Shown here: positions 1-64,000 of the stretch, in pieces | Layout: the number at the start of each line of letters is the position of its first letter | How positions within the stretch are numbered: position 1 is the first letter of the stretch | Assembly: GCF_008084905.1 (NCBI RefSeq) | Contig: NZ_VSFC01000030.1 | Span: 1,478-65,477, forward strand | Direction of reading: 5' to 3' | Source of the DNA: Xanthomarina maritima | GTDB lineage: Bacteria; Bacteroidota; Bacteroidia; Flavobacteriales; Flavobacteriaceae | DNA length: 64,000 nucleotides | The notes under the pieces: generated by a model | Database searches by the model: none | What the model was told of the DNA's origin: nothing | The model's input: the letters and a program-made list of their open reading frames with translations, nothing else | Made by a program: the position numbers and the translations under genes

Positions 1-46
1 TAATTAAAAGCTCTTTGTTTATATTCGCCTAAAGCATTTCTTTTCC

Positions 47-892
47 ATGCCATTAGAAACAAGAGTTTACCAAAAAGAACGGACTATTAACATTGGAGCG
101 CTTTTAAAAGCGAGTATTCGGGATATCTATAAATCCCGTTTTTTAGCAAGACAACTTGCTGAGCGAGACATCAAGGCACAATACAGGCAGTCTTATTTAG
201 GGATAATCTGGGCATTTATTGCGCCATTAGCTACAGCTTTAGTATGGATAGTTCTAAATAAAACGGGGACTGTTAGATTATCAGATACAGGAATCCCTTA
301 TCCAGTGTATGCTTTTTCAGGGACTCTAATTTGGTCAATTATTGTGGCGGCTATTAATTCACCCATACAAAGTACCAACGCTGCTAAGGGGATTTTAACG
401 AAAATCAATTTTCCTAAAGAAGCACTTATAATGTCTGGAATTTACAAACTGTTATTTGATAGTGCTATTAAAATTATCTTATTGATTTTATTTGTTTTTG
501 CTTTTGGTGTTGGATTTCATTGGAGTTTGCTCTTATTTCCTCTGGCTATTTTTGGAGCTATTTTGTTTGGAACCACTATGGGATTGTTTATAACCCCCAT
601 GGGATTATTATATCAAGACATAGGTAAAATTATCACTTTCGGGATGCAGTTTTTAATGTATGTTACCCCAGTGGTCTACGCCATTCCAGAATCAGGTATT
701 ATGAAAGCCATCATGACCTGGAACCCAATAACACCAATTGTTTTAACAGCTCGTGATTTGGTAGTAGGTTTTTCGCCAGAACATATCAATTATTTTTTGA
801 TGGTTTTGGTTGTTTGTATTCCCTTTTTGTTTTTAGGCTTGATTATCTATAGAATATCAATTCCTATTATTGTAGAAAGATTAAGCGCCTAG
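47..892 (+). CDS. wzm: ABC-2 type polysaccharide export permease (Wzm-like)
   Basis: This is the inner-membrane channel subunit of an ABC exporter that moves undecaprenyl-linked glycan to the periplasm. The 281-residue protein has a cytoplasmic N-terminus with the charged stretch before the first membrane segment (about 51-70), then hydrophobic segments near 86-106, 136-155, 160-182, 195-213 and 249-269. The WNPITP motif at 225-230 is typical of the ABC-2 permease family. The ATPase gene follows after 96 bases, so the two form a Wzm/Wzt pair. The upstream part of the locus lies outside the window. Family assignment is firm; whether the cargo is O-antigen, capsule or teichoic-like glycan is inferred from the neighbouring glycosyltransferases. 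Confidence 0.93.
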   Translation: MPLETRVYQKERTINIGALLKASIRDIYKSRFLARQLAERDIKAQYRQSYLGIIWAFIAPLATALVWIVLNKTGTVRLSDTGIPYPVYAFSGTLIWSIIVAAINSPIQSTNAAKGILTKINFPKEALIMSGIYKLLFDSAIKIILLILFVFAFGVGFHWSLLLFPLAIFGAILFGTTMGLFITPMGLLYQDIGKIITFGMQFLMYVTPVVYAIPESGIMKAIMTWNPITPIVLTARDLVVGFSPEHINYFLMVLVVCIPFLFLGLIIYRISIPIIVERLSA

Positions 893-923
893 AATTTAAA
901 GTATAAAATGGTATTAATTTGAT

Positions 924-946
924 GTCAGTCTGAGCTTGTCGAAGAC
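924..946. repeat. Fragment of a dispersed intergenic element
   Basis: This 23-base stretch with core CTGAGCTTGTCGAAG lies between the permease and ATPase genes. It matches 33589-33611 at 21 of 23 positions, inside the palindromic element described there, and is related in wording to the GAGCTTGCCGAAG stretch near 41210. It looks like a leftover of a dispersed repeat rather than a gene-specific signal. Confidence 0.7.
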
Positions 947-988
947 CAATTATATAGAAAAGAAAATTAGATAGTGTTATAAAAATAA

Positions 989-2221
989 ATGTCAAAGAAA
1001 CAGGATACATTACTGGATAACGAAGTACTTGTAAAAGTAGAAGGTTTAAGCAAGAAGTTTTGCAAAGACTTAAAGACGAGTCTTTGGTATGGAGTAAAAG
1101 ATTTGGTTAGTGGAGTGCGTGGGTCCAGTGAGGAACGTGAGTTACGTCCAAAAGAGTTTTGGGCCATTAAAGACATTAATTTTGAATTAAAACGAGGCGA
1201 ATGTCTAGGTTTGATAGGTCATAATGGGGCTGGAAAATCGACGCTTTTAAAAATATTAAATGGACTGATTAATCCAGATGCAGGAAAAGTAACCATAAAA
1301 GGTCGCGTAGGCGCTCTTATCGAGTTAGGCGCTGGTTTTAACCCCATTCTAAGTGGCCGTGAGAACATTTATAACAATGGCGCTATTTTAGGTTTTAGCA
1401 GAAAAGAAATAGATTCGAAGCTAGAGGCTATTATAGATTTTGCAGAACTGCAAGAGTTTATAGACATGCCTGTACAGCATTATAGTTCGGGTATGAAAGT
1501 ACGCTTAGGCTTTGCGGTTGCTGCACAAATGGAACCCGATGTCTTGATTATTGATGAGGTACTGGCTGTAGGAGATTTAGGCTTTATTTTAAAGTGTTTT
1601 AAAACCATTGATGCTATTTTACCACAAACAGCAGTGATATTTGTGTCACATAACATGCCCATGGTGAGTCGTATTTGTAGTCAAATAATTTTAATGGATA
1701 AAGGAAAAGTTAAATATCAAGGAGAGAACGTGTCTAAAGGCATTGATCAATATTATAATTCATTTTTAACAGGTGAAGAGTCAAGTCTTGTTTATACAGA
1801 TAATAGTATTAGCTTAGAAGAAGCATTTATCGAAGGAGTTGAACCAATTAATGGTATTTATCAAGTGAGCTGGGGCGATACCATCCAATTAAATTTTAAG
1901 ATTAAAAACTTGACCTTATCAAAAATGCCTTATATTTCATTAGTAATTTATGATAAAGAACAAAGAGGAGTAGCAGAAATATTTCCAACTGGGCAACAAT
2001 TGAATGACATTGAATATAAGGGATTTATTGACTTTTCATTTAAATTAAATAACATCTATCTATCTAAAGGAATTTATCATTTAACTTTTAATGCTTCAGA
2101 AAGTAAGAGTTTTAATACTTATTATAAGATACATAAGGCTATTTCTATTAAAATAGATCATGAAGAACAAATGTGGACCCCTTTTCTATTAGATTCTGAA
2201 TTAATTAATTTTAAAAATTAA
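989..2221 (+). CDS. wzt: ABC exporter ATPase with glycan-binding-type C-terminus (Wzt-like)
   Basis: This is the ATP-hydrolysing subunit of the polysaccharide exporter. The nucleotide-binding domain covers about 14-245: Walker A GHNGAGKST at 77-85, signature YSSGM at 165-169, Walker B VLIIDE at 185-190 and the switch histidine at 221. Residues about 265-410 form an extra beta-rich domain, absent from plain ABC ATPases. In the Wzt family such domains bind the modified non-reducing end of the finished chain and so couple termination to export. The presence of several methyltransferases downstream fits that mode, though which group is recognised cannot be read from the sequence. The 96-base spacer before it carries a repeat fragment (924-946). 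Confidence 0.93.
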   Translation: MSKKQDTLLDNEVLVKVEGLSKKFCKDLKTSLWYGVKDLVSGVRGSSEERELRPKEFWAIKDINFELKRGECLGLIGHNGAGKSTLLKILNGLINPDAGKVTIKGRVGALIELGAGFNPILSGRENIYNNGAILGFSRKEIDSKLEAIIDFAELQEFIDMPVQHYSSGMKVRLGFAVAAQMEPDVLIIDEVLAVGDLGFILKCFKTIDAILPQTAVIFVSHNMPMVSRICSQIILMDKGKVKYQGENVSKGIDQYYNSFLTGEESSLVYTDNSISLEEAFIEGVEPINGIYQVSWGDTIQLNFKIKNLTLSKMPYISLVIYDKEQRGVAEIFPTGQQLNDIEYKGFIDFSFKLNNIYLSKGIYHLTFNASESKSFNTYYKIHKAISIKIDHEEQMWTPFLLDSELINFKN

Positions 2222-2329
2222 TACCTTTTGAAAGCAATAATTAGTTTGGTTATTATTGTTTTTTATTAGTAATTATAGCATATTTAAAAGATAAAAAATT
2301 TTACTATTTTAAGGTAAAACATCCAATAG

Positions 2330-3121
2330 ATGATTAAAAAAATTAAGAAAAGATTAAAGTCGTTATATAATAAGCATAAGCTATTAAAAACATATAAGGG
2401 GAACACTTATCATTGTACTGTTTGTAACAGTAATTTGAATGTATATTTGCCTTTACCTGATTTTTATAGAATAAATGCTGAAATTCATGGTTACAAGTAT
2501 TTTGGGCAAAATGAGCATGTAAATGTAAAAACTTATTCTTGCCCAATTTGTGGCAGTTCTGATAGAGATAGAATGTATGCCGAATATTTTAAGAGATTTG
2601 TACTGCCAAAAAATTCTAAAAAATTATTATTACATGTTGCTCCAGCTTGGAAACTGAATGACTTGTTTTTAAAAAAACACTTTAAAGTAACTACTACAGA
2701 TTTAATGATGGATGGTGTTGATTATAAGTTGGATATTGAAAATATGGAGGCTTTTAATAACAATACATTCGATTATTTTATTTGTTCACATGTATTAGAG
2801 CATGTTGCTAATCCAGATAAAGCATTGAAAGAATTATATCGTATTCTCAAACCTCAAGGTTTAGGAATAATAATGGCTCCTGTAATCCCTAAATTAGAGT
2901 TTACATTAGAAGATAAGAGCCATACTAGTGAAGAAGATAGAGTAAAGTATTATGGGCAGGCAGATCACCTTAGATTGTTTTCAAAAAAAGATTTTATGAG
3001 TAGAATTGAAAACGGTGGCTTTAAATTAATACAATATGATATAAATAAGTTTGGAGAAGAAGCTTTCAATAAATTAGGTTTAAAACCATCATCAATTCTT
3101 TATATAGGATTAAAACAATAA
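2330..3121 (+). CDS. Zinc-ribbon class I SAM-dependent methyltransferase
   Basis: The 263-residue protein starts with a probable zinc ribbon formed by C29-x2-C32 and C71-x2-C74 followed by GSSDRDR. A methyltransferase type 11 fold follows; residues around CSHVLEHVANPDKALKELYRILKP are the typical later motif. The glycine-rich motif I is weak (LLLHVAPAW). It is a paralogue in layout of the protein at 14962-15738, which has the same two CxxC pairs and the same CGS-R-R ending. The stop overlaps the next start by one base (TAATG), so it is translationally coupled to the aminotransferase. The substrate is unknown; a sugar or lipid-linked intermediate of this locus is likely. Confidence 0.82.
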   Translation: MIKKIKKRLKSLYNKHKLLKTYKGNTYHCTVCNSNLNVYLPLPDFYRINAEIHGYKYFGQNEHVNVKTYSCPICGSSDRDRMYAEYFKRFVLPKNSKKLLLHVAPAWKLNDLFLKKHFKVTTTDLMMDGVDYKLDIENMEAFNNNTFDYFICSHVLEHVANPDKALKELYRILKPQGLGIIMAPVIPKLEFTLEDKSHTSEEDRVKYYGQADHLRLFSKKDFMSRIENGGFKLIQYDINKFGEEAFNKLGLKPSSILYIGLKQ

Positions 3122-4191
3122 TGATAAACGTTACCAAAACATTTTTACCACCACAAGCAGAGTATCAAGCTATTTTAAAAAAAGCTTGGGATACAGGCTG
3201 GATGACCAACAGAGGTATTTTGGTGCAAACTTTGGAGACTGAATTAAAAGAACATCTTTCTGTTTCAAACATTTTAACAATGACTAATGGTACCTTGCCA
3301 TTGCAAATAGCAATAAAAACATTAGCACTAAAAGGTGAAATAATAACCACACCTTTTTCTTATGTTGCAACCACCTCTAGTATTGTATGGGAAGGCTGTA
3401 GGCCTGTATTTGTAGATATCCATCCAGAGTATTTAACTATAGACGAAACAAAGATTGAAGCGGCCATAACCCCAAAAACATCAGCTATTTTAGCCACACA
3501 TGTATTTGGTAACCCTTGTCATGTAGAAGAAATTGAGCGTATTGCCAAAAAACATGATTTAAAAGTGATTTATGATGGGGCCCATTGTTTTGGAGTGACT
3601 TATAATGGGCAGTCTATTTTTAGTTTTGGCGATGTGAGTACCTGTAGTTTTCATGCCACCAAATTGTTTCATACAGGAGAAGGTGGTGCCTTGTTTTGCA
3701 AACCAGACTATTTTGAAGCAATGTTTTTTAGTCATAATTTTGGACATAAAAGCAAAGAGGATTTTCAAGGAGTAGGTATTAATGCGAAGATGAGTGAGCC
3801 ACAAGCTGCTATGGGTCTTGCAGTTTTGCCTTATATGAATATGATATTAACCGAACGCCAACAAATTGTAAATATTTATGATACAGCTTTAAGTGCTTTG
3901 CCAATCCAAAAAATTAAAATACGCGAACATACAGATTGGAATTTTAGTTATTATCCAGTGATTTTTGAATCTGAGAACCAATTATTACAAGTTGTTAAGG
4001 CTTTAGAAACGCAATCTATTTTCCCTAGACGATATTTTTATCCATCTTTAAATACAATAGATTATGTAAAAGGTAAAGCAATGCCAATATCTGAATCTAT
4101 TAGTAAACGTGTTTTATGTTTGCCTTTATATGTTGGATTAAAAATAGAAGATATAGAAACAATTAAAAATATCTTAATTGAGCATATATGA
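3121..4191 (+). CDS. DegT/DnrJ/EryC1/StrS-family PLP aminotransferase
   Basis: This enzyme is predicted to put an amino group on a nucleotide-linked keto sugar, giving an amino-deoxy sugar for the glycan. The 356 residues cover the full family length. Visible features are the TNGT cofactor-phosphate region (55-58), the PLP-ring aspartate in YDGAHCFG (D152) and the Schiff-base lysine K181 in SFHATK, followed by GEGGAL. It overlaps both neighbours (TAATG upstream, ATGA downstream), so it is tightly coupled to the methyltransferase and to the WbqC-like gene. The keto-sugar-forming dehydratase that would feed it is not in the window. A purely regulatory or SMAT-like role is less likely. Confidence 0.92.
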   Translation: MINVTKTFLPPQAEYQAILKKAWDTGWMTNRGILVQTLETELKEHLSVSNILTMTNGTLPLQIAIKTLALKGEIITTPFSYVATTSSIVWEGCRPVFVDIHPEYLTIDETKIEAAITPKTSAILATHVFGNPCHVEEIERIAKKHDLKVIYDGAHCFGVTYNGQSIFSFGDVSTCSFHATKLFHTGEGGALFCKPDYFEAMFFSHNFGHKSKEDFQGVGINAKMSEPQAAMGLAVLPYMNMILTERQQIVNIYDTALSALPIQKIKIREHTDWNFSYYPVIFESENQLLQVVKALETQSIFPRRYFYPSLNTIDYVKGKAMPISESISKRVLCLPLYVGLKIEDIETIKNILIEHI

Positions 4192-4895
4192 AAGTAGCCA
4201 TTATGCAGCCTTACTTTATGCCATATTTAGGATATATAGCCATAATAAATTATGTTGACGAATTTATTTTGTTTGATACACCTCAGTTTATTAGGCATGG
4301 TTGGATAGAGAGAAATAAAGTTCTTAAGTTAGATGGAGATACCATGTATATAAAAGTACCTTTGGTGAAGCATGCAAGAAATACAACAATTGAAAATGTT
4401 ATTATAAATAATAACTTGAGTTGGAAGCATAAAATAATTTCACAATTAGATCATTATAAAAAAAGAGCGCCTTACTATAAGAATGTGATAGCGCTTCTTC
4501 ATGAAATCTTTGATGAAGAATATTCCAGTATTGTGAGTTTGAATTATAAATCCTTACAAATACTTTGTCGCTATCTTGGTATTATAACTCCTATTTCTAT
4601 TTGGTCTGAAATGAAAGTAGAAATAGATGAAGTGAAAGCTCCAGATGAATGGGCATTACATATATGTAAAGCCTTAAAGTATGATACATATGTAAATTTG
4701 CCAGGAGGTCGTTCCTTTTTTGATGTTCAAAAATATGAGAGAGAAGGCATTTCTTTAAGTTTTCTTGAACTTGAGCCAACTCAGTATAAACAGTTTTCGA
4801 ATGTATTTGTGCCTTTTTTATCTATTATAGATGTGTTGATGTTTAATGATGTAAGTCAAGTTAAAGAGATGTTGAAAAATTTTAATTTAAAATAA
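4188..4895 (+). CDS. WbqC-like family protein
   Basis: The opening MKVAIMQPYFMPYLGY is characteristic of the WbqC-like family (about 230 residues; 235 here), found in O-antigen and capsule clusters next to sugar aminotransferases. Its biochemical role is not settled; proposals include N-acylation or another late step in amino-sugar formation. A conserved-looking LPGGRSFFD stretch lies near residue 165. It overlaps the aminotransferase gene by four bases (ATGA), and the next gene starts immediately after its stop. The gene order supports joint action with the aminotransferase on one unusual amino sugar; this is inference. Confidence 0.88.
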   Translation: MKVAIMQPYFMPYLGYIAIINYVDEFILFDTPQFIRHGWIERNKVLKLDGDTMYIKVPLVKHARNTTIENVIINNNLSWKHKIISQLDHYKKRAPYYKNVIALLHEIFDEEYSSIVSLNYKSLQILCRYLGIITPISIWSEMKVEIDEVKAPDEWALHICKALKYDTYVNLPGGRSFFDVQKYEREGISLSFLELEPTQYKQFSNVFVPFLSIIDVLMFNDVSQVKEMLKNFNLK

Positions 4896-5600
4896 ATGAA
4901 AAATTGGAAAACTTTTTGGCAGAATTATAGAGTGATTGAAATAAAATCACAAAATGATTTATTATATCAAGTAGGTAAAACTGTAGGGGGAAGTGTTATT
5001 TCTGAGGAACAATTTAAAGAAGATATAAATGAAATTATTGTTAATTTAGATTTAAAAAAAGACGATGTAATTTTGGACTTATGTTGTGGGAATGGTGTTT
5101 TAAGTTATAAATTATCCAATTCAGTTGAAAAAGTTATTGGTGTAGATTTTTCACAATCATTTATAGAAAACGCAAAAAAGCATAGTACAAATAAAAATAT
5201 TAGTTATTATGTTGTAGATGTTTTAAATTCTGAATATATCAATAAGCTTATTGCTGAATATAATGTTACTAAGGTATTGATGAATGATTGTTTGGCTTAT
5301 TTTGAACCTAAATCATTAGATTTAATTATATCTAAATTGTCAAAACATAAAGTGACTATTTTAATGAGTAGTATTTTAGATAAAGAAAGAAAATGGCACT
5401 TTTATAATACGTTGACACGTAAAATAAATTATATTTTAGATGTAACTTTTTACAATAGTAAGTCAGGTATTGGCTATTGGTGGACAAAAAATGAGATACA
5501 AAAAATAGCAGATAAATATAGGTTTGAGGCAAAATATTTTATGCACCATAATAAAAATCATACGGCTCATTATAGATTTAATGTGAGATTAAAAAAATGA
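4896..5600 (+). CDS. Class I SAM-dependent methyltransferase
   Basis: The 234-residue protein carries the SAM-binding motif ILDLCCGNG at 59-67, with the acidic end of strand 2 in GVDFSQSF. It is compact, with no extra domain, like small-molecule or sugar methyltransferases. Its start codon directly follows the stop of the WbqC-like gene, and its end overlaps the sulfotransferase start by four bases. It is probably part of the amino-sugar subcluster, for example as an N- or O-methyltransferase. The precise target cannot be told. It reads as more AT-rich than the exporter genes, as many sugar-cluster genes are. Confidence 0.85.
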   Translation: MKNWKTFWQNYRVIEIKSQNDLLYQVGKTVGGSVISEEQFKEDINEIIVNLDLKKDDVILDLCCGNGVLSYKLSNSVEKVIGVDFSQSFIENAKKHSTNKNISYYVVDVLNSEYINKLIAEYNVTKVLMNDCLAYFEPKSLDLIISKLSKHKVTILMSSILDKERKWHFYNTLTRKINYILDVTFYNSKSGIGYWWTKNEIQKIADKYRFEAKYFMHHNKNHTAHYRFNVRLKK

Positions 5601-6412
5601 AGAGTAAAGATGTTATATGGATTAATGGAATGCCTAGGTCGGGTACTAGTTGGTTAAGCCAAATATTTGATAGTCATCCTAATATAAGTTTTAAACTATC
5701 TCCTTTGTTTTCTTATGCCTTTAAAAATTTTGTTGATGAGAATTCCAGTAAACAGGAATGGTTTGATTTATTTGAGAGAGTTTTTGTAACTAAAGATGAT
5801 TTTATTAACCAGAATTATCGAAGAGAGTCTGGGGAGTATCCTATATTTATTAAGAATGAGCTTACTAAATTAGTAATAAAGGATACCAGATATCATAATC
5901 TAACGGATAATTTATTAAAACTGTTTTCAGACATTAAGTTTATACATATAGTAAGACACCCTTGTGGAGCTATAAATTCATGGTTAAAAGCACCTAAAGA
6001 GTTTCCACAAAACTTAAATCCTTTAGAAGAATGGAGAACAGCTAAATCTAGAAAAAAAAGTATTGAAGAGTTTTGGGGTTTTGACGATTGGTTATTTTTA
6101 ACTAAGAAGTATTTAAAGCTTCAGGAAGAATTTCCCAATAACGTCAGGGTTGTTTTTTATGAAGATTTAGTGCATAATATTTATACGGAAAGTAAAAAAA
6201 TGTTTGAATTTGTTAATCTTAAGATAGGAAGGCAAACAATGGAATTTCTTGAGAAAAGCCAGAATTCCTATAATGAAAGTGAATATGCTGTATTTAAAAA
6301 CAAAGATGTAGCAACACAATGGAAAACAGAACTACATCCAGAAATAATAAATAGTATTGAGGAAGAATTGATAATAAATAATTTAACACACTTTTTCGAA
6401 CCTAAAGTATGA
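5597..6412 (+). CDS. Sulfotransferase family protein (PAPS-binding)
   Basis: This is predicted to move sulfate from PAPS to a hydroxyl of the glycan or a precursor. The 271-residue protein has the 5'-phosphosulfate loop MPRSGTSWL at 12-20 and the 3'-phosphate-binding stretch HIVRHPCGAINSW at 117-129 with R120. There is no signal peptide or membrane segment, so it acts in the cytoplasm. It overlaps both neighbours by four bases. No PAPS-making genes (cysD/cysN/cysC type) are seen in the window, so donor supply must come from elsewhere. The family also includes proteins of unproved function, so sulfation is a strong but not certain reading. Confidence 0.85.
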   Translation: MKSKDVIWINGMPRSGTSWLSQIFDSHPNISFKLSPLFSYAFKNFVDENSSKQEWFDLFERVFVTKDDFINQNYRRESGEYPIFIKNELTKLVIKDTRYHNLTDNLLKLFSDIKFIHIVRHPCGAINSWLKAPKEFPQNLNPLEEWRTAKSRKKSIEEFWGFDDWLFLTKKYLKLQEEFPNNVRVVFYEDLVHNIYTESKKMFEFVNLKIGRQTMEFLEKSQNSYNESEYAVFKNKDVATQWKTELHPEIINSIEEELIINNLTHFFEPKV

Positions 6413-7287
6413 TAATAAAACCTCTTGTAAGCATTAGTGTTGTTACCTATAATCATGTCAATTATATCAAAAAGTGTCTGGATGGGATCTTAATGCAACA
6501 AACTACGTTTCCTTTTGAGGTTATTATAGGAGAAGACGAAAGTACCGATGGCACTCGTGACATTTGTAAATCCTATGCAGAAAAATATCCAGACAAAATA
6601 AACTTATTTTTGCGTTCCAGAGAAGATGTCATTAATATTAAAGGAAATGCTACAGGGCGTTTTAATATGATTGAAAACCTAAAAGCTTGTAGAGGTAAAT
6701 ATATCGCTTTATGCGAAGGAGACGATTACTGGACAGAACCTTTAAAATTACAAAAACAAGTCGATTTTTTAGAGGCAAACCAGGATGTGAATGTTTGTTT
6801 TCATCGCGTTAATGTTTTAAGAGATAATAAGTTGAGTTTGCACGAAATGCCTGAGCCATTTAATATAAGGCCTTTTAAATATATCGAGTTATTAAAGCAC
6901 TATAATTTTATAGCAACAGCCAGTGTAATATTTAGAAAGCCACAGGACTTGGAGTTCCCTGCTTGGTTTACTAAATTACCCTTTGGGGATCTGGGCTTGT
7001 ATAAGCTGGTTTCTAAGAACTACAAAATACAGTGCTTGGACGAGGTTATGTGTGTGTATAGGGTGCATGACAAAGGCATCTATTCTGGTCTGGAAACTTT
7101 AAAAGCTTTGCAAATTTATTTGAACTTTTATAAAGTCATATTTCCTGTTTTAAATTTAGAGGAAAAAGAAATTGTCCGAATAAAAATTAGAGAAGTCACT
7201 TATAAAATTAGTAAATTAAAATTTCCAAAGACCCCTTTGCTCAAAAAACTTTATAATAGGTATCTTCGTTTTAAAAGTGTGAAATAA
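6409..7287 (+). CDS. Glycosyltransferase family 2
   Basis: This is a cytoplasmic GT-A transferase that adds one sugar to the lipid-linked chain. The N-terminal nucleotide-binding part shows ISVVTYNH and GEDESTDGTRD, and the metal-binding region is CEGDDYW near residue 104. The acceptor half follows, with a basic C-terminus (KLKFPKTPLLKKLYNRYLRFK) that could contact the membrane surface. Length (292) is usual for the family. It overlaps the sulfotransferase by four bases and ends one base before the next GT2 start, so it is in the same transcript. Sugar specificity cannot be read from the sequence. Confidence 0.92.
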   Translation: MIIKPLVSISVVTYNHVNYIKKCLDGILMQQTTFPFEVIIGEDESTDGTRDICKSYAEKYPDKINLFLRSREDVINIKGNATGRFNMIENLKACRGKYIALCEGDDYWTEPLKLQKQVDFLEANQDVNVCFHRVNVLRDNKLSLHEMPEPFNIRPFKYIELLKHYNFIATASVIFRKPQDLEFPAWFTKLPFGDLGLYKLVSKNYKIQCLDEVMCVYRVHDKGIYSGLETLKALQIYLNFYKVIFPVLNLEEKEIVRIKIREVTYKISKLKFPKTPLLKKLYNRYLRFKSVK

Positions 7288-7288
7288 G

Positions 7289-8116
7289 ATGAGTGTAAAA
7301 TTAAGTGTTGTAATTCCTTGCTACAATATGGGAGCTTATGTAACAGAAGCCATCGACTCTGTTTTAAGCTATCCCAATCAAGATCTTATAGAAATCATTG
7401 TGGTAAATGATGGTTCTAATGACCAAGGGTTTACAAAAAGCGTTTTAGAAGCTTATACTAACTCGAATATTACAATAATACATCAAGAGAATCAGGGTTT
7501 AGGGGCTGCCAGAAATAATGGCATTAAAGTTTCAAGAGCGCCATTTATTATTGCTTTAGATGCAGATAATAAGCTAAGACATGAGTATATAGATTATGGA
7601 ATTTCTATTCTAGAAGCGAATCCAACTATTGGAATTGTTTATGGAGATAACAGACAATTTGGAGTCAACAATCAAGATATTATTGTGGGATCATTTGATG
7701 TCTCCAGATTACTTAAAAAAAACTATATTGATGCCTGTGTGGTGTTGCGTAAAACAGCCTGGGAATCGGTTCATGGCTATGATGAGAACATGCCTATCAT
7801 GGGTTATGAAGATTGGGATTTAAACATGCGGCTTTTTTTTAAAGGCTGGCAATTTAAATATGTGCAGGAGATTTGTTTTGATTATCGGCTGAGAGAGAAC
7901 TCGATGTTAGTTACTTCTAATAAAAATAAAGACCTGCTCATAGATTATATGTTTTCCAAACCTGAATTAGAGCAGGCGAAACTGTTGCGTGATAAAATAA
8001 TTGGCTATTATGATTATAAAGAGATTTTAAAGAATTTTAAAAAAAGAAAGGTGATTCGTGCAGCAATAAAATTAGAAAGGCCTATTAAGTCAATCAATAA
8101 ATTGTTTAAAAAATAA
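7289..8116 (+). CDS. Glycosyltransferase family 2
   Basis: This GT-A transferase has 275 residues. The opening LSVVIPCYNMGAYVTEAIDS, the VVNDGSND donor-site motif and ALDADNK (the DXD equivalent) define the family. A later GYEDWDLNMRL stretch is the usual catalytic-base region of processive-like GT2 enzymes. The C-terminus is strongly basic. It follows the previous GT2 by one base and precedes the SDR gene by one base. It probably acts one step before or after its neighbour in chain building; the donor is unknown. Confidence 0.92.
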   Translation: MSVKLSVVIPCYNMGAYVTEAIDSVLSYPNQDLIEIIVVNDGSNDQGFTKSVLEAYTNSNITIIHQENQGLGAARNNGIKVSRAPFIIALDADNKLRHEYIDYGISILEANPTIGIVYGDNRQFGVNNQDIIVGSFDVSRLLKKNYIDACVVLRKTAWESVHGYDENMPIMGYEDWDLNMRLFFKGWQFKYVQEICFDYRLRENSMLVTSNKNKDLLIDYMFSKPELEQAKLLRDKIIGYYDYKEILKNFKKRKVIRAAIKLERPIKSINKLFKK

Positions 8117-8117
8117 T

Positions 8118-8804
8118 ATGGTTGTTGGAAATGGTTTAATGGCTAAGGCATTTAGTAATTATAAGACAAATAAAGATGTCATTATTTTTGCAGCAGGTGT
8201 TTCTAATTCTACAGAAACCAATGTTTTAGAGTTTCAACGAGAAACAGCTTTATTAGAAGCAACAATTAAAAAACACCCAAACGCTTTATTAATCTATTTT
8301 AGTACTTGTAGTATTTATGATGCTTCTGTAGCACATCGTCCGTATGTGAAGCATAAAATAGAGATTGAAACCTATATAAAAGAACATACCAAAGCCAATC
8401 TCATATTTAGAGTGTCGAATGTTGTTGGGCCACAAGGGAATGCTGCAACCATCTTAAATTATTTAGTGGATGCTATATGTCATGATGTGGAAATACCCTT
8501 ATGGAAGCATGCTGAACGTAACTTAATAGATAAAGACGATTTAAAATTAATTGTAGAAAATCTTATTAAAAGTGATGTCCGTAATCAAACGATAAATGTG
8601 GCTTTTAGAGAAAGTTTTTTGGTTTCTGATATTATTAAACAAATTGAGTTATTTCTTAACAAGAAAGCTAGGTTTCAAGTGGTTGAGAAAGGAAATTCTT
8701 TAAAAATTGACACCACTAAAATTTCAGATTCGCTAGATAAAATTGAGTCTATAAAAGGCACAGGGTTGCAATATATTTTTAACTTGCTAGAAAAATATTA
8801 TTAA
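8118..8804 (+). CDS. Short SDR-like NAD(P)-dependent sugar oxidoreductase/epimerase
   Basis: The 228-residue protein begins almost at the nucleotide-binding glycine motif (GNGLMA at residues 4-9) and has FSTCSIYD, then a YVKHK stretch that fits the Y-x3-K catalytic pair of SDR sugar enzymes. RVSNVVGPQG resembles the substrate loop of epimerases and reductases. It is shorter than normal extended SDRs (about 300), because the N-terminus is clipped to the glycine loop and the C-terminal domain is small. It likely reduces or epimerises a nucleotide sugar used here. The start could not be moved upstream, as the preceding gene ends at 8116. Confidence 0.78.
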   Translation: MVVGNGLMAKAFSNYKTNKDVIIFAAGVSNSTETNVLEFQRETALLEATIKKHPNALLIYFSTCSIYDASVAHRPYVKHKIEIETYIKEHTKANLIFRVSNVVGPQGNAATILNYLVDAICHDVEIPLWKHAERNLIDKDDLKLIVENLIKSDVRNQTINVAFRESFLVSDIIKQIELFLNKKARFQVVEKGNSLKIDTTKISDSLDKIESIKGTGLQYIFNLLEKYY

Positions 8805-8809
8805 AATCG

Positions 8810-9907
8810 ATGAAGATTGCTTTATTAACACCCAATAAGTCTACTTATACGGAGACATTTATTCAAAATCATATTGATTATCTGCCATTTGAAAAGATTG
8901 TTGTTTATGGTGGTGCTTTTCCATATTTAATGACTAATGAGGAACCATCTTTAACATATAGAAGGTGGTATAAGTATAAAACGATAGTAAGGGATAAATT
9001 TGGGATAAAAACAGAAGCATTTAAAGCTCATTTATTAAAAAAGCATCTTCAAAAACATGATGTAGATTTGGTATTTGCAGAGTATTTAAATACAGGAGCC
9101 GAAGTCCAAGAGGTTTGTAAAGAATTAAAAATTCCACTTGTCGCTATTGCTTTGGGATATGAAATATCTCAATATCGTATTATTGAGCAGTATGAATCCA
9201 TGTATCAATCATTATTTCAATATGCCAAAAAGATAATTGTGGTGTCTAATCATATGAAAAAAAACTTATTAGCTTTACATTGTCCAGAAAATAAGATTGT
9301 TTATTCTCCAGCAAGTCCGAGCGAAGATTTTTTTGAATTGCAACCAACTTTTTTATCAAAGCAGATTTTAGCTGTTGGTCGATTTGTAAATAAAAAGGCG
9401 CCTGAATTAACGATTAAAGCCTTTTCTAAGGTGTTTTTAGAATGTCCAGAAGCGACACTGGTTATGGCAGGAGATGGGCCATTGTTAGAGGCCTGTAAAA
9501 TGCTTGTTGAAGAATTAAAATTACAAGAAGCAGTTGTTTTTAAAGGCCGGATTACCAGAGAGGAACACAAACAATTATTAGCAGCATCATATATGTTTGT
9601 ACAACATTCAAGAGTGGCAGAAAATGGGGATAGCGAAGGTACACCCGTTGCCATTCTTGAAGCGTCAGCAGCTGGACTGCCAGTTGTTTCGACTTTACAT
9701 GCAGGTATTCCGGATGTTATAAGAAATAATGAAACAGGTTTTTTGGTTAAAGAAAATGATGTGGATGAGATGGCAAACAAAATGATAGAATTGCTACATA
9801 ATAAAGAGTTGGCGATACAAATGGGGTCTGAAGGAAAAATTTATATTATGGAGAACTTTACTTTAGAAAAACATATCTCTATTATTGGTCAGGCTATTAA
9901 TAACTAA
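8810..9907 (+). CDS. Glycosyltransferase family 4
   Basis: This is a GT-B retaining transferase of 365 residues. The C-terminal donor domain shows LAVGRFVNKKAPELTIKAF, VMAGDGPLL and the E-x7-E motif in EGTPVAILEAS, then AGIPDVI and ETGFLV, which contact the nucleotide sugar. The N-terminal acceptor domain begins KIALLTPNKSTYTETFI, a start shared with the GT4 proteins at 20885 and 30225. No signal peptide is present; it acts at the cytoplasmic face. It starts five bases after the SDR gene. Sugar specificity is unknown. Confidence 0.93.
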   Translation: MKIALLTPNKSTYTETFIQNHIDYLPFEKIVVYGGAFPYLMTNEEPSLTYRRWYKYKTIVRDKFGIKTEAFKAHLLKKHLQKHDVDLVFAEYLNTGAEVQEVCKELKIPLVAIALGYEISQYRIIEQYESMYQSLFQYAKKIIVVSNHMKKNLLALHCPENKIVYSPASPSEDFFELQPTFLSKQILAVGRFVNKKAPELTIKAFSKVFLECPEATLVMAGDGPLLEACKMLVEELKLQEAVVFKGRITREEHKQLLAASYMFVQHSRVAENGDSEGTPVAILEASAAGLPVVSTLHAGIPDVIRNNETGFLVKENDVDEMANKMIELLHNKELAIQMGSEGKIYIMENFTLEKHISIIGQAINN

Positions 9908-9921
9908 ATGAAATAGTGATC

Positions 9922-10986
9922 ATGAAGCAATTTAGTATTAAAATATTAGTCTTTTTATTACCATTTATTTGCGCTATTGTTTTTGCTGGTTTTTCATATC
10001 AAAAATCTGGAGGGGACTTAAATAAGATTGGAAAAATATCTTATGATAAAAATTACAGATTAACATTTAGAGACGCATTTAATCAAGAAAAGAAATTTAC
10101 TGATTTTTCAAGAGCAATATCTGACACAATTACAAAATTTGATATTTTAACCATTGGCGATTCTTTTTCTGGACAGCAGCAATATGGGTATCAAAATTAT
10201 TTAGCATTAAATCATGATTTAAATGTACTTAATTTTAATTTTAATAGTTTTTATAAAGTTCGTAATTATAATCCAGTACATTTTTTAAGTGAGTTAATTA
10301 ATGGAGATATTTTAAGTAATTACAATATAGATTATATAATTATAGAAGTAATAGAAAGACGATTTATTGACTTTGTTTTAGAGGTTAATTTTGATTCATC
10401 TATTTCGCTTGAAGAAATAAAACTTATTAAAAGGGTATATCCTAAAACAGAAGAAACATTTTTAAAAAAAACAAATAATTTTTTAATTGATACCAAGAAA
10501 TATTATAAATATAAATTAGGTTATTTGTTTAGCCCAAAACCCTTTGATTCTGATGTATATAAAATGAATTTAGTAGAAAATATGTTTCGTGTAAATCTTG
10601 ATGAAATAACTTTTTATTATCAAGATATATCAAGTTTAAATCGTATTACAAAACGCAACATCTTTTTGTTAAATCAAGTACTTAACAATTTTAAAAGGAA
10701 ATTAGAAAAAGATAATATTAAACTTATTGTGATGCCATGTGTGGATAAGTATGATTTATATGCCCCATATATAAAAGACAATCCATTTCCAGAGAATTCT
10801 TTTTTTAATTTTTTAAGGAAAGAAGAAAAAGACTATCTTTTTATTGATACCAAAAAAGTATTAGAACCATATGTAAACAATGGTGTTAAGGATGTATTTT
10901 TTGCCGATGACACCCATTGGTCTCCTATAGCTTCTGAAATTATTGCAAATGAAATTTTCAGAGTTATAAAGAATGATAAAAAATGA
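9922..10986 (+). CDS. AlgX/AlgJ-like SGNH-fold protein, probable glycan O-acetylation
   Basis: The 354-residue protein has an N-terminal membrane anchor (about 5-25) and a periplasmic part. The TIGDSFS block puts the nucleophile serine of an SGNH hydrolase-like fold at S81. The late DDTHW block (D329, H332) supplies the Asp-His pair, as in AlgX/AlgJ and related acetyl-transfer proteins. The ATG at 9922 is chosen over a GTG two codons upstream. Codon use is very AT-rich with long Asn/Lys/Ile runs, unlike the adjacent GT4 gene, which hints at separate acquisition. It would move an acyl group to the exported glycan; a membrane donor protein such as the MBOAT at 27785 may serve it. Confidence 0.72.
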   Translation: MKQFSIKILVFLLPFICAIVFAGFSYQKSGGDLNKIGKISYDKNYRLTFRDAFNQEKKFTDFSRAISDTITKFDILTIGDSFSGQQQYGYQNYLALNHDLNVLNFNFNSFYKVRNYNPVHFLSELINGDILSNYNIDYIIIEVIERRFIDFVLEVNFDSSISLEEIKLIKRVYPKTEETFLKKTNNFLIDTKKYYKYKLGYLFSPKPFDSDVYKMNLVENMFRVNLDEITFYYQDISSLNRITKRNIFLLNQVLNNFKRKLEKDNIKLIVMPCVDKYDLYAPYIKDNPFPENSFFNFLRKEEKDYLFIDTKKVLEPYVNNGVKDVFFADDTHWSPIASEIIANEIFRVIKNDKK

Positions 10987-11052
10987 AATTATAGCTTTTT
11001 AATATGCTAGGGCTTTTTATGTTTTAACAAGAACTACAAATTTTTAACTTAG

Positions 11053-12654
11053 ATGATTGCATCTGTTCAACTTATTTCCAATTCAAAAAACAAGGTTGCT
11101 CTTGTTACAGAACAGCTTGATTTTAAATGTCACATAGTATTATATAAAGTAGAGGCGCTTAACACATTCAGTCGTTTTGATATAGAGATTACATTTCAAG
11201 AACGCATTCAGTTGTTTAGAAACCACGATTATACCTGGGTACCCATAGATAGAAACCGTATTGCTAATTGGTATGCCCCAAAAATAATAAGCTTAGAGAA
11301 TGGCGCCATTGTTCAGGCAAACAGGTCTGTTGGGATTTGGGAAGTGGATAAAAACAAGCCCCATGTATTACTATGGCGTTTTAATCCTGAAAATGCACAA
11401 CCTTATACAAAGTATTCGGAGGGTGAACATGACAAAACTATTTGTCAATCCTTTACTGATTATGATTTTTCAAACCCATTGGCCTTATTGTTTCCTAAAA
11501 ATAAGGGGTTGGAGGTGAGCAGGTCTATACATCCGTTCTCTGCTATTTTATGCTTTACAGATCATTGCGATTTTGATACAGTTACTAATTTAAAAGCCCA
11601 GCGTTTGTTTTTTAAAACACATGGGATTCAAATGACCAAGGGCTTTTTCTTAAATCAGTTTTCTAAACGTACTGATAATGCCTCCTTTGAAACGGATGCA
11701 GAAGAATTATTGGCTTGGAAAGCCGATGGGCATGAATTGGCTTATCATTCTTTATCGCAATCTATTAAGTCTGGAGACCTTGCCCTGTCAGATTTCAAAA
11801 ATTTTGAACCTCCGGTTGATGATCTGGTTACTTGGATAGACCATGGGTATCAGCCATATAATTTGTCGCTTTTTGAAGCCAGTGGCATGGAGCAAGAAAC
11901 TTATGCAGATGTTTTAAAAGAAAAAGGCATTCGAATTTTATGGAATTATATAGATTCTGGAACCAATACTCAGGGCGTTTTGAATCAAATAAGCCCAGAG
12001 CAGTTTACTTTAAAAGCTTATATAAAAGGGATTAAGGGGTTCGGAGTATTTAAGTTTTTGTCTCTATTGATAAAAAACATTCTTTTCTATTTTGTAAATA
12101 GTCCAAAACAAACAGCCCTTTATAAAGAAATGGCTGCTAATTTTAAAAAGAAACGATTTGTAAAGCTATTGGGGAACCTGATGGTCTTATTGCAGATTTT
12201 TATTCCTATTTTAGTTTTTTATAAGAAAAAAAAGCAGGCCGTTTATCCTTTAGCTAAATTCACGCCTTTGTTTTTTAAGCATCAAATAAAGAATACTGAA
12301 TTCATGATATTTCAAACCCTAGAGATGGTCGATTTAAAATATGGTTTAAACAAACGTAGTGTGGATTCTTTTATCAAAGAAAGTGGTGTTTGTATCGCAC
12401 ATACCTATTTTTCGGTGCCCTTAGCTTATCATCATGGAAAGTTGTTAGCTGAAGAAGGTATTGATTCTCAGGTCACAGAAAATTTTAGCTATTTAGGGGA
12501 GAAGATTTCTAAAAAGGCCATTTGGAATCCAACCTTAAACCAACTGGTGTCATATATGGGGCACATAGAGGATCTGGTGTTTAATATAAATCAGGAAGGC
12601 CAAATTTATATAACGACCAGTAATAACTTAATAACAAGACCTGTAAGTTTATGA
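11053..12654 (+). CDS. NodB-like polysaccharide deacetylase-family protein with altered metal site
   Basis: The 533-residue protein has an N-terminal beta-rich part (1-160) and a central deacetylase-like barrel. CFTDHCDFDT (D170, D173) matches the region of the catalytic/metal Asp pair. GHELAYHSLSQ matches the region where the family usually has H-S/T-x2-H, but here the second histidine is glutamine (Q236). A hydrophobic stretch at about 318-345 and another at about 375-392 could be membrane segments inside the domain. It may deacetylate an N-acetyl sugar, or be an inactive relative. It overlaps the FemAB-like gene by four bases. The fold call is moderate; activity is uncertain because of the His-to-Gln change. 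Confidence 0.65.
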   Translation: MIASVQLISNSKNKVALVTEQLDFKCHIVLYKVEALNTFSRFDIEITFQERIQLFRNHDYTWVPIDRNRIANWYAPKIISLENGAIVQANRSVGIWEVDKNKPHVLLWRFNPENAQPYTKYSEGEHDKTICQSFTDYDFSNPLALLFPKNKGLEVSRSIHPFSAILCFTDHCDFDTVTNLKAQRLFFKTHGIQMTKGFFLNQFSKRTDNASFETDAEELLAWKADGHELAYHSLSQSIKSGDLALSDFKNFEPPVDDLVTWIDHGYQPYNLSLFEASGMEQETYADVLKEKGIRILWNYIDSGTNTQGVLNQISPEQFTLKAYIKGIKGFGVFKFLSLLIKNILFYFVNSPKQTALYKEMAANFKKKRFVKLLGNLMVLLQIFIPILVFYKKKKQAVYPLAKFTPLFFKHQIKNTEFMIFQTLEMVDLKYGLNKRSVDSFIKESGVCIAHTYFSVPLAYHHGKLLAEEGIDSQVTENFSYLGEKISKKAIWNPTLNQLVSYMGHIEDLVFNINQEGQIYITTSNNLITRPVSL

Positions 12655-13721
12655 CCCATGTTTTTACAAAAGACCCTACCTGGTTAAAGAAATGGGATGA
12701 CTTCATATCAAAAACACCAAGAGGGAATCATTTATTATTATCTGATTGGTTAAATAGTTACACCACTTATGGTTTTGATTTTGAGCTGTGTATTTTTTTA
12801 GAGGATGAAACCATCATTGGTGGGTATGGAGCTGTAATTGCAAAAGCCTTGTTTTTTAAATTTTACATTGTTCCACATGGTCCTGTCTTTTCAAAAGGTT
12901 TTGAAAAAGAAATTCCCAGTTGTTTGGATCTTTTAAAGCAAAGGGCAAAAAAGCATAATTGCTGTTATACGCAGTTTAGTTTGCCTATTTCATCGCACCC
13001 AAGTATTCAAGAACACGTATATCACCCAACAAAAGTTGCAGTACCAGAAAGTCAATTTAGAGCTGGGAAGTTATTTGACCATGTTTATTGTTCCTATGGA
13101 ATTAATTGGATTGACTTTAATGATTGTAATACCTCAGAGGAGTTTATAAATCAGTTACCAGCTAAAACCAGAAGGAATATCAGGCTAGCGTATCGGTTAG
13201 AGGTTGAAAATACCTTGGTAACATATGAAAGTGAATTAAAAGCCGGCTACAGTATTGTGGAAGCAAATGCTTTGCAAGGAAATTATGCCTTAAGATCTTA
13301 TGAAGATATTAAAGCACAGCTTTTGTCCTTAATGTCAAAGGACAAGGGGTACTTTATGATTCTTAGACATGATAATCAGATTAAAGGAGCATCATTCTCT
13401 ATACAAGCAGGGAATTATATAACAAATATTTTTGGGGGTACTAAGAAAGGAAAACCAGACATTAAGGCAGGTTATGTCTTGCATTGGGAATGGATTTTAA
13501 AATCTTTTGAATTGGGTTTTAGCGGCTATAATATTTCCATGGGTGGCTCTAAAGGTGTTAGAGAATTTAAAGCCCATTTTGGAGCTCAAGAAATTTTTTA
13601 TGAAACGCCTCACTACTATCGTATTTTAAATCCTTTTATATTTAAGTTTTATAAAAAATCTTATGGTATTTTAAAAAATAATAAGACCTTCATTTCGGGT
13701 ATTTTAAAACGATTTAAATGA
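12651..13721 (+). CDS. FemAB/GNAT-like acyltransferase
   Basis: The 356-residue protein resembles the double-GNAT FemAB-like proteins of exopolysaccharide loci. It has an N-terminal half with WLKKWDDFISKTPRGNHLLLSDWL and GGYGAVIAK, and a C-terminal half with ILRHDNQIKGASF, GYVLHWEWILKSFELGFSGYNISMGGSKGVREFKAHFGA. The last block is the typical FemAB ending, where the chain of small residues and the FKxxFG motif close the site. Such proteins transfer amino-acyl or acyl groups to sugars or peptidoglycan; here a role on the glycan is likely. It overlaps both neighbours by four bases, linking it to the deacetylase-like gene and the small GNAT gene. Confidence 0.8.
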   Translation: MTHVFTKDPTWLKKWDDFISKTPRGNHLLLSDWLNSYTTYGFDFELCIFLEDETIIGGYGAVIAKALFFKFYIVPHGPVFSKGFEKEIPSCLDLLKQRAKKHNCCYTQFSLPISSHPSIQEHVYHPTKVAVPESQFRAGKLFDHVYCSYGINWIDFNDCNTSEEFINQLPAKTRRNIRLAYRLEVENTLVTYESELKAGYSIVEANALQGNYALRSYEDIKAQLLSLMSKDKGYFMILRHDNQIKGASFSIQAGNYITNIFGGTKKGKPDIKAGYVLHWEWILKSFELGFSGYNISMGGSKGVREFKAHFGAQEIFYETPHYYRILNPFIFKFYKKSYGILKNNKTFISGILKRFK

Positions 13722-14200
13722 TAAGGAATTTTATTAAAAAATTGCAATTAAAGCAAATTGATGTCTTTGTATTTGTCCTTGATAAGGAGATGTATCAGCC
13801 CATGTCCCTGCCTGAATATCCTGTTAAAGAAAGTCAAGTGTCTGACACAAAAACCCATTATAAATTATATGATGGCGAGGTTGTTATGCATAGAAGCACC
13901 TTATTTAAACGTATTTTTTTATTAAGATTAATCCATAAAAAAGGGCCTGTAATAGGAGATTGCTATACCCCTTTAAAATATAGAGGCCAATCTCTATATC
14001 CTAAAATGATTCATTATATTGCTAAGAATTGTTTGTTTGAAAAAAAAATAGATGAATTGTTTATTATTGTAGATACAACCAATAAAGCTTCGATAAGGGG
14101 GATTGAAAAAGCAGGTTTTTTAAAATATGCTCAAATAACAACGAAGCGATGGTTGTTATTCTATTTCAAACCTATTATAACTTATAATAAAAATAGTTAA
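13718..14200 (+). CDS. Small GNAT-family N-acetyltransferase
   Basis: The 160-residue protein has the acetyl-CoA-binding features of GNAT enzymes: YRGQSLYPKMIHYIAKN fits motif A with its R-x2-G/Q loop, and VDTTNKASIRGIEKAGFLKYA fits motif B (N-x2-S...E/K-A-G-F). It overlaps the FemAB-like gene by four bases. A deacetylase-like, FemAB-like and GNAT trio could free an amino group and re-acylate it, for example to make an unusual N-acyl sugar; this is inference from order. The length matches the family. Confidence 0.82.
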   Translation: MIRNFIKKLQLKQIDVFVFVLDKEMYQPMSLPEYPVKESQVSDTKTHYKLYDGEVVMHRSTLFKRIFLLRLIHKKGPVIGDCYTPLKYRGQSLYPKMIHYIAKNCLFEKKIDELFIIVDTTNKASIRGIEKAGFLKYAQITTKRWLLFYFKPIITYNKNS

Positions 14201-14226
14201 AGAATTAAAGAAAACTAATCAAATAC

Positions 14227-14922
14227 ATGAATGCCAAATTAACCACCACGTTTAAAAAAGCCTTATCTAAACTATTACCAGATTCTGAAAAGCTGAGATA
14301 CTTAGTCTGGTTGCCCAAACTAGAAACCTTTCATAAGGCCTATGGAAAAGATGTGAAGTTTTTAGCAAGCAGACATCACTTGTACGATTATATCAATCAG
14401 GTCTTAAACAATGAGGCTATTGCCTATTGTGAGTTTGGTGTGTTTAAAGGGGCTAGTATCAAGTATTGGTCTCAATTAAATACCCATGCCACATCTGAAT
14501 TTCATGGATTTGATACTTTTAGTGGCTTGCCAGAAAGCTGGGATAATTTTACAGGAGGCTTACAAAAAGGGTTTTTTGATGTGAAAGGGGAACTGCCACA
14601 TATTGATGATGCTCGTGTGCATTTTTATAAGGGGCTCTTTCAAGACACCCTTCCAGGTTTTTTAGAGGCATATCAATTAGAAAACACCGTGGTTATTAAT
14701 ATTGATGCTGACTTGTATTCTTCAACCTTATATGTTTTAACCATGGCACATGGTATTCTTAAAAAAGGATCAGTCATCATTTTTGATGAATTTTCAAGCA
14801 TGTTACATGAGTTTCGTGCTTTCGAAGATTACTGTAAGGCTTATAATGTATCCTTCGAAGTCTTAGCGGCCACAGCTTCTAAAAAAACTTATTATGCGCA
14901 TGTAGCTGTGAGGATTCTTTAA
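14227..14922 (+). CDS. TylF/MycF-type O-methyltransferase
   Basis: The 231-residue protein is a class I methyltransferase of the macrocin O-methyltransferase kind, a metal-dependent family acting on sugar hydroxyls. CEFGVFKGASIKYWS is motif I, FHGFDTFSGLPESW holds the acidic SAM-ribose contact, and VVINIDADLYSSTLYVL with VIIFDEF supplies the aspartates proposed to hold the divalent metal. It is separated by 26 bases from the GNAT gene and 39 bases from the next methyltransferase. It is a good candidate for O-methylating a sugar of this glycan, possibly the terminal cap sensed by Wzt. Confidence 0.86.
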   Translation: MNAKLTTTFKKALSKLLPDSEKLRYLVWLPKLETFHKAYGKDVKFLASRHHLYDYINQVLNNEAIAYCEFGVFKGASIKYWSQLNTHATSEFHGFDTFSGLPESWDNFTGGLQKGFFDVKGELPHIDDARVHFYKGLFQDTLPGFLEAYQLENTVVINIDADLYSSTLYVLTMAHGILKKGSVIIFDEFSSMLHEFRAFEDYCKAYNVSFEVLAATASKKTYYAHVAVRIL

Positions 14923-14961
14923 TATAAAAGAAAAGTTGATTATAGTTAGCATATAAAAATT

Positions 14962-15738
14962 ATGAAACAAAGAATAAAAAAGTACCTACCTAAATTTATT
15001 TTAAAGCAGTATTATTCAAACATAAATAAAAGAAGGTATTCCGGTAATGCAGTAGAATGTCCTATATGTCATTCTCAATTTAAAATTTTTAAAAGTTATG
15101 GAGTAGTAGAAAGAGAGAATGCCGAATGTTTAAAGTGTGGTTCTTTAGAACGACACCGCTTACTTTGGAAATATTTAAATGAAAAACTTAATTTTTTTGA
15201 AGGAAATAAGCCGATAAAAGTGCTTCATTTTGCACCAGAGCGAATTTTTTTTAATGAATTTATAAAATCAAATAATATAAACTACATACCTTGTGATTTA
15301 TACCCAGAATATTTTAATTATAATGAGCAGGTTCAAATTGAGAAAGTGGATATTACTTCAATCCCTTATGAGGATAATTCGTTTGATTTTATTCTTTGTA
15401 ACCATGTACTTGAACATATACCCAATGATAAGCTTGCTATGACAGAGTTATTTAGAGTCATGAAACCAGGAGGGTTTGGTATTCTTCAAGTGCCATTAGA
15501 TCCAAATTTAATAAACACCTATGAAGATTTTACTATTATTACACCAGAAGCAAAAGAAGTTGCTTTTGGACAACATGACCATGTTCGTGTTTACGGGTTA
15601 GATTATAAACAAAGATTAGAAAATGTAGGTTTTAAGGTATGTGTAGATGATTTTGCCCAAACTTTAACTAAAGAATCCTGTTTTAAATATGGATTAATTG
15701 AATCTGAAATGATCTATAAATGCAGTAAAGAGATATAA
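14962..15738 (+). CDS. Zinc-ribbon class I SAM-dependent methyltransferase
   Basis: The 258-residue protein repeats the layout of 2330-3121: a basic N-terminus, two CxxC pairs (C33/C36 and C56/C59) followed by GSLERHR, then a type 11 methyltransferase with LCNHVLEHIPNDKLAMTELFRVMKPGG. The Cys pairs suggest a structural zinc. The two proteins are similar in plan but clearly diverged in sequence, so this is an old paralogy rather than a recent duplication. It begins 39 bases after the TylF-like gene and ends 5 bases before a GT2 gene. The substrate is unknown. Confidence 0.83.
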   Translation: MKQRIKKYLPKFILKQYYSNINKRRYSGNAVECPICHSQFKIFKSYGVVERENAECLKCGSLERHRLLWKYLNEKLNFFEGNKPIKVLHFAPERIFFNEFIKSNNINYIPCDLYPEYFNYNEQVQIEKVDITSIPYEDNSFDFILCNHVLEHIPNDKLAMTELFRVMKPGGFGILQVPLDPNLINTYEDFTIITPEAKEVAFGQHDHVRVYGLDYKQRLENVGFKVCVDDFAQTLTKESCFKYGLIESEMIYKCSKEI

Positions 15739-15743
15739 CAAAT

Positions 15744-16730
15744 ATGAACTCTTTAGTTTCCATCATAATCCCATCGTATAATAGAGTGGATCTCATTAGA
15801 GAAACGCTAGATAGTATCAAGCAACAAACATATACCAACTGGGAGTGTCTTGTGGTGGATGATGGTTCTACAGATAACACCGAGGAGTTAATACAATCAT
15901 ACATAAAAGAGGATAAGCGTTTTAAATTTTTTAAACGACCTGTGTCAAAACCAAAAGGTGCTAATGCCTGTAGGAATTTCGGCTTTGAAAATAGTAATGG
16001 GACGTATGTGTTATTTATAGATTCGGATGATGTTATTACAGCTTGCTGTTTGAAAAATAGAATGGACTTGTTTCAAACCAATAAAGATTTAGATTTTGTA
16101 ATTGCAAGTACGGCATTGTTATATAAAGGAGATTTTAGTTTGAAGGTTTTAAATAGGGATCCATTATTCCCATCTACTAAAGCTTATTATTTAAGTTTTC
16201 TAAAATATGAATTACCATGGACATCAACATTAAGCGTGTTGTGGCAGAGAGAGGTCGTTAACTCAAACCCTTTTGATGAACAATTATTGCGTTTCCAGGA
16301 TATAGATTTTCATCTATCTGTATTGAAAAATGAATATGTGTTTGAACGCTTATCTGTTATTGATAATTATTATAGAGTAGTCCCTAATAAAATACACAAC
16401 AAGTCACATATTTTATCTGTACTGGATAATTTATTACTTTTTTTCGATAAGCATATTTCAGAAATTCTATCAAAAAAAGAAAATAAACAGGCATTTAGAA
16501 ACTTTATTTATTATTTTTTAGAGAATTATATATTTCCAAATTATCATTCTTTTAGAAGAGAAATAAAAAACCTTTTAAGTCGTATTTATAAATCTGGTTT
16601 ATATTCACAGAAGCAATTGTTCTTAATAAAAGCACAAGAATTTTTAGTTAAAACAAAGTTTCATAAAATGAAATATATAGGCATGTATCGATTAAATAAA
16701 GTTATTAAAAAAACACTTAAAAATTCATGA
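15744..16730 (+). CDS. Glycosyltransferase family 2
   Basis: This is a GT-A transferase of 328 residues. VSIIIPSYNRVDLIRETLDS, VVDDGSTDNTEEL and FIDSDDVI (the DXD equivalent) are all present, and KGANACRNFGFENS is the conserved donor-site helix. A longer C-terminal tail than the neighbours (about 60 residues, basic and hydrophobic) may seat it on the membrane. It overlaps the next GT2 by four bases. Sugar specificity is unknown. Confidence 0.92.
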   Translation: MNSLVSIIIPSYNRVDLIRETLDSIKQQTYTNWECLVVDDGSTDNTEELIQSYIKEDKRFKFFKRPVSKPKGANACRNFGFENSNGTYVLFIDSDDVITACCLKNRMDLFQTNKDLDFVIASTALLYKGDFSLKVLNRDPLFPSTKAYYLSFLKYELPWTSTLSVLWQREVVNSNPFDEQLLRFQDIDFHLSVLKNEYVFERLSVIDNYYRVVPNKIHNKSHILSVLDNLLLFFDKHISEILSKKENKQAFRNFIYYFLENYIFPNYHSFRREIKNLLSRIYKSGLYSQKQLFLIKAQEFLVKTKFHKMKYIGMYRLNKVIKKTLKNS

Positions 16731-17536
16731 ACACCAACTTAGTTTCAGTTATAGTTCCTTGTTATAACCAAGCAGAATACCTGGATGAAGCTTTAACATC
16801 TGTATTAGAGCAAACTTACACCCATTGGGAATGTATTATTATAAATGATGGGAGTGTGGATAATACTAAGGATTTAGCAGCGAAATGGGTTGAAAACGAT
16901 AATCGATTTATTTATATAGAACAGCAAAATAAAGGATTAAGTGAAGCTAGAAACTCAGGTATTCGTGTTACAAAAGGATTTTATATATTACCTTTAGATG
17001 CAGATGATAAAGTGGCCCCTAATTATATAGCATTAGGAGTGCAAGAGTTTTTAGATGATAAGTCTTTAAAAGTTGTGTATTGTCAAGCCGAGTTTTTTGG
17101 AGCCAAAACTGGGTTGTGGAATTTGCCAGAATACACTTTTAATTCCCTTTTACAGTCAAATAAAATATTTTGCACAGCACTTTTTAAAAGAGACGATTGG
17201 GAAAAAATAGGAGGATATGATTCAAATATGAAATATGGCCTCGAAGATTGGGAGTTTTGGATCAATCTTTTAAAACGTGGTGGAAATGTAAAAAAACTTG
17301 AAATGGTTGGGTTTTATTATCGTGTTAAAGAGGGATCTATGATTAAAAGTATGACACCAGAACAAGTTTCGTATTCTAATAATTATGTTTTGCAAAAGCA
17401 TAGTGATGTTTATATTAAAACTTATAACAAGCTTTTAGAAGCCAATAAAAATCTAGAAGCTTTATTAAGAAGTAGAAAACATGCTCTAAATTTATTAATA
17501 AAAAGAGTGTTTGGTTTTCATGTATTTAAACAATAA
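16727..17536 (+). CDS. Glycosyltransferase family 2
   Basis: This is a GT-A transferase of 269 residues with VSVIVPCYNQAEYLDEALTS, INDGSVDNTKDLA, the helix LSEARNSGI and the LDADDKV metal motif. YGLEDWEFWINLLKRGG gives the catalytic-base region. It closely follows the same plan as the GT2 at 7289, including the basic C-terminus. It overlaps the preceding gene by four bases. The transferred sugar is unknown. Confidence 0.92.
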   Translation: MNTNLVSVIVPCYNQAEYLDEALTSVLEQTYTHWECIIINDGSVDNTKDLAAKWVENDNRFIYIEQQNKGLSEARNSGIRVTKGFYILPLDADDKVAPNYIALGVQEFLDDKSLKVVYCQAEFFGAKTGLWNLPEYTFNSLLQSNKIFCTALFKRDDWEKIGGYDSNMKYGLEDWEFWINLLKRGGNVKKLEMVGFYYRVKEGSMIKSMTPEQVSYSNNYVLQKHSDVYIKTYNKLLEANKNLEALLRSRKHALNLLIKRVFGFHVFKQ

Positions 17537-17566
17537 ATTGCTAAAATTGATGACTTCACTTTTTAA

Positions 17567-18454
17567 ATGAAAAGCAACTCTTTAACATATCCTTTAGTTT
17601 CTATATGTATTCCAACTTATAATGGTGAAGTATATTTAGTTGAAGCATTAGAATCGGCAATCAATCAAACGTATCCTCATTTAGAAATTATTGTTTCAGA
17701 CGATGCTTCAAAAGATGGTAGTTTAAGAATTGTAGATTCTTATAAAACGAAGACTAAAATACCTATTCACGTATATCATCATGAGCCACAGGGGATTGGA
17801 GCTAATTGGAATAACTGTGTGCATAAGGCACATGGCGAGTATATTAAATTTTTGTTTCAAGACGATGTTTTAGATGCTCATTGTATTTCTAAAATGATGG
17901 CTTTGGCTTTGGCAAATCCGCAACTGGGGATGGTTTACAGTAAACGTGATTTTATTTATAGCCAATTAACTCCAAAACTTAAAGAGTTTATTGCTTATTA
18001 CAGTAATTTACATCTGTACTGGGAAGATCTAAAAGTAGTATCGGGAATTCTTTCCGGGAAAGCCTATTTAAAAGACAAACAGTTTTTAAATTCTCCTAAA
18101 AATAAAATTGGAGAGCCTACTAATGTTTTACTTAAAAAAACTTGTTTTGATACCGTTGGTTATTTTAATGAAGAATTACAACAGGCTTTAGATAGTGATT
18201 ATTGGTATCGCGTAATGACTTGTTTCGATATAGGTTTTATTGATGAAACTTTGGCCAGTTTTAGATTGCATGACAAGCAAGCCAGTGCCGTTAATAAGCA
18301 AAGAGAGATTCCAGATAAAGACTTGGTTTATAAGTTGTATTATAAGGAGTTGTTCTGGCAGTTGCATCCTAAAAATCAATGGAAGTTATTAAAATTACAC
18401 CACCCCTTAGTTAAGAGGTTGGTAACATTAAAACAATCTTTTCATGCCAAATAA
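17567..18454 (+). CDS. Glycosyltransferase family 2
   Basis: This is a GT-A transferase of 295 residues. VSICIPTYNGEVYLVEALES, VSDDASKDGS and FLFQDDVLD mark the donor and metal sites. LDSDYWYRVM fits the catalytic-base region. It starts 30 bases after the preceding GT2 and overlaps the next gene by 11 bases, so it is in the same run of four consecutive GT2 genes (15744-19364). These four probably assemble successive linkages of one repeat unit; that is inference from order. Confidence 0.92.
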   Translation: MKSNSLTYPLVSICIPTYNGEVYLVEALESAINQTYPHLEIIVSDDASKDGSLRIVDSYKTKTKIPIHVYHHEPQGIGANWNNCVHKAHGEYIKFLFQDDVLDAHCISKMMALALANPQLGMVYSKRDFIYSQLTPKLKEFIAYYSNLHLYWEDLKVVSGILSGKAYLKDKQFLNSPKNKIGEPTNVLLKKTCFDTVGYFNEELQQALDSDYWYRVMTCFDIGFIDETLASFRLHDKQASAVNKQREIPDKDLVYKLYYKELFWQLHPKNQWKLLKLHHPLVKRLVTLKQSFHAK

Positions 18455-19364
18455 ACACCCTTTGTTAAGCGTTATTTTGCCAGTTTACAATGGAGAAGAA
18501 ACCATAAAAGCGACTTTAGAAAGCTTACTTAATCAAACCTATCCTTATTTTGAGTTGTTGATAGGGATTGATGGAACCAAAGATAACTCTAAATCCATTG
18601 CAGAATCTTTTCAAGACTCTAGGATAAAGATTATTGAAAATCAAACAAACTTGGGTTTAGCAGATAATGTGAATAAGCTCATATCTTTAACTTCAGCGAA
18701 GAGTGATTTGATAGCCATGGCTGAACAGGATGATATCTATGTTCCTGAGCGCTTAGAATGGCAGATTACCATCATGCAAGAACGTCCCGAAGTAGGTTTG
18801 GTCTCTGGAATTACTGAGTTTATAGGTACGAATGTTAAAATTATGTTTCCTGGTATTTTAGTAAAGGATAAGACGTTTCCTCAAGGAAAAGACTTGTTTA
18901 AGTATTTATATGTGAATCAAAATAAGGTTGTAAATACCTGTATGTTTTTTAGAAAATCGGTTCATCAAAGCAAGGGATTGACTTTTAAAAATACCTATGG
19001 TAATTTCAATTCTGATTGGGATTATGTTTTAAGGTTTTCTTTGGTGTCGCAGATTTATGGCATCCCAAAAGTGTTAGTAAAAATGAACCGTAAAAAAGAT
19101 AGGCAATCTGTAACTGTAGATAAAACAGCTCAGTATGAGGCTTCACGGAAATTGTTAAAAGATTTTAGAAAAGAATTCCCTGAAATTATTTCCAGTAAAA
19201 CTTATAGTGATGCATTAAAGACACATCGAAAAATTGAGTTAGGGCATCATTCTAAATATAGAATAGTATTACTTGCTTTATATTACAGCTTCATTTATAA
19301 CGATCTCTATTTTTTAAAATATATGATTAATAGAATCCCTAAATATTCTAAATCCAATGTTTAA
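18444..19364 (+). CDS. Glycosyltransferase family 2
   Basis: This is a GT-A transferase of 306 residues. LSVILPVYNGEETIKATLES, IGIDGTKDNSKS and AEQDDIYVPERLEWQ are the expected blocks; the EQDD form of the metal motif is common in rhamnosyl- and related transferases, but this does not prove the donor. It is the last + strand gene before the reversed gene at 19405, so the first half of the locus ends here. No clear terminator hairpin was seen in the 40-base gap to the convergent gene. Confidence 0.92.
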   Translation: MPNKHPLLSVILPVYNGEETIKATLESLLNQTYPYFELLIGIDGTKDNSKSIAESFQDSRIKIIENQTNLGLADNVNKLISLTSAKSDLIAMAEQDDIYVPERLEWQITIMQERPEVGLVSGITEFIGTNVKIMFPGILVKDKTFPQGKDLFKYLYVNQNKVVNTCMFFRKSVHQSKGLTFKNTYGNFNSDWDYVLRFSLVSQIYGIPKVLVKMNRKKDRQSVTVDKTAQYEASRKLLKDFRKEFPEIISSKTYSDALKTHRKIELGHHSKYRIVLLALYYSFIYNDLYFLKYMINRIPKYSKSNV

Positions 19365-19404
19365 GAAGCTTTAAAGAATAATTAACCACTATTTTTTGAT
19401 GCTG

Positions 19405-20370
19405 TTATATCTCACAAAACTCATAAATACCCACAACACCTTGAAGTTTAATCTCTTTTTTTAAGAATTTGCCTTCTAAATTATAAAACCTAATCAAGCT
19501 ATAAGGTTCCTTCATAGTCCATCCATGTCTCAAAGTATGGCCTACAACTATTTCGTTTTCATTTATTTGATACCCTCCTCTTGTTAAAAAAAAATTATTT
19601 AGCTCTTTGCTCATCTCTAAAGAAACAATTTTACGTTTTAAAGTAACAGGATTAACAACAAAAAGTGAATTACTAAAATATTGCGTAAAAGCTAATTCGT
19701 TATTTATTTCAAAGGAGTCATGAAGTCCTTCACATTTAAAGTGCTTAATACGCTGTTTTTTTTCATTTAAAACAACGAGGCCACCATCTCTTTTTCTATT
19801 AATACCTAATTTTTTTTTAATGTAATTGTATTTAGAAGTACTAGAGCCCAGATAAGAAATAAACGTTTTTTTAGAAGATAAATGCACACTATTGATATGA
19901 AGACGGTGAAAAAGAGACTCTTTTTTAGTCATTATATTATAGTTAGTTTCACTATTATAATTTTTATGTAATTCTTTTTCAGTTTTTTTGTTTAGGCTCC
20001 ATCCAAACCAAAATGGGGCTACCATTTTAGATTCTAAATCGACTTCAAAAATAGCATCTAAATTTGTATTTGCTAAAAGAAGTTTATTATTTGAAATGCA
20101 CAAACCATGAACATCAGAAAATTGGTGATGACTTATTACTTCTTCAACATTTAAATTTGGCAATGAAAACCGAATTAATCTATCCCAGGTTGCTGTCCAA
20201 AAGCCATTATTGATTCTTTTAATACCAGTAAAGCCCAATTTATTATTTGGAATAATCTCAGTAAACAATTCTTTGTATTGTTTTTTATCAGTGATTTTAC
20301 CAGAATCCAAATCTACCACTACAAATGTTGGATAATCAAAATGGCCTCTAACAGTAACTATACACTTCAT
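19405..20370 (-). CDS. Hypothetical beta-propeller-like protein, reversed in the locus
   Basis: The function is not recognised. The 321-residue protein has no signal peptide or membrane segment. It reads as repeated short beta-strand blades: hydrophobic strand, turn, then phrases such as VVDLDSGKI, IFEVDLESKM, LVVLNEKKQR, LFVVNPVTLKR and IRFYNLEGKF. Several motifs place His or Asp near the pore side (SDVHGLC, LHINSVH, GLHDSFE). This suits a six-bladed SMP-30/NHL-like propeller of a kind seen near sulfotransferase-containing glycan genes. It is the only gene on the minus strand within the first 38.8 kb and is convergent with the GT2 gene before it. A lyase, lactonase or regulatory role cannot be separated. 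Confidence 0.6.
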   Translation of the reverse strand: MKCIVTVRGHFDYPTFVVVDLDSGKITDKKQYKELFTEIIPNNKLGFTGIKRINNGFWTATWDRLIRFSLPNLNVEEVISHHQFSDVHGLCISNNKLLLANTNLDAIFEVDLESKMVAPFWFGWSLNKKTEKELHKNYNSETNYNIMTKKESLFHRLHINSVHLSSKKTFISYLGSSTSKYNYIKKKLGINRKRDGGLVVLNEKKQRIKHFKCEGLHDSFEINNELAFTQYFSNSLFVVNPVTLKRKIVSLEMSKELNNFFLTRGGYQINENEIVVGHTLRHGWTMKEPYSLIRFYNLEGKFLKKEIKLQGVVGIYEFCEI

Positions 20371-20884
20371 CTTTAAATAGGGTTTACATCAAAATCAATA
20401 TAAGTAGAGTTTATCTAATAAGTACAGCAACTCGTTCTACAATTTTAAGAGGGTTAATATAATTAAATTTTCCTACAGGTCTTTAATTTTTAGCTATAAT
20501 GAACATGTTGTTCTGTAAGTTGTTAATATAACTATAGTTGTGTTTCGATTAAAATAGGATGTGTTACATTGCCATACTACAGTTATATTTTGATTTAATA
20601 AATATGTTTATGTCATTAAAAAAAATCTCAATTAATATATATATGAAATAAAAATTATCAAGAAAAAGGGAAGTTTCAGTTCTATTTTAGCATAAGAAGT
20701 CAATTGAGAATGAAACTAAAAAATAATTTTATCAGTATCCTTTTATTAAGACAAAGAAATTATAAATTTGAAAGAAGTAAAAAATAAAGTATCAATGTTT
20801 TTTTTTTGAAAATAAAAATGCACTTCCTTGTAGGTATGGCATATCAGTACTTGTCAAAAAAGGGGTAATTAAAAATAGTTTTAA
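20371..20884. other. 514-base gene-free spacer between divergent genes
   Basis: This is the longest gap within the polysaccharide locus. It lies between the start of the reversed gene and the start of the GT4 at 20885, so it must hold promoters in both directions, but I could not pick a convincing TAnnTTTG/TTG pair. It is strongly AT-rich with no heptamer array and no palindromic element. A 25-codon open frame beginning at 20710 has no recognisable features. The spacer may be decayed coding sequence or a long regulatory leader. Confidence 0.5.
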
Positions 20885-22078
20885 ATGAAAAAACTTAAAA
20901 TTGCTATATTTTCTGGAGCTATACCCAGTTCAACTTTTATAGAGGGGCTTATAGAGGGGGTTGCTAAGCATCATCAGGTGTATTTATTTGGGGTTGCAGA
21001 AACCCCAAAAACGTATACCTCTAAAAATATAACTCTTTATAAAACACCTTATTCTCACTTTTTAAACTTACTGTTTACTATTTGGCGGGTTTTACAATTG
21101 TTATTAAAGCGGCCAAATGATGTAATTGCGTTGTTTCAGGAAGTAAAAAATTATTCTCGATTTTATGACCAATGGGTCTGGTTCTCAAAGTTTCTACCCA
21201 TAGTATTATATAGACCAGATATCATGCATATTCAGTGGGCGCGAGATATTGAATTTTATATGTTCTTAAAAACAAGATTTAAAATACCAATGATCATTAG
21301 TTTAAGAGGAGCTCATATAAACTACACGCCTATCGTTGAACCTAGAATGGCGAATATTTATAAAGCATGTTTTCCATTAGTAGATGAGTTTCACGCTGTT
21401 TCTGAAGCTATTGCTATAGAAGCTCAAAAATATAATGCAGAAGCATCAAAAATAAAAGTGATTCATTCACCACTTCCTAAAAAAACGCTTGATCAATTCA
21501 AGTTTAAAAGGAAGAATAATCAACCATTAAAAATCCTGTCTGTGGGTCGCTTTCATTGGAAAAAAGGATATAAGTATGCTATTGATGCCTGCAATCTATT
21601 AAAAAAGCAAGAATTTGATTTTAATTATACAATTGTTAGTTCTAATACTATGTCTGAAGAGATTTTATTTCAGACTCATCAACTAGAACTAAATAAAAAA
21701 ATAACGTTTTTAAAAGGAATGACCCAATTAGAATTGTTTCAATTCATGAATGATTTTGATGTTTTAATCTTGCCAAGTTTGGAAGAGGGGATTGCGAATG
21801 TTGTTCTTGAAGCCATGGCTCTTGGATTGCCAGTTATTTCTACAGATTGTGGAGGTATGGCTGAGGTTGTAATTCCAAAAGAAACAGGCTGGTTGGTTCC
21901 AATAAGAAACGCTCAATTATTAGCTGATACTATATTAGAGTTTTCACAAACGCCTGAAAATGAAATAAACGATATGACCCAACGAGCTCATGATTTTGTA
22001 AAGTACCATTTTGATTCAGACCAAAGTATTCAACAGTTCTTGCAGTTATATGAGGAGCTTATGAATAGAAATAATTGA
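20885..22078 (+). CDS. Glycosyltransferase family 4
   Basis: This is a GT-B transferase of 397 residues and the first gene of the second half of the locus. The acceptor domain starts LKIAIFSGAIPSSTFIEGL. The donor domain has LSVGRFHWKKGYKYAIDAC, LKGMTQLELFQFMNDFDVLILPSLEEGIANVVLEAMALG with the E-x7-E pair, then CGGMAEVV and ETGWLVP. A 514-base gap precedes it, so it is likely the first gene of a separate transcript. Donor and acceptor are unknown. Confidence 0.92.
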   Translation: MKKLKIAIFSGAIPSSTFIEGLIEGVAKHHQVYLFGVAETPKTYTSKNITLYKTPYSHFLNLLFTIWRVLQLLLKRPNDVIALFQEVKNYSRFYDQWVWFSKFLPIVLYRPDIMHIQWARDIEFYMFLKTRFKIPMIISLRGAHINYTPIVEPRMANIYKACFPLVDEFHAVSEAIAIEAQKYNAEASKIKVIHSPLPKKTLDQFKFKRKNNQPLKILSVGRFHWKKGYKYAIDACNLLKKQEFDFNYTIVSSNTMSEEILFQTHQLELNKKITFLKGMTQLELFQFMNDFDVLILPSLEEGIANVVLEAMALGLPVISTDCGGMAEVVIPKETGWLVPIRNAQLLADTILEFSQTPENEINDMTQRAHDFVKYHFDSDQSIQQFLQLYEELMNRNN

Positions 22079-22182
22079 TTAAGAGGTATTATGTTCTTTA
22101 AGAGTTTATTATGTAAGGATAATTCCTTTCTTTACATTTTTCATTTTTTAGATAATACCTATATTAGCTCTCAAGACCATTT

Positions 22183-23553
22183 ATGCAATTAAAAACGCCA
22201 ATTATCCCAGTCAAACAAACCTTTGCTAAGGTTCATGCAGAGCATGAACTGCATTTGGAAGCTATTTGTGTATTTGCTGCCATTGGCTTTTTTTTAGATC
22301 AGGATACCTATTGGAAAGATGAAGTGGTTTTAAAGCCCGCAAGTATTAATATCATTGATGAAAAGAATAAGTTGTTGGAAACAAAGCCCTGGTTTGAGTG
22401 GCATTATACTCCCAGAGACATTACATTTAAGCAGACTTTAGATGAATTTTCAGAATTATTCGAAACCATAATTAAAGAACAAACAGCTGGTAAAAAAGTG
22501 ATACTTCCTTTATCTGGAGGACTAGATAGTCGCACTCAAGCTGTAGCTTTAAAACGTATAGAAGCAGAAGTGTTTTCCTATAGCTATCAATTTGAAAATG
22601 GGTATGAGGAAACTAAAATAGCAAAGCAAATAGCAGAGACTTGTAGTTTTGATTTTAAACCATTTACCATTTCGAACGGTTACTTGTGGGAAACATTAGA
22701 TACACTATCCGAGTTAAATGAATGTTATTCAGACTTCACCTCTCCTAGACAAATGGGCATTTATGATGCTTTTGATACGATGGGTAACCATTTTAGTTTG
22801 GGGCATTGGGGAGATGTCTTATTTGATTCTATGAAATTACCACAACTTTCTAAAGAGGAAGAACTGGAAGTAATCCAACAGAAACTGATTAAAAAAGGAG
22901 GAATGACCTTAGCTACAAAGCTCTGGGAAACCTGGGGCTTGGAAGGAGAATTTAAAAGTTATTTTAAAGCAAGAATTGAAAATTTATTAAATGACATTAA
23001 GATTGATGATACCAATGCCAAACTACGTGCTTTTAAAAGCTTGTATTGGGCACCCCGATGGACCTCCATTAATTTATCTATCTTTAGTGCGAAGCACCCT
23101 GTCAGTTTGCCTTATTATGACAATCGGATGTGTGAGTTTATATGTGCCATTCCAGAAAATTATCTTGAAGGCAGACAATTGCAGATTGCTTATATAAAAA
23201 AAAGAGCTCCAAAACTGGCTAAAATAACTTGGCAAGAGCAGATTCCCTTTAATTTAACAAATTACAAATGGAATAAAACGCCTTATAATATGCCTTATAA
23301 AATAGGAAATAAATTGAAGCGAATTGCTAATCAAACTAAAGGTAAAAAACATGTGCTACGCAATTGGGAATTACAATTTTTAGGAGAAAATAATCAAATA
23401 CAATTAGATAATACCTTTGAAAAATTGAATACTGATAATTTTTTACCAAAGAGTTTTATAGAGGATGTATTGCAAGGTTTTAAAGGTTCTCCTAGCTCAG
23501 AAACAGCTCACGCTATAAATATGCTCTTGGCCATTTTATATAAACTTAAATAA
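22183..23553 (+). CDS. Asparagine-synthase-like ATP-pyrophosphatase protein lacking the glutaminase domain
   Basis: The 456-residue protein has the PP-loop SGGLDSR (111-117) of asparagine-synthase-type ligases, followed by the AsnB-like fold (LGHWGDVLFDS, PVSLPYYDNRMCEFICAIP). The first 80 residues do not look like a class II glutaminase: there is no N-terminal Cys2, so it cannot make its own ammonia from glutamine. It lies 19 bases before a full asparagine-synthase-type gene with Cys2. It may use free amine, receive ammonia from its neighbour, or adenylate a carboxylate for another acceptor. In glycan loci such enzymes often amidate uronic acids; that role is inferred. Confidence 0.83.
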   Translation: MQLKTPIIPVKQTFAKVHAEHELHLEAICVFAAIGFFLDQDTYWKDEVVLKPASINIIDEKNKLLETKPWFEWHYTPRDITFKQTLDEFSELFETIIKEQTAGKKVILPLSGGLDSRTQAVALKRIEAEVFSYSYQFENGYEETKIAKQIAETCSFDFKPFTISNGYLWETLDTLSELNECYSDFTSPRQMGIYDAFDTMGNHFSLGHWGDVLFDSMKLPQLSKEEELEVIQQKLIKKGGMTLATKLWETWGLEGEFKSYFKARIENLLNDIKIDDTNAKLRAFKSLYWAPRWTSINLSIFSAKHPVSLPYYDNRMCEFICAIPENYLEGRQLQIAYIKKRAPKLAKITWQEQIPFNLTNYKWNKTPYNMPYKIGNKLKRIANQTKGKKHVLRNWELQFLGENNQIQLDNTFEKLNTDNFLPKSFIEDVLQGFKGSPSSETAHAINMLLAILYKLK

Positions 23554-23572
23554 AGGATAATTAAATTTTTGT

Positions 23573-25402
23573 ATGTGTGGATTTTTAGCTGAATATAATG
23601 TATCATCTGTTAAAGCTCTTGAAAAAAAAGCTTTTTTAAGACTTTTAGAGCTGTCCCATACTAGGGGACCAGATAGTCAAGGTTACTTATTGGCAGAATC
23701 TTATTTACAAATGGGATTTAACAGACTAGCTATATTAGATACTTCAGATGCAGGGCAACAACCCATGCAAAGCCCTAATAAAAAATATACTATAGTATTC
23801 AATGGAGAGATATATAACCATTTAGACTTAAGAAAAAAATTAGATTTCAACAGGTATAGAGGTCATAGCGATACAGAAACCATCACAGTATGCTTAGAAG
23901 CCTGGGGTATTGAGAGAACCGTTCAAGCCCTTAATGGCATGTTTGCCATGACAATCTTCAATCATGAAACTCGAGAATTAAGTCTGGTCAGAGATTTTGC
24001 AGGCATTAAGCCTTTATTTTTTGGCTGGGATTGCAAAACACTTGTAGCTGCTAGTCAGTACGACCAGGTAATTTCTCATCCTAGTTTTGTCAATAAATCT
24101 GTTAATTCACAAGTTCTAAAATTATATTTACAACAACATTTTGTACCAGCACCTTTTGGACTGCACGAAGATACGTATCAGGTGTTACCTGGAGAAATAG
24201 TCACCTTTAATAGTAAAGGAGTAAAAGAACATCTTCGTTACTGGGAATTGCCAGTAAATCAAAAACCAATTATCACTAATTCAAGTGAAGCCGAATCTCA
24301 TATCGAATCCATATTAGATTCCTGTGTGCAAAATCAACTACTGTCTGATGTGCCTTTAGGTGCCTTTCTATCTGGTGGAGTCGATTCTTCTTTAATTGGA
24401 ACTTCTATAAAAAAATACCACAATAAGGCTCAGGTATTTACCATAGGGTCTGATAGTAAAATACACGATGAATCCTTACGTGCCAAGCAATTTGCTGAGG
24501 CTTTAGAGTTGCAACAAACCATCTGGAATTTAAATGCCAAAGAAATGCTCACTTATTGGGATGAAGCCATGAAAGCCTTACACGAACCTATGGCAGATTT
24601 TAGTATTTTGCCATCCTATTTAGTCTCTAAATTAGCTAAAAAGAAGGTGACAGTAGCTTTAAGTGGTGATGGAGGCGATGAACTTTTTTTTGGTTACGAA
24701 CGCTTTTGGAGTGTGGGTAAAAATATTACATACCAACATCAACCAGAACTGATTCGTAAAGCGATATATGGTTTTGATAAATATACAACATCCAATAAAA
24801 GAGTGAATTCGGTCCTTCTATCTAAAAGACAGGGAGAGGCACACCAAGGCTTACATTCCAGATTTAGAAAGGAGTGGTTAGAAGCTGTAGCACCAGAATT
24901 AAGTGACGTTTCATTACCGAAAGCATATCAGGTATATGGTTATAATAACACAAAAGATCCTAGAGACTTATTACAAACTATGCGTCATGCTGAGTTTTAT
25001 GGAATGATGCAAAAAACACTGAGAAAAGTTGATTTAGCCAGTATGGAAAACAGTCTGGAAGTGAGAGTGCCGTTTTTAGACAAACAGATGATAGAAGTTA
25101 GTTTGCAAATCGATCCTTTATTAAGTTCCGGAAAGAACAAACGCAAGCAATTATTGAAAAATGTCTTGCATAAACGCATCCCATCCGTTCCTGAAGAAAC
25201 GGTTAAAAAAGGATTCTCAATACCTTTATCAACTTGGCTCAGAGAAGACCTAAAACCACTTTTTACAGAACGCTTGCTAGATGCAGACTTATCTCCCTAT
25301 GGATTTGAACGGTCTGCCATTGAAAAACTATTAAAGATGCATGATACCAAGCAACAGGATTTAAAATGGCCACTATTTACCCTTTATGCCTTATTAAAAT
25401 GA
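23573..25402 (+). CDS. asnB: Asparagine synthase (glutamine-hydrolysing) family protein
   Basis: The 609-residue enzyme has both domains. The N-terminal class II glutaminase begins MCGFLAEYN with nucleophile Cys2, and HTRGPDSQG and NGEIYNH are the glutamine-pocket motifs. The synthetase domain has the PP-loop SGGVDSS at 267-273 and ALSGDGGDELFFGY. Both sites look intact. It could make asparagine, but its position between an AsnB-like ligase and a GT4 in a glycan locus favours amidation of a sugar carboxylate. Its stop overlaps the GT4 start (ATGA at 25399). The symbol names the family only. Confidence 0.88.
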   Translation: MCGFLAEYNVSSVKALEKKAFLRLLELSHTRGPDSQGYLLAESYLQMGFNRLAILDTSDAGQQPMQSPNKKYTIVFNGEIYNHLDLRKKLDFNRYRGHSDTETITVCLEAWGIERTVQALNGMFAMTIFNHETRELSLVRDFAGIKPLFFGWDCKTLVAASQYDQVISHPSFVNKSVNSQVLKLYLQQHFVPAPFGLHEDTYQVLPGEIVTFNSKGVKEHLRYWELPVNQKPIITNSSEAESHIESILDSCVQNQLLSDVPLGAFLSGGVDSSLIGTSIKKYHNKAQVFTIGSDSKIHDESLRAKQFAEALELQQTIWNLNAKEMLTYWDEAMKALHEPMADFSILPSYLVSKLAKKKVTVALSGDGGDELFFGYERFWSVGKNITYQHQPELIRKAIYGFDKYTTSNKRVNSVLLSKRQGEAHQGLHSRFRKEWLEAVAPELSDVSLPKAYQVYGYNNTKDPRDLLQTMRHAEFYGMMQKTLRKVDLASMENSLEVRVPFLDKQMIEVSLQIDPLLSSGKNKRKQLLKNVLHKRIPSVPEETVKKGFSIPLSTWLREDLKPLFTERLLDADLSPYGFERSAIEKLLKMHDTKQQDLKWPLFTLYALLK

Positions 25403-26532
25403 TAAAAGTATTATTTACAATACCTAATTTCGATACGGCTGGTAGTGGAAAGGCTTTGTTACATGTGGCTAAAAGACTAGACCCAGATCGCTTTGAAGTC
25501 CATATTGCCTGCATGCATGCAAAAGGTGCTTTTTTTAAAACAGTCGAACAATCTGGTATTCCAATTCATATTCTAAATTTTACAACCCCAATGAGGCCTT
25601 ATCTAAAAGGCTTGAAAGCGTGTTATCAAATTAGCAAGAAATTGAAAGAAATTGGTCCAGACATCATACATAGTTTTCATTATGCGGCTGATTATTCCGA
25701 GCCTTTAGCAGCGAAAATGGCAGGCATTAAATGGGTTTATACAAAGAAGAACATGAATTGGGGAGGGTCTTCAAAAAACGCATGGAAATTGAGAAGTTTT
25801 TTAGCAACGGCTATAGCAGCTCAAAACACCGATATGTTAGAATTGTTCTTTAAAAATTCAAGTAAAACAGTTTTAATTCCCAGAGGGGTAGATGTGGAAG
25901 CCTTTAAGCCTCGAATAAAAAATAAAACCTTAGCAAATAAATGGCAGATAGAACCAAACCAACGCATTCTTATGTGCGTGGCAAATTTAGTCCCTGTAAA
26001 AGGCATAGAAATCTTGATTCAAGCTTTTCATAGAATCCATAGTCAATGTCCAGATTGGAAACTAATCATTGTTGGAGATCATAGCAATGCCTATGGACAA
26101 GAGATAATTGCTTTAGCAGATAAATTGGATTTAAAAGAAAAGGTGTTGTTTTGTGGGAAACAAAATAATATTCAGGACTATTTAAGTCTGGCCGAAGTAG
26201 TGGTATTACCTACTTTAAATAAAGGCAGAAAGGAAGGATCTCCAGTATCACTTTTAGAAGCCATGGCTTGTGCGAAAATAGTTTTAGGATCGAATATCTC
26301 AGGTATAAAAGATCAATTACAAGTATATCCTGACTATTTGGTTAAAGCAGGGTGTGTTAAATCATGGATCCAAGCACTATTGAATCAAATGTCAAGAACA
26401 AAAGTTGAAAATGAAAATTTGGGAATACAATTTAGAGAATATGTGTTAAAGGAGTATACGATTGAAAAAGAAGTTTTTAAAACAATGGAATTGTATTTAA
26501 AAAGTTTGGGAAAAGAGTATGAAATAATTTGA
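25399..26532 (+). CDS. Glycosyltransferase family 4
   Basis: This is a GT-B transferase of 377 residues, taking the ATG at 25399 that overlaps the previous stop (ATGA) and gives the typical start MIKVLFTIPNFDTAGSGKA. An in-frame ATG 11 codons upstream lies inside asnB and is not preferred. The donor domain has ANLVPVKGIEILIQAF, IIVGDHSNAYG and KEGSPVSLLEAMA with the E-x7-E pair. It sits in a run asnB-GT4-acyltransferase, so it may act on the amidated sugar; the donor is not known. Confidence 0.91.
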   Translation: MIKVLFTIPNFDTAGSGKALLHVAKRLDPDRFEVHIACMHAKGAFFKTVEQSGIPIHILNFTTPMRPYLKGLKACYQISKKLKEIGPDIIHSFHYAADYSEPLAAKMAGIKWVYTKKNMNWGGSSKNAWKLRSFLATAIAAQNTDMLELFFKNSSKTVLIPRGVDVEAFKPRIKNKTLANKWQIEPNQRILMCVANLVPVKGIEILIQAFHRIHSQCPDWKLIIVGDHSNAYGQEIIALADKLDLKEKVLFCGKQNNIQDYLSLAEVVVLPTLNKGRKEGSPVSLLEAMACAKIVLGSNISGIKDQLQVYPDYLVKAGCVKSWIQALLNQMSRTKVENENLGIQFREYVLKEYTIEKEVFKTMELYLKSLGKEYEII

Positions 26533-26558
26533 TATTAAAGTTAAAAAAAGACTTATTA

Positions 26559-27710
26559 ATGAGGATGATAAACATGATTAAAGCATTATTTAAAATTGAT
26601 AGTCATTTTGAAAATAGAATTTACGGATTAGATATTTTACGTGCTTTGGCTATAATGTTTGTTGTTATAGGGCATGGTATTAAAGTATTGCCATATGGTA
26701 ATTTTATAAGAGATGTTTCAATGCATTTAGATTTTGATGGAGTTTCAGTTTTTTTTGTTTTAAGTGGTTTTTTAATAGGTGGGATTCTAATTAAAATTTT
26801 AGAGAATCAAAAAGCAACTTTTAAAACGCTTTATAATTTTTGGATGCGTAGATGGTTACGTACACTTCCTAATTATTTTTTTATCTTATTTTTATTGGTT
26901 ATAGTATTTCCATTTCTCTATACGGGTCATATTCAAGATAGTTTATCCGAAAAAATAAAGTATGTATTTTTCATTCAAAATTTATATTATAATCATCCTT
27001 ATTTTTTTCCAGAGGCATGGAGTTTATCAATAGAAGAATGGTTTTATTTAGTTGTTCCGGTTTTAATGTTTGCATTGGTTGGAATGTTAAAAATGAAGCC
27101 CAAAAAAGCAGTATTAATAGTCTCTGTTTCAATTTTAATTTTAGTTACTTATTTCAGATATTATAAATTGATGGAGTTTCCAATAGATAGTCTAAAAGAC
27201 TGGGATAGAGGGTTTAGAAAACAGGTGATTACCAGATTAGATAGTTTAATGTTTGGAGTTATAGGGGCATATATATCATTTTATTATAAAGAATATTGGG
27301 TTAAATATAAATTGATATTATTAATAATAGGGGTTGTCATTTTTTGGTTAGAAAAAAACCTTCATTTGTTTGTTAGTAACATTGGATTTGGGATTTATAA
27401 ATCCGTATTTTCATTTACAATCTCATCAATAGCTACTTTAATGACTCTTCCATTTTTAAGTCAATATAAAAATGGGAAAGGGTTTGTTTTTAAATGGGTT
27501 ACTATTATAAGCCTTATTTCATATTCAATGTATTTAATCAATCTAAGTCTTGTACAAAACTATATACTAACAATGTTTCCTGAGGACTTGAAAGAATTTG
27601 AATATTTAAGGTATATTGCATATTGGGTAGTTATTATTTTGGGATCAATACTTTTATATAAATTTATAGAAATACCTTTTATGAAACTAAGAGATAAATT
27701 AGCAAAATGA
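26559..27710 (+). CDS. OafA/YrhL-type acyltransferase 3 membrane protein
   Basis: This multi-span inner-membrane protein moves acyl groups, usually acetyl, to glycan on the periplasmic side. The family opening is present: YGLDILRALAIMFVVIGHG with the conserved His of the first helix, then FDGVSVFFVLSGFLIGG and, further on, WMRRWLRTLPNYF and PEAWSLSIEEWFYL. About ten hydrophobic helices follow, ending near KFIEIPFMKLR. No SGNH domain is attached, unlike the larger OafA forms. Three ATGs (26559, 26565, 26574) are possible starts; a TTG at 26529 overlaps the preceding gene but adds an odd charged leader. I chose 26559. Confidence 0.9.
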   Translation: MRMINMIKALFKIDSHFENRIYGLDILRALAIMFVVIGHGIKVLPYGNFIRDVSMHLDFDGVSVFFVLSGFLIGGILIKILENQKATFKTLYNFWMRRWLRTLPNYFFILFLLVIVFPFLYTGHIQDSLSEKIKYVFFIQNLYYNHPYFFPEAWSLSIEEWFYLVVPVLMFALVGMLKMKPKKAVLIVSVSILILVTYFRYYKLMEFPIDSLKDWDRGFRKQVITRLDSLMFGVIGAYISFYYKEYWVKYKLILLIIGVVIFWLEKNLHLFVSNIGFGIYKSVFSFTISSIATLMTLPFLSQYKNGKGFVFKWVTIISLISYSMYLINLSLVQNYILTMFPEDLKEFEYLRYIAYWVVIILGSILLYKFIEIPFMKLRDKLAK

Positions 27711-27784
27711 AAATAGAACAGATATTATTTAAACCAGGAGCATGCTCTGAATGTTATTTTATTAATAATAGATAAAAATTATAT

Positions 27785-29221
27785 ATGCTATTTAACTCTA
27801 TAGATTTTGCCATTTTTTTACCTATTGTGTTTGTGCTTTACTGGCTTGTTGTGCAAAAAAGTTTAAGATTACAGAATGTTTTAATTGTTGTAGCAAGCTA
27901 TGTGTTTTATGGCTGGTGGGATTATCGCTTTTTAGGGTTGATTTTGTTCAGTACCCTAATAGACTATACAATTGGCATCCTGCTTCAAAAAACAAGTATT
28001 GAGAAGCAAAGAAAAGCCCTTTTATGGACCAGTATCTGTGTTAATATTGGTTTGCTAGGGTTCTTTAAGTATTACAACTTTTTTGTTGACAATTTTGTAG
28101 AAGCATTTTCATTTTTTGGGCGAGAGATTCAACCCAATACTCTAAACATCATTTTACCCGTAGGCATCAGTTTCTACACCTTTCAAACCTTAAGTTATAC
28201 CATCGATATCTATAGAAGAAAATTAAAGCCCACAAAGGACCCCATTGCCTTTGCTGCGTTTGTTAGTTTTTTTCCTCAATTGGTGGCGGGCCCTATAGAA
28301 AGAGCATCCAATTTACTGCCACAATTCTATAAAAAAAGACAGTTTAACTATTCCAATGCTGTGGATGGTTTGAGACAAATACTTTGGGGCTTGTTTAAGA
28401 AAATAGTGATTGCTGATAATTGTGCTCAATTTGCCAATGTTATTTTTGACAATTACACCGAATATTCTGCGAGTACCTTATGGGTAGGAGCTATCTTTTT
28501 TGCCTTTCAAATCTACGGTGATTTTTCTGGCTATTCAGACATTGCTATAGGAACTTCAAGACTCTTTGGTTTTAATTTAAAACAGAACTTTGCGGTTCCC
28601 TATTTCTCAAGAGATATTGCTGAGTTTTGGCGTAGATGGCACATCTCTTTATCAACCTGGTTTAGAGATTATGTCTATATTCCCTTAGGAGGTTCCAGAG
28701 GCTCTAAATGGTCACAAGTTAGGAATGTGTTTATCATTTTTATTGTGAGTGGTTTTTGGCATGGGGCTAACTGGACCTTTATGATTTGGGGTGTACTTAA
28801 TGCCTGTTATTTTTTACCCTTGTTAATAATGAAAAAGAACCGAATGCATACTGATGTTGTTGCTGCAAACAGCTCTTTACCTACCTTTAAAGAAATTGCA
28901 TCCATAGGGCTTACATTTGGCTTGACACTGATTGCCTGGGTGTTTTTTAGGTCTGACACCGTGGTTCAAGCATTTGATTACGTGCTTAGAATGTTTCAGT
29001 GGACGTTTTTTAGTGTGCCTGAAAGCAGACCGAGATATTTAATTATTTTATTAATGCTTTTTATAACTGTTGAATGGTTTGGAAGAAGGCAATTATTTGC
29101 CATTGAAAAGTTATGGCTATCCTATCCCAGATGGGTCAGACTTACAATCTATTATGTAATTGTCATAACCATCTTTATTTTTGGAGGGAAAGAACAGGAA
29201 TTTATTTATTTTCAGTTTTAA
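27785..29221 (+). CDS. MBOAT family membrane O-acyltransferase (AlgI/DltB-like)
   Basis: This 478-residue multi-span protein takes an acyl group from a cytoplasmic donor and passes it through the membrane for transfer to the glycan. The start MLFNSIDFAIFLPIVFVLYW is typical of the family. The core WRRWHISLSTWFRDYVYIPL and GFWHGANW blocks are present, with the invariant catalytic His at 326. It is immediately followed, two bases after the stop, by a secreted SGNH-like gene (29224), the usual partner. A 74-base gap separates it from the acyltransferase 3 gene, so two acylation systems are adjacent. Confidence 0.93.
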   Translation: MLFNSIDFAIFLPIVFVLYWLVVQKSLRLQNVLIVVASYVFYGWWDYRFLGLILFSTLIDYTIGILLQKTSIEKQRKALLWTSICVNIGLLGFFKYYNFFVDNFVEAFSFFGREIQPNTLNIILPVGISFYTFQTLSYTIDIYRRKLKPTKDPIAFAAFVSFFPQLVAGPIERASNLLPQFYKKRQFNYSNAVDGLRQILWGLFKKIVIADNCAQFANVIFDNYTEYSASTLWVGAIFFAFQIYGDFSGYSDIAIGTSRLFGFNLKQNFAVPYFSRDIAEFWRRWHISLSTWFRDYVYIPLGGSRGSKWSQVRNVFIIFIVSGFWHGANWTFMIWGVLNACYFLPLLIMKKNRMHTDVVAANSSLPTFKEIASIGLTFGLTLIAWVFFRSDTVVQAFDYVLRMFQWTFFSVPESRPRYLIILLMLFITVEWFGRRQLFAIEKLWLSYPRWVRLTIYYVIVITIFIFGGKEQEFIYFQF

Positions 29222-29223
29222 TT

Positions 29224-30150
29224 ATGAAAAAATTCTTGCTTAAAACTATTGGTTTTATTAGTATAATTATTATAAGTTTTCTTTTAATCTTTTTTATGGC
29301 TGATGGGAGTACAGATGCTTGTTACTTAAAGTTTACTACAGGCAAACAATCGGCCTTAATAATTGGGTCTTCGCGAGCAGCTCAAGGTATGCACCCTAAA
29401 GAATTTAATGCAGTTCTAAAGCGAAATGATATTTACAATTATGCCTTTTCGTTGCACGATTCTCCTTATGGAAAAGCTTATTTTGAGAGTATTAAACGAA
29501 AAATTGATTCAAGTACTAAAAACGGGATATTTATTTTAGAAGTTAACCCATGGACAGTTGGTGTCTTGAAAGAGGCTAATGAAGAGTATAATTCTTTTAG
29601 AGAAGCAGATAATTTTATAGACAACACAATTTTTGTTACATTAAACCCAAATATTGAATATTTAATTGAGTCCTATCATAAAAGTTATATTAATATTCTA
29701 AAAGACAGAAATAAAATAGGTTTGCATGAAACTTTTTTTGTTGAAAATGATGGCTGGCTTCGTGTTACAATTGGAACAAAAGGTGTGTCGAAGGATGTTA
29801 GAATAAAGAAAAAAATTGAAAAGTATAAAAAGATGCTATTAAATTATCAAAGTAATTCAGAGTTCAGAATAAAACACTTAAAAAAAACGATTAATTTGTT
29901 AAAACAGCATGGCTCGGTTTACATGGTTAGGATGCCAGTAATAAATGAAATATTAGAAATTGAGAATGAATTACAATCAGATTTTGATGAGGTTATGTTT
30001 AAAATAGCTGTAGACTATGAACTTCAGTATCTCAATATGATGAGTAAAAATAATTCTTATGATTATACAGATGGCAATCACTTAGGTATTTCTTCAGGAA
30101 TACATTTTTCTAAAAATTTAGCTAAAATAATAAAAGTATTAGAAAACTAA
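29224..30150 (+). CDS. SGNH/DltD-like partner protein of the MBOAT acyltransferase
   Basis: The 308-residue protein starts at the ATG at 29224; an earlier in-frame ATG at 29113 lies inside the MBOAT gene and gives no sensible leader. An N-terminal membrane anchor (about 5-25) is followed by a periplasmic domain with GSSRAAQGM (S49/S50 at the nucleophile loop) and a closing DGNHLG (D283, H286), the Asp-x2-His of SGNH folds. Together with the MBOAT it likely forms a donor-acceptor pair that O-acylates the glycan, as for AlgI/AlgJ or DltB/DltD. It resembles the AlgX-like protein at 9922 in plan but not in detail. Confidence 0.8.
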   Translation: MKKFLLKTIGFISIIIISFLLIFFMADGSTDACYLKFTTGKQSALIIGSSRAAQGMHPKEFNAVLKRNDIYNYAFSLHDSPYGKAYFESIKRKIDSSTKNGIFILEVNPWTVGVLKEANEEYNSFREADNFIDNTIFVTLNPNIEYLIESYHKSYINILKDRNKIGLHETFFVENDGWLRVTIGTKGVSKDVRIKKKIEKYKKMLLNYQSNSEFRIKHLKKTINLLKQHGSVYMVRMPVINEILEIENELQSDFDEVMFKIAVDYELQYLNMMSKNNSYDYTDGNHLGISSGIHFSKNLAKIIKVLEN

Positions 30151-30224
30151 ACTTTGAGAATGTTGAATATTTGCATTAGTATGTAATGCCTTTTGAAAAC
30201 AAATTTAAAAGTATTGAGAAATAG

Positions 30225-31400
30225 ATGACTTACAAAATAGGACTCGTATTATCAAAACCACCGGTATATTCTGAAACGTTTTTTATTAATAAAATAGAAG
30301 GGTTACAGGAAGCGGGTTATGAGGTTGTTTTATTTGTCCAAAACAATGCAAAATCATTTAATTTAAGTAAAACCATTCAAGCCCCTAAAGTTTCTAAACG
30401 TGCCTGGTTACAGTTTTTTAAGAGTCTATGGGTATTTGTAACACTTTTGCCTTACTATAAACGCCTGTTGTTGTTTATTCGCTTAGAAAAAGAAGCCAAA
30501 CGTTCCCATAAGCAAACCCTGAAAAACATCTATAACAACGCCCATCTGCTGAAAGCCCATGTAGACTGGTTACATTTTGGTTTTGGTACCATGGCATTAC
30601 AAAGTGAACATGTGGCTAAAGCTATTGGCGCTAAAATGGCAGTGAGCTTTAGAGGTTTTGATATAGATGTGTATCCATTAAAACATCCGGGTTGTTATGA
30701 ATTGTTGTGGACTCAAGTAGATAAAGTGCATGCCATCTCGAATTATATTTTAAAAAGGACCTATGAGTATGGGCTTTCAGAACAAGTTGTAACTCAAATA
30801 ATAACGCCAGCTGTTGATATTGAGTTGTTTAAATCTGAGAAAGTCGATTCAAGATTGACTGAAGCAAGTTTCAATATATTAACTATTGCTCGTTTACACT
30901 GGATTAAAGGTTTAACAGCTTCTTTAGAAGCTTTGGCATTATTAAAACAAATAGGAATTAGATTTAAATATACTATAATTGGAGAAGGTATAGAATATGA
31001 ATCTTTGATGTTTGCTATCCATCAATTAGAACTACAGGATGTGGTTCAATTACTAGGAAAACAACCTCATGAAAGCATCGTTAATTACTTGTCTGATGCT
31101 GATGTATATTTGCAGTATAGCTTGTCTGAAGGCTTTTGTAATGCGGTTTTAGAAGCTCAAGCTATGGGCTTGCTTTGTGTGGTTAGCGATGCAGAAGGAT
31201 TGCAAGAGAATATATTACATGCACAGACGGGTTTTGTAGTTGAGAAACAGCAACCTGCTTTATTAGCAAAAGCATTAGAAAATCTCTTACATTTACCTTC
31301 ACAAGAAAAAGAGCTTATCCGTAAAGCGGCTAAAGTACGAGTGCGAGAAGTCTTTAATTTAGAGAAACAAAAAAAAGCGTTTATAGAATTTTATGAATAG
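30225..31400 (+). CDS. Glycosyltransferase family 4
   Basis: This is a GT-B transferase of 391 residues. The acceptor domain starts KIGLVLSKPPVYSETFFINKI; the phrase HFGFGTMALQSEHVAKAIGAKMAVSFRGFD is the usual linker region. The donor domain has LTIARLHWIKGLTASLEAL, IIGEGIEYESL, and EGFCNAVLEAQAMG with the E-x7-E pair. It overlaps the FkbM gene by 8 bases. Sugar specificity is unknown. Confidence 0.92.
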   Translation: MTYKIGLVLSKPPVYSETFFINKIEGLQEAGYEVVLFVQNNAKSFNLSKTIQAPKVSKRAWLQFFKSLWVFVTLLPYYKRLLLFIRLEKEAKRSHKQTLKNIYNNAHLLKAHVDWLHFGFGTMALQSEHVAKAIGAKMAVSFRGFDIDVYPLKHPGCYELLWTQVDKVHAISNYILKRTYEYGLSEQVVTQIITPAVDIELFKSEKVDSRLTEASFNILTIARLHWIKGLTASLEALALLKQIGIRFKYTIIGEGIEYESLMFAIHQLELQDVVQLLGKQPHESIVNYLSDADVYLQYSLSEGFCNAVLEAQAMGLLCVVSDAEGLQENILHAQTGFVVEKQQPALLAKALENLLHLPSQEKELIRKAAKVRVREVFNLEKQKKAFIEFYE

Positions 31401-32229
31401 CATATTAATAACATTATACAACATATTCCCACGTGGGATGAGAAATAAAATAGGTAAATCTCGATTATTAAAACCTTTAAGGAATCTGTTTTTAAAAACA
31501 GGTGGACGATATAAGGAGGGAGATGTCGCTATAGAAAGACAGTACCTAGATTATACAAGTCGTTTTAGGTTTTTTTCATCAATTAAGAATGTTGTAAAAG
31601 CTAAAAAGTCAGGCATTGAAAACACCTTGATTTTAAATTCGTTTAAAATTTTAGCAGACTATAAGTCTGAAAAAGAAGACTTAATTATTTTTGATGTTGG
31701 AGCTAATTTTGGTTTTTTAAGTTTGGTATGGGCAACAACTCTCTGTGAAAATAAAGGTAAAATTATAGCTTTTGAGCCTAATTTACATGTGTATCATACT
31801 TTTCGTAAATCTATTGAATATAACCATCTTAAGGATAAGATATCGCTCCATGATTTTGCGGTTGGTTCTGAAAATAAAACCATTAGTCTTTTTATGAATA
31901 ACACCACGTCTAATGTGTTAGAGACTCAAGAAAACTTAGATAGTAGCGATGTGAAGATGATTACTCTTGACAGTTATGCAAAGGAAAACCAATTGACACA
32001 TTGCGATTTAATTAAAATAGATGTAGATGGCATTGAACTTGACATATTGGAAGGCTGCCGTAATATAATCGAGACATTCGCTCCAATATTTATAGTGGAA
32101 ACAAATAATGATGAGAGCATTGTTTCCTTTTTTGAAGCCTATAATTATCTTATTTTAGATATGAAATTAAAGCCATTTGATAGAAAAATGAGCTTGCCAC
32201 TTAATATATTTTGTATTCCAAAAAACTAA
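31393..32229 (+). CDS. FkbM-family methyltransferase
   Basis: The 278-residue protein shows the FkbM order: IIFDVGANFGFLSLVWA (SAM motif I), IIAFEPNLHVYHTF (acidic ribose contact), ITLDSYAKENQLTHCDLIKIDVDGIELDILEGC (the late family motif). FkbM enzymes O-methylate sugars and other hydroxyls. A basic N-terminal stretch of about 75 residues precedes the catalytic fold. It overlaps the GT4 gene before it by 8 bases and stops three bases before the ATG of the next GT2. It is the fifth methyltransferase of the locus. Confidence 0.9.
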   Translation: MNSILITLYNIFPRGMRNKIGKSRLLKPLRNLFLKTGGRYKEGDVAIERQYLDYTSRFRFFSSIKNVVKAKKSGIENTLILNSFKILADYKSEKEDLIIFDVGANFGFLSLVWATTLCENKGKIIAFEPNLHVYHTFRKSIEYNHLKDKISLHDFAVGSENKTISLFMNNTTSNVLETQENLDSSDVKMITLDSYAKENQLTHCDLIKIDVDGIELDILEGCRNIIETFAPIFIVETNNDESIVSFFEAYNYLILDMKLKPFDRKMSLPLNIFCIPKN

Positions 32230-32232
32230 TTG

Positions 32233-33564
32233 ATGTTATTTTCATTTTTAAGATATTTACAACCTACCAGTTATTTTTCGTTAAAGAAGTTTTCTGGAGA
32301 AAGTATCTATCCAGTATTTAAAGATTTACCTATATTTATAAAAGAACAGTTGTTACCAGATTCTAATTTTATAAGTGTTAGTGCTAGAGAATATGACTTG
32401 TCATGGCAAGCCATTCAAAAAGGGTATATTGGAACTGTAGAGACTTATAAAAGTTTTAATAAACTACCTCTTGAAGATGAATACCATTTTATTTCAAAGT
32501 ACTTTAACAGAGCCTGGGTAGTCTATGTCTTGCTCATTAGAATTTTAAGTTTTAGAAATCCTTTTAAAGAATTAAGGGCTTTTTTAAATTCTAGAAAAGT
32601 ATGTAGGTCTACTTATTTGAAATCACCTCTAGAGTATCAGGAATGGAACAATTTTAAGTCTCTTTTAGTCCAGGAAGTTCCTAAAGTTTCTGTAATCATT
32701 CCTACCTTAAACAGATATCTTTATTTAAAAGACGTCTTAGAAGATTTAGAAAAGCAAGATTACAAAAATTTTGAAGTCCTAGTAATGGATCAGTCAGAAC
32801 CTTTTCAGCCAGATTTTTATAAGCAGTTTGACTTAGAGTTACAGGTCAGCTATCAGAAAGAAAAAGCCTTGTGGTTGGCTAGAAATACAGCTATTAAACA
32901 AGCTAAAGGGGATTGTTTATTATTTTTTGATGATGATAGTCGTGTAGATGCCCAATGGATATCAAACCATTTAAAATGTTTAGATTATTTTAAAGCAGAT
33001 CTTTCTTCAGGGGTCTCAATTTCAAAAGTAGGAGCTAAAGTTCCTGCCAACTATTGTTTTTTTAGAGTCAGCGATCAGCTGGATACAGGAAATGTATTGA
33101 TTAAGAAAAGAGTTTTTGAAGCCATAGGATTATTCGACAGACAATTTGAAAAACAACGCATGGGAGATGGAGAATACGGACTGAGAGCTTATGTGAATGG
33201 CTTTTTAAATATCTCTAATCCATATGCCAAACGTTTACATTTAAAAGTGGGATCGGGTGGCTTGAGAGAGATGGGCAGTTGGGATGCCTTTAGAACTAAA
33301 AAATGGTTCGCCCCTAGACCCATCCCATCAGTATTGTATTTGTATAGACGCTATTTTGGGAACCAAGCAGCCAGACGGGCTTTATGGAAAACCGTGCCAT
33401 TGTCCATCATGCCCTATCAATTTAAAAGCAACAAACCCATGTTGGTACTTGGAGCGCTGTTGAGTATCTTGCTCTTGCCGGTGGTGCTGTTTCAGGTATT
33501 TAAATCCTGGCATTTGGCTAGTAAAAAAATAAAACAAGGCCCGTTAATTGAAAAATTAGAATAA
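32233..33564 (+). CDS. Glycosyltransferase family 2 with C-terminal membrane segment
   Basis: This 443-residue GT-A transferase is longer than its neighbours. An N-terminal part of about 150 residues has no clear match. The GT2 core then starts VSVIIPTLNRYLYLKDVLEDL, with LFFDDDSRVD as metal site and RMGDGEYGLR as base region. Residues near the end (MLVLGALLSILLLPVVLFQVF) form a membrane segment. The ATG at 32233 is preferred to the TTG one codon earlier. It is the last gene before the first palindrome-and-heptamer spacer. Confidence 0.88.
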   Translation: MLFSFLRYLQPTSYFSLKKFSGESIYPVFKDLPIFIKEQLLPDSNFISVSAREYDLSWQAIQKGYIGTVETYKSFNKLPLEDEYHFISKYFNRAWVVYVLLIRILSFRNPFKELRAFLNSRKVCRSTYLKSPLEYQEWNNFKSLLVQEVPKVSVIIPTLNRYLYLKDVLEDLEKQDYKNFEVLVMDQSEPFQPDFYKQFDLELQVSYQKEKALWLARNTAIKQAKGDCLLFFDDDSRVDAQWISNHLKCLDYFKADLSSGVSISKVGAKVPANYCFFRVSDQLDTGNVLIKKRVFEAIGLFDRQFEKQRMGDGEYGLRAYVNGFLNISNPYAKRLHLKVGSGGLREMGSWDAFRTKKWFAPRPIPSVLYLYRRYFGNQAARRALWKTVPLSIMPYQFKSNKPMLVLGALLSILLLPVVLFQVFKSWHLASKKIKQGPLIEKLE

Positions 33565-33574
33565 AAAATTGAAC

Positions 33575-33693
33575 CGTCATTGCGAACTGTCAGGCTGAGC
33601 TTGTCGAAGTCGCAGTGAAGCAATCTGTCATAAAAATTGTTCTCAGTTTCATGAGATTGCCGCGTCACTCCTTCGTCGTTCCTCGCAATGACG
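33575..33693. repeat. Palindromic dispersed element with 11-base terminal inverted repeats
   Basis: The ends CGTCATTGCGA (33575-33585) and TCGCAATGACG (33683-33693) are perfect inverted repeats. A second, inner pair GCAATCT (33620-33626) and AGATTGC (33654-33660) is also inverted, so the unit can fold into a long hairpin. A related half-unit is found at 43103-43138 and a leftover end at about 33719-33730. It carries no gene, so it would need outside enzymes to move, like a MITE or REP element. It also contains the GAGCTTGTCGAAG stretch seen at 924-946. Confidence 0.8.
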
Positions 33694-33733
33694 AATCATT
33701 TTTTTGATTGTGACTCATTTGCAATGACGGATA

Positions 33734-33789
33734 ACAACCAACAACCAACAACAGACAACAGACAACAGACAACCGATAACAGACCACGA
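33734..33789. repeat. Heptamer tandem array, ACAACNN units, ends at the S23 start codon
   Basis: Eight in-phase 7-base units, mostly ACAACCA, ACAACAG and ACAACCG, run to within three bases of the ATG of the four-helix-bundle gene. The same unit variants occur in the array on the other side of that gene (34152-34235). The array follows the palindromic element directly. Confidence 0.9.
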
Positions 33790-33792
33790 ATC

Positions 33793-34155
33793 ATGAAATC
33801 TCATAAGGACTTGGATATCTATAATTTAGCTTTTGAATATGCTCTTGAAGTACATCAAATCACTTTAAGATTACCTAAATATGAATTATTTGAGCAAGGA
33901 AGTCAATTAAGACGCTCTTCAAAAAGTATAAAAGACAATATTGTTGAAGGATATGGTAGAAGGCGTTATAAGCAAGATTTTATCAAATTTTTAGTATATG
34001 CACATGCATCTTTATTAGAAAGTTTGTCACAATTAGAAATGATTCAACAAATATACCCTGAGCTAGAAATAAACGACTTATTAGAAAAATACAACATGTT
34101 AGGAGCTAAAATATTCAAATTTATTAAGTATGTTGAAAAAGAATGGAAAAGTTAA
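33793..34155 (+). CDS. Four-helix-bundle protein, S23/IVS-encoded family
   Basis: This 120-residue protein belongs to the small four-helix-bundle family first seen in intervening sequences of 23S rRNA genes and common as stand-alone genes in Bacteroidota. The start is MKSHKDLDIYNLAFEYALEVHQ; SSKSIKDNIVEGYGRR is the family signature near the centre. An upstream in-frame ATG at 33688 would translate the repeat array and is rejected. It does not belong to the glycan pathway by family, and it sits between two matching heptamer arrays, so it looks like an inserted cassette. Function in the cell is unknown. Confidence 0.9.
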   Translation: MKSHKDLDIYNLAFEYALEVHQITLRLPKYELFEQGSQLRRSSKSIKDNIVEGYGRRRYKQDFIKFLVYAHASLLESLSQLEMIQQIYPELEINDLLEKYNMLGAKIFKFIKYVEKEWKS

Positions 34156-34235
34156 CCAACAACCAACAACCAACAACCGACAACTGACAACAGACAACAG
34201 ACAACAGACAACCGACAACTGACAACCGACAACCG
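34152..34235. repeat. Heptamer tandem array, ACAACNN units, fills stop-to-start spacer
   Basis: Twelve uninterrupted in-phase 7-base units: first TTAACCA, then ACAACCA, ACAACCG, ACAACTG and ACAACAG forms. The first unit contains the TAA stop of the S23 gene (34153-34155) and the last unit ends on the G of the GTG start of the next glycosyltransferase (34235). The whole intercistronic region is therefore repeat, and a change of unit number would change the translation-initiation region of that gene. Confidence 0.93.
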
Positions 34236-35332
34236 TGAATAAAAAAATCCTCATAGTAACCTCCGAATTTCCTCCACAACCTGGAGGCATCGGCTATCAC
34301 GCGTTTCATGTGGCTGAACAGCTACAGATGCATGGCTATGGCGTAACTGTTTTAGCAGACCAACGCTCAAAATCGGGTGAGGAAGAAATGGATTTTGATA
34401 AATCACTGAAGTTCGGTGTCAAACGGGTGACTTGGAAGTCCATACGGATGTTCATGTATTTAAATCGCTTAATTTTACTTTTTAGGTTGATTAAATCGAA
34501 TGAGGTGGTTTTAGCTTCAGGAAAATTTTCCTTATGGATGGTGGCTTTTGTGAGTTTATTTTATAAGAAAAAATATCTAGCAGTCATTCATGGTTCTGAG
34601 GTAAATTTTAAAAAGCAACTTCTAAAAAAGAGTGTTGAAAGCGCCTTAAAACAATTTTCTACCATCATAGCTGTGTCGCAGTACACAGAAAGTTTAATAT
34701 CGCATCTAAATCTAAATACCATAGTGATTCCCAATGGCTATGATACTAAGAAATGGCGAACAGAGATTCAGGCGTATCAGAATCTTAAGGGATATCCCAA
34801 ACTTATGACCCTTGGAAATGTCACTACCAGAAAAGGCCAGTTGCAAGTCATCAAACACTTACCGAAACTATTAGAGTACTATCCGGAAATTCAGTATCAT
34901 TGTGTGGGATTACCAACAGAAGCAAAAGGGTTTTCTCAAGTAGCAGTTGATTTAGGAGTTGATAAACAGGTGCATTTCCACGGTAGGTTAGAGGATACCA
35001 AATTACAAGCCATGTTGATGGCTATGGATGTATTTGTGATGCTAAGTAAAGAAACAGAAACAGGCGATGTGGAAGGGTTTGGAATGGCACTCATGGAGGC
35101 AAATGCTCTGGGAATCCCAACCATAGGTTCTAAGGGTTGTGGTATTGAAGATGCCATTTTAGATGGGAAATCGGGATGTTTGGTGGCAGCTGAAAGCGTA
35201 TCAGAATTTCAGGAGGCATTGTATAACATATTAGAATTACCTGAAGTCTTTAAAGCTGAGGCAAAATTGTGGGCTGAAACCCATACTTGGGAGGAAATAA
35301 TCAAACAGTATATAAGACATATGGAGATATAA
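34235..35332 (+). CDS. Glycosyltransferase family 4
   Basis: This is a GT-B transferase of 365 residues. It uses a GTG start, giving MNKKILIVTSEFPPQPGGIGYHAFH, the classic GT4 opening with the PGGIG loop; there is no in-frame ATG that keeps this loop intact. The donor domain has LGNVTTRKGQLQVIKHL, HGRLEDTKLQAML, EGFGMALMEANALG with the E-x7-E pair and GCGIEDAI. The heptamer array runs into its start codon, so it has no conventional ribosome-binding region. It is 3 bases from the next GT4. Confidence 0.91.
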   Translation: MNKKILIVTSEFPPQPGGIGYHAFHVAEQLQMHGYGVTVLADQRSKSGEEEMDFDKSLKFGVKRVTWKSIRMFMYLNRLILLFRLIKSNEVVLASGKFSLWMVAFVSLFYKKKYLAVIHGSEVNFKKQLLKKSVESALKQFSTIIAVSQYTESLISHLNLNTIVIPNGYDTKKWRTEIQAYQNLKGYPKLMTLGNVTTRKGQLQVIKHLPKLLEYYPEIQYHCVGLPTEAKGFSQVAVDLGVDKQVHFHGRLEDTKLQAMLMAMDVFVMLSKETETGDVEGFGMALMEANALGIPTIGSKGCGIEDAILDGKSGCLVAAESVSEFQEALYNILELPEVFKAEAKLWAETHTWEEIIKQYIRHMEI

Positions 35333-35335
35333 AGA

Positions 35336-36475
35336 ATGAAATTAGCTATTATATCACATACAGAACACTATAAAGCGGCTGATGGAACTATTGTTGGCTG
35401 GGGGCCTACCATCACAGAAATCAATCACCTTCTGGAGATCTTTGATACCATTTATCATGTGGCCATGTTACATGAAACGGATGCGCCTCCAAGTGCTTTA
35501 CCTTATGTGTCCCATAGAATCGTTTTTGTGCCTTTACCAGCCTTAGGTGGTAATAGTTTGGGGGCCAAATGCCAATTACTTTGGAAAGCGCCTAAGGTAT
35601 TAAGCATCGTAAATAAAACATTAAAAAAAGTCGACTGGTTTCAGTTTCGTGCCCCTACAGGGATAGGGGTTTATGTGATTCCTTTTTTAACCCTTTGTGT
35701 CAAAACTCCTGGCTGGTTTAAGTATGCAGGAAATTGGAATCAAGAAACCCCTCCTTTAGGGTACCGATGGCAACGCTGGATGTTGAAACAGCAATCTAGG
35801 AAGGTAACTATCAATGGGAGTTGGAACCATCAGCCCAAGCACTGTATCACCTTTGAAAACCCCTGTTTAACAAATGACGAACTTGATGAAGGGTTAAAAC
35901 TTGGCAAAGAAAAATCCTTAGAGGGCCTTATTAATGTCTGCTATGTGGGACGTTTAGAAAGACCCAAAGGCGTCGAGCGTATCATTCAAGCCATGGCAGC
36001 GCTTACAGAAGTAGAAAAAAAACGTATTGGGGTAGTGCACTTAGTAGGGGATGGTCCAGAAAAAGCTTATTTTGTAGAGCTTAGTAAAACAGCTGGCGTG
36101 ACTTTTAAATTTCATGGCTTTTTACCAAGAGAGGAAGTCTTTGAAATTTATAAAAAAAGTCAGGTCTTTTTAATGCCCACCACGGCTTCGGAAGGCTTTC
36201 CAAAAGCCATTGCCGAAGCCATGAACTTTGGATGCATCCCAATAGTATCTGATGTATCAAGTATCAGTCAGTATATAAAAAATAATATACATGGACTAAT
36301 TCTTGATGAGGTAACTAGTAACAGACTCATAGAGAGAATAAGAACGGTCTTGAATTATACTGAAGAAGAACATATAAGGACAATCCATTCCCAAAAAGAA
36401 ATAGTGCGATTATTTACATTTGAATATTATAATTGGAGTATTACTTCACGAATCTTATCTTTAAAAAATAAATAA
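35336..36475 (+). CDS. Glycosyltransferase family 4
   Basis: This is a GT-B-like transferase of 379 residues with a short, less typical acceptor domain (KLAIISHTEHYKAADGTIVGWGPT). The donor domain is clear: CYVGRLERPKGVERIIQAM, LVGDGPEKAYF, FHGFLPREEVFEIYKKSQVFLMPTTASEGFPKAIAEAMNFG with the E-x7-E pair. It directly follows another GT4 and precedes the polymerase/ligase-like gene by 7 bases. The donor is unknown. Confidence 0.9.
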   Translation: MKLAIISHTEHYKAADGTIVGWGPTITEINHLLEIFDTIYHVAMLHETDAPPSALPYVSHRIVFVPLPALGGNSLGAKCQLLWKAPKVLSIVNKTLKKVDWFQFRAPTGIGVYVIPFLTLCVKTPGWFKYAGNWNQETPPLGYRWQRWMLKQQSRKVTINGSWNHQPKHCITFENPCLTNDELDEGLKLGKEKSLEGLINVCYVGRLERPKGVERIIQAMAALTEVEKKRIGVVHLVGDGPEKAYFVELSKTAGVTFKFHGFLPREEVFEIYKKSQVFLMPTTASEGFPKAIAEAMNFGCIPIVSDVSSISQYIKNNIHGLILDEVTSNRLIERIRTVLNYTEEEHIRTIHSQKEIVRLFTFEYYNWSITSRILSLKNK

Positions 36476-36482
36476 GAATTAA

Positions 36483-37838
36483 TTGAAAAATACATTTTCT
36501 TATATCTCTTTAGTAATTATTCATATCCTTATTGGTGCAATAATATTTATATTTGAACCTTTAGGTAGAATCTATTTTATATTAGCTGGTATTTATCTAA
36601 CTGCTGGAATATTTTTGGCTTCTTCTTCAGATAAAACTTATAAGGTATTATTAGCGTGTGCTTACTTTGTTGGGGCAGAAGTGTTTTTTAGAATGACTAA
36701 AACAGGGCTTTCTTATGAGGCTTCCAAGTATTTAGTAATTTTGTTTGTTGTTATAGGTATGTTTTATAAAGGGATTTCTGGAAAAGGGTACCCTTATTTT
36801 ATATTTTTAATTTTATTAGTTCCTGCCATTGTTGTGGCTTCTGTTACATTGACATATAATGCAAGTTTTAGGACCAATATTGCTTTTGTCTTAAGTGGTC
36901 CTGTTTGTTTAGGTATCGCATCATTATTTTGTTTTGATAGAAAAATAAAATTCGATAAACTATTAAGCATTTTATGGTATATGTTATATCCATTAATTAC
37001 AACAACAACATATTTGTTTTTGTATAATCCAAGTATTAAGGACACCTTATCAGGAACAGCGTCAAATGCTGCAACATCTGGAGGTTTTGGTCCCAATCAG
37101 GTGGCTACAACCTTAGGTTTAGGGATATTTTTAATTATTGTAAGGTTATTTTTAAAATCGCCTACAATGTTTCTAAAAATATTTAATATTATTATTCTAG
37201 GTGCTATGTCTTTTAGGGCAATTGTAACGTTTAGTCGAGGAGGCGTTTTTGCAGCAATAATTGTTGTTGCTGCTTTTTTATGGTCTTTATTTTTTAGAAC
37301 CTCATTCAAACAGAAAAATCAGATTATTTGGTCTTTTTTATTGTTACTAATGGCTTTAGTGATTACATGGACCATTAGTTCTAATCAAACAAGTGGCTTA
37401 ATTGATAATAGATATACAAACAAAGATTCAATGGGAAGAGTAAAAGGGGATATTTCAACTGGTAGGTTAGATTTGTTTGTAGAAGAAATTGAAGGGTTTT
37501 TAGAAAGCCCTTTTTTAGGTATTGGAGCCAGCAGAATAAAAAATATTCGAGTGGAAGAGACTGGTCTTAGATTGCCATCACATAATGAAATTGGAAGGCT
37601 TTTAGCTGAACACGGTATTCTAGGAATTATAGCAATTTTGATTTTGATATTTACACCATTAGCTTATTATGGGAAAAATAATAAAAACCTCTTTTTCTAT
37701 GCCTTTTTAGCCTTTTGGTTTGCCACCATCAACCACTCAGGGATGCGCATTGCTGCACCTTCTTTTATTTATGCTCTGGCATTATTAAATGTAACGTATG
37801 AAAAACGTCCTCTATATAGGAAACAAATTAAACAGTAA
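36483..37838 (+). CDS. O-antigen polymerase/ligase-like membrane protein (Wzy/WaaL type)
   Basis: This 451-residue inner-membrane protein has about twelve hydrophobic helices. The conserved Wzy_C/ligase area is seen in TFSRGGVFAAIIVVAAFLW, the large periplasmic loop after it, and the SHNEIGRLLAEHGILG block that carries the catalytic-type histidine. It starts with TTG (36483); no in-frame ATG is available nearby upstream. It may polymerise repeat units or ligate the glycan to lipid A core or another acceptor. Because an ABC exporter is present rather than a visible Wzx flippase, a ligase role is the more economical guess. Its 3' end overlaps the next GT4 by 41 bases. Confidence 0.85.
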   Translation: MKNTFSYISLVIIHILIGAIIFIFEPLGRIYFILAGIYLTAGIFLASSSDKTYKVLLACAYFVGAEVFFRMTKTGLSYEASKYLVILFVVIGMFYKGISGKGYPYFIFLILLVPAIVVASVTLTYNASFRTNIAFVLSGPVCLGIASLFCFDRKIKFDKLLSILWYMLYPLITTTTYLFLYNPSIKDTLSGTASNAATSGGFGPNQVATTLGLGIFLIIVRLFLKSPTMFLKIFNIIILGAMSFRAIVTFSRGGVFAAIIVVAAFLWSLFFRTSFKQKNQIIWSFLLLLMALVITWTISSNQTSGLIDNRYTNKDSMGRVKGDISTGRLDLFVEEIEGFLESPFLGIGASRIKNIRVEETGLRLPSHNEIGRLLAEHGILGIIAILILIFTPLAYYGKNNKNLFFYAFLAFWFATINHSGMRIAAPSFIYALALLNVTYEKRPLYRKQIKQ

Positions 37839-38808
37839 AAGAAGCAATGTGTCTTCTATTAGTGTCTTAGGCCCCATGTTGGAAGATGAAGGGTTTAAGT
37901 TAAGATATGCTTCTTCATATCCAAATAAAATAAAACGGATGTTAGATATGCTTTGGACTTGTTTCAAGTATAGAAAACAAACCGATGTGGTAATTATAGA
38001 TACCTACAGCACGCAAAACTTTTACTATGCCCTTTTAGTCAGTCAGTTTTGTCGCTTATTAGACCTAAAATATGTGACCAGTCTCAATGGAGGAAATTTA
38101 CCCATGCGTCTAAAAAAGAATCCAATCTTATGTCGTACTATTTTTAATCATGCCTATAAACTGGTGTCGCCTTCTACCTATTTAAAAGAAGCTTTTGAGT
38201 CTTATGGCTATCAAAATGTGTATTACATACCTAACAGTCTGGAGATGGAGCAATATGTGTTTCATTCAAAAGCCTTTCAAAAAGTAGAGTTGTTATGGGT
38301 GCGCTCTTTTTCAGCTATATATAATCCGTTATTAGCAGTTAAAGTATTAAAAAAGCTAAAAGATGATGGCCTGCAAGCCAGCTTGTGTATGATGGGTCCT
38401 GATGCTGATGGCTCTTTGGAGGCCGTCAAGCAATTAGCGAATGACTTGGATGTTTCTGTAAGATTTACAGGTAAACTTCCAAAGAAAGACTGGCTGGCCT
38501 TAGCGAAAGATTATAACATGTTTATAAACACCACCAATTTCGATAACATGCCTGTCTCTGTGATAGAGGCTATGGCATTAGGCTTACCTGTGGTATCTAC
38601 CAATGTAGGAGGTTTACCATATCTATTAAAACACGAAAAAGACGCCTTATTAGTACCCCCAGATAATGCAGAAGCCTTTGTAGTGGCTATTAAACAACTA
38701 CTAAATAACCCTTTAGCCACTAGAACCATGGCATTTAACGCCAGGCAGAAAGTAGAACAATTTGATTGGAATCTGGTCAAACACCAGTGGATAAAATTGC
38801 TTAGTTAA
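37798..38808 (+). CDS. Glycosyltransferase family 4
   Basis: This is a GT-B transferase of 336 residues that begins inside the last 41 bases of the preceding gene, in another frame. The opening KNVLYIGNKLNSKRSNVSSI and the linker TSLNGGNLPMRLKKNPILCR are GT4-like. The donor domain has WVRSFSAIYNPLLAVKVL, FTGKLPKKDWLALAKDY, and a variant of the usual motif (NFDNMPVSVIEAMALG) with Asp at the first acidic place. It is the last gene of the main locus; a hairpin follows at 38819. Confidence 0.9.
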   Translation: MKNVLYIGNKLNSKRSNVSSISVLGPMLEDEGFKLRYASSYPNKIKRMLDMLWTCFKYRKQTDVVIIDTYSTQNFYYALLVSQFCRLLDLKYVTSLNGGNLPMRLKKNPILCRTIFNHAYKLVSPSTYLKEAFESYGYQNVYYIPNSLEMEQYVFHSKAFQKVELLWVRSFSAIYNPLLAVKVLKKLKDDGLQASLCMMGPDADGSLEAVKQLANDLDVSVRFTGKLPKKDWLALAKDYNMFINTTNFDNMPVSVIEAMALGLPVVSTNVGGLPYLLKHEKDALLVPPDNAEAFVVAIKQLLNNPLATRTMAFNARQKVEQFDWNLVKHQWIKLLS

Positions 38809-38818
38809 AGCCCCTAAA

Positions 38819-38839
38819 TCCCCAAAGGGGACTTTTTCT
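38819..38839 (+). terminator. Probable intrinsic terminator after the polysaccharide locus
   Basis: A GC-rich stem TCCCC/GGGGA (38819-38823 with 38827-38831, loop AAA) is followed by CTTTTTCT. It starts 10 bases after the last glycosyltransferase stop. The sequence around it (CCCCTAAATCCCCAAAGGGG) also looks like a dispersed palindrome, so it may serve both as repeat and as terminator. Confidence 0.55.
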
Positions 38840-38842
38840 GTG

Positions 38843-38890
38843 GAAATTGAAATCTAAATTGAAATAGAAATTGAGCTTGAAATAGAGGTG
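38843..38890. repeat. Hexamer tandem array, GAAATN units
   Basis: Eight in-phase 6-base units (GAAATT, GAAATC, TAAATT, GAAATA, GAAATT, GAGCTT, GAAATA, GAGGTG) follow the terminator-like hairpin. It is the only array of period 6 found; the others have period 7. Confidence 0.75.
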
Positions 38891-38961
38891 TTTAGTTTTC
38901 TTTTTTCAGTTGTCGGTTCATGTTGTTTGAATTTAATTTTTTGGGTTTAATATAATTTTTA

Positions 38962-39059
38962 ACTCACAACTAAAAACTAAAAACTCACAACCAATTACCG
39001 ACAACTCACAACTCACAACCGACAACCGACAACCGACAACAGACAACCGACAACAGTAA
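38962..39059. repeat. Heptamer tandem array, ACTCACA/ACCGACA units
   Basis: Fourteen in-phase 7-base units, among them ACTCACA (four), ACTAAAA (two), ACCGACA (five) and ACAGACA. In the ACAACNN frame these are the same unit family as the arrays around the S23 gene at 33.7-34.2 kb. The array fills most of the 339-base gap between the last glycosyltransferase and the small reversed gene at 39148. Nothing else is seen in that gap apart from the hairpin and the hexamers. Confidence 0.9.
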
Positions 39060-39147
39060 ACAACCCATAACTATAAGGTCGATAGGGAGGGTAACCTATT
39101 AAAACTTCAAAAAGTATCCCGCCACTCCCAGCAAATAAATCTATAAA

Positions 39148-39396
39148 TCAAATGGAATCCATAATAGTAGTAGAAGACCTTGGAGGTTTTATCGAAAGCT
39201 TATTTTTCTTATCTAAAATGGCATTTACTTTATCTTCATGAACATTGTAATATTCACAAAAAGCTTTCATACTTATTTCCCGTTCTTTGGGTAAATCATA
39301 TTTCTTTATAATACGATTGAATATGTTACAGGCAGTCTTATAGCATACACCCTTAAGTGCAACAATATCATTAACTGTTATAAACAACCTGTCCAT
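39148..39396 (-). CDS. Small hypothetical protein, possible helix-turn-helix
   Basis: This is not assigned to a named family. The 82-residue protein begins MDRLFITVNDIVALKGVCYKTACNIF, which reads as a helix-turn-helix like those of excisionases and phage-type regulators (a VNDIVALKGVC helix, turn, then KTACNIFNRIIKKYD), and ends with a Ser/Thr-rich tail. Similar small proteins occur in accessory regions of Bacteroidota. It is convergent with the polysaccharide locus and lies next to repeat arrays. DNA binding is a guess from the helix pattern. Confidence 0.55.
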   Translation of the reverse strand: MDRLFITVNDIVALKGVCYKTACNIFNRIIKKYDLPKEREISMKAFCEYYNVHEDKVNAILDKKNKLSIKPPRSSTTIMDSI

Positions 39397-39885
39397 TTTT
39401 AATTTTTTTAATCACATCATGCCAATTCGCAAAACTAACTCCAATCATCAGTGTAACCTAACTTTTAATTAAAGACCTATTAACCATGAGTTAACAATTT
39501 TTAGGTTAATAAACTTTGTATTTTGTTGAAAACGGATATTTTAAAACCGATACAAAACTATTTCTTTTATATACTTTAAAATAGGACATAAAAAAATCAG
39601 TTATACAAACATAAATCAAACAGCTAATAAACAGTGCTTTGTGGTTTTGTTTGCTTTCTATTTCTCCCTTTTACATTTGTTTAAGTGTCATTTGTATCTT
39701 GAATATGTTTCATGGACGAAACCTAAATAATTTGTTGATAGAAAGTTAAGACATGAAATATTCCATCTTCAGTTAAAAATGTAACTTTTTGTAAGTCAAT
39801 TTACAAATCGTCAGTTCGAGTACTTTTTGTGAATTATAGTGAACAAAAAATGTATCGAGAACCGATTTCAACTTCCCAATTCAAA

Positions 39886-39927
39886 AATCATCAATCATCA
39901 ATCATCAATCTCCAATCTCCAATCCCT
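39886..39927. repeat. Heptamer tandem array, AATCATC/AATCTCC units
   Basis: Six in-phase 7-base units: AATCATC three times, AATCTCC twice, AATCCCT once. The array passes directly into the 11-base-period array that follows. Confidence 0.88.
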
Positions 39928-39980
39928 TTCCCATACCTTTCCCATGGCTTTCCTATGGTTTTCCTATGCCTTTCCTATAA
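39924..39980. repeat. Tandem array with 11-base period (CTTTCCYATRN)
   Basis: Five consecutive units related to CCTTTCCCATA, with one unit of 12 bases, follow the heptamer array without a gap. The units drift from CCTTTCCCAT to TTTTCCTAT and CTTTCCTAT. It is one turn of B-DNA per unit, which could give a curved tract, but this is not tested. Confidence 0.75.
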
Positions 39981-40273
39981 AACCATAAAGTCAATGACCC
40001 AAGTTTTTCTTAGTCACTTAGGAACAGATAGGAACATATTGGAACTATTTTGGAGTTATTCTGAACGCTTAGTGAGCAATTGGCAAGAATATGTATTGTA
40101 TTGGTAATCAATGGTATTGTATGGACTTATCGAGGTTTTTATTAAAAAGCTGTCCTATGTTTGGGGTATTAGAAGAAGCAATTCATGCGTTCATTTAATA
40201 AATCAGATAGGTCGACATATTAGATTTTTAAAAACAAAGAATTGCCAACTAATAAAAAATGTTTTTTTAATCT

Positions 40274-40293
40274 GATGAACATATCAGTTCATC
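40274..40293. promoter_or_regulatory. Perfect 7-base inverted repeat upstream of the 40310 gene
   Basis: GATGAAC (40274-40280) and GTTCATC (40287-40293) are separated by six bases, and the repeat ends 16 bases before the ATG at 40310. It could be an operator or a small 5'-leader hairpin that affects translation. No T-run follows, so a terminator is unlikely. Confidence 0.45.
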
Positions 40294-40309
40294 CAAAATT
40301 TTTAATATT

Positions 40310-41059
40310 ATGGCAAAAGTAAAGTCATTATTTAATGTAGAAGGGACACTCGGAGAAGTGACATTCTACAAAGATCAAGACGGATATAAAATCCGTACCA
40401 AAAATAGTGTGTCTAAAGAACGTATTATGAGCGACCCTGCATATGCACGAACTCGTGAAAATCTTTCAGAGTTTGCAAATGCGGCTACTAGTGGTAAAAT
40501 GCTACGCAGAAGTATTGTTAGTCTTATGAACGACGCAAAAGACAATCGTGTAACTTCTAGATTAACTCAAGTAATGAGTAAAGTTAAAAATGAAGATCTA
40601 ACTTCTGCTCGTGGACAACGTAATGTGGCTACAGGTATTTTAACAGCTTTAGGAAAAGGGTGGTTAATAGGGTTTAACTTTAATAAAAGAGCCATATTAG
40701 ACTCCGTGCTTCAGGCATCTTACACACTTAACCCTGCAACAGGTGAAGTAGTTATTGCCGATTTAATTCCTATTCAGCAGTTAGAAATCCCTGAAGGAGC
40801 GACTCACGTAGATTTCAGTTCAGGTTTTTTAAATCTGGATTTTGATTCAGGTGTTAAAGATTTGCAATTAAGTAACTTAGTAAATCTGCTTATTGATGCA
40901 TCTGTTTCTCCAGTAACTCTAACACCACTAGGTGTTCCTACGGGATCTGGACAAAATTTCTACTTCTTAAAAGTAGCTTTTTATCAGGAGATTAATGGAG
41001 TTCAATACCCACTTAATAATGGGGCATTTAATGCTTTACAAATTATAGATGTAGTATAA
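40310..41059 (+). CDS. Conserved hypothetical protein of Bacteroidota type
   Basis: I do not assign a function. The 249-residue protein has a very recognisable N-terminus for a family common in Flavobacteria: KSLFNVEGTLGEVTFYKDQDGYKIRTKNSVSKERI, followed by AYARTRENLSEFANAA. The middle is helical and basic (LRRSIVSLMNDAKDNRVTSRLTQVM), and the C-terminal 100 residues look beta-rich with acidic turns. There is no signal peptide or membrane segment. It stands alone, with an inverted repeat before it and a strong terminator after it, so it is a single-gene unit. A phage- or secretion-derived structural role is conceivable but unproved. Confidence 0.75.
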   Translation: MAKVKSLFNVEGTLGEVTFYKDQDGYKIRTKNSVSKERIMSDPAYARTRENLSEFANAATSGKMLRRSIVSLMNDAKDNRVTSRLTQVMSKVKNEDLTSARGQRNVATGILTALGKGWLIGFNFNKRAILDSVLQASYTLNPATGEVVIADLIPIQQLEIPEGATHVDFSSGFLNLDFDSGVKDLQLSNLVNLLIDASVSPVTLTPLGVPTGSGQNFYFLKVAFYQEINGVQYPLNNGAFNALQIIDVV

Positions 41060-41080
41060 TTTGTTAATGTTAGCATCTTT

Positions 41081-41112
41081 AAAAGACTGTTCGCAAGGAC
41101 AGTCTTTTTTTA
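41081..41112 (+). terminator. Intrinsic terminator after the 40310 gene
   Basis: A perfect 10-base stem AAAAGACTGT/ACAGTCTTTT (41081-41090 with 41099-41108) with loop TCGCAAGG is followed by further T residues. It lies 21 bases after the stop codon. Confidence 0.9.
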
Positions 41113-41304
41113 TTCTCTTTGATATAAATAAACAACAACATACGGTCAATGTAAGCTTCACCAAAAATGTGTCATTATAAGGAGTGACACTAGGTAAAGC
41201 CAATATTGAGCTTGCCGAAGTGAAGCCTCGAAGACATCAAAATAAATAGCTATATTATGATTAGAAAACCATAGGTATCATATATTTTACTCACTACCCA
41301 TAAT

Positions 41305-41489
41305 CTCACGTCACTTCGAGTGAAACCGAGGTACGAGGTTTTGTATAGAGAAGCACCCCACACCTCACAACCTCACGTCACTTCAAGTAAAACCGAGGTA
41401 CGAGGTTTTGTATTGAGAAGCAACCCACACCCCACACCCTCACGTCACTTCGAGTGAAACCGAGGTATGAGGTTTTGTATCGAGAAGCA
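41305..41489. repeat. Three tandem copies of a composite 67-base repeat
   Basis: Copies begin at 41305, 41372 and 41439, a spacing of exactly 67 bases both times. Each has a 46-base core from GTCACTTC to GAGAAGC that is nearly identical (few changes such as GAGTGAA/AAGTAAA), and a 21-base linker made of three 7-base units (for example CCCCACA, CCTCACA, ACCTCAC). The core resembles dispersed intergenic sequences common in Flavobacteria. Three copies with coherent linkers rule out a CRISPR array, since the linkers are simple repeats and not unique spacers. Confidence 0.88.
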
Positions 41490-41538
41490 ACCCACACCCT
41501 ACACTCCACAACACATTACACATAACATAAAATAAACT
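41490..41538. repeat. Degenerate heptamer array, NCCCACA to ACATAAA units
   Basis: Seven in-phase 7-base units (ACCCACA, CCCTACA, CTCCACA, ACACATT, ACACATA, ACATAAA, ATAAACT) follow the third 67-base copy and run to the -33 position of the predicted promoter of the phosphoglycosyltransferase gene. Units drift gradually from C-rich to A-rich. Confidence 0.7.
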
Positions 41539-41567
41539 TGTATAAGTTTTCAAACTTAGTATCTTTA
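41538..41567 (+). promoter_or_regulatory. Predicted Bacteroidota-type promoter of the phosphoglycosyltransferase gene
   Basis: TTG at 41538-41540 and TATCTTTA at 41560-41567 are 19 bases apart, close to the Bacteroidota consensus (TTTG at -33, TAnnTTTG at -7), with one mismatch at the last base. The start codon lies 24 bases further on. It is the only convincing signal in this gap. Confidence 0.45.
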
Positions 41568-41590
41568 CCCTTACTTAATGAAAGATTTAA

Positions 41591-42982
41591 ATGTCCAAAA
41601 ATGACATACATTTTAATATTTCTGAGAGAAAGGTTCTATTAAGAATAGTAGATATTCTCTCTATTTTGGGAATGTTATATTTAATAAGTTCCTTATTTGC
41701 TTTCGATTATTTTTCAGTAACTAAAGAGAACTGGACCTGGGTTGTGGTCCTATTATTATATATCAGTGTCTTTGGTACCATCTTTGAACTTTACGATTTA
41801 CAAAAGGCTAGTAAACTGGATAAAGTAATTAGTAACATATTTTTAACAGCTTCTTTTACTGTTTTATTTTATCTGTTAACCCCTTATTTTACGCCATTTC
41901 TTCCTACCAATAGATTGCAGATTGTCTATTTTTATTTGGCTATTATATTGGCACTTCTTATTTGGAGGTTCATTTATGTGAATTTTATAACCTCACCTAG
42001 GTTCTATAAAAAAGTGCTTATTGTAGGTGAAATTTCAAATATTGAATCCATTATCGATGCTTTTAAAAACTCAGATCCAAATTATAAAATTGTAGGGTTT
42101 ATTAACTGCGAATTATCTCAAAAAGATAGCATCAAGTTTAAAGGAATAGCTGAATATGCTTGTACAGAATTGCATCAAGTGATTGAGAAAGAAAAGATTT
42201 CTGAAATTATTGTAGCTAGTTATAATGCCGAAACCATTACCACTGAAATTTATAACGATTTAATTTTACTTTTAGAACGTGGGTTTCCTATTAAAGAATA
42301 TACTCAGGTGATTGAGGATATGACCTATAGGGTACCAGTACAATTTGTTGGAAAGGATTTTTATAAATACTTCCCCTTTAGCCGAAGCAATCAGAATAAA
42401 TTTTATTTATTTTACCATCGGCTTTTTGATACCCTATTTTCATTTGCAGGCGTAATAGTTGGACTCTGTATCTTACCTTTTATTTTATTAGGAAACCTCA
42501 TAGCAAATCGTGGCCCTTTATTCTATTTTCAAGACAGAGTGGGTAAAAATGGCAAAGTGTTTTCCATAATAAAATTTAGAACCATGATTATTGATGCCGA
42601 AAAGCAAGGTGCTGTTTGGGCAGAAAAAGATGATATTCGGGTCACAACTTTTGGGAGATTCTTAAGACGTTCTCGATTAGACGAATTCCCTCAGTTTTTA
42701 AATATATTAAAAGGAGACATGAGTTTAATTGGCCCAAGACCAGAACGACCTTACTTTGTAAAAGAATTATCTCAAGTTATTCCATTTTATGAAACCAGAC
42801 ACATTATTAAACCTGGTCTAACGGGTTGGGCACAAGTTAAAGTGCGTTATGGTTCTACCGTAGAAGATAGCCTTCTGAAATTGCAATACGACTTGTATTA
42901 TATTAAACACCGAAGCTTCTTTTTAGATGCCAATGTGATTGTAAAAACTCTAAGCACCATGGTATTTTATAGAGGACAGTAG
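41591..42982 (+). CDS. Undecaprenyl-phosphate sugar phosphotransferase (WcaJ/WbaP-like)
   Basis: This enzyme starts a glycan by moving sugar-1-phosphate to undecaprenyl phosphate. The 463-residue protein has four N-terminal membrane helices, a soluble nucleotide-fold region (YKKVLIVGEISNIESIIDAF, about 140-250), a fifth membrane segment (about 280-300) and the C-terminal catalytic domain with KFRTMIIDAEKQGAVWAEKDD, TTFGRFLRRSRLDEFPQFLNILKGDMSLIGPRPERP and PGLTGWAQV. It stands apart from the main locus, 2.8 kb downstream, with its own promoter, so it may serve this locus or a different glycan. It is followed by the longest heptamer array. Confidence 0.93.
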   Translation: MSKNDIHFNISERKVLLRIVDILSILGMLYLISSLFAFDYFSVTKENWTWVVVLLLYISVFGTIFELYDLQKASKLDKVISNIFLTASFTVLFYLLTPYFTPFLPTNRLQIVYFYLAIILALLIWRFIYVNFITSPRFYKKVLIVGEISNIESIIDAFKNSDPNYKIVGFINCELSQKDSIKFKGIAEYACTELHQVIEKEKISEIIVASYNAETITTEIYNDLILLLERGFPIKEYTQVIEDMTYRVPVQFVGKDFYKYFPFSRSNQNKFYLFYHRLFDTLFSFAGVIVGLCILPFILLGNLIANRGPLFYFQDRVGKNGKVFSIIKFRTMIIDAEKQGAVWAEKDDIRVTTFGRFLRRSRLDEFPQFLNILKGDMSLIGPRPERPYFVKELSQVIPFYETRHIIKPGLTGWAQVKVRYGSTVEDSLLKLQYDLYYIKHRSFFLDANVIVKTLSTMVFYRGQ

Positions 42983-42989
42983 AGTTTTT

Positions 42990-43101
42990 AGGTAATAGGG
43001 ATTAGGAAATAGGCAATAGGGATTAGGCAAAAGGCATAAGGAATTAGGAATTAGAAAAAGAAAATAGACAAAAGAAAATAGACAAAAGATAAAAGATAAC
43101 T
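42990..43101. repeat. Heptamer tandem array, AGGNANT then GANAAAA units
   Basis: Sixteen consecutive in-phase 7-base units: AGGTAAT, AGGGATT, AGGAAAT, AGGCAAT, AGGGATT, AGGCAAA, AGGCATA, AGGAATT (twice), AGAAAAA, then GAAAATA, GACAAAA, GAAAATA, GACAAAA, GATAAAA, GATAACT. The unit sequence changes half-way but the phase does not. It begins 7 bases after the stop of the phosphoglycosyltransferase gene. Confidence 0.92.
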
Positions 43102-43102
43102 T

Positions 43103-43138
43103 GTCATTGCGAGGAAGGAACGACCGAAGCAATCTCAT
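43103..43138. repeat. Half-copy of the palindromic dispersed element
   Basis: It starts GTCATTGCGAGGAAGGAACG and ends GCAATCTCAT. This corresponds to the reverse complement of about 33651-33692, the right half of the element at 33575-33693, with a short internal deletion. It sits between two heptamer arrays. Confidence 0.75.
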
Positions 43139-43200
43139 GATTAGAAACGAAGATGAATTTGAAGTCGAAGATGAATTTGATAATCTTAAAGGATTAATTT

Positions 43201-43270
43201 ATCTAACATCTAACATCTAACATCTAACATCTAACATCAATTCACGAATCACGAATCACGAATCACGATT
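43201..43270. repeat. Heptamer tandem arrays, ATCTAAC then CACGAAT units
   Basis: Ten in-phase 7-base units: ATCTAAC five times, ATCAATT once, CACGAAT three times, CACGATT once. The phase is unbroken across the change of motif, and the array reaches the stop codon of the reversed DUF4105 gene (43270-43272). Between 43139 and 43200 there is also a short 18-base direct repeat (GAAGATGAATTTGA twice). Confidence 0.92.
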
Positions 43271-44445
43271 CACAACGCACCATCATAATACCAAACCAAA
43301 TACACATACCGTACAGCAAGTGCTATAAAAAGAGGAAGTAATGCAATAGCAAACACCTGAATGCCAACTAGCCAATGAAAGCAAAGTAAACACAGCATAA
43401 TAATTAAGAATTTTAAATACTTAATAAACCATTGCTTTGGAGATTTATTTATGACTTGTTTAATAACGAACAGGTTTAAAGCAAAAGCCCAAAGCAGGTT
43501 GTAATTTTGAGCAGTCGCTTCATGGTCTGTTGCAAACCAAAGTAATAAGATTAATATACCAATACCTCCAGTTATCGAGAATAACAGTATGTCCAGAAGC
43601 TTGGTTCTTCGTTGGTTTTTATAATCGAAATAGGTGATGCCAATAATTAAAATTCCTAAAACACTAAAAATGGTAAAAGGACTAAATAAAATCTGTTTAG
43701 AATATTTAATCTCTCTTTGTTTAAATATCACTTGGTCGTTTATTACTAATGAATCTCCATTATTTAAGTTAGCTTCATTAAAAAAAGCATGAATGTATTT
43801 AGGTAAAAACATATACTCTTCTGGAGTGGCTGGTTGATCTATAACAGATCCCAAGGCAATATCTATTCCTACAGAACCCCAGGAATTAGCATCTAACTGG
43901 TTCTGGATAAGGGTTCGAAAGGTTTGGGGTTTAAAATCTTCAGGGTTATTAAATACTATTGGACTGTCTACATTTTTAACTAACACCTCTTTAATTTTAG
44001 TGGCACAATTATCATAGAAAAAATCGTATAAATAAGCTCTGTTTTCAGGTTTGTAATTGGATTCTAGATAGTCGAACATCTGCTGTTTCTCTGTTTGACT
44101 GAGATGTAAAGTCTGCTCTTTAATAGTTCTGTTTTGATAGACATAACTATTATAAAAGTCTTCGAAATAATTTCTCCCAATAAGATAGTTTAGTTTTCCT
44201 TGGGCAAATTTGGTGTAAAAGTTTGGGGTATTAAAATCGTAGATTCCATAATTATAAACCAAATCCACGCCATATCTTTTATCTTTAATTCTATAGGCAC
44301 TATGTCCAAAAGCATCGTTTAAAGAAGTTCCAGGCGCAATGGTTAAAACGCTTATTTCAGCAGTGTCCGACAGTCTTTTGGATTGAGAATAAGAGTTAAG
44401 AACAAATAAAAGACAAGTAATACGTATCAAGAAAGCATGTCTCAT
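43270..44445 (-). CDS. DUF4105 (Lnb N-terminal-like) secreted/membrane protein
   Basis: The 391-residue protein has a signal peptide ending near SYSQS, then a periplasmic DUF4105 domain: LTIAPGTSLNDAFGHSAYRIKD, YNYGIYDF and DFFYDNCATKIKE, where the Cys and His residues are the conserved ones. Four or five hydrophobic helices follow from about residue 250 to the end. In other species the domain is linked to the lipoprotein-modifying or LPS-related enzyme Lnb; its role in Bacteroidota is not known. It ends 8 bases before the PorV-like gene start-side neighbour, so both are probably co-transcribed on the minus strand. Confidence 0.88.
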   Translation of the reverse strand: MRHAFLIRITCLLFVLNSYSQSKRLSDTAEISVLTIAPGTSLNDAFGHSAYRIKDKRYGVDLVYNYGIYDFNTPNFYTKFAQGKLNYLIGRNYFEDFYNSYVYQNRTIKEQTLHLSQTEKQQMFDYLESNYKPENRAYLYDFFYDNCATKIKEVLVKNVDSPIVFNNPEDFKPQTFRTLIQNQLDANSWGSVGIDIALGSVIDQPATPEEYMFLPKYIHAFFNEANLNNGDSLVINDQVIFKQREIKYSKQILFSPFTIFSVLGILIIGITYFDYKNQRRTKLLDILLFSITGGIGILILLLWFATDHEATAQNYNLLWAFALNLFVIKQVINKSPKQWFIKYLKFLIIMLCLLCFHWLVGIQVFAIALLPLFIALAVRYVYLVWYYDGAL

Positions 44446-44453
44446 AAGCCTTT

Positions 44454-45566
44454 TTATCTAAAGATACTGAAATCTATTTTTAGTGAAAACACATTGGAAT
44501 ACAAAGCCACACTTTGATCGCCAATATCTGTAAAGGCATAATCTACTTGAATGCCTTTATATTTAAAACCAACACCAATACTTGGTTGGAAACTAACACG
44601 TTCTTCATTATCTAATTGTAATTCATTTTGAAAATTACCAACTCCAGTTCTCAAATAAATCATATCAATATATCCAAACTCTAATCCAAGAGCTGGACTG
44701 ATGCTGGCAAAAGAAGTAGAAATAATGTCGTTATTTTCTTCAAAACGAATGTTTAAATCTACTTCTGCCAAAAGAGAATAATCGTATCTAATAATAAATT
44801 TTTTAGCCACTCCAAACTGTAACTTAGGAATGGTTATTTCGGTGGTTTCTGGGAGCTCTTGATTCTGCCCTTCTACAGCATCCTGGATGGTAGCAAATTC
44901 GTCTTCATCTATAGCCCAAGCATTAAAGGTTGTTGTGATATCTCTAGCCATAAGACCAAATTTCCATTCGTCTCTGGTTTCAAACTGAATGGCTGCATCG
45001 AGTCCAAACCCCCAGGAAGAGGCAAAATCTCCAATAATTCGACGAATAACTTTGGCATTAATTCCATAATTAAAACCATCTAAAGGTAATTTTCTGGCAT
45101 AAGAAAAAGTCACTCCATAATCGGCAGTAGAGAACAAACTAATTCTATCGTAGTTAATATGTCCTTCGTCGTCTATAAGTTGGGTGGTATTTAAGATATC
45201 ATCTACTGCAAATCGAATGACAGAGATCCCTAAGGAGCTTCTATCGTCAATGGGCATAGCAAATCCAATATAATCGTAATTGGCAATGCTCTCAAAATAA
45301 CTGGAATGCATCAAAGCCATTTGTTTGTCTTCTAGATGAACTAGGCCAGCAGGATTCCAATACCCTGAATTAACATCAGCAGAAAAAGCAGTAACAGCAT
45401 TACTCATACCTAAGGCTGCAGCATCCACACCAATATTCATAAACTCGTTAGAATATTTTCTAACAGCTTGACCGAATACCGTTACTGTAATAAGGAATAG
45501 TAAGGTTGTGAATGTCTTTTTCAAAAAACAATTAATTTTTGCAAATATGCCATATTTTTTCAACAT
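44454..45566 (-). CDS. PorV/PorQ-family outer-membrane barrel (PorV2-like)
   Basis: The protein is an outer-membrane barrel related to PorV/PorQ, the type IX secretion shuttle proteins. SNEFMNIGVDAAALGMSNAVTAFSADVNSGYWNPAGL is the family opening, and the end SLKIDFSIFR fits an outer-membrane closing strand. The ATG at 45566 gives 370 residues, but its first 14 residues are unlike a signal peptide; a TTG start at about 45524 would give the normal leader LKKTFTTLLFLITVTVFGQ. It is divergent from pssA and upstream of the DUF4105 gene. A role in secretion is inferred from family only. Confidence 0.82.
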   Translation of the reverse strand: MLKKYGIFAKINCFLKKTFTTLLFLITVTVFGQAVRKYSNEFMNIGVDAAALGMSNAVTAFSADVNSGYWNPAGLVHLEDKQMALMHSSYFESIANYDYIGFAMPIDDRSSLGISVIRFAVDDILNTTQLIDDEGHINYDRISLFSTADYGVTFSYARKLPLDGFNYGINAKVIRRIIGDFASSWGFGLDAAIQFETRDEWKFGLMARDITTTFNAWAIDEDEFATIQDAVEGQNQELPETTEITIPKLQFGVAKKFIIRYDYSLLAEVDLNIRFEENNDIISTSFASISPALGLEFGYIDMIYLRTGVGNFQNELQLDNEERVSFQPSIGVGFKYKGIQVDYAFTDIGDQSVALYSNVFSLKIDFSIFR

Positions 45567-45653
45567 ATTAAACTTGAAAATGTAGTAGTTATTGTATAAT
45601 TGTTGTATTAGACGAAAATTCTTTGTTATTTTTACATGAAATAAGTCCTTTAA

Positions 45654-46406
45654 ATGAAAAAACAGATCCCTAATTTTATAACCCTTTTAAATTTGTTTTC
45701 TGGTTGTATAGCAGTGTTACTAGCTGTTAATAATAATTTTGTAGCAGCAGCTGGTTTTGTTGCTTTAGGAATATTTTTCGATTTCTTTGATGGTTTATTA
45801 GCCAGAAAACTTCAAGTTCAAAGTGAATTAGGCATCCAATTAGATTCGCTAGCAGATATGGTTACCAGTGGCTTAGTACCTGGAATTGTCATGTTTAAAT
45901 TACTGGCTATATCTAGTAATGCGCCAGATTTGGTAGCTTTTTCTAAGGAATGGAATTCTGCCTTACACTGGCAAGGATTTCAATTTGCACCTATAGCCTT
46001 ATTAGGGTTTCTAATTACCATGGCATCAGCTTATAGATTGGCTAAATTTAATATAGATGAAGAGCAACAATCTTATTTTAAAGGCTTACCAACACCAGCA
46101 AATACCTTATTGATTATTTCGCTGCCCCTAATAATGGAATTTCAGAATAACGATTTAATAAATTCTATCATCATTAACCCTTGGTTTTTAATAATTTTAA
46201 CCTTTGTAAGTTCTTATTTACTAGTGTCTTCAATTAAGTTATTTGCCTTAAAATTTAAAGACTGGAGTTTTAAAAATAATGCCATTAGATATATCTTTAT
46301 CATGCTATGCTTGGTGCTTTTAATTGTGTTGCAGTTTGCAGCTATCCCTTTAATTATTTTAGTTTATATCGGATTATCTTTAGTAAATCAGAAAGGAATT
46401 AGTTAG
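45654..46406 (+). CDS. pssA: CDP-diacylglycerol-serine O-phosphatidyltransferase
   Basis: This membrane enzyme makes phosphatidylserine from CDP-diacylglycerol and serine, the route to phosphatidylethanolamine. The full CDP-alcohol phosphotransferase signature is present: D46-G47-x2-A50-R51-x8-G60-x3-D64-x3-D68. Around eight hydrophobic segments follow. Its 250 residues match the shorter Bacteroidota-type PssA. The start MKKQIPNFITLLNLFSGC is typical. It is divergent from the PorV-like gene, and the 61-base spacer to the next gene is a heptamer array. Confidence 0.93.
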   Translation: MKKQIPNFITLLNLFSGCIAVLLAVNNNFVAAAGFVALGIFFDFFDGLLARKLQVQSELGIQLDSLADMVTSGLVPGIVMFKLLAISSNAPDLVAFSKEWNSALHWQGFQFAPIALLGFLITMASAYRLAKFNIDEEQQSYFKGLPTPANTLLIISLPLIMEFQNNDLINSIIINPWFLIILTFVSSYLLVSSIKLFALKFKDWSFKNNAIRYIFIMLCLVLLIVLQFAAIPLIILVYIGLSLVNQKGIS

Positions 46407-46468
46407 TATTCAGTATTCAGTAATTCAATTGGAATTTTGTATTTGTAATTTAGAATTTTTATAATTTA
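46406..46468. repeat. Degenerate heptamer array filling the pssA-DUF808 spacer
   Basis: Nine in-phase 7-base units run from the last base of the pssA stop codon to the start of the next gene: GTATTCA twice, GTAATTC, AATTGGA, ATTTTGT, ATTTGTA, ATTTAGA, ATTTTTA, TAATTTA. The last unit touches the ATG at 46468. The units are looser than in other arrays, but the period is clear in the first three and in the ATTT-led group. Confidence 0.7.
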
Positions 46469-47340
46469 TGGCCTCCGGATTTTTTGCCTTATTAGATGAT
46501 ATTGCTACCCTTATGGATGATGTAGCAGCCATGAGTAAAATTACTACAAAGAAAACAGCAGGAATTTTAGGCGATGATTTAGCTGTAAATGCTGAAAAAG
46601 CATCAGGATTTGTATCTTCCAGAGAGTTGCCAGTACTTTGGGCCATTACTAAAGGGTCTTTTTTAAATAAACTGATAATTTTACCCATTGCTTTTTTATT
46701 AAGTGCTTTTTTACCTTGGGCAGTCACTTTTATTCTGGTTTTAGGAGGTGTTTATCTGGCTTTTGAAGGAGCCGAAAAAGTCTATGAATTTTTTGTACCA
46801 CATAATGAAGAAGCACATATTTTGGAAGTTGAAACACCATCCAAAACAGATGTCTTAGAATTGGAAAAGAAGAAAATTAAATCGGCCATTGTTACCGATT
46901 TTATCTTATCAGTTGAAATAGTTATTATAGCCTTGGGAACAGTTGTTGGAGAACCACTTTTATTTCAAGTATTAGTTGTGTCTGTTGTGGCTATAATTGC
47001 AACCATAGGTGTTTATGGGATTGTAGCTTTAATAGTTAGAATGGATGATTTTGGTTTGCGATTAGTGCAATTAGGTAACGGAAAAGGGTTTTTAAAGTTT
47101 TTTGGAAACCTCTTAGTTCAAGCTTTGCCAAAAGTTATTAAATTGCTATCAATTATTGGAACCATTGCTTTATTACTGGTGGCAGGTGGTATTTTTTCAC
47201 ATAATTTGGAGTTTCTACATCATGTCTTAGAATCTTGGCCAAGCCTATTAAGAGAGTTTATAGTGGGCTTGATAGTTGGGTTTGTGGCTTTGTTGCTGTT
47301 TAAACTTGTAAAAGCACTTATAGGGAAGTTTAAAGATTGA
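46468..47340 (+). CDS. yedI: DUF808 family inner-membrane protein (YedI-like)
   Basis: The 290-residue protein matches the DUF808/YedI family in length and order: MASGFFALLDDIATLMDDVAAMSKITTKKTAGILGDDLAVNA, then GSFLNKLIILPIAFLLSAFLPW and VYLAFEGAEKVYEFF, with about six membrane helices. The function is unknown in any species. It has the same orientation as pssA, with only a repeat array between them. The stop is followed by another heptamer array. Confidence 0.9.
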   Translation: MASGFFALLDDIATLMDDVAAMSKITTKKTAGILGDDLAVNAEKASGFVSSRELPVLWAITKGSFLNKLIILPIAFLLSAFLPWAVTFILVLGGVYLAFEGAEKVYEFFVPHNEEAHILEVETPSKTDVLELEKKKIKSAIVTDFILSVEIVIIALGTVVGEPLLFQVLVVSVVAIIATIGVYGIVALIVRMDDFGLRLVQLGNGKGFLKFFGNLLVQALPKVIKLLSIIGTIALLLVAGGIFSHNLEFLHHVLESWPSLLREFIVGLIVGFVALLLFKLVKALIGKFKD

Positions 47341-47360
47341 AGATTGTTAATTGGATTTAT

Positions 47361-47451
47361 GAGCATAGAGCATAGAGCATAGAGCATAGAGAGTAGAGGA
47401 TAGGATATTGAACTTTAAATCTTGAATCTAGAATTTTGAACCCTGAATTGT
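47361..47451. repeat. Heptamer tandem array, GAGCATA then GAANNNT units
   Basis: Thirteen in-phase 7-base units: GAGCATA four times, GAGAGTA, GAGGATA, GGATATT, GAACTTT, AAATCTT, GAATCTA, GAATTTT, GAACCCT, GAATTGT. The array stops exactly where the duplicated lptB segment begins (47451-47455). It begins 20 bases after the DUF808 stop codon. Confidence 0.9.
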
Positions 47452-47454
47452 TAC

Positions 47455-47538
47455 TCCCTAATCTTTTTCTTACGTAACTCAAAGTTCTGACCTAAATAGA
47501 CTTTTCTAACCATGTCGTCGCTAGCTAATTCTTCAGGT
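47455..47538 (-). pseudogene. Duplicated 3' end of lptB
   Basis: These 84 bases are identical to 48328-48411, the last 28 codons of lptB, in the same orientation. The identity continues as TTA (the stop codon, one mismatch away) on one side and as a weak match of about 18 bases (shared TTTAAGA-TG) on the other. It cannot encode a product alone. Between the two copies lies the GIY-YIG gene and its palindromes, so the copies look like the ends of an insertion or duplication event. Confidence 0.92.
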
Positions 47539-47700
47539 ACCTGGCTTTTAAGATTGTTTTTAAAAGCAAGGGTTAGTATGGTCAATAATAAAATGCCATT
47601 TATGTATAAAGAGGACGATTTTTTTATTTATTTTTTTCAGGTGAAAAAAGTAAACTATAGCCTAAGTAAATGGGCTTATAATTAGATATGATATCCTTTA

Positions 47701-47727
47701 CTGTCATTCCTGCGAATGCAGGAATCC
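47701..47727. repeat. REP-like palindrome upstream of the GIY-YIG gene
   Basis: ATTCCTGC (47706-47713) and GCAGGAAT (47718-47725) are perfect inverted arms with loop GAAT, set within CTGTCATTCCTGCG. The same palindrome family recurs four times on the other side of the gene (48103-48242). It starts 51 bases before the GIY-YIG start codon. Confidence 0.88.
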
Positions 47728-47751
47728 AATAATTTAACGATTTACATCTTC

Positions 47752-48063
47752 ATGTACAAAGCCATACATCAATATTATCTTTATGTTTTAACCAATAAAA
47801 CCAACGGCACTTTATACATTGGTGTTACTAACGATCTTGAACGAAGAATATTCGAACACAAAAACAAATTAGTTGCAGGTTTTACTAAAAAATACGGGTT
47901 AAATAAACTTATATATTTTGAAACGTTTCAATATGTTAATGATGCCATAAAAAGAGAAAAGAATATGAAGAAATGGAAACGCCAATGGAAAATAGATTTA
48001 ATTGAAGAAGAAAATCCTTGTTGGAACGATTTATCAAAGGATTGGATTTATTTGATTGATTAG
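47752..48063 (+). CDS. Single-domain GIY-YIG endonuclease (URI-type)
   Basis: The 103-residue protein is one GIY-YIG/URI nuclease domain: YLYVLTNKTNGTLYIGVTND with the YVL and YIG halves, then LERRIFEHKN (catalytic Arg) and the closing AIKREKNMKKWKRQWKIDLI. It starts at the ATG at 47752; an earlier in-frame start at 47716 would translate the palindrome. No DNA-recognition domain is attached. Flanking palindromes on both sides, and the nearby duplicated lptB end, suggest it is part of a mobile unit, or that the palindromes are its target. Its cellular role is unknown; similar small proteins are widespread. Confidence 0.9.
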   Translation: MYKAIHQYYLYVLTNKTNGTLYIGVTNDLERRIFEHKNKLVAGFTKKYGLNKLIYFETFQYVNDAIKREKNMKKWKRQWKIDLIEEENPCWNDLSKDWIYLID

Positions 48064-48102
48064 GGAGTTTATATAACATTTGAAAGCTTTACATTTTAAG
48101 TA

Positions 48103-48242
48103 GATTCCTGCTTTCGCAGGAATGACAAGTTTCTGCTTTTGCAGGAATGACAGAGGATACAGGATTACGAAATAGGGTAAAGCTAAGTGGATTCCAGCTT
48201 TCGCAGGAATGACAAGTTTCTGCTTTTGCAGGAATGACAGAG
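48103..48242. repeat. Four REP-like palindrome copies in two direct repeats
   Basis: Units with the arms ATTCCTGC/GCAGGAAT (or the decayed TTCTGCTTTTGCAGGAA) occur at about 48103, 48127, 48190 and 48217. The pair 48103-48154 is repeated at 48190-48242 with very few differences, a spacing of 87 bases. With the copy at 47701 they bracket the GIY-YIG gene. Orientation of the flanking GATTCC/GACAAG words is the same in all copies. Confidence 0.85.
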
Positions 48243-48323
48243 TCAGAAATTGTACGAAGACCTAAAGCTTCTAACGGACAAGCCGTTGGAATTTGGAATT
48301 CAGTTTTTTTGGAATTTGAAGAT

Positions 48324-49064
48324 TTATTCCCTAATCTTTTTCTTACGTAACTCAAAGTTCTGACCTAAATAGACTTTTCTAACCATGTCGTCGCTAGCTA
48401 ATTCTTCAGGTTCACCAGCTTTAAGAATGCTACCTTCAAACATTAAATAAGTTCTGTCTGTAATGGCTAAGGTTTCTTGTACGTTGTGATCTGTAATAAG
48501 AATACCAATGTTCTTTTTGGTAAGCTGTGCTACAATACGTTGAATATCTTCTACGGCTACTGGATCGACTCCAGCAAAAGGTTCATCTAATAAAATGAAG
48601 CTTGGATCTGTAGCTAATGCTCTGGCAATTTCTGTACGTCTTCTTTCGCCACCAGATAATAAATCGCCTCTACTTTTTCTAATATGACCTAAACCAAACT
48701 CTTCAATTAAAGACTCCATTTTATGGTGTTGCTCTTTCTTACTTAATTTGGTAAGTTGTAACACACTTAAAATATTATCTTCTATACTTAACTTTCTAAA
48801 TACAGAGGCCTCTTGAGCTAAATAACCTATCCCATTTTGAGCTCGTTTATACATGGGATATTTGGTGATATTGGTTTTGTCTAAATGAATGCTCCCACCA
48901 TTGGGTTTAATTAAACCTACAATCATATAAAACGAAGTCGTTTTTCCAGCACCATTTGGACCTAAAAGACCAACAATCTCTCCTTGATTCACTTCAAGTG
49001 AGACATCTTTAACCACTTTTCGTCCGTTATAGGACTTCATTAAATTGTCGGCTTTTAATTTCAT
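48324..49064 (-). CDS. lptB: LPS export ABC transporter ATPase
   Basis: This is the cytoplasmic ATPase of the Lpt bridge that carries LPS to the outer membrane. The 246 residues show [16 protein letters not shown] (Walker A), [13 protein letters not shown] (Q-loop of the LptB kind), [15 protein letters not shown] (signature), [13 protein letters not shown] (Walker B) and ITDHNVQET (switch His). It is the last gene of the kpsF-tatC-CMD-lptB run. Its last 28 codons are duplicated at 47455-47538. The intact copy keeps the usual C-terminus, so the insertion beside it did not break the gene. Confidence 0.95.
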
Positions 49065-49138
49065 ATAACTAGGTAATGGCTGCTAAAATAGTAAATTAGA
49101 AAGACAAGACATGTTTTAGACTTTTATTTATTATAAGT

Positions 49139-49486
49139 TTAACGTGTTTCTTCTAAAGCATCCCAAAACTCATAAGCACGACGTAAATGTGGAATTACTA
49201 TGGTGCCTCCAACTAAGGTTGCAATACTTAAGGCCTCCACAACTTCTTCTTTTTTTAATCCTTCTTTATAACTGGATTCTAAATGGTATTTAATACAATC
49301 ATCGCAACGTAGAACCGTAGATGCTACTAATCCTAATAACTCTTTTGTTTTAACATCTAGAGCACCTTCTTGAAAGGCATTGGTATCTAAATTAAAAATA
49401 CGTTTGATAATTTTATTGTTATCAGCTAAGATTTTATCATTCATTTTAGAACGATAATCGTTGAATTCGTTTACTATATCAGACAT
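49139..49486 (-). CDS. Carboxymuconolactone decarboxylase/AhpD-like protein
   Basis: The 115-residue all-helical protein has the AhpD-type active site C61-x2-C64-x3-H68 (CDDCIKYH), and a later GGTIVIPHLRRAYEFW helix. Such proteins serve as small thiol peroxidase partners or have unknown redox roles. Its start overlaps the end of tatC by 8 bases, so it is translationally coupled; the gene order kpsF-tatC-CMD-lptB appears in other Flavobacteria, to my knowledge. No true decarboxylase activity is implied. Confidence 0.9.
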   Translation of the reverse strand: MSDIVNEFNDYRSKMNDKILADNNKIIKRIFNLDTNAFQEGALDVKTKELLGLVASTVLRCDDCIKYHLESSYKEGLKKEEVVEALSIATLVGGTIVIPHLRRAYEFWDALEETR

Positions 49487-50303
49487 GGTATTTTTCTTTT
49501 TTCTTTTGATTTTTAACTACTATTTTGGAAATATAAATGCTTACTTGGTAAAGCACTAATATGGGAATGGCAACAATTATTTGACTGGCAATATCTGGTG
49601 GTGTAATAATAGCAGATAGCACTAAAACTATAACCAGAGCAAACTTTCTGTATTTTTTTAAGAGCTGAGGTGTTACCAGGCCAATTTTGGTTAGAAAATA
49701 GATAATAATGGGCAGTTCGAAAATAATACCTGATGCTAAGGCAGAAGATCTTACCAAAGAGATATAAGAACTGATATCTATTTCATTTGAAATTTCACTA
49801 CTAACACTATAGGTTCCTAAAAAGTTGATAGATAAAGGCGTTACTATATAATAGCCAAATAATACGCCAAGAAAGAATAAAAAGGATGAAATAATAATAA
49901 AGCCTCTAGAATGTTTGCGTTCGTTTTTATGTAAGCCAGGACTTAAAAATTTCCAGAACTGATAGATAACATAAGGAAAAGCAATTACAAAACCAGCATA
50001 AATAGAAGTCCAGATATGGGCAGAAAACTGTCCAGCCATGGTTCTATTCTGTATTCTAAAAGGGAATTCATCTAAACAAAAGGTGGTCTCTATGCCTATG
50101 TATTGAGACATACTACATAACCATTTGTAAGTTGGAAAACTCATTTTTTTAGGGCCAAAAATAAGGGTATCAAAAATAAAATCTGAAAAGATAAAGGCTC
50201 CAGTGCCACATATGAGAATAGCAATAGTAGCCCGAATTAAATGCCAGCGTAAATCCTCTAAATGATCGAGGAAAGACATTTCGTTCACATTTTTTTTTGC
50301 CAT
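49479..50303 (-). CDS. tatC: Twin-arginine translocase subunit TatC
   Basis: This is the receptor core of the Tat pathway, which exports folded proteins. The 274 residues have the conserved start MSFLDHLEDLRWHL, FAFPYVIYQFWKFLSPGL in the second helix region and SALASGIIFELPIIIYFL further on, with six hydrophobic segments. The first cytoplasmic segment holds the Glu residues that bind the twin-arginine signal. An exported client with a Tat signal is encoded at 62591-63775. It overlaps both neighbours (1 base with kpsF, 8 with the CMD gene). TatA/B are not in the window. Confidence 0.95.
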   Translation of the reverse strand: MAKKNVNEMSFLDHLEDLRWHLIRATIAILICGTGAFIFSDFIFDTLIFGPKKMSFPTYKWLCSMSQYIGIETTFCLDEFPFRIQNRTMAGQFSAHIWTSIYAGFVIAFPYVIYQFWKFLSPGLHKNERKHSRGFIIISSFLFFLGVLFGYYIVTPLSINFLGTYSVSSEISNEIDISSYISLVRSSALASGIIFELPIIIYFLTKIGLVTPQLLKKYRKFALVIVLVLSAIITPPDIASQIIVAIPILVLYQVSIYISKIVVKNQKKKEKYHV

Positions 50304-51268
50304 TACAGTATGCCTTCTTTAATTAAGTCGTGTACATGAACTACACCAGCATATTTACCCTTTTTCTCTACCAGTAATTGGGAAATACCATACTTTTCCA
50401 TATGCTCCATGGCATCTACAGCCATGGCATTAAAGTCTATTCTTTTAGGATTTTGACTCATGATGTCTTTTGCAGTTAAGGACGTAAAATCATCTGTTTT
50501 ACTTAACATACGTCTTAAATCTCCATCTGTTATAATGCCAATAATCCGATCGTCTTCAACAACAGCTGTTACCCCAAGCATTTTTTCGGAAATTTCAATT
50601 ATAATTTGTTTGATTCCTGTTTGTAATGAAACTTTAGGTTTTTGGTTAACTTCAGATAAATCGCTTACTCTTAAATACAGTTTTTTGCCTAAAGCACCTC
50701 CTGGATGATATTTTGCAAAGTCTTTACTTGAAAACCCTCTTAATTCTAATAAACATACGGCTAAAGCGTCACCTATTACTAATTGAGCCGTTGTACTAGT
50801 TGTTGGAGCCAAATTGTTTGGGCAGGCTTCTTTTTCAACATAAGCATTTAACACATAATCTGCCTGTTGTCCTAAAAATGACTCTGGATTGCCAGTAATG
50901 GCTATCATTTTGTTTTTAGCATTCTTAATTAAAGGAACTAATACTTTAATTTCTGGTGTATTCCCACTTTTTGAAATACAAATAACCACATCGTCTTCTA
51001 AAATTAAGCCTAAATCGCCATGAATGGCGTCGGCAGCATGCATAAAAACAGCAGGAGTTCCAGTAGAATTTAAAGTAGCTACAATTTTAGTAGCTATTAT
51101 GGCACTTTTGCCTATTCCTGTAATAATAACTCGGCCTTTTGAGTTATAAATTAGCTCTACACTAGCTGCAAACTCCTCGTTAATTAACGTAGACAAATTT
51201 AAAATGGCCTTACTTTCCATTTCAATGGTTTGTTTTGCAGTATGTATAATAGAATTCTGGTTGTTCAA
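50303..51268 (-). CDS. kdsD: Arabinose-5-phosphate isomerase (KpsF/GutQ/KdsD family)
   Basis: This enzyme turns ribulose-5-phosphate into arabinose-5-phosphate, the first step to Kdo in LPS. The SIS domain (about 35-175) has VIITGIGKSAIIATK, HAADAIHGDLGL and ICISKSGNTPEI. Two CBS repeats follow (about 205-320) with GIITDGDLRR and GVVHVHDL. The 321-residue length matches the family. It is the first gene of the operon that ends with lptB, so LPS sugar supply and LPS transport share a transcript. An inverted repeat lies in the spacer before it. Confidence 0.94.
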   Translation of the reverse strand: MNNQNSIIHTAKQTIEMESKAILNLSTLINEEFAASVELIYNSKGRVIITGIGKSAIIATKIVATLNSTGTPAVFMHAADAIHGDLGLILEDDVVICISKSGNTPEIKVLVPLIKNAKNKMIAITGNPESFLGQQADYVLNAYVEKEACPNNLAPTTSTTAQLVIGDALAVCLLELRGFSSKDFAKYHPGGALGKKLYLRVSDLSEVNQKPKVSLQTGIKQIIIEISEKMLGVTAVVEDDRIIGIITDGDLRRMLSKTDDFTSLTAKDIMSQNPKRIDFNAMAVDAMEHMEKYGISQLLVEKKGKYAGVVHVHDLIKEGIL

Positions 51269-51294
51269 AATTTATTATTTTTTTGGGTTGATGC

Positions 51295-51320
51295 TTTTAA
51301 AGATTTTATTATCTTTAAAG
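51295..51320. promoter_or_regulatory. Inverted repeat between kdsD and recQ
   Basis: CTTTTAAGAT (51295-51304) and ATCTTTAAAG (51311-51320) are inverted with one mismatch and a six-base loop, in the 205-base spacer between the two divergent genes. The sequence TATCTTTA at 51310-51317 also resembles a -7 element for recQ, with a TTG at 51289-51291 18 bases upstream. It may be a shared control site. Confidence 0.4.
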
Positions 51321-51473
51321 TAATTCAAAAACGAACTGATTTTATGTGCGTTTAATTGCGCTACAAATCTAACGAAATTTTTTTTGAGTGTTCTCTAAAT
51401 ACATTAGGATAATTAATAGCTATTTTTAATTTAATGTATTTTATTAAAGTGTAAATTAAAATTAAAAAGATTC

Positions 51474-53675
51474 ATGTCGATAGTTGAAAAAGACTTACAA
51501 GGTGCTTTAAAAAAATATTTTGGCTTTGGTAAGTTTAAAGGATTGCAAGAACAAGTTATAAAAAGCATTTTATCTGGTCATCATACATTTGTTGTCATGC
51601 CAACAGGAGGTGGTAAATCTTTATGTTACCAATTACCTGCTTTGATGCAAGAAGGAACAGCCATTATAGTTTCCCCTTTAATAGCCTTAATGAAAAATCA
51701 AGTAGATGCCATTCGAGGCATCTCTAATGATGAAGGCGTAGCTCATGTTTTAAATTCTTCTTTGAACAAAACAGAGATTAAGAAAGTTAAAAAGGATATT
51801 GTTGATGGCATTACTAAATTATTGTATGTTGCGCCAGAATCACTTACTAAAGAAGAAAATGTCGAGTTTTTACGCTCTGTAAAAATTTCGTTTATGGCTG
51901 TTGATGAAGCCCACTGTATTAGTGAATGGGGACACGATTTTCGTCCTGAGTATAGAAACTTAAAACACATCATTCAACGCATTGGTGATAATATCCCAAT
52001 TATTGGATTAACGGCTACAGCAACACCAAAAGTGCAGGAAGATATATTAAAAAACTTAGCCATACCTAATGCAAGAACCTTTAAAGCATCTTTTAATAGG
52101 CCTAACTTATATTATGAAATAAGACCGAAAACCAAGCAAGTAGATGCAGATATTATCCGTTTTATAAAACAAAATTCTGGTAAGTCTGGCATTGTTTATT
52201 GTTTAAGTAGAAAGCGTGTTGAAGAATTAGCACAAACCTTACAAGTTAATGGTATTAAAGCTGTGCCTTATCATGCTGGATTAGATGCTAAAACTAGAGC
52301 CAATCATCAAGACATGTTTTTAATGGAAGATATAGATGTGGTGGTTGCAACTATTGCTTTTGGAATGGGAATTGACAAACCAGATGTGCGATTTGTAATA
52401 CATCACGATATTCCTAAAAGTATTGAAAGCTATTATCAAGAAACAGGTCGTGCTGGAAGAGATGGAGGCGAAGGTCACTGTTTGGCATTTTACGCCTATA
52501 AAGACATTGAGAAATTAGAAAAATTCATGTCTGGAAAACCGGTAGCCGAACAAGAAATTGGACAAGCTTTATTGCAGGAGGTTGTAGCTTATGCAGAAAC
52601 ATCCATCTCTAGACGAAAATTTATTCTTCATTATTTTGGGGAAGAATTCGATAATGAAACTGGCGAAGGTGGCGATATGGATGATAATGTACGTCACCCA
52701 AAAAAGAAACATGAAGCTCAAGATGATGTTAGGTTGCTTTTAGAAACAGTAGTTAGTACCAACGAAAAATATAAGTCTAAAGACTTAGTCAATGTGATTA
52801 TTGGGAAAGCCAATGCTCTAATAAAATCTCATAGAACAGACGAATTGGAGTTTTTTGGAAAAGGAAAAGATAAGGATAAAGGATATTGGATGGCTTTAGT
52901 AAGACAGGTATTAGTATCTGGTTATTTAAGTAAAGATATTGAAACTTATGGCGTGATTAAAATAACAGATTCTGGAAAGCAATTTATTGAAAAACCAGAG
53001 TCTTATATGATGACAGAAGATCATGTATTCGACGATTCTAGCGATGATCATATTATTACATCAGCAAAAGGAGGTGGTGTATCGGCCGATGAAAACCTGA
53101 TGAATATGCTTAAAGACTTGCGAAAAAAGAATGCCAAAAAACTAGGCGTACCACCTTTTGTTATATTTCAAGACCCTTCTCTAGAGGATATGGCTTTAAA
53201 ATATCCAATAACTATAGACGAACTAAGTAATGTCCATGGTGTTGGTGACGGGAAAGCTAAAAAATATGGAAAAGATTTTGTGCAACTGATAGCTAATTAT
53301 GTTGAGGAAAACGATATTATTCGTCCAGACGATATGGTGGTAAAATCAACAGGAAGTAATTCTGCTTTAAAACTGTATATCATTCAAAATATAGATAGAA
53401 AACTACCATTAGATGATATTGCTTCTGCTAAAGGTATGGAAATGAAAGATTTTATTAAAGAAATGGAAGCCATTGTCTTTTCTGGCACCAAATTAAATAT
53501 CAATTATTGGATTAATAATATTTTAGACGAAGACCAACAAGAAGAGATTCATGATTATTTCATGGAAGCAAAAACTGATAAAATAGATGATGCTATTGAC
53601 GAGTTCGATGGCGATTATGATGATGAAGAACTACGATTGTATCGTATTAAGTTTATTAGTGAGGTTGCTAATTAG
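51474..53675 (+). CDS. recQ: ATP-dependent DNA helicase RecQ
   Basis: This 3'-5' DNA helicase works in recombination and fork repair. Walker A is TGGGKS (44-49), the DEAH box is at 144-147 (VDEAHCISEWGHD), and the later ATP motif includes QETGRAGRDGG. A RecQ C-terminal region and an HRDC domain (KNAKKLGVPPFVIFQDPSLEDMA, YPITIDELSNVHGVGDGKA) follow. At 733 residues it is about 120 longer than the E. coli protein, because of an acidic C-terminal tail. The zinc-binding cysteines usual after the helicase core are not obvious (no Cys cluster around 375-420), as in the related Bacteroidota proteins. Confidence 0.95.
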   Translation: MSIVEKDLQGALKKYFGFGKFKGLQEQVIKSILSGHHTFVVMPTGGGKSLCYQLPALMQEGTAIIVSPLIALMKNQVDAIRGISNDEGVAHVLNSSLNKTEIKKVKKDIVDGITKLLYVAPESLTKEENVEFLRSVKISFMAVDEAHCISEWGHDFRPEYRNLKHIIQRIGDNIPIIGLTATATPKVQEDILKNLAIPNARTFKASFNRPNLYYEIRPKTKQVDADIIRFIKQNSGKSGIVYCLSRKRVEELAQTLQVNGIKAVPYHAGLDAKTRANHQDMFLMEDIDVVVATIAFGMGIDKPDVRFVIHHDIPKSIESYYQETGRAGRDGGEGHCLAFYAYKDIEKLEKFMSGKPVAEQEIGQALLQEVVAYAETSISRRKFILHYFGEEFDNETGEGGDMDDNVRHPKKKHEAQDDVRLLLETVVSTNEKYKSKDLVNVIIGKANALIKSHRTDELEFFGKGKDKDKGYWMALVRQVLVSGYLSKDIETYGVIKITDSGKQFIEKPESYMMTEDHVFDDSSDDHIITSAKGGGVSADENLMNMLKDLRKKNAKKLGVPPFVIFQDPSLEDMALKYPITIDELSNVHGVGDGKAKKYGKDFVQLIANYVEENDIIRPDDMVVKSTGSNSALKLYIIQNIDRKLPLDDIASAKGMEMKDFIKEMEAIVFSGTKLNINYWINNILDEDQQEEIHDYFMEAKTDKIDDAIDEFDGDYDDEELRLYRIKFISEVAN

Positions 53676-53782
53676 TGTCCAGTCTCGGTTACAGTTTGAA
53701 GTTTTTAATAATGATAGATTTTACAAACACGATTCCTTTGTGAATCTTTGTATTTCTCAGCGTAGCTTTGCGTAATAATTTC

Positions 53783-53838
53783 TTGTCGGTTGGAATTTAG
53801 TTTTTGGAATTTGGAATTTGTTTTTTGAAATTTCAATG
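53783..53838. repeat. Heptamer array, TTGGAAT-like units, upstream of the PPIase gene
   Basis: Eight in-phase 7-base units: TTGTCGG, TTGGAAT, TTAGTTT, TTGGAAT, TTGGAAT, TTGTTTT, TTGAAAT, TTCAATG. Two further TTGGAAT units occur at 48286-48299. The array lies between recQ and the promoter of the next gene. Confidence 0.8.
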
Positions 53839-53867
53839 TCTATAACTTCAAAAATCTAATAAGGTTA

Positions 53868-53898
53868 TTCGTTAATCGTAATTCATTCCGTATCTTTG
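53868..53898 (+). promoter_or_regulatory. Bacteroidota-type promoter of the PPIase gene
   Basis: TATCTTTG at 53891-53898 is a perfect match to the -7 consensus TAnnTTTG. TTCG at 53868-53871, 19 bases upstream, is one base away from the -33 consensus TTTG. The ATG follows 21 bases after the -7 box, so the leader is short. Confidence 0.65.
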
Positions 53899-53919
53899 CA
53901 CTTTATTAAAAAAAAGAAC

Positions 53920-54852
53920 ATGCAAGACGGTTTATACGCAAAATTCAATACCAATAAAGGAGACATTTTAGTGGCTTTAGAATACAAAAAAGTACCAGGA
54001 ACAGTAGGGAACTTTGTAGCATTAGCAGAAGGTAACATGGAAAATTCAGCTAAAGCTCAAGGAACACCATATTATAATGGGTTAAAATTTCATAGAGTCA
54101 TCCCAGATTTTATGATTCAAGGTGGTTGTCCTCAAGGAACTGGAACTGGAAATCCTGGATATAAATTTGACGATGAGTTTCATCCAGATTTAAAACATTC
54201 AGGACCTGGAGTGCTATCAATGGCAAATGCAGGACCTGGAACCAATGGCTCTCAATTTTTTATCACACATATCGAAACCCCTTGGTTAGATAACATGCAT
54301 ACCGTTTTTGGACATGTAGTTGAAGGACAAAATGTGGTTGATACGATTGCTCAAGGTGATGAATTAACAACTTTAGAAATTGTTAGAGTAGGAGCAGATG
54401 CTGAAGCATTTAATGCTATTGAAGCTTTTAGAACCTTTGAAGGTGCTCGTGAAAAAAGAGTAGCTGCAGAACGTGAAGCTAAAAGAGCAGAATTAGATAA
54501 ATTAGCAGTAGGTTTTGAAGAAACCGAAAGTGGTTTACGTTATCAAATACTTCAAAAAGGAACAGGAAAAAAAGCAGAAAAAGGACAAACAGTTTCTGTA
54601 CATTATAAAGGGCAATTGCCAGACGGAACAGTATTCGATTCGTCATACAAACGCAAACAACCTTTGGAATTTCCAGTAGGAGTTGGTCAAGTAATCGCTG
54701 GTTGGGATGAAGGGATTCAATTATTAAACGTTGGAGATAAGGCCAGACTAGTTATACCTAGTGATTTAGGGTATGGCAGTCGTGGAGCAGGAGGAGTGAT
54801 TCCTCCAGACGCAACCTTGATATTTGATGTAGAGTTGATGGGAGTCTCGTAA
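53920..54852 (+). CDS. Fused cyclophilin-FKBP peptidyl-prolyl isomerase
   Basis: The 310-residue enzyme joins two unrelated prolyl isomerase folds. Residues 1-160 are a cyclophilin ([35 protein letters not shown]). Residues about 205-310 are an FKBP ([47 protein letters not shown]). A charged helix ([18 protein letters not shown]) links them. The start at 53920 gives [14 protein letters not shown]; an upstream TTG lies in the promoter and is rejected. There is no signal peptide, so it works in the cytoplasm as a folding helper. The domain fusion is common in Bacteroidota. Confidence 0.93.
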
Positions 54853-54890
54853 TTTTCAATAGTAAATAGTAACAAAAAGTAAAAAAAATC

Positions 54891-54917
54891 GTCTCATTTA
54901 TAATGAGACTTTTTTTT
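54891..54917 (+). terminator. Intrinsic terminator after the PPIase gene
   Basis: An 8-base stem GTCTCATT/AATGAGAC (54891-54898 with 54902-54909, loop TAT) is followed by a run of T (54910-54917). It lies 38 bases after the stop codon. Confidence 0.9.
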
Positions 54918-54954
54918 ACTCGTTATTTTCTTATAACCATTCAATCAAATCAAA

Positions 54955-55653
54955 ATGGCAACTAAAACTTTATTATTTACTTTTTTACTATTAGCAATTG
55001 CTACAAGTTGTTCAAAAAATATTGATTATTCTCAAGAACATATTAATCAAACTTCAGGACGCTACCTATTCAGTCCAGATGAGGTTGTTGATGTGTATTA
55101 CGATAGTAATAAATTGTACCTAAAGTGGCGAGGAGCCGAAAAGCTAGAACCTGTCGTTTTAGATGAGCATACTTTTTTTGTAGCAGATATGTATAAAAAA
55201 CTGCGTTTTGTTCAACAGCCAGAAACTAAAAAATATTACTTATCAATTATTCCTGAAGATGAAAATGCACCATTAACTTACGATTATTTAAAGGTTTCAG
55301 ATTCATTTAAAACGCCAAGCATGTATTTACAAAGTAAGAATTATTCAAAGGCTTTAGAGGGGTTTTTAGAAATTAAAAAACAGGATTCTACTAGTATTTT
55401 TATAGAAGAAGGTGAAATTAATGAATTAGGTTATGAGAAACTAAGAAAAAAAGAATTTCAAGATGCCATTGAAGTATTTAAAATAAATGTGGCTTTATAT
55501 CCTGATAGCGATAATGTGTATGATAGTTTAGCTGATGCTTACTTAAGACATGGAGATAGTTTACAAGCATTTAATAATTATACCAAAGCATTAGAATTAA
55601 ACACTGGGAATAAGAGAGCTAAGAAATTTATTGAGACATATAAAAAGAACTAG
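54955..55653 (+). CDS. TPR-containing lipoprotein
   Basis: The 232-residue protein has a lipoprotein signal peptide with the lipid-attachment Cys at 19 (LLLAIATSC). The middle part is beta-rich (about 30-120) and of unknown type. The C-terminal 100 residues hold about three TPR helical pairs (KALEGFLEIKKQD, DAIEVFKINVALYPDSDNVYDSLADAYLRHGD, AFNNYTKALELN), which bind other proteins. It is likely anchored at the periplasmic face of a membrane. It follows the terminator of the PPIase gene and has no close neighbours. Confidence 0.85.
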   Translation: MATKTLLFTFLLLAIATSCSKNIDYSQEHINQTSGRYLFSPDEVVDVYYDSNKLYLKWRGAEKLEPVVLDEHTFFVADMYKKLRFVQQPETKKYYLSIIPEDENAPLTYDYLKVSDSFKTPSMYLQSKNYSKALEGFLEIKKQDSTSIFIEEGEINELGYEKLRKKEFQDAIEVFKINVALYPDSDNVYDSLADAYLRHGDSLQAFNNYTKALELNTGNKRAKKFIETYKKN

Positions 55654-55771
55654 AATTAAGGTTTTTAAATATTTTAAACAAGTAAGCAATTCAATAGAAG
55701 TACTTTTTTTATGTCTCAATGTAAATGGTATGTGAAATTTGATTAACTTTTATCAAACTTAAACCAACCAC

Positions 55772-57004
55772 ATGAAAAACCTATGCTTATTAAGTGTAGC
55801 TTTATTACTCTCTTCTGTTTCTAATTCACAGGAACGGTTTTTAACTATTGCATCAAAAGACTCTATAAATAACCTGCCTAAATTTAAAACCAGTTTGGGT
55901 GTTAATATGAAGCTCAATGGCTATTATGATGTTTTTGGTGGCTTAAATGAATCTGAAACTTTTAACGTTGGAATGATTAATGTTTTCGGAACAGATGATT
56001 CCAGTAGTTTGCATGTAGATTTATACCAATCGCAAATAAATTGGACCTCTCATTTTGTTTTAGAAAATGGGAAGGTTCTAAAAGCTGTTCTAGAAACAGA
56101 TTTTTGGGGAGGTAATGGACATATGCGATTAAGAAAAGCTTATATCGAATCTGTACATTGGCAAGTTGGACAAACATGGAATAATTTTGGGGATGAAGAT
56201 TTATGGCCAAATATTATGGAATGGGAAGGACCCCCTTCTGGAGTTTGGTTAAGAACACCACATGTTAAATATACGAATACCTTTAAAAATCATAATTGGA
56301 TCTATCAAATAAGTTTAGAAGCTCCAATTACAGATTATAATCGGTATGATGAGTTAGAACCTTTGGTTGAAGAAACAAATCAAACTACTCCAGATCTAAC
56401 CTTTGCTGTGTCTTATAAAAAAGATTGGGGACATATTAGAGCTGTGTCTCTACTTAGGAGCGTTCGATATAAACTAGAAGGAGATACAGACAACTTTATA
56501 GGTTATGGTTTTGGGTTAAGTGGCATTTATAAGGTATCTCAAAACAATTTTCAATTTCAAATTACTGGAGGAAAGGGTATTACTGCGTATCTAACTACCA
56601 TAACTGGATTAGGTTATGATGGTTATCCAACAAGTAATAATTCGTTTGAAGCTACACCAGCTCTAGGAGGTTGGATGTCTTACGAATATTATTTCTCTAA
56701 AAAATGGCATAGTAATTTAGTTATTGGTTATACAGAATTTCATTTAAAAGATATGCAACGATTTATCCTTACTGAAAATGACCAATTTCCAGAGGTTTAT
56801 TTAAATGGAGATGTAGAACATAGCCATTATTATGCATTATTTAATGTGATGTACGATTTGTTAGATCGATTAACCTTTGGCTTAGAATTAGATTATGGCG
56901 TAAAAAAACTAAAAACTAAGGGAACTGTTGAAAATGTTCTTGTGGACGATGTTATTTCTAGAAATGCTATGCGTATTAGTTTCGGGTTTATGTTTTACTT
57001 TTAA
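55772..57004 (+). CDS. DcaP-like outer-membrane porin
   Basis: The 410-residue protein starts with a signal peptide (MKNLCLLSVALLLSSVSNSQ). The DcaP family features follow: a short periplasmic lead, then barrel strands with KLNGYYDVFGG, RKAYIES and the hallmark GQTWNNFGDEDLWPNIMEWEGPPSG. It ends in aromatic residues (ISFGFMFYF), the normal signal for outer-membrane insertion. DcaP porins let small acids or drugs across the outer membrane. It is a single gene between the TPR lipoprotein and a convergent barrel gene. Confidence 0.82.
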   Translation: MKNLCLLSVALLLSSVSNSQERFLTIASKDSINNLPKFKTSLGVNMKLNGYYDVFGGLNESETFNVGMINVFGTDDSSSLHVDLYQSQINWTSHFVLENGKVLKAVLETDFWGGNGHMRLRKAYIESVHWQVGQTWNNFGDEDLWPNIMEWEGPPSGVWLRTPHVKYTNTFKNHNWIYQISLEAPITDYNRYDELEPLVEETNQTTPDLTFAVSYKKDWGHIRAVSLLRSVRYKLEGDTDNFIGYGFGLSGIYKVSQNNFQFQITGGKGITAYLTTITGLGYDGYPTSNNSFEATPALGGWMSYEYYFSKKWHSNLVIGYTEFHLKDMQRFILTENDQFPEVYLNGDVEHSHYYALFNVMYDLLDRLTFGLELDYGVKKLKTKGTVENVLVDDVISRNAMRISFGFMFYF

Positions 57005-57071
57005 AAAGAATAATAACAGAGTAAAACAACTATTTTAATTAAATGGCCTGTTTTAATTTAATTTTTAAAAA

Positions 57072-58148
57072 CTAGAACGCTTCTCCAATTCTAAAATAAA
57101 CACCCCAATCGTCTTTACCAACTGCAGCATCAATACCTATATTAATTTTTTCTTTTTTAAAAGCACGATATCGATATCCAATACCAACTCCAGGTAATAG
57201 TTCACCATCAAAATCTTCGTTATCAGATCCAAAAAGCGTGGCTATACCGGCAAACCCAACAACACCCATACGTTTTGCAAAATTTAAACGATATTCACCT
57301 TGAAGTGCAATTACTGTATTGCCACGATACTTGCCTTCAGAATACCCTCTAATATCATTGCCTCCAACAACCGTTTGTTGTTCAAAGGCAATGTTACCTA
57401 ATCCAATTGTACTTGAAAAACGAGCGGCCAAGACATCTTTTTGATCTCTCATGGCAAAATATTGGTTGTAGTCAGCTTTTATTTTGTTGGCCTTTGCTTC
57501 ATTTCCAAACCACTCGGCAAAAGTTATCCATTTAGCTTTAATCTTTTTTCCTGTGGTAGGATAATACACATCGTCTCTAGTGTCATATAGAGCATTAAAT
57601 TCCAAACCATTAGTTGTTGTTGTTGTGGTTTTATCAGCAATATTGTCTTCAAAAACTGTATCGTAATTAGCATACGTATAGGTTATACCGCCATATAATT
57701 TAGTAACTATTTTTCTTTGAATACCAATGCTAAAAATGGTGGCATTTGTTCCATAGTTATAGAATTCTGAACTATTAAATTCCTCTACAAAAAATTGTGA
57801 ATTAAGGTCTCCAATTGCAAGAAACAGTGTTCCACGCCACTTATCTTCATTAAAATAAACCTTATTGAATATGCCTATAAAGTATGATTTGTTAGTTGTA
57901 TATACACCAGCAGCGCCAGATAAGGATTTAGGCGAAATGGTATCCTGCTTATTTGTTCGATACATAACCATTGGAATAGCTCCAAACATAAACTTCACAT
58001 TTCGGTTATAACTTAAAAACGGCATCACTGTGAAGTCTACATTTTTCATATCAACTTTTTTATTAAGGCTATCAGTTGTTTGGGTTTGCGCCTCGGATAA
58101 AAGTGAAATGAAACATACAAAGACTAATAAGATATAGTTTTTAATCAA
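57072..58148 (-). CDS. BamA/TamA-family (surface antigen D15-like) outer-membrane protein
   Basis: The 358-residue protein has a signal peptide ending near LSEAQ and an outer-membrane barrel without POTRA domains. The conserved VVGGNDIRGYSEGKYRGN block is the VRGF/Y-type motif of the Omp85 family, and the chain ends with a barrel strand closed by Phe (VYFRIGEAF). Small, POTRA-less members of this superfamily are seen in Bacteroidota, often with unknown role. It is convergent with the DcaP-like gene. Confidence 0.82.
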   Translation of the reverse strand: MIKNYILLVFVCFISLLSEAQTQTTDSLNKKVDMKNVDFTVMPFLSYNRNVKFMFGAIPMVMYRTNKQDTISPKSLSGAAGVYTTNKSYFIGIFNKVYFNEDKWRGTLFLAIGDLNSQFFVEEFNSSEFYNYGTNATIFSIGIQRKIVTKLYGGITYTYANYDTVFEDNIADKTTTTTTNGLEFNALYDTRDDVYYPTTGKKIKAKWITFAEWFGNEAKANKIKADYNQYFAMRDQKDVLAARFSSTIGLGNIAFEQQTVVGGNDIRGYSEGKYRGNTVIALQGEYRLNFAKRMGVVGFAGIATLFGSDNEDFDGELLPGVGIGYRYRAFKKEKINIGIDAAVGKDDWGVYFRIGEAF

Positions 58149-58236
58149 AATAAATTAAATATTAAAAGAGTTATTAAAATAAGTTTGTAATAAGTGTTAA
58201 TGTTTGAATCTCAAATTTAACATTAATTTATTAATT

Positions 58237-58977
58237 CTATTTTTCAATTGAAGGCGTTTCAACTTCTTTGTCTTTTTTGTTTTTTCCACTACCAATAGGT
58301 ATACCAATTCCTAAATATACAGACCTGTTATATTGTTTGCCTTCAGCGTCATTTTTATTAATATTAACCAAGCCATAATAATATTTTAAGTTTATATTCA
58401 TTCCCATATTAGTTAAAATCTTATAATTAACACTAGCCATTAATCCAGCATCTAAAGCGGTGGTTTGGTCTTTAATATCTAACTTATAATTTAAATCTTC
58501 TTTATCTTTAACTTTATTTGTAAATACATCATGAGCTTTATATCTTAAACCAAGCATAGTACCTAATCCACCATAAAAATGGTTGCCAAGCTTTCGTTTT
58601 ATAACTAAAGGCACATTAAAATAATTAATTTTTCGTTGTATCGATCCACCTTCAAAAGCAGCATCTAAATCAGCATCATTTAAACTGTAAACAGCAATAT
58701 CTTCAGCTCCCATAGTAGATTTTACAATAACTCCTGTGTTAAAAACCCATTGTGGATTTTTTTTAATATTGATATCGAAATAAAATCCTAAATAAAAATT
58801 AGGGCTGGTATTAGAAGAAATACCTTTTAAACTTGAAAAATCGGCTCCTCCATCTAAACCAAATTCTATGTTTTCTGAGTTTAGTTTATCTCCAAATAAA
58901 AGGGATATTAATACTTGTGAATGAGTTTGGTAGCCTGAAAACAAAAGTATTATCAGGAGAATAGAATGTTTTTTCAT
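58237..58977 (-). CDS. Outer-membrane beta-barrel protein, PorT-like
   Basis: The 246-residue protein has a signal peptide (ILLIILLFSGYQTHSQ) and strands resembling an eight-stranded OMP_b-brl barrel (GLDGGADFSSLKG, NFYLGFYFDIN, FYGGLGTMLGLRYK, SVYLGIGIPIG). It is similar in plan to PorT-family proteins, whose member PorT acts in type IX secretion; this does not prove that role here. It ends 6 bases after the glycine-zipper gene, so the two are co-transcribed. Confidence 0.75.
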   Translation of the reverse strand: MKKHSILLIILLFSGYQTHSQVLISLLFGDKLNSENIEFGLDGGADFSSLKGISSNTSPNFYLGFYFDINIKKNPQWVFNTGVIVKSTMGAEDIAVYSLNDADLDAAFEGGSIQRKINYFNVPLVIKRKLGNHFYGGLGTMLGLRYKAHDVFTNKVKDKEDLNYKLDIKDQTTALDAGLMASVNYKILTNMGMNINLKYYYGLVNINKNDAEGKQYNRSVYLGIGIPIGSGKNKKDKEVETPSIEK

Positions 58978-58983
58978 AGATTA

Positions 58984-59478
58984 TTATTTTACCGTATATC
59001 CTTTCCCTTCCATACATGCTGAAAAAGCTTTGTTATAATCCTCACTCATAGCTTTTTCTTGACTTGCAGCAGCCTGATTGTTGTGTTGTTGCTGTTTTTG
59101 GTCGCCAGCAACTTTTGCTCTTCTACCTCTTAAAGCACCAACAACGGCTCCAATAGCTGCACCTTCTCCAGCATCTCCAGCAATGGCACCTATAGCTGCA
59201 CCAGCAGCTGCTCCACCTGCAGCTCCAACAACGGCTGTTCCGTCAGGAGATTTATCTACTTGAGCAGCTTGAACCTTTGTAGGATTCATTGGATCAAATC
59301 CGGTTTGATTCATTGCCCATTTGTAACAAGCAGCTTCATCCGCATCTTGAGTCGCTTGATCTTGATTGTTTGCAGGAAAAACAAATAATCCTAAACTGGA
59401 AGCTATGGTTTTGTTTTGAGCTTGAGCTACATAAGTAAAGGTAAGAGTAAGTATGAATGTAAATATGATTTGTTTCAT
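58984..59478 (-). CDS. Glycine-zipper (YMGG-like) secreted protein
   Basis: The 164-residue protein has a signal peptide ending near AQAQ and a central glycine zipper (GAAGGAAAGAAIGAIAGDAG and AAIGAVVGALRG) that can insert in membranes as helices. The C-terminal half is polar and Gln-rich. The two Cys (C51 region and near the C-terminus in SACMEGKG) could pair. It lies between the barrel gene and the SnoaL-like lipoprotein, in one operon. Its role is unknown. Confidence 0.82.
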   Translation of the reverse strand: MKQIIFTFILTLTFTYVAQAQNKTIASSLGLFVFPANNQDQATQDADEAACYKWAMNQTGFDPMNPTKVQAAQVDKSPDGTAVVGAAGGAAAGAAIGAIAGDAGEGAAIGAVVGALRGRRAKVAGDQKQQQHNNQAAASQEKAMSEDYNKAFSACMEGKGYTVK

Positions 59479-59496
59479 GTTGTAAAATGATTAAGT

Positions 59497-59994
59497 TTAT
59501 AATTCGATCGGGTTAAAGAAAATATAGCCTAATTGTTCCAGAACATCTGCTTCATTATAGAAGGTATAGCTTTTTATGATTTTATTGTTCTCTATCTGAT
59601 AAATAGAATTAGCCCAAATAATAGCAGACCCTTTATTACCTTTATAGTCAATTTTTAACTCAGCCCAGTTAGAAACCCAATCTCCTTGATTGTCTCCGGT
59701 TGTAATTTTTAAGGCTGCATTTCTAGATTTATCGTAATGGATTTTTTTATATAAATGTTCAACATTGTTTTTCCAATTAGTTATGGCTTGTTGTTTGTTG
59801 ATGGTATCTCCATAAGATGGCCCTAATCCTAAGTATTTTTCATCTAGATATAAATCCATAGCATCAAAATCTATACTCTCGACTGCTGAAACATATTTCT
59901 CGATTAGGTCTAGGTTTTTTTCTGAATTATCTGCTTCAGAAGAACAACTCATTACAAGAGTTATAGTGATTAAAACTAAAATTATTTTTTTCAT
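59497..59994 (-). CDS. SnoaL/NTF2-like lipoprotein
   Basis: The 165-residue protein has a lipoprotein signal with Cys at 17 (LVMSCSS). The mature part fits the small NTF2/SnoaL alpha-beta barrel (EKYVSAVESIDFDAMDLYLDEKYL, SNWAELKIDYKG, KIIKSYTFYNEADVLEQLGY), which often binds small hydrophobic ligands. No clear catalytic residues are seen. It is the first gene of the small minus-strand operon of envelope proteins (59994 to 58237), with spacers of 18 and 6 bases. Confidence 0.78.
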   Translation of the reverse strand: MKKIILVLITITLVMSCSSEADNSEKNLDLIEKYVSAVESIDFDAMDLYLDEKYLGLGPSYGDTINKQQAITNWKNNVEHLYKKIHYDKSRNAALKITTGDNQGDWVSNWAELKIDYKGNKGSAIIWANSIYQIENNKIIKSYTFYNEADVLEQLGYIFFNPIEL

Positions 59995-60239
59995 CTTTAT
60001 AAAATTAAATAGAATTTTAAAGTAGGTACTAAGATATATATTTCTTTGTATTTATACATTATAGTTAATATTTATCTATTTAAAATTTAACACCGTCTAA
60101 AGACTACATATATAATTATATTTTTTTGATGTTTTTATATGGATAGATAATGATACCTTTATGCCATAAGAAATTTGATATGGTTAATAATACAAAATCT
60201 CATCGACTAAAAATTAGAAGAGATAAGTGTTTTAGGAAT

Positions 60240-62576
60240 ATGGTTAATTGGAATACAAGCTGTTTAAGTGTTTTCATCTTAACTTTTTTTATGTCACTAC
60301 CTGTACATGTTTTTTCTCAAGAAGTTAATAAACCAAAGGTAGCATTAGTATTAAGTGGAGGTGGAGCCAAAGGGATTGCACATATTCCTGTACTTCAAGC
60401 ATTAGATAGTCTAGGGATTGTGCCAGATTTAATTGTTGGCACCAGTATGGGTAGTGTGGTAGGAGGCTTATATGCTATGGGTTATTCTGGAGATAGTATT
60501 GCAAAAATTGCAAGTCAGGCTAAATGGAGTGAACTTCTTGGTGGAGACGTTTCTTTAAAAGATGTTGGCGTAGAAGAGAAGAGCGAATTTGGACGTTATT
60601 TAGTTAGTTTAGATTTTATAAATTGGAAACCAAAAATAAAAGCCTCATTATTAAAAGATCAGAATTTAAGAGAATTTTTTTCAGTTCTAACATATCCTGT
60701 GTATAATGTTACTAATTTTGATGATTTGTCAATTTCATTTCGTGCAGTAACCACAGATTTAGTAAATGGTGAAATGCTAGTCTTAGATAAAGGTTCTTTA
60801 GCCGTAGCCATAAGAGCAAGTATGTCTATTCCAAGTATATTTCAACCAGTACCTTATAAAGAAACCTTATTGGTAGATGGTGGCATTTTGGATAATTTTC
60901 CTACAGATGTGGCAAAAGAATTAGGAGCAGATATTATTATTGGAAGTAATGTTGGAGGAGGATTAGAGCCTATAGACAAATTAGATAATATTGCAAACAT
61001 ATTATTTCAAACATCTATGCTAACAAGCAACCTTAAAGATCCCGAAAATAAAGCTTTATGTGATGTTCTAATAGATCATGTAGGGAATTTATCTTATTCG
61101 ACAGGTGATTTTGAAAAAAGCAAGAATATTTATGAAGAAGGATTTATTGCTACAGATTATAATATGTCAGCTCTAGTTGCTTTAGCTGAAAAGTTAAAAT
61201 CTTTTAAACAAAAAGAACATAAGTTACCCGAAGTAAAAGACGAATTTGTTTTCAGTAGTATTAAATATCACAACGTAAGCAAAGAAAATTTAAGCCTCTT
61301 GAAAGCTAGAATGAATCTTTCTGAAAATAAAACATACCAAATTGAAGAGCTAATAAATGCTATTGATAAAGCCATGGGAACAGAATTGTTTTATCAGATT
61401 ACGTATCATGTTGAAGTTGTAGAGGGAAATAATATTTTGCATTTAAACGGTTTTGAAAAAGCTAGAAACCAATTAAGTGGTGCTTTGCATTACGATACGC
61501 AACAAGGAGTAGGTTTGGTTGTTAATTATACTGGTAGAAATATTCTAGGCTATTCTTCTAGGCTGTTAATTGGTTTAGATATTGCCGAGCAACCTAAATA
61601 TAGAGTGCAATACCAACAATATGTTGGTGATACTAAGAGTTGGTGGTGGCGAGCTGAATCTTTTGGGCAAAAAACCAAACAAAATTTTTATGTAGATGGA
61701 AATAAAGGAGAAGAATTGAAAAATGCATACTATCAAATTTATGCTCAAATAAATAAAAATTTATCTTCCATTTATAATTATATTGGTTTTGATTTAACCT
61801 ATGAATTTACCAAATTAAAACCTACGCTAGACCCTTCTGTTAATGACAATGTGTACGATTTAAAAAAGTACACTTATGGCAATTTAGAATTCAGTTTACA
61901 TTTTCAGCATAATTCTATGAATCAAGTGTTTTTTGCCACTTCTGGCACTTATTTTAAAGCTAGATTTGGTAGAACCCTTACAAATAATGTAGATGTATCA
62001 TACGAGCTTAATCCTGAAAATGATGCCAATGGCTCCACAAATGGTTTTTCTAAAATTAGCTTCTTTTTAGAAAAGAGATTTCCAATAACTAAAAAGACAT
62101 CAATAATTGGAGATTTAAGCTCTGGGTTTATGTTTCTTGATGATGTAGATGCAAACGATTTATCGATTTTAGATTATGGAGTTGCTGCAAAATATTTTTT
62201 AGGAGGTAACTTAGTAAGACCTATTAGAGATGCTGTAGTGTTTCAAGGTTTGGATAATTCTGAATTAATAGCAACTCAGTTCATGAAATTAAATGTAGCA
62301 GCACAATTTAGCCCTTTAAATAATATCTATATAATACCTTATGTTAATTTAGCTTCGGTTGGATTTGGAGATTTTGACGATTATATTCAAGATGCATTTA
62401 GTCCAGAGGGTAATTGGATAAATACCACAGATACCAGCTTACTTTTCTCAGCCGGAACGACCCTTTCTTACAATTCCATCTTAGGTCCAGTAAATTTCGA
62501 TATGGCTTATATTAACAACTTACAAAAGGTAAAGTTATTTTTTAGTGTAGGTCTTAAATTAAATATACCTCATTAA
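60240..62576 (+). CDS. Patatin-like phospholipase with outer-membrane barrel (PlpD-like)
   Basis: The 778-residue protein starts at ATG 60240, which gives a normal signal peptide (about 8-27, ending VFSQ). An earlier ATG at 60150 would add 30 odd charged residues. The patatin domain (33-300) has LSGGGAKG, the nucleophile GTSMG (S69) and the DGG of the Ser-Asp dyad (D213). A POTRA-like region follows (about 370-430), then an Omp85-type barrel to the end (FFSVGLKLNIPH). This is a type Vd-like autosecreted phospholipase. It would sit in the outer membrane with the lipase on the outer side or in the periplasm. Confidence 0.9.
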   Translation: MVNWNTSCLSVFILTFFMSLPVHVFSQEVNKPKVALVLSGGGAKGIAHIPVLQALDSLGIVPDLIVGTSMGSVVGGLYAMGYSGDSIAKIASQAKWSELLGGDVSLKDVGVEEKSEFGRYLVSLDFINWKPKIKASLLKDQNLREFFSVLTYPVYNVTNFDDLSISFRAVTTDLVNGEMLVLDKGSLAVAIRASMSIPSIFQPVPYKETLLVDGGILDNFPTDVAKELGADIIIGSNVGGGLEPIDKLDNIANILFQTSMLTSNLKDPENKALCDVLIDHVGNLSYSTGDFEKSKNIYEEGFIATDYNMSALVALAEKLKSFKQKEHKLPEVKDEFVFSSIKYHNVSKENLSLLKARMNLSENKTYQIEELINAIDKAMGTELFYQITYHVEVVEGNNILHLNGFEKARNQLSGALHYDTQQGVGLVVNYTGRNILGYSSRLLIGLDIAEQPKYRVQYQQYVGDTKSWWWRAESFGQKTKQNFYVDGNKGEELKNAYYQIYAQINKNLSSIYNYIGFDLTYEFTKLKPTLDPSVNDNVYDLKKYTYGNLEFSLHFQHNSMNQVFFATSGTYFKARFGRTLTNNVDVSYELNPENDANGSTNGFSKISFFLEKRFPITKKTSIIGDLSSGFMFLDDVDANDLSILDYGVAAKYFLGGNLVRPIRDAVVFQGLDNSELIATQFMKLNVAAQFSPLNNIYIIPYVNLASVGFGDFDDYIQDAFSPEGNWINTTDTSLLFSAGTTLSYNSILGPVNFDMAYINNLQKVKLFFSVGLKLNIPH

Positions 62577-62590
62577 TGGTGTAAATTATT

Positions 62591-63775
62591 TTAAGACATA
62601 TTATTATAACTTTTCCAAGCTTCAAGAATAGATTTTTCTTTAACTAGCATAGAGTCTGGGTTTAATTCAAATTTTTGCCTTCTTTCATCTGTTAAGGCAT
62701 CAGAATTCCACCAATTGTAGGTTTCTATAACAGATTCTTTTAAATTTCTTAAAGTTAATCCATTTTGTAAGGCCTTTTGGTTAACTGTTCTTGCAGAACC
62801 ATAATTATTTCCTTCAGGCATAATCCATGGTACTAGTTGCGTAATTTTTTGTTTTTTTAAAAAAGTAAAATCATCTATATAGACAAGTTTTGAATCTACA
62901 GGAAAAGCTTCTTTAGCGTCAAGCACAAACTCCTTCATGGTTTGAGTGTTTTTTGGACCTACAGCATTATAAGTTCCAGCTAGTTTTTGTTCTGCCAACC
63001 TAATTGTCCATTCGGCTACATCTCTAACATCTATATATTGTACAGGATCTAATTCTTTGCCTGGAACCATAATATCTCCTCCTTTAGATAAGCGTAAAGG
63101 CCAATAAATAAATCTATCAGATGTATCACCTGGTCCCATCATATAAGTAGGTCTAATAATTATGGATCTGTCTTTGCTAAAAGCGTTAATGGTATCTGCT
63201 TCAGAATTGGCTTTCATAACACCATACCAATACTCCATCTTCATCTCTTCGTCTTCAATTCCTTCTGGTTCTGTCAATAGCAATTTAGTGTCTTCACTTA
63301 TATAATCTCCCAAATACGGATAGTAAACACCAGTAGAAGAGGTGTAAACATACATATCAACCTTATCTTTTAATAAGGTGGCAGACTTTTTTGTCCATTC
63401 TGCATGATGACCTGAATTATCAATAACCACATCCCAAGTTCTGTTTTCTAAAGCTGATAAATTGGATGCTCTATCACCAATTAACTGCTCTACTTCGCTT
63501 AAAACTTTTGTATGTATGGTGGGTTTTGTTTTACCTCTGGTAAAGGTTGAAATGCTATGACCTCTAGAAATGGCATAGGCTATTTGATGTGGTCCTAAAA
63601 AGCTGGTGCCACCTAATATCAAGATGTTTAAGCCTTTTTTACCGATGACATTCTGATTATTTTCTTCTTTATTTTTTGATTCGCAGGATAGCATTTGATG
63701 GCATAGAAAAGGTAGTCCGACTCCTAAAAGAGCTGTATTTTTTATAAATCTTCTTCTGGAATTCTTTGGTTTCAT
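62591..63775 (-). CDS. Tat-exported NAD-dependent epimerase/dehydratase-like protein
   Basis: The 394-residue protein has a twin-arginine signal with SRRRFIK at 6-12, a hydrophobic stretch and a possible lipobox ending at C31 (MLSC), so it may be a Tat-exported lipoprotein. The mature part is an SDR-like fold with ILGGTSFLGPHQ as nucleotide loop, TSSTGVYYPY, and the Y-x3-K-type region in YWYGVMKANSEA. Finding an epimerase fold outside the cytoplasm with a cofactor loop is why Tat export makes sense. tatC is encoded at 49479. It is convergent with the patatin gene, 14 bases apart. Confidence 0.88.
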   Translation of the reverse strand: MKPKNSRRRFIKNTALLGVGLPFLCHQMLSCESKNKEENNQNVIGKKGLNILILGGTSFLGPHQIAYAISRGHSISTFTRGKTKPTIHTKVLSEVEQLIGDRASNLSALENRTWDVVIDNSGHHAEWTKKSATLLKDKVDMYVYTSSTGVYYPYLGDYISEDTKLLLTEPEGIEDEEMKMEYWYGVMKANSEADTINAFSKDRSIIIRPTYMMGPGDTSDRFIYWPLRLSKGGDIMVPGKELDPVQYIDVRDVAEWTIRLAEQKLAGTYNAVGPKNTQTMKEFVLDAKEAFPVDSKLVYIDDFTFLKKQKITQLVPWIMPEGNNYGSARTVNQKALQNGLTLRNLKESVIETYNWWNSDALTDERRQKFELNPDSMLVKEKSILEAWKSYNNMS

Positions 63776-63889
63776 ATGGTGTGAGTAAATAGGATAGTCT
63801 AAGATAATGAAAATGCCTAGCTCTCCATATAAATTTTATCAGTTTGTAATTAAATAGTATTTTTAGCAAGCAACTAATCAATTACATAC

Positions 63890-64000
63890 ATGTGTTTTCA
63901 TACCAATGTCAGTCAGTTAACATCGAAGCTTGAAAAAAGTTTTTCTGTTGCTTTGTTTGAAGAATCCATCAGACCTTTGTTCGATACGCCTCAGTATCAT
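63890..64000 (+). CDS. SRAP (YedK/HMCES) family protein, 5' part, cut by the window end
   Basis: The first 37 codons read MCFHTNVSQLTSKLEKSFSV and on, without a stop to the end of the window. Cys2 directly after Met is the catalytic residue of SRAP proteins, which form a protective crosslink with abasic sites in single-stranded DNA. The MCFHT start is seen in Bacteroidota members of the family, to my knowledge. It is divergent from the Tat-exported gene, with a 114-base spacer in between. Confidence 0.78.
   Translation, partial: MCFHTNVSQLTSKLEKSFSVALFEESIRPLFDTPQYH

Follow-up and report, generated by a model that had tools for sequence, protein, structure and literature searches.

Tandem arrays upstream of a bacterial gene can be read either as a device that serves that gene or as repeat DNA that happens to lie there. 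A stretch of DNA from the flavobacterium Xanthomarina maritima raises this question, together with a second one, namely whether the two kinds of repeat from which its array is built, a 46-nt core and 7-nt units (heptamers), are parts of one structure. The window, the whole stretch of 64,000 nt that was analysed, contains the array directly in front of a phosphoglycosyltransferase (PGT) gene, and the features concerned are the following.

39810–39862, + strand: G-type member of the palindrome family described below, followed by AATCATC heptamers at 39878–39924
41110–41510, + strand: approximate insert missing at the syntenic site of a congener (G001)
41289–41309, + strand: A/C-rich, period-7-like flank of 21 nt before copy 1
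41310–41355, + strand: core copy 1, with TATAGAG in the 3' arm as one broken pair
41356–41376, + strand: linker 1, three degenerate heptamers
41377–41422, + strand: core copy 2, with the paired change TTCAAG/TATTGAG
41423–41443, + strand: linker 2, three degenerate heptamers
41444–41489, + strand: core copy 3, with the TATCGAG arm intact
41490–41537, + strand: decaying period-7 tail up to the promoter
41538–41567, + strand: PGT promoter (TTG, 19 nt, TATCTTTA), conserved in 8 species
41591–42982, + strand: PGT gene (PF02397)

The array and its promoter

The core, GTCACTTCGAGTGAAACCGAGGTACGAGGTTTTGTATAGAGAAGCA with variants, occurs three times head-to-tail and in one type, and the copies agree pairwise at 42–44 of 46 positions. 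Tandem Repeats Finder (TRF) reports a 67-mer in 3.1 copies with a score of 337, the top score in the window, and the chance expectation for a 20-nt core probe at no more than 3 mismatches is 0. Copy 2 carries a paired change, TTCGAG to TTCAAG together with TATCGAG to TATTGAG. At the linkers and the adjoining A/C-rich sequence, lag-7 identity is 0.558, whereas dinucleotide shuffles give 0.395 (p = 0.0008; 0.01 once the choice among lags 3–12 is allowed for). Judged as a heptameric simple sequence repeat, the array has a significant period of 7 and is no clean tandem array by the strict detector; neither TRF nor that detector calls a heptamer array at 41289–41540. A preliminary description of this DNA had placed the three copies exactly 67 bases apart, which the starts at 41310, 41377 and 41444 bear out. 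It had also given each linker three heptamers and let the third copy run into heptamers reaching the PGT promoter. The 21-nt linker length, the significant period and a tail extending to about 41537 agree with this; the units themselves, however, are degenerate, with a one-base register slip from the second to the third heptamer, and the tail decays without forming a strict array.

The tail adjoins the TTG of the promoter, which we take from general knowledge of Bacteroidota promoters to be the -33 box, with TATCTTTA as the -7 element. This promoter is conserved in all eight species of the genus that were compared, and the PGT gene, whose neighbours encode glycosyltransferases and an O-antigen ligase/polymerase-type protein (a polysaccharide cluster), is 80–87% identical across seven congeners. 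Four of these seven (G003, G004, G005 and G006) carry core-free, strict period-7 arrays directly upstream of the promoter, differing in sequence and A/C-rich on the coding strand. G001 retains a short heptamer remnant at its promoter; it shares the upstream gene and has none of the approximately 380 bp that include the array. No heptamers occur at the promoter in G002 and G007.

This comparison bears on a regulatory reading, in which PGT transcription is set by cores and heptamers that bind a protein or form a structure. In its favour, the array stops right at the -33 box, and A/C-rich heptamers recur at the same promoter in several congeners. The unit sequence is nonetheless unconserved between species, and cores lie in many unrelated gaps and even within a coding gene. 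G002 and G007 keep an intact promoter with no array at all, so that a role in PGT regulation, though possible, lacks support, and we consider this reading very unlikely. A terminator reading of the array was rejected, the sole terminator-like site being a hairpin at 41081–41108, outside the array.

Further repeats surround the site. Another short repeat, TGAGCTTG(C/T)CGAAG.., lies about 75–150 nt before both core-plus-heptamer loci in this genome (window ~41195–41235; L004 ~1180–1245). PGT and the next gene converge on a gap (42983–43273) in which the PGT stop is followed by heptamers rich in G/T or G/A, and the stop of the opposite gene is preceded by A/C-rich ones; G004 repeats this arrangement with different units, which suggests that heptamers follow a strand rule with respect to gene ends.

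A palindrome family of Flavobacteriia

Rfam holds no match near the gathering score for the core element. Single window copies fold about 1–1.5 sd better than shuffles, and the case for pairing therefore rests on covariation across a family to which the core belongs. Its consensus is Y-GTCA-S-TTCGAGTG-(6–45 nt, mostly a self-complementary hairpin)-TATCGAGAA-S, with elements of 30–67 nt. Among 199 sampled Flavobacteriaceae genomes 80 carry the palindrome, in up to 85 copies each, and a reversed control pattern yields a single match in the whole sample. A sample of the phylum has it in 17 of 296 genomes, nearly all from the same order, and a contig scan matched at least 117 stretches, nearly all from Flavobacteriia, with Polaribacter, Winogradskyella, Lutibacter, Kordia, Maribacter, Leeuwenhoekiella, Chryseobacterium and others among the matches listed.

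The first covarying pair is the outer S–S pair, followed by TT/AA. Specifically, the outer pair is C-G in 184, G-C in 89, A-T in 4 and T-A in 1 of 294 elements, so that 278 are Watson-Crick against a shuffled maximum of 177. The pairs inside the TCGA arms hardly vary and give no evidence on pairing either way. Of 252 distinct elements, 91% have an interior that folds better than shuffles. GTCA is preceded by T in 146 and by C in 125 of 286 cases. Neighbours within 150 bp have their tags outside in 54 cases, inside in 38 and in tandem in 30; 86 of the 92 inverted pairs combine one C-type with one G-type element, and where the tags face outward the median gap is 19.5 nt. By its sequence anatomy, which resembles that of REPs and BIMEs, the core is a member of a REP-like palindrome family predicted to form hairpins.

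The nearest described family, the CGTC-tagged REPs (Di Nocera et al. 2013, PMC3733652), consists of short palindromes that bear a C/TGTC tag on one side; their hosts include Bacteroidetes such as Gramella forsetii. They carry a CGTC, TGTC or CCTC tag, an 8–9 bp stem starting with complementary AT and a 4–5 nt loop, often form dimers with tags predominantly outside and negligibly in tandem, and have no dedicated transposase (PMC3733652). The palindrome shares the tag (T or C before GTCA) and the lack of an associated transposase. It differs in its outer stem, S-TTC/GAA-S with an internal loop in place of the AT-starting stem, in an interior of 6–45 nt with its own variable hairpin in place of the short loop, and in having two covarying types that pair, as well as head-to-tail tandem copies. 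As neither the stem nor the loop rule holds, it was not filed as a CGTC-tagged REP. BIMEs are mosaics of REPs whose orientation alternates (PMC2817692). Like them, the palindrome forms inverted pairs, here of C-type with G-type, that are amplified as tandem dimers in some genomes; unlike them, it has no GTAG tag and no RAYT gene nearby, and the copies in the 67-nt array run head-to-tail and belong to a single type.

The tagged end, the hairpin and the inverted heterodimers would also fit a REP moved by a Y1 (RAYT/IS200-like) transposase that uses heptamers as its target. GTAG REPs with RAYTs, however, have a GTAG tag, where the palindrome has YGTCA, and copies flanking the Y1 transposase gene, where no convincing palindrome copy lies within about 1.5–2 kb of 50 Y1_Tnp loci in Flavobacteriaceae. 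The X. maritima genome has no Y1_Tnp gene, nor do genomes with 85, 62 and 47 copies; palindrome presence is not significantly related to Y1_Tnp (34/72 against 46/127, p = 0.14), and most copies lie outside heptamers. RAYT mobilisation was rejected for want of a linked Y1_Tnp gene, and we regard the transposase reading as extremely improbable.

Other members of the family show further arrangements. Tandem arrays of C/G heterodimers occur in Polaribacter (L086, period 161/168 nt), Olleya (L123, ~155 nt) and Winogradskyella (L135, ~172 nt); the spacings in L086 are all multiples of 7, yet heptamers are not visible there. A CusA-like RND pump gene (L213:7283–11155, corresponding to G000:C8:172283–176155) contains an in-frame inverted palindrome pair in one loop (C8:174697–174789), which resembles in kind the gene-borne palindromic elements of Rickettsia. 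A second loop holds in-frame heptamers (VKSEKLKVNSEKLEVNG), and congeners differ or have no sequence at both places. Other common dispersed palindromes (GTCATTGCGAGG.. and GTCATTCCTGC..) share gaps in the window at 33657–33692, 43103–43138 and 47702–48242, one of them adjoining heptamers.

Association of cores and heptamers

The exact subfamily of the core, AAACC..GGTTT, has just four copies in this genome, three in the array and a fourth at contig position C17:1329, about 150 bp ahead of the window start; a looser pattern with shared ends and a different middle finds about eight more members of the wider family. In G001 five cores lie between the counterparts of the window genes at 47.3 and 48.3 kb, and a core doublet occupies a place where X. 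maritima (G000) has just a short gap. One syntenic cluster contains all 12 subfamily copies of the two genomes, within approximately 42 kb and 30 kb, in gaps that differ between the species.

Period-7 flanks accompany all five independent subfamily loci (two in this genome, three in G001, a sister species; each p < 0.001). Other palindrome-family loci in the genus have them in 1 of 15 cases at p < 0.001 and in 2 of 15 at p < 0.05, giving Fisher p values of 0.0004 and 0.0014 for the two levels. In the three regions concerned, 27%, 14% and 2% of random noncoding windows have period 7, and local heptamer density cannot explain five of five, since even a uniform 27% gives a probability of 0.0014. 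Across Flavobacteriia, flanks of period 7 (p < 0.01) were found beside 25 of 125 core clusters, compared with 19 of 348 control windows; lags 6 and 8 each reach 4 of 125. The period-7 enrichment is approximately fourfold, and 80% of cores have no heptamers. Length-matched gaps as controls put the odds ratio at 3 to 7; its p value varied from 0.003 to 0.06 with the random draw. The per-locus mean lag-7 excess, near versus far, is borderline (p = 0.07). The positive result depends on the softer flank test and not on the strict heptamer detector, which, with local density kept, showed no significant link between CGTC-like repeats as a whole and heptamers across the two genomes (4 of 26 clusters, p = 0.36 and 0.13). 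Heptamer arrays in the genome sample mostly have no core.

The preliminary description had treated a dispersed core and the heptamers as modules of one structure, proposing to look for period 7 beside the genomic core copies and naming cores without adjacent heptamers as the observation that would speak against it. The proposed comparison came out in its favour for the exact subfamily, which is itself hardly dispersed, whereas in the wider family most cores stand without heptamers, and most heptamers without cores. Obligatory coupling was rejected on two observations, the core-free heptamers at the PGT promoter and the heptamer-free family cores, so the two are not obligatory modules. Cores and heptamers are two independent repeat types that associate more often than chance.

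A stricter alternative would have the AAACC..GGTTT core always travel with its adjoining A/C-rich heptamers as a composite unit, spreading by recombination or gene conversion among the intergenic sites of the cluster. The five of five loci and the confinement of the 12 copies to one syntenic cluster, in gaps that differ by species, are what it would predict. Heptamer sequence is different at every subfamily locus, however, other family members occur without heptamers and heptamers without cores, and we think this alternative rather unlikely.

Within the stretches of the genome that were sampled, noncoding heptamer arrays are about 10 times denser in window 33000–48500 than elsewhere, and 8 of the 13 period-7 arrays in 376 kb sit there.

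The heptamers have described counterparts as well. TAACTGA repeats are intergenic units of 7 nt; in Gramella and Aequorivita they form long arrays in gaps that also contain other heptamers (MacGregor 2015, PMC4679880); the gaps of close relatives are shorter and free of repeats, and a role in rearrangement has been suggested in Gramella (PMC4679880). The window shares 7-nt intergenic units with these, but its units are many different A/C-rich heptamers upstream of a promoter, some of the tracts hold palindromic cores, and no TAACTGA unit lies near the start codon. Like the heptameric simple sequence repeats of Nostoc and Xanthomonas (PMC4692102), those studied here have period 7, are intergenic and change rapidly in length and sequence among close relatives; unlike them, they are varied and not G-rich on a fixed unit. 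Joint occurrence of heptamers and palindromes was not found in the literature searched, nor was a match to the core string or arm sequence; subscription papers lay largely outside that search.

Proposed origin of the array

The available data are compatible with a model, which we consider likely, in which a REP-like core ended up inside a heptamer tract prone to slippage and the two were duplicated in tandem, as mainly self-propagating repeat DNA. The heptamers are a separate class of fast-changing period-7 minisatellites that turn up repeatedly between genes in these genomes, among other places at the PGT promoter of congeners. A heptamer tract upstream of this promoter would have come first and the core second, either inserted or brought in by recombination between this tract and another one in the polysaccharide cluster. 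The core and a 21-nt heptamer flank may then have been duplicated twice, through slippage or unequal recombination. Any effect on PGT transcription would be at most incidental.

The five-core array of G001 provides the analogy. Its spacings of 168, 161, 133 and 147 nt are all multiples of 7 and its linkers vary in heptamer number, a pattern that tandem duplication with gain and loss of whole heptamers would leave. By analogy, we infer that two duplications of a core lying among heptamers produced the 67-nt array of the window; with degenerate linkers and a unit length, 67, that 7 does not divide, slippage cannot be seen directly there. The array is probably repeat DNA duplicating itself and not a dedicated device.

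A bolder proposal, which we hold to be unlikely, would make heptamer minisatellites docking or recombination tracts for flavobacterial palindromes, with composites whose movement inside polysaccharide clusters and from one to another would promote reshuffling of these clusters.

Implications

The core family and the heptamers are variants of known repeat kinds. The palindrome is defined by a covariation signature and a two-type pairing rule, is present in about 40% of the sampled Flavobacteriaceae genomes and, as measured here, meets 7-nt minisatellites about four times as often as control DNA does. Since a surface-polysaccharide cluster holds both repeat types at high density, they lend themselves as markers of rearrangement in it and may also be its substrates. 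If the array is indeed passive repeat DNA, such arrays should not be taken for regulatory devices without a test.
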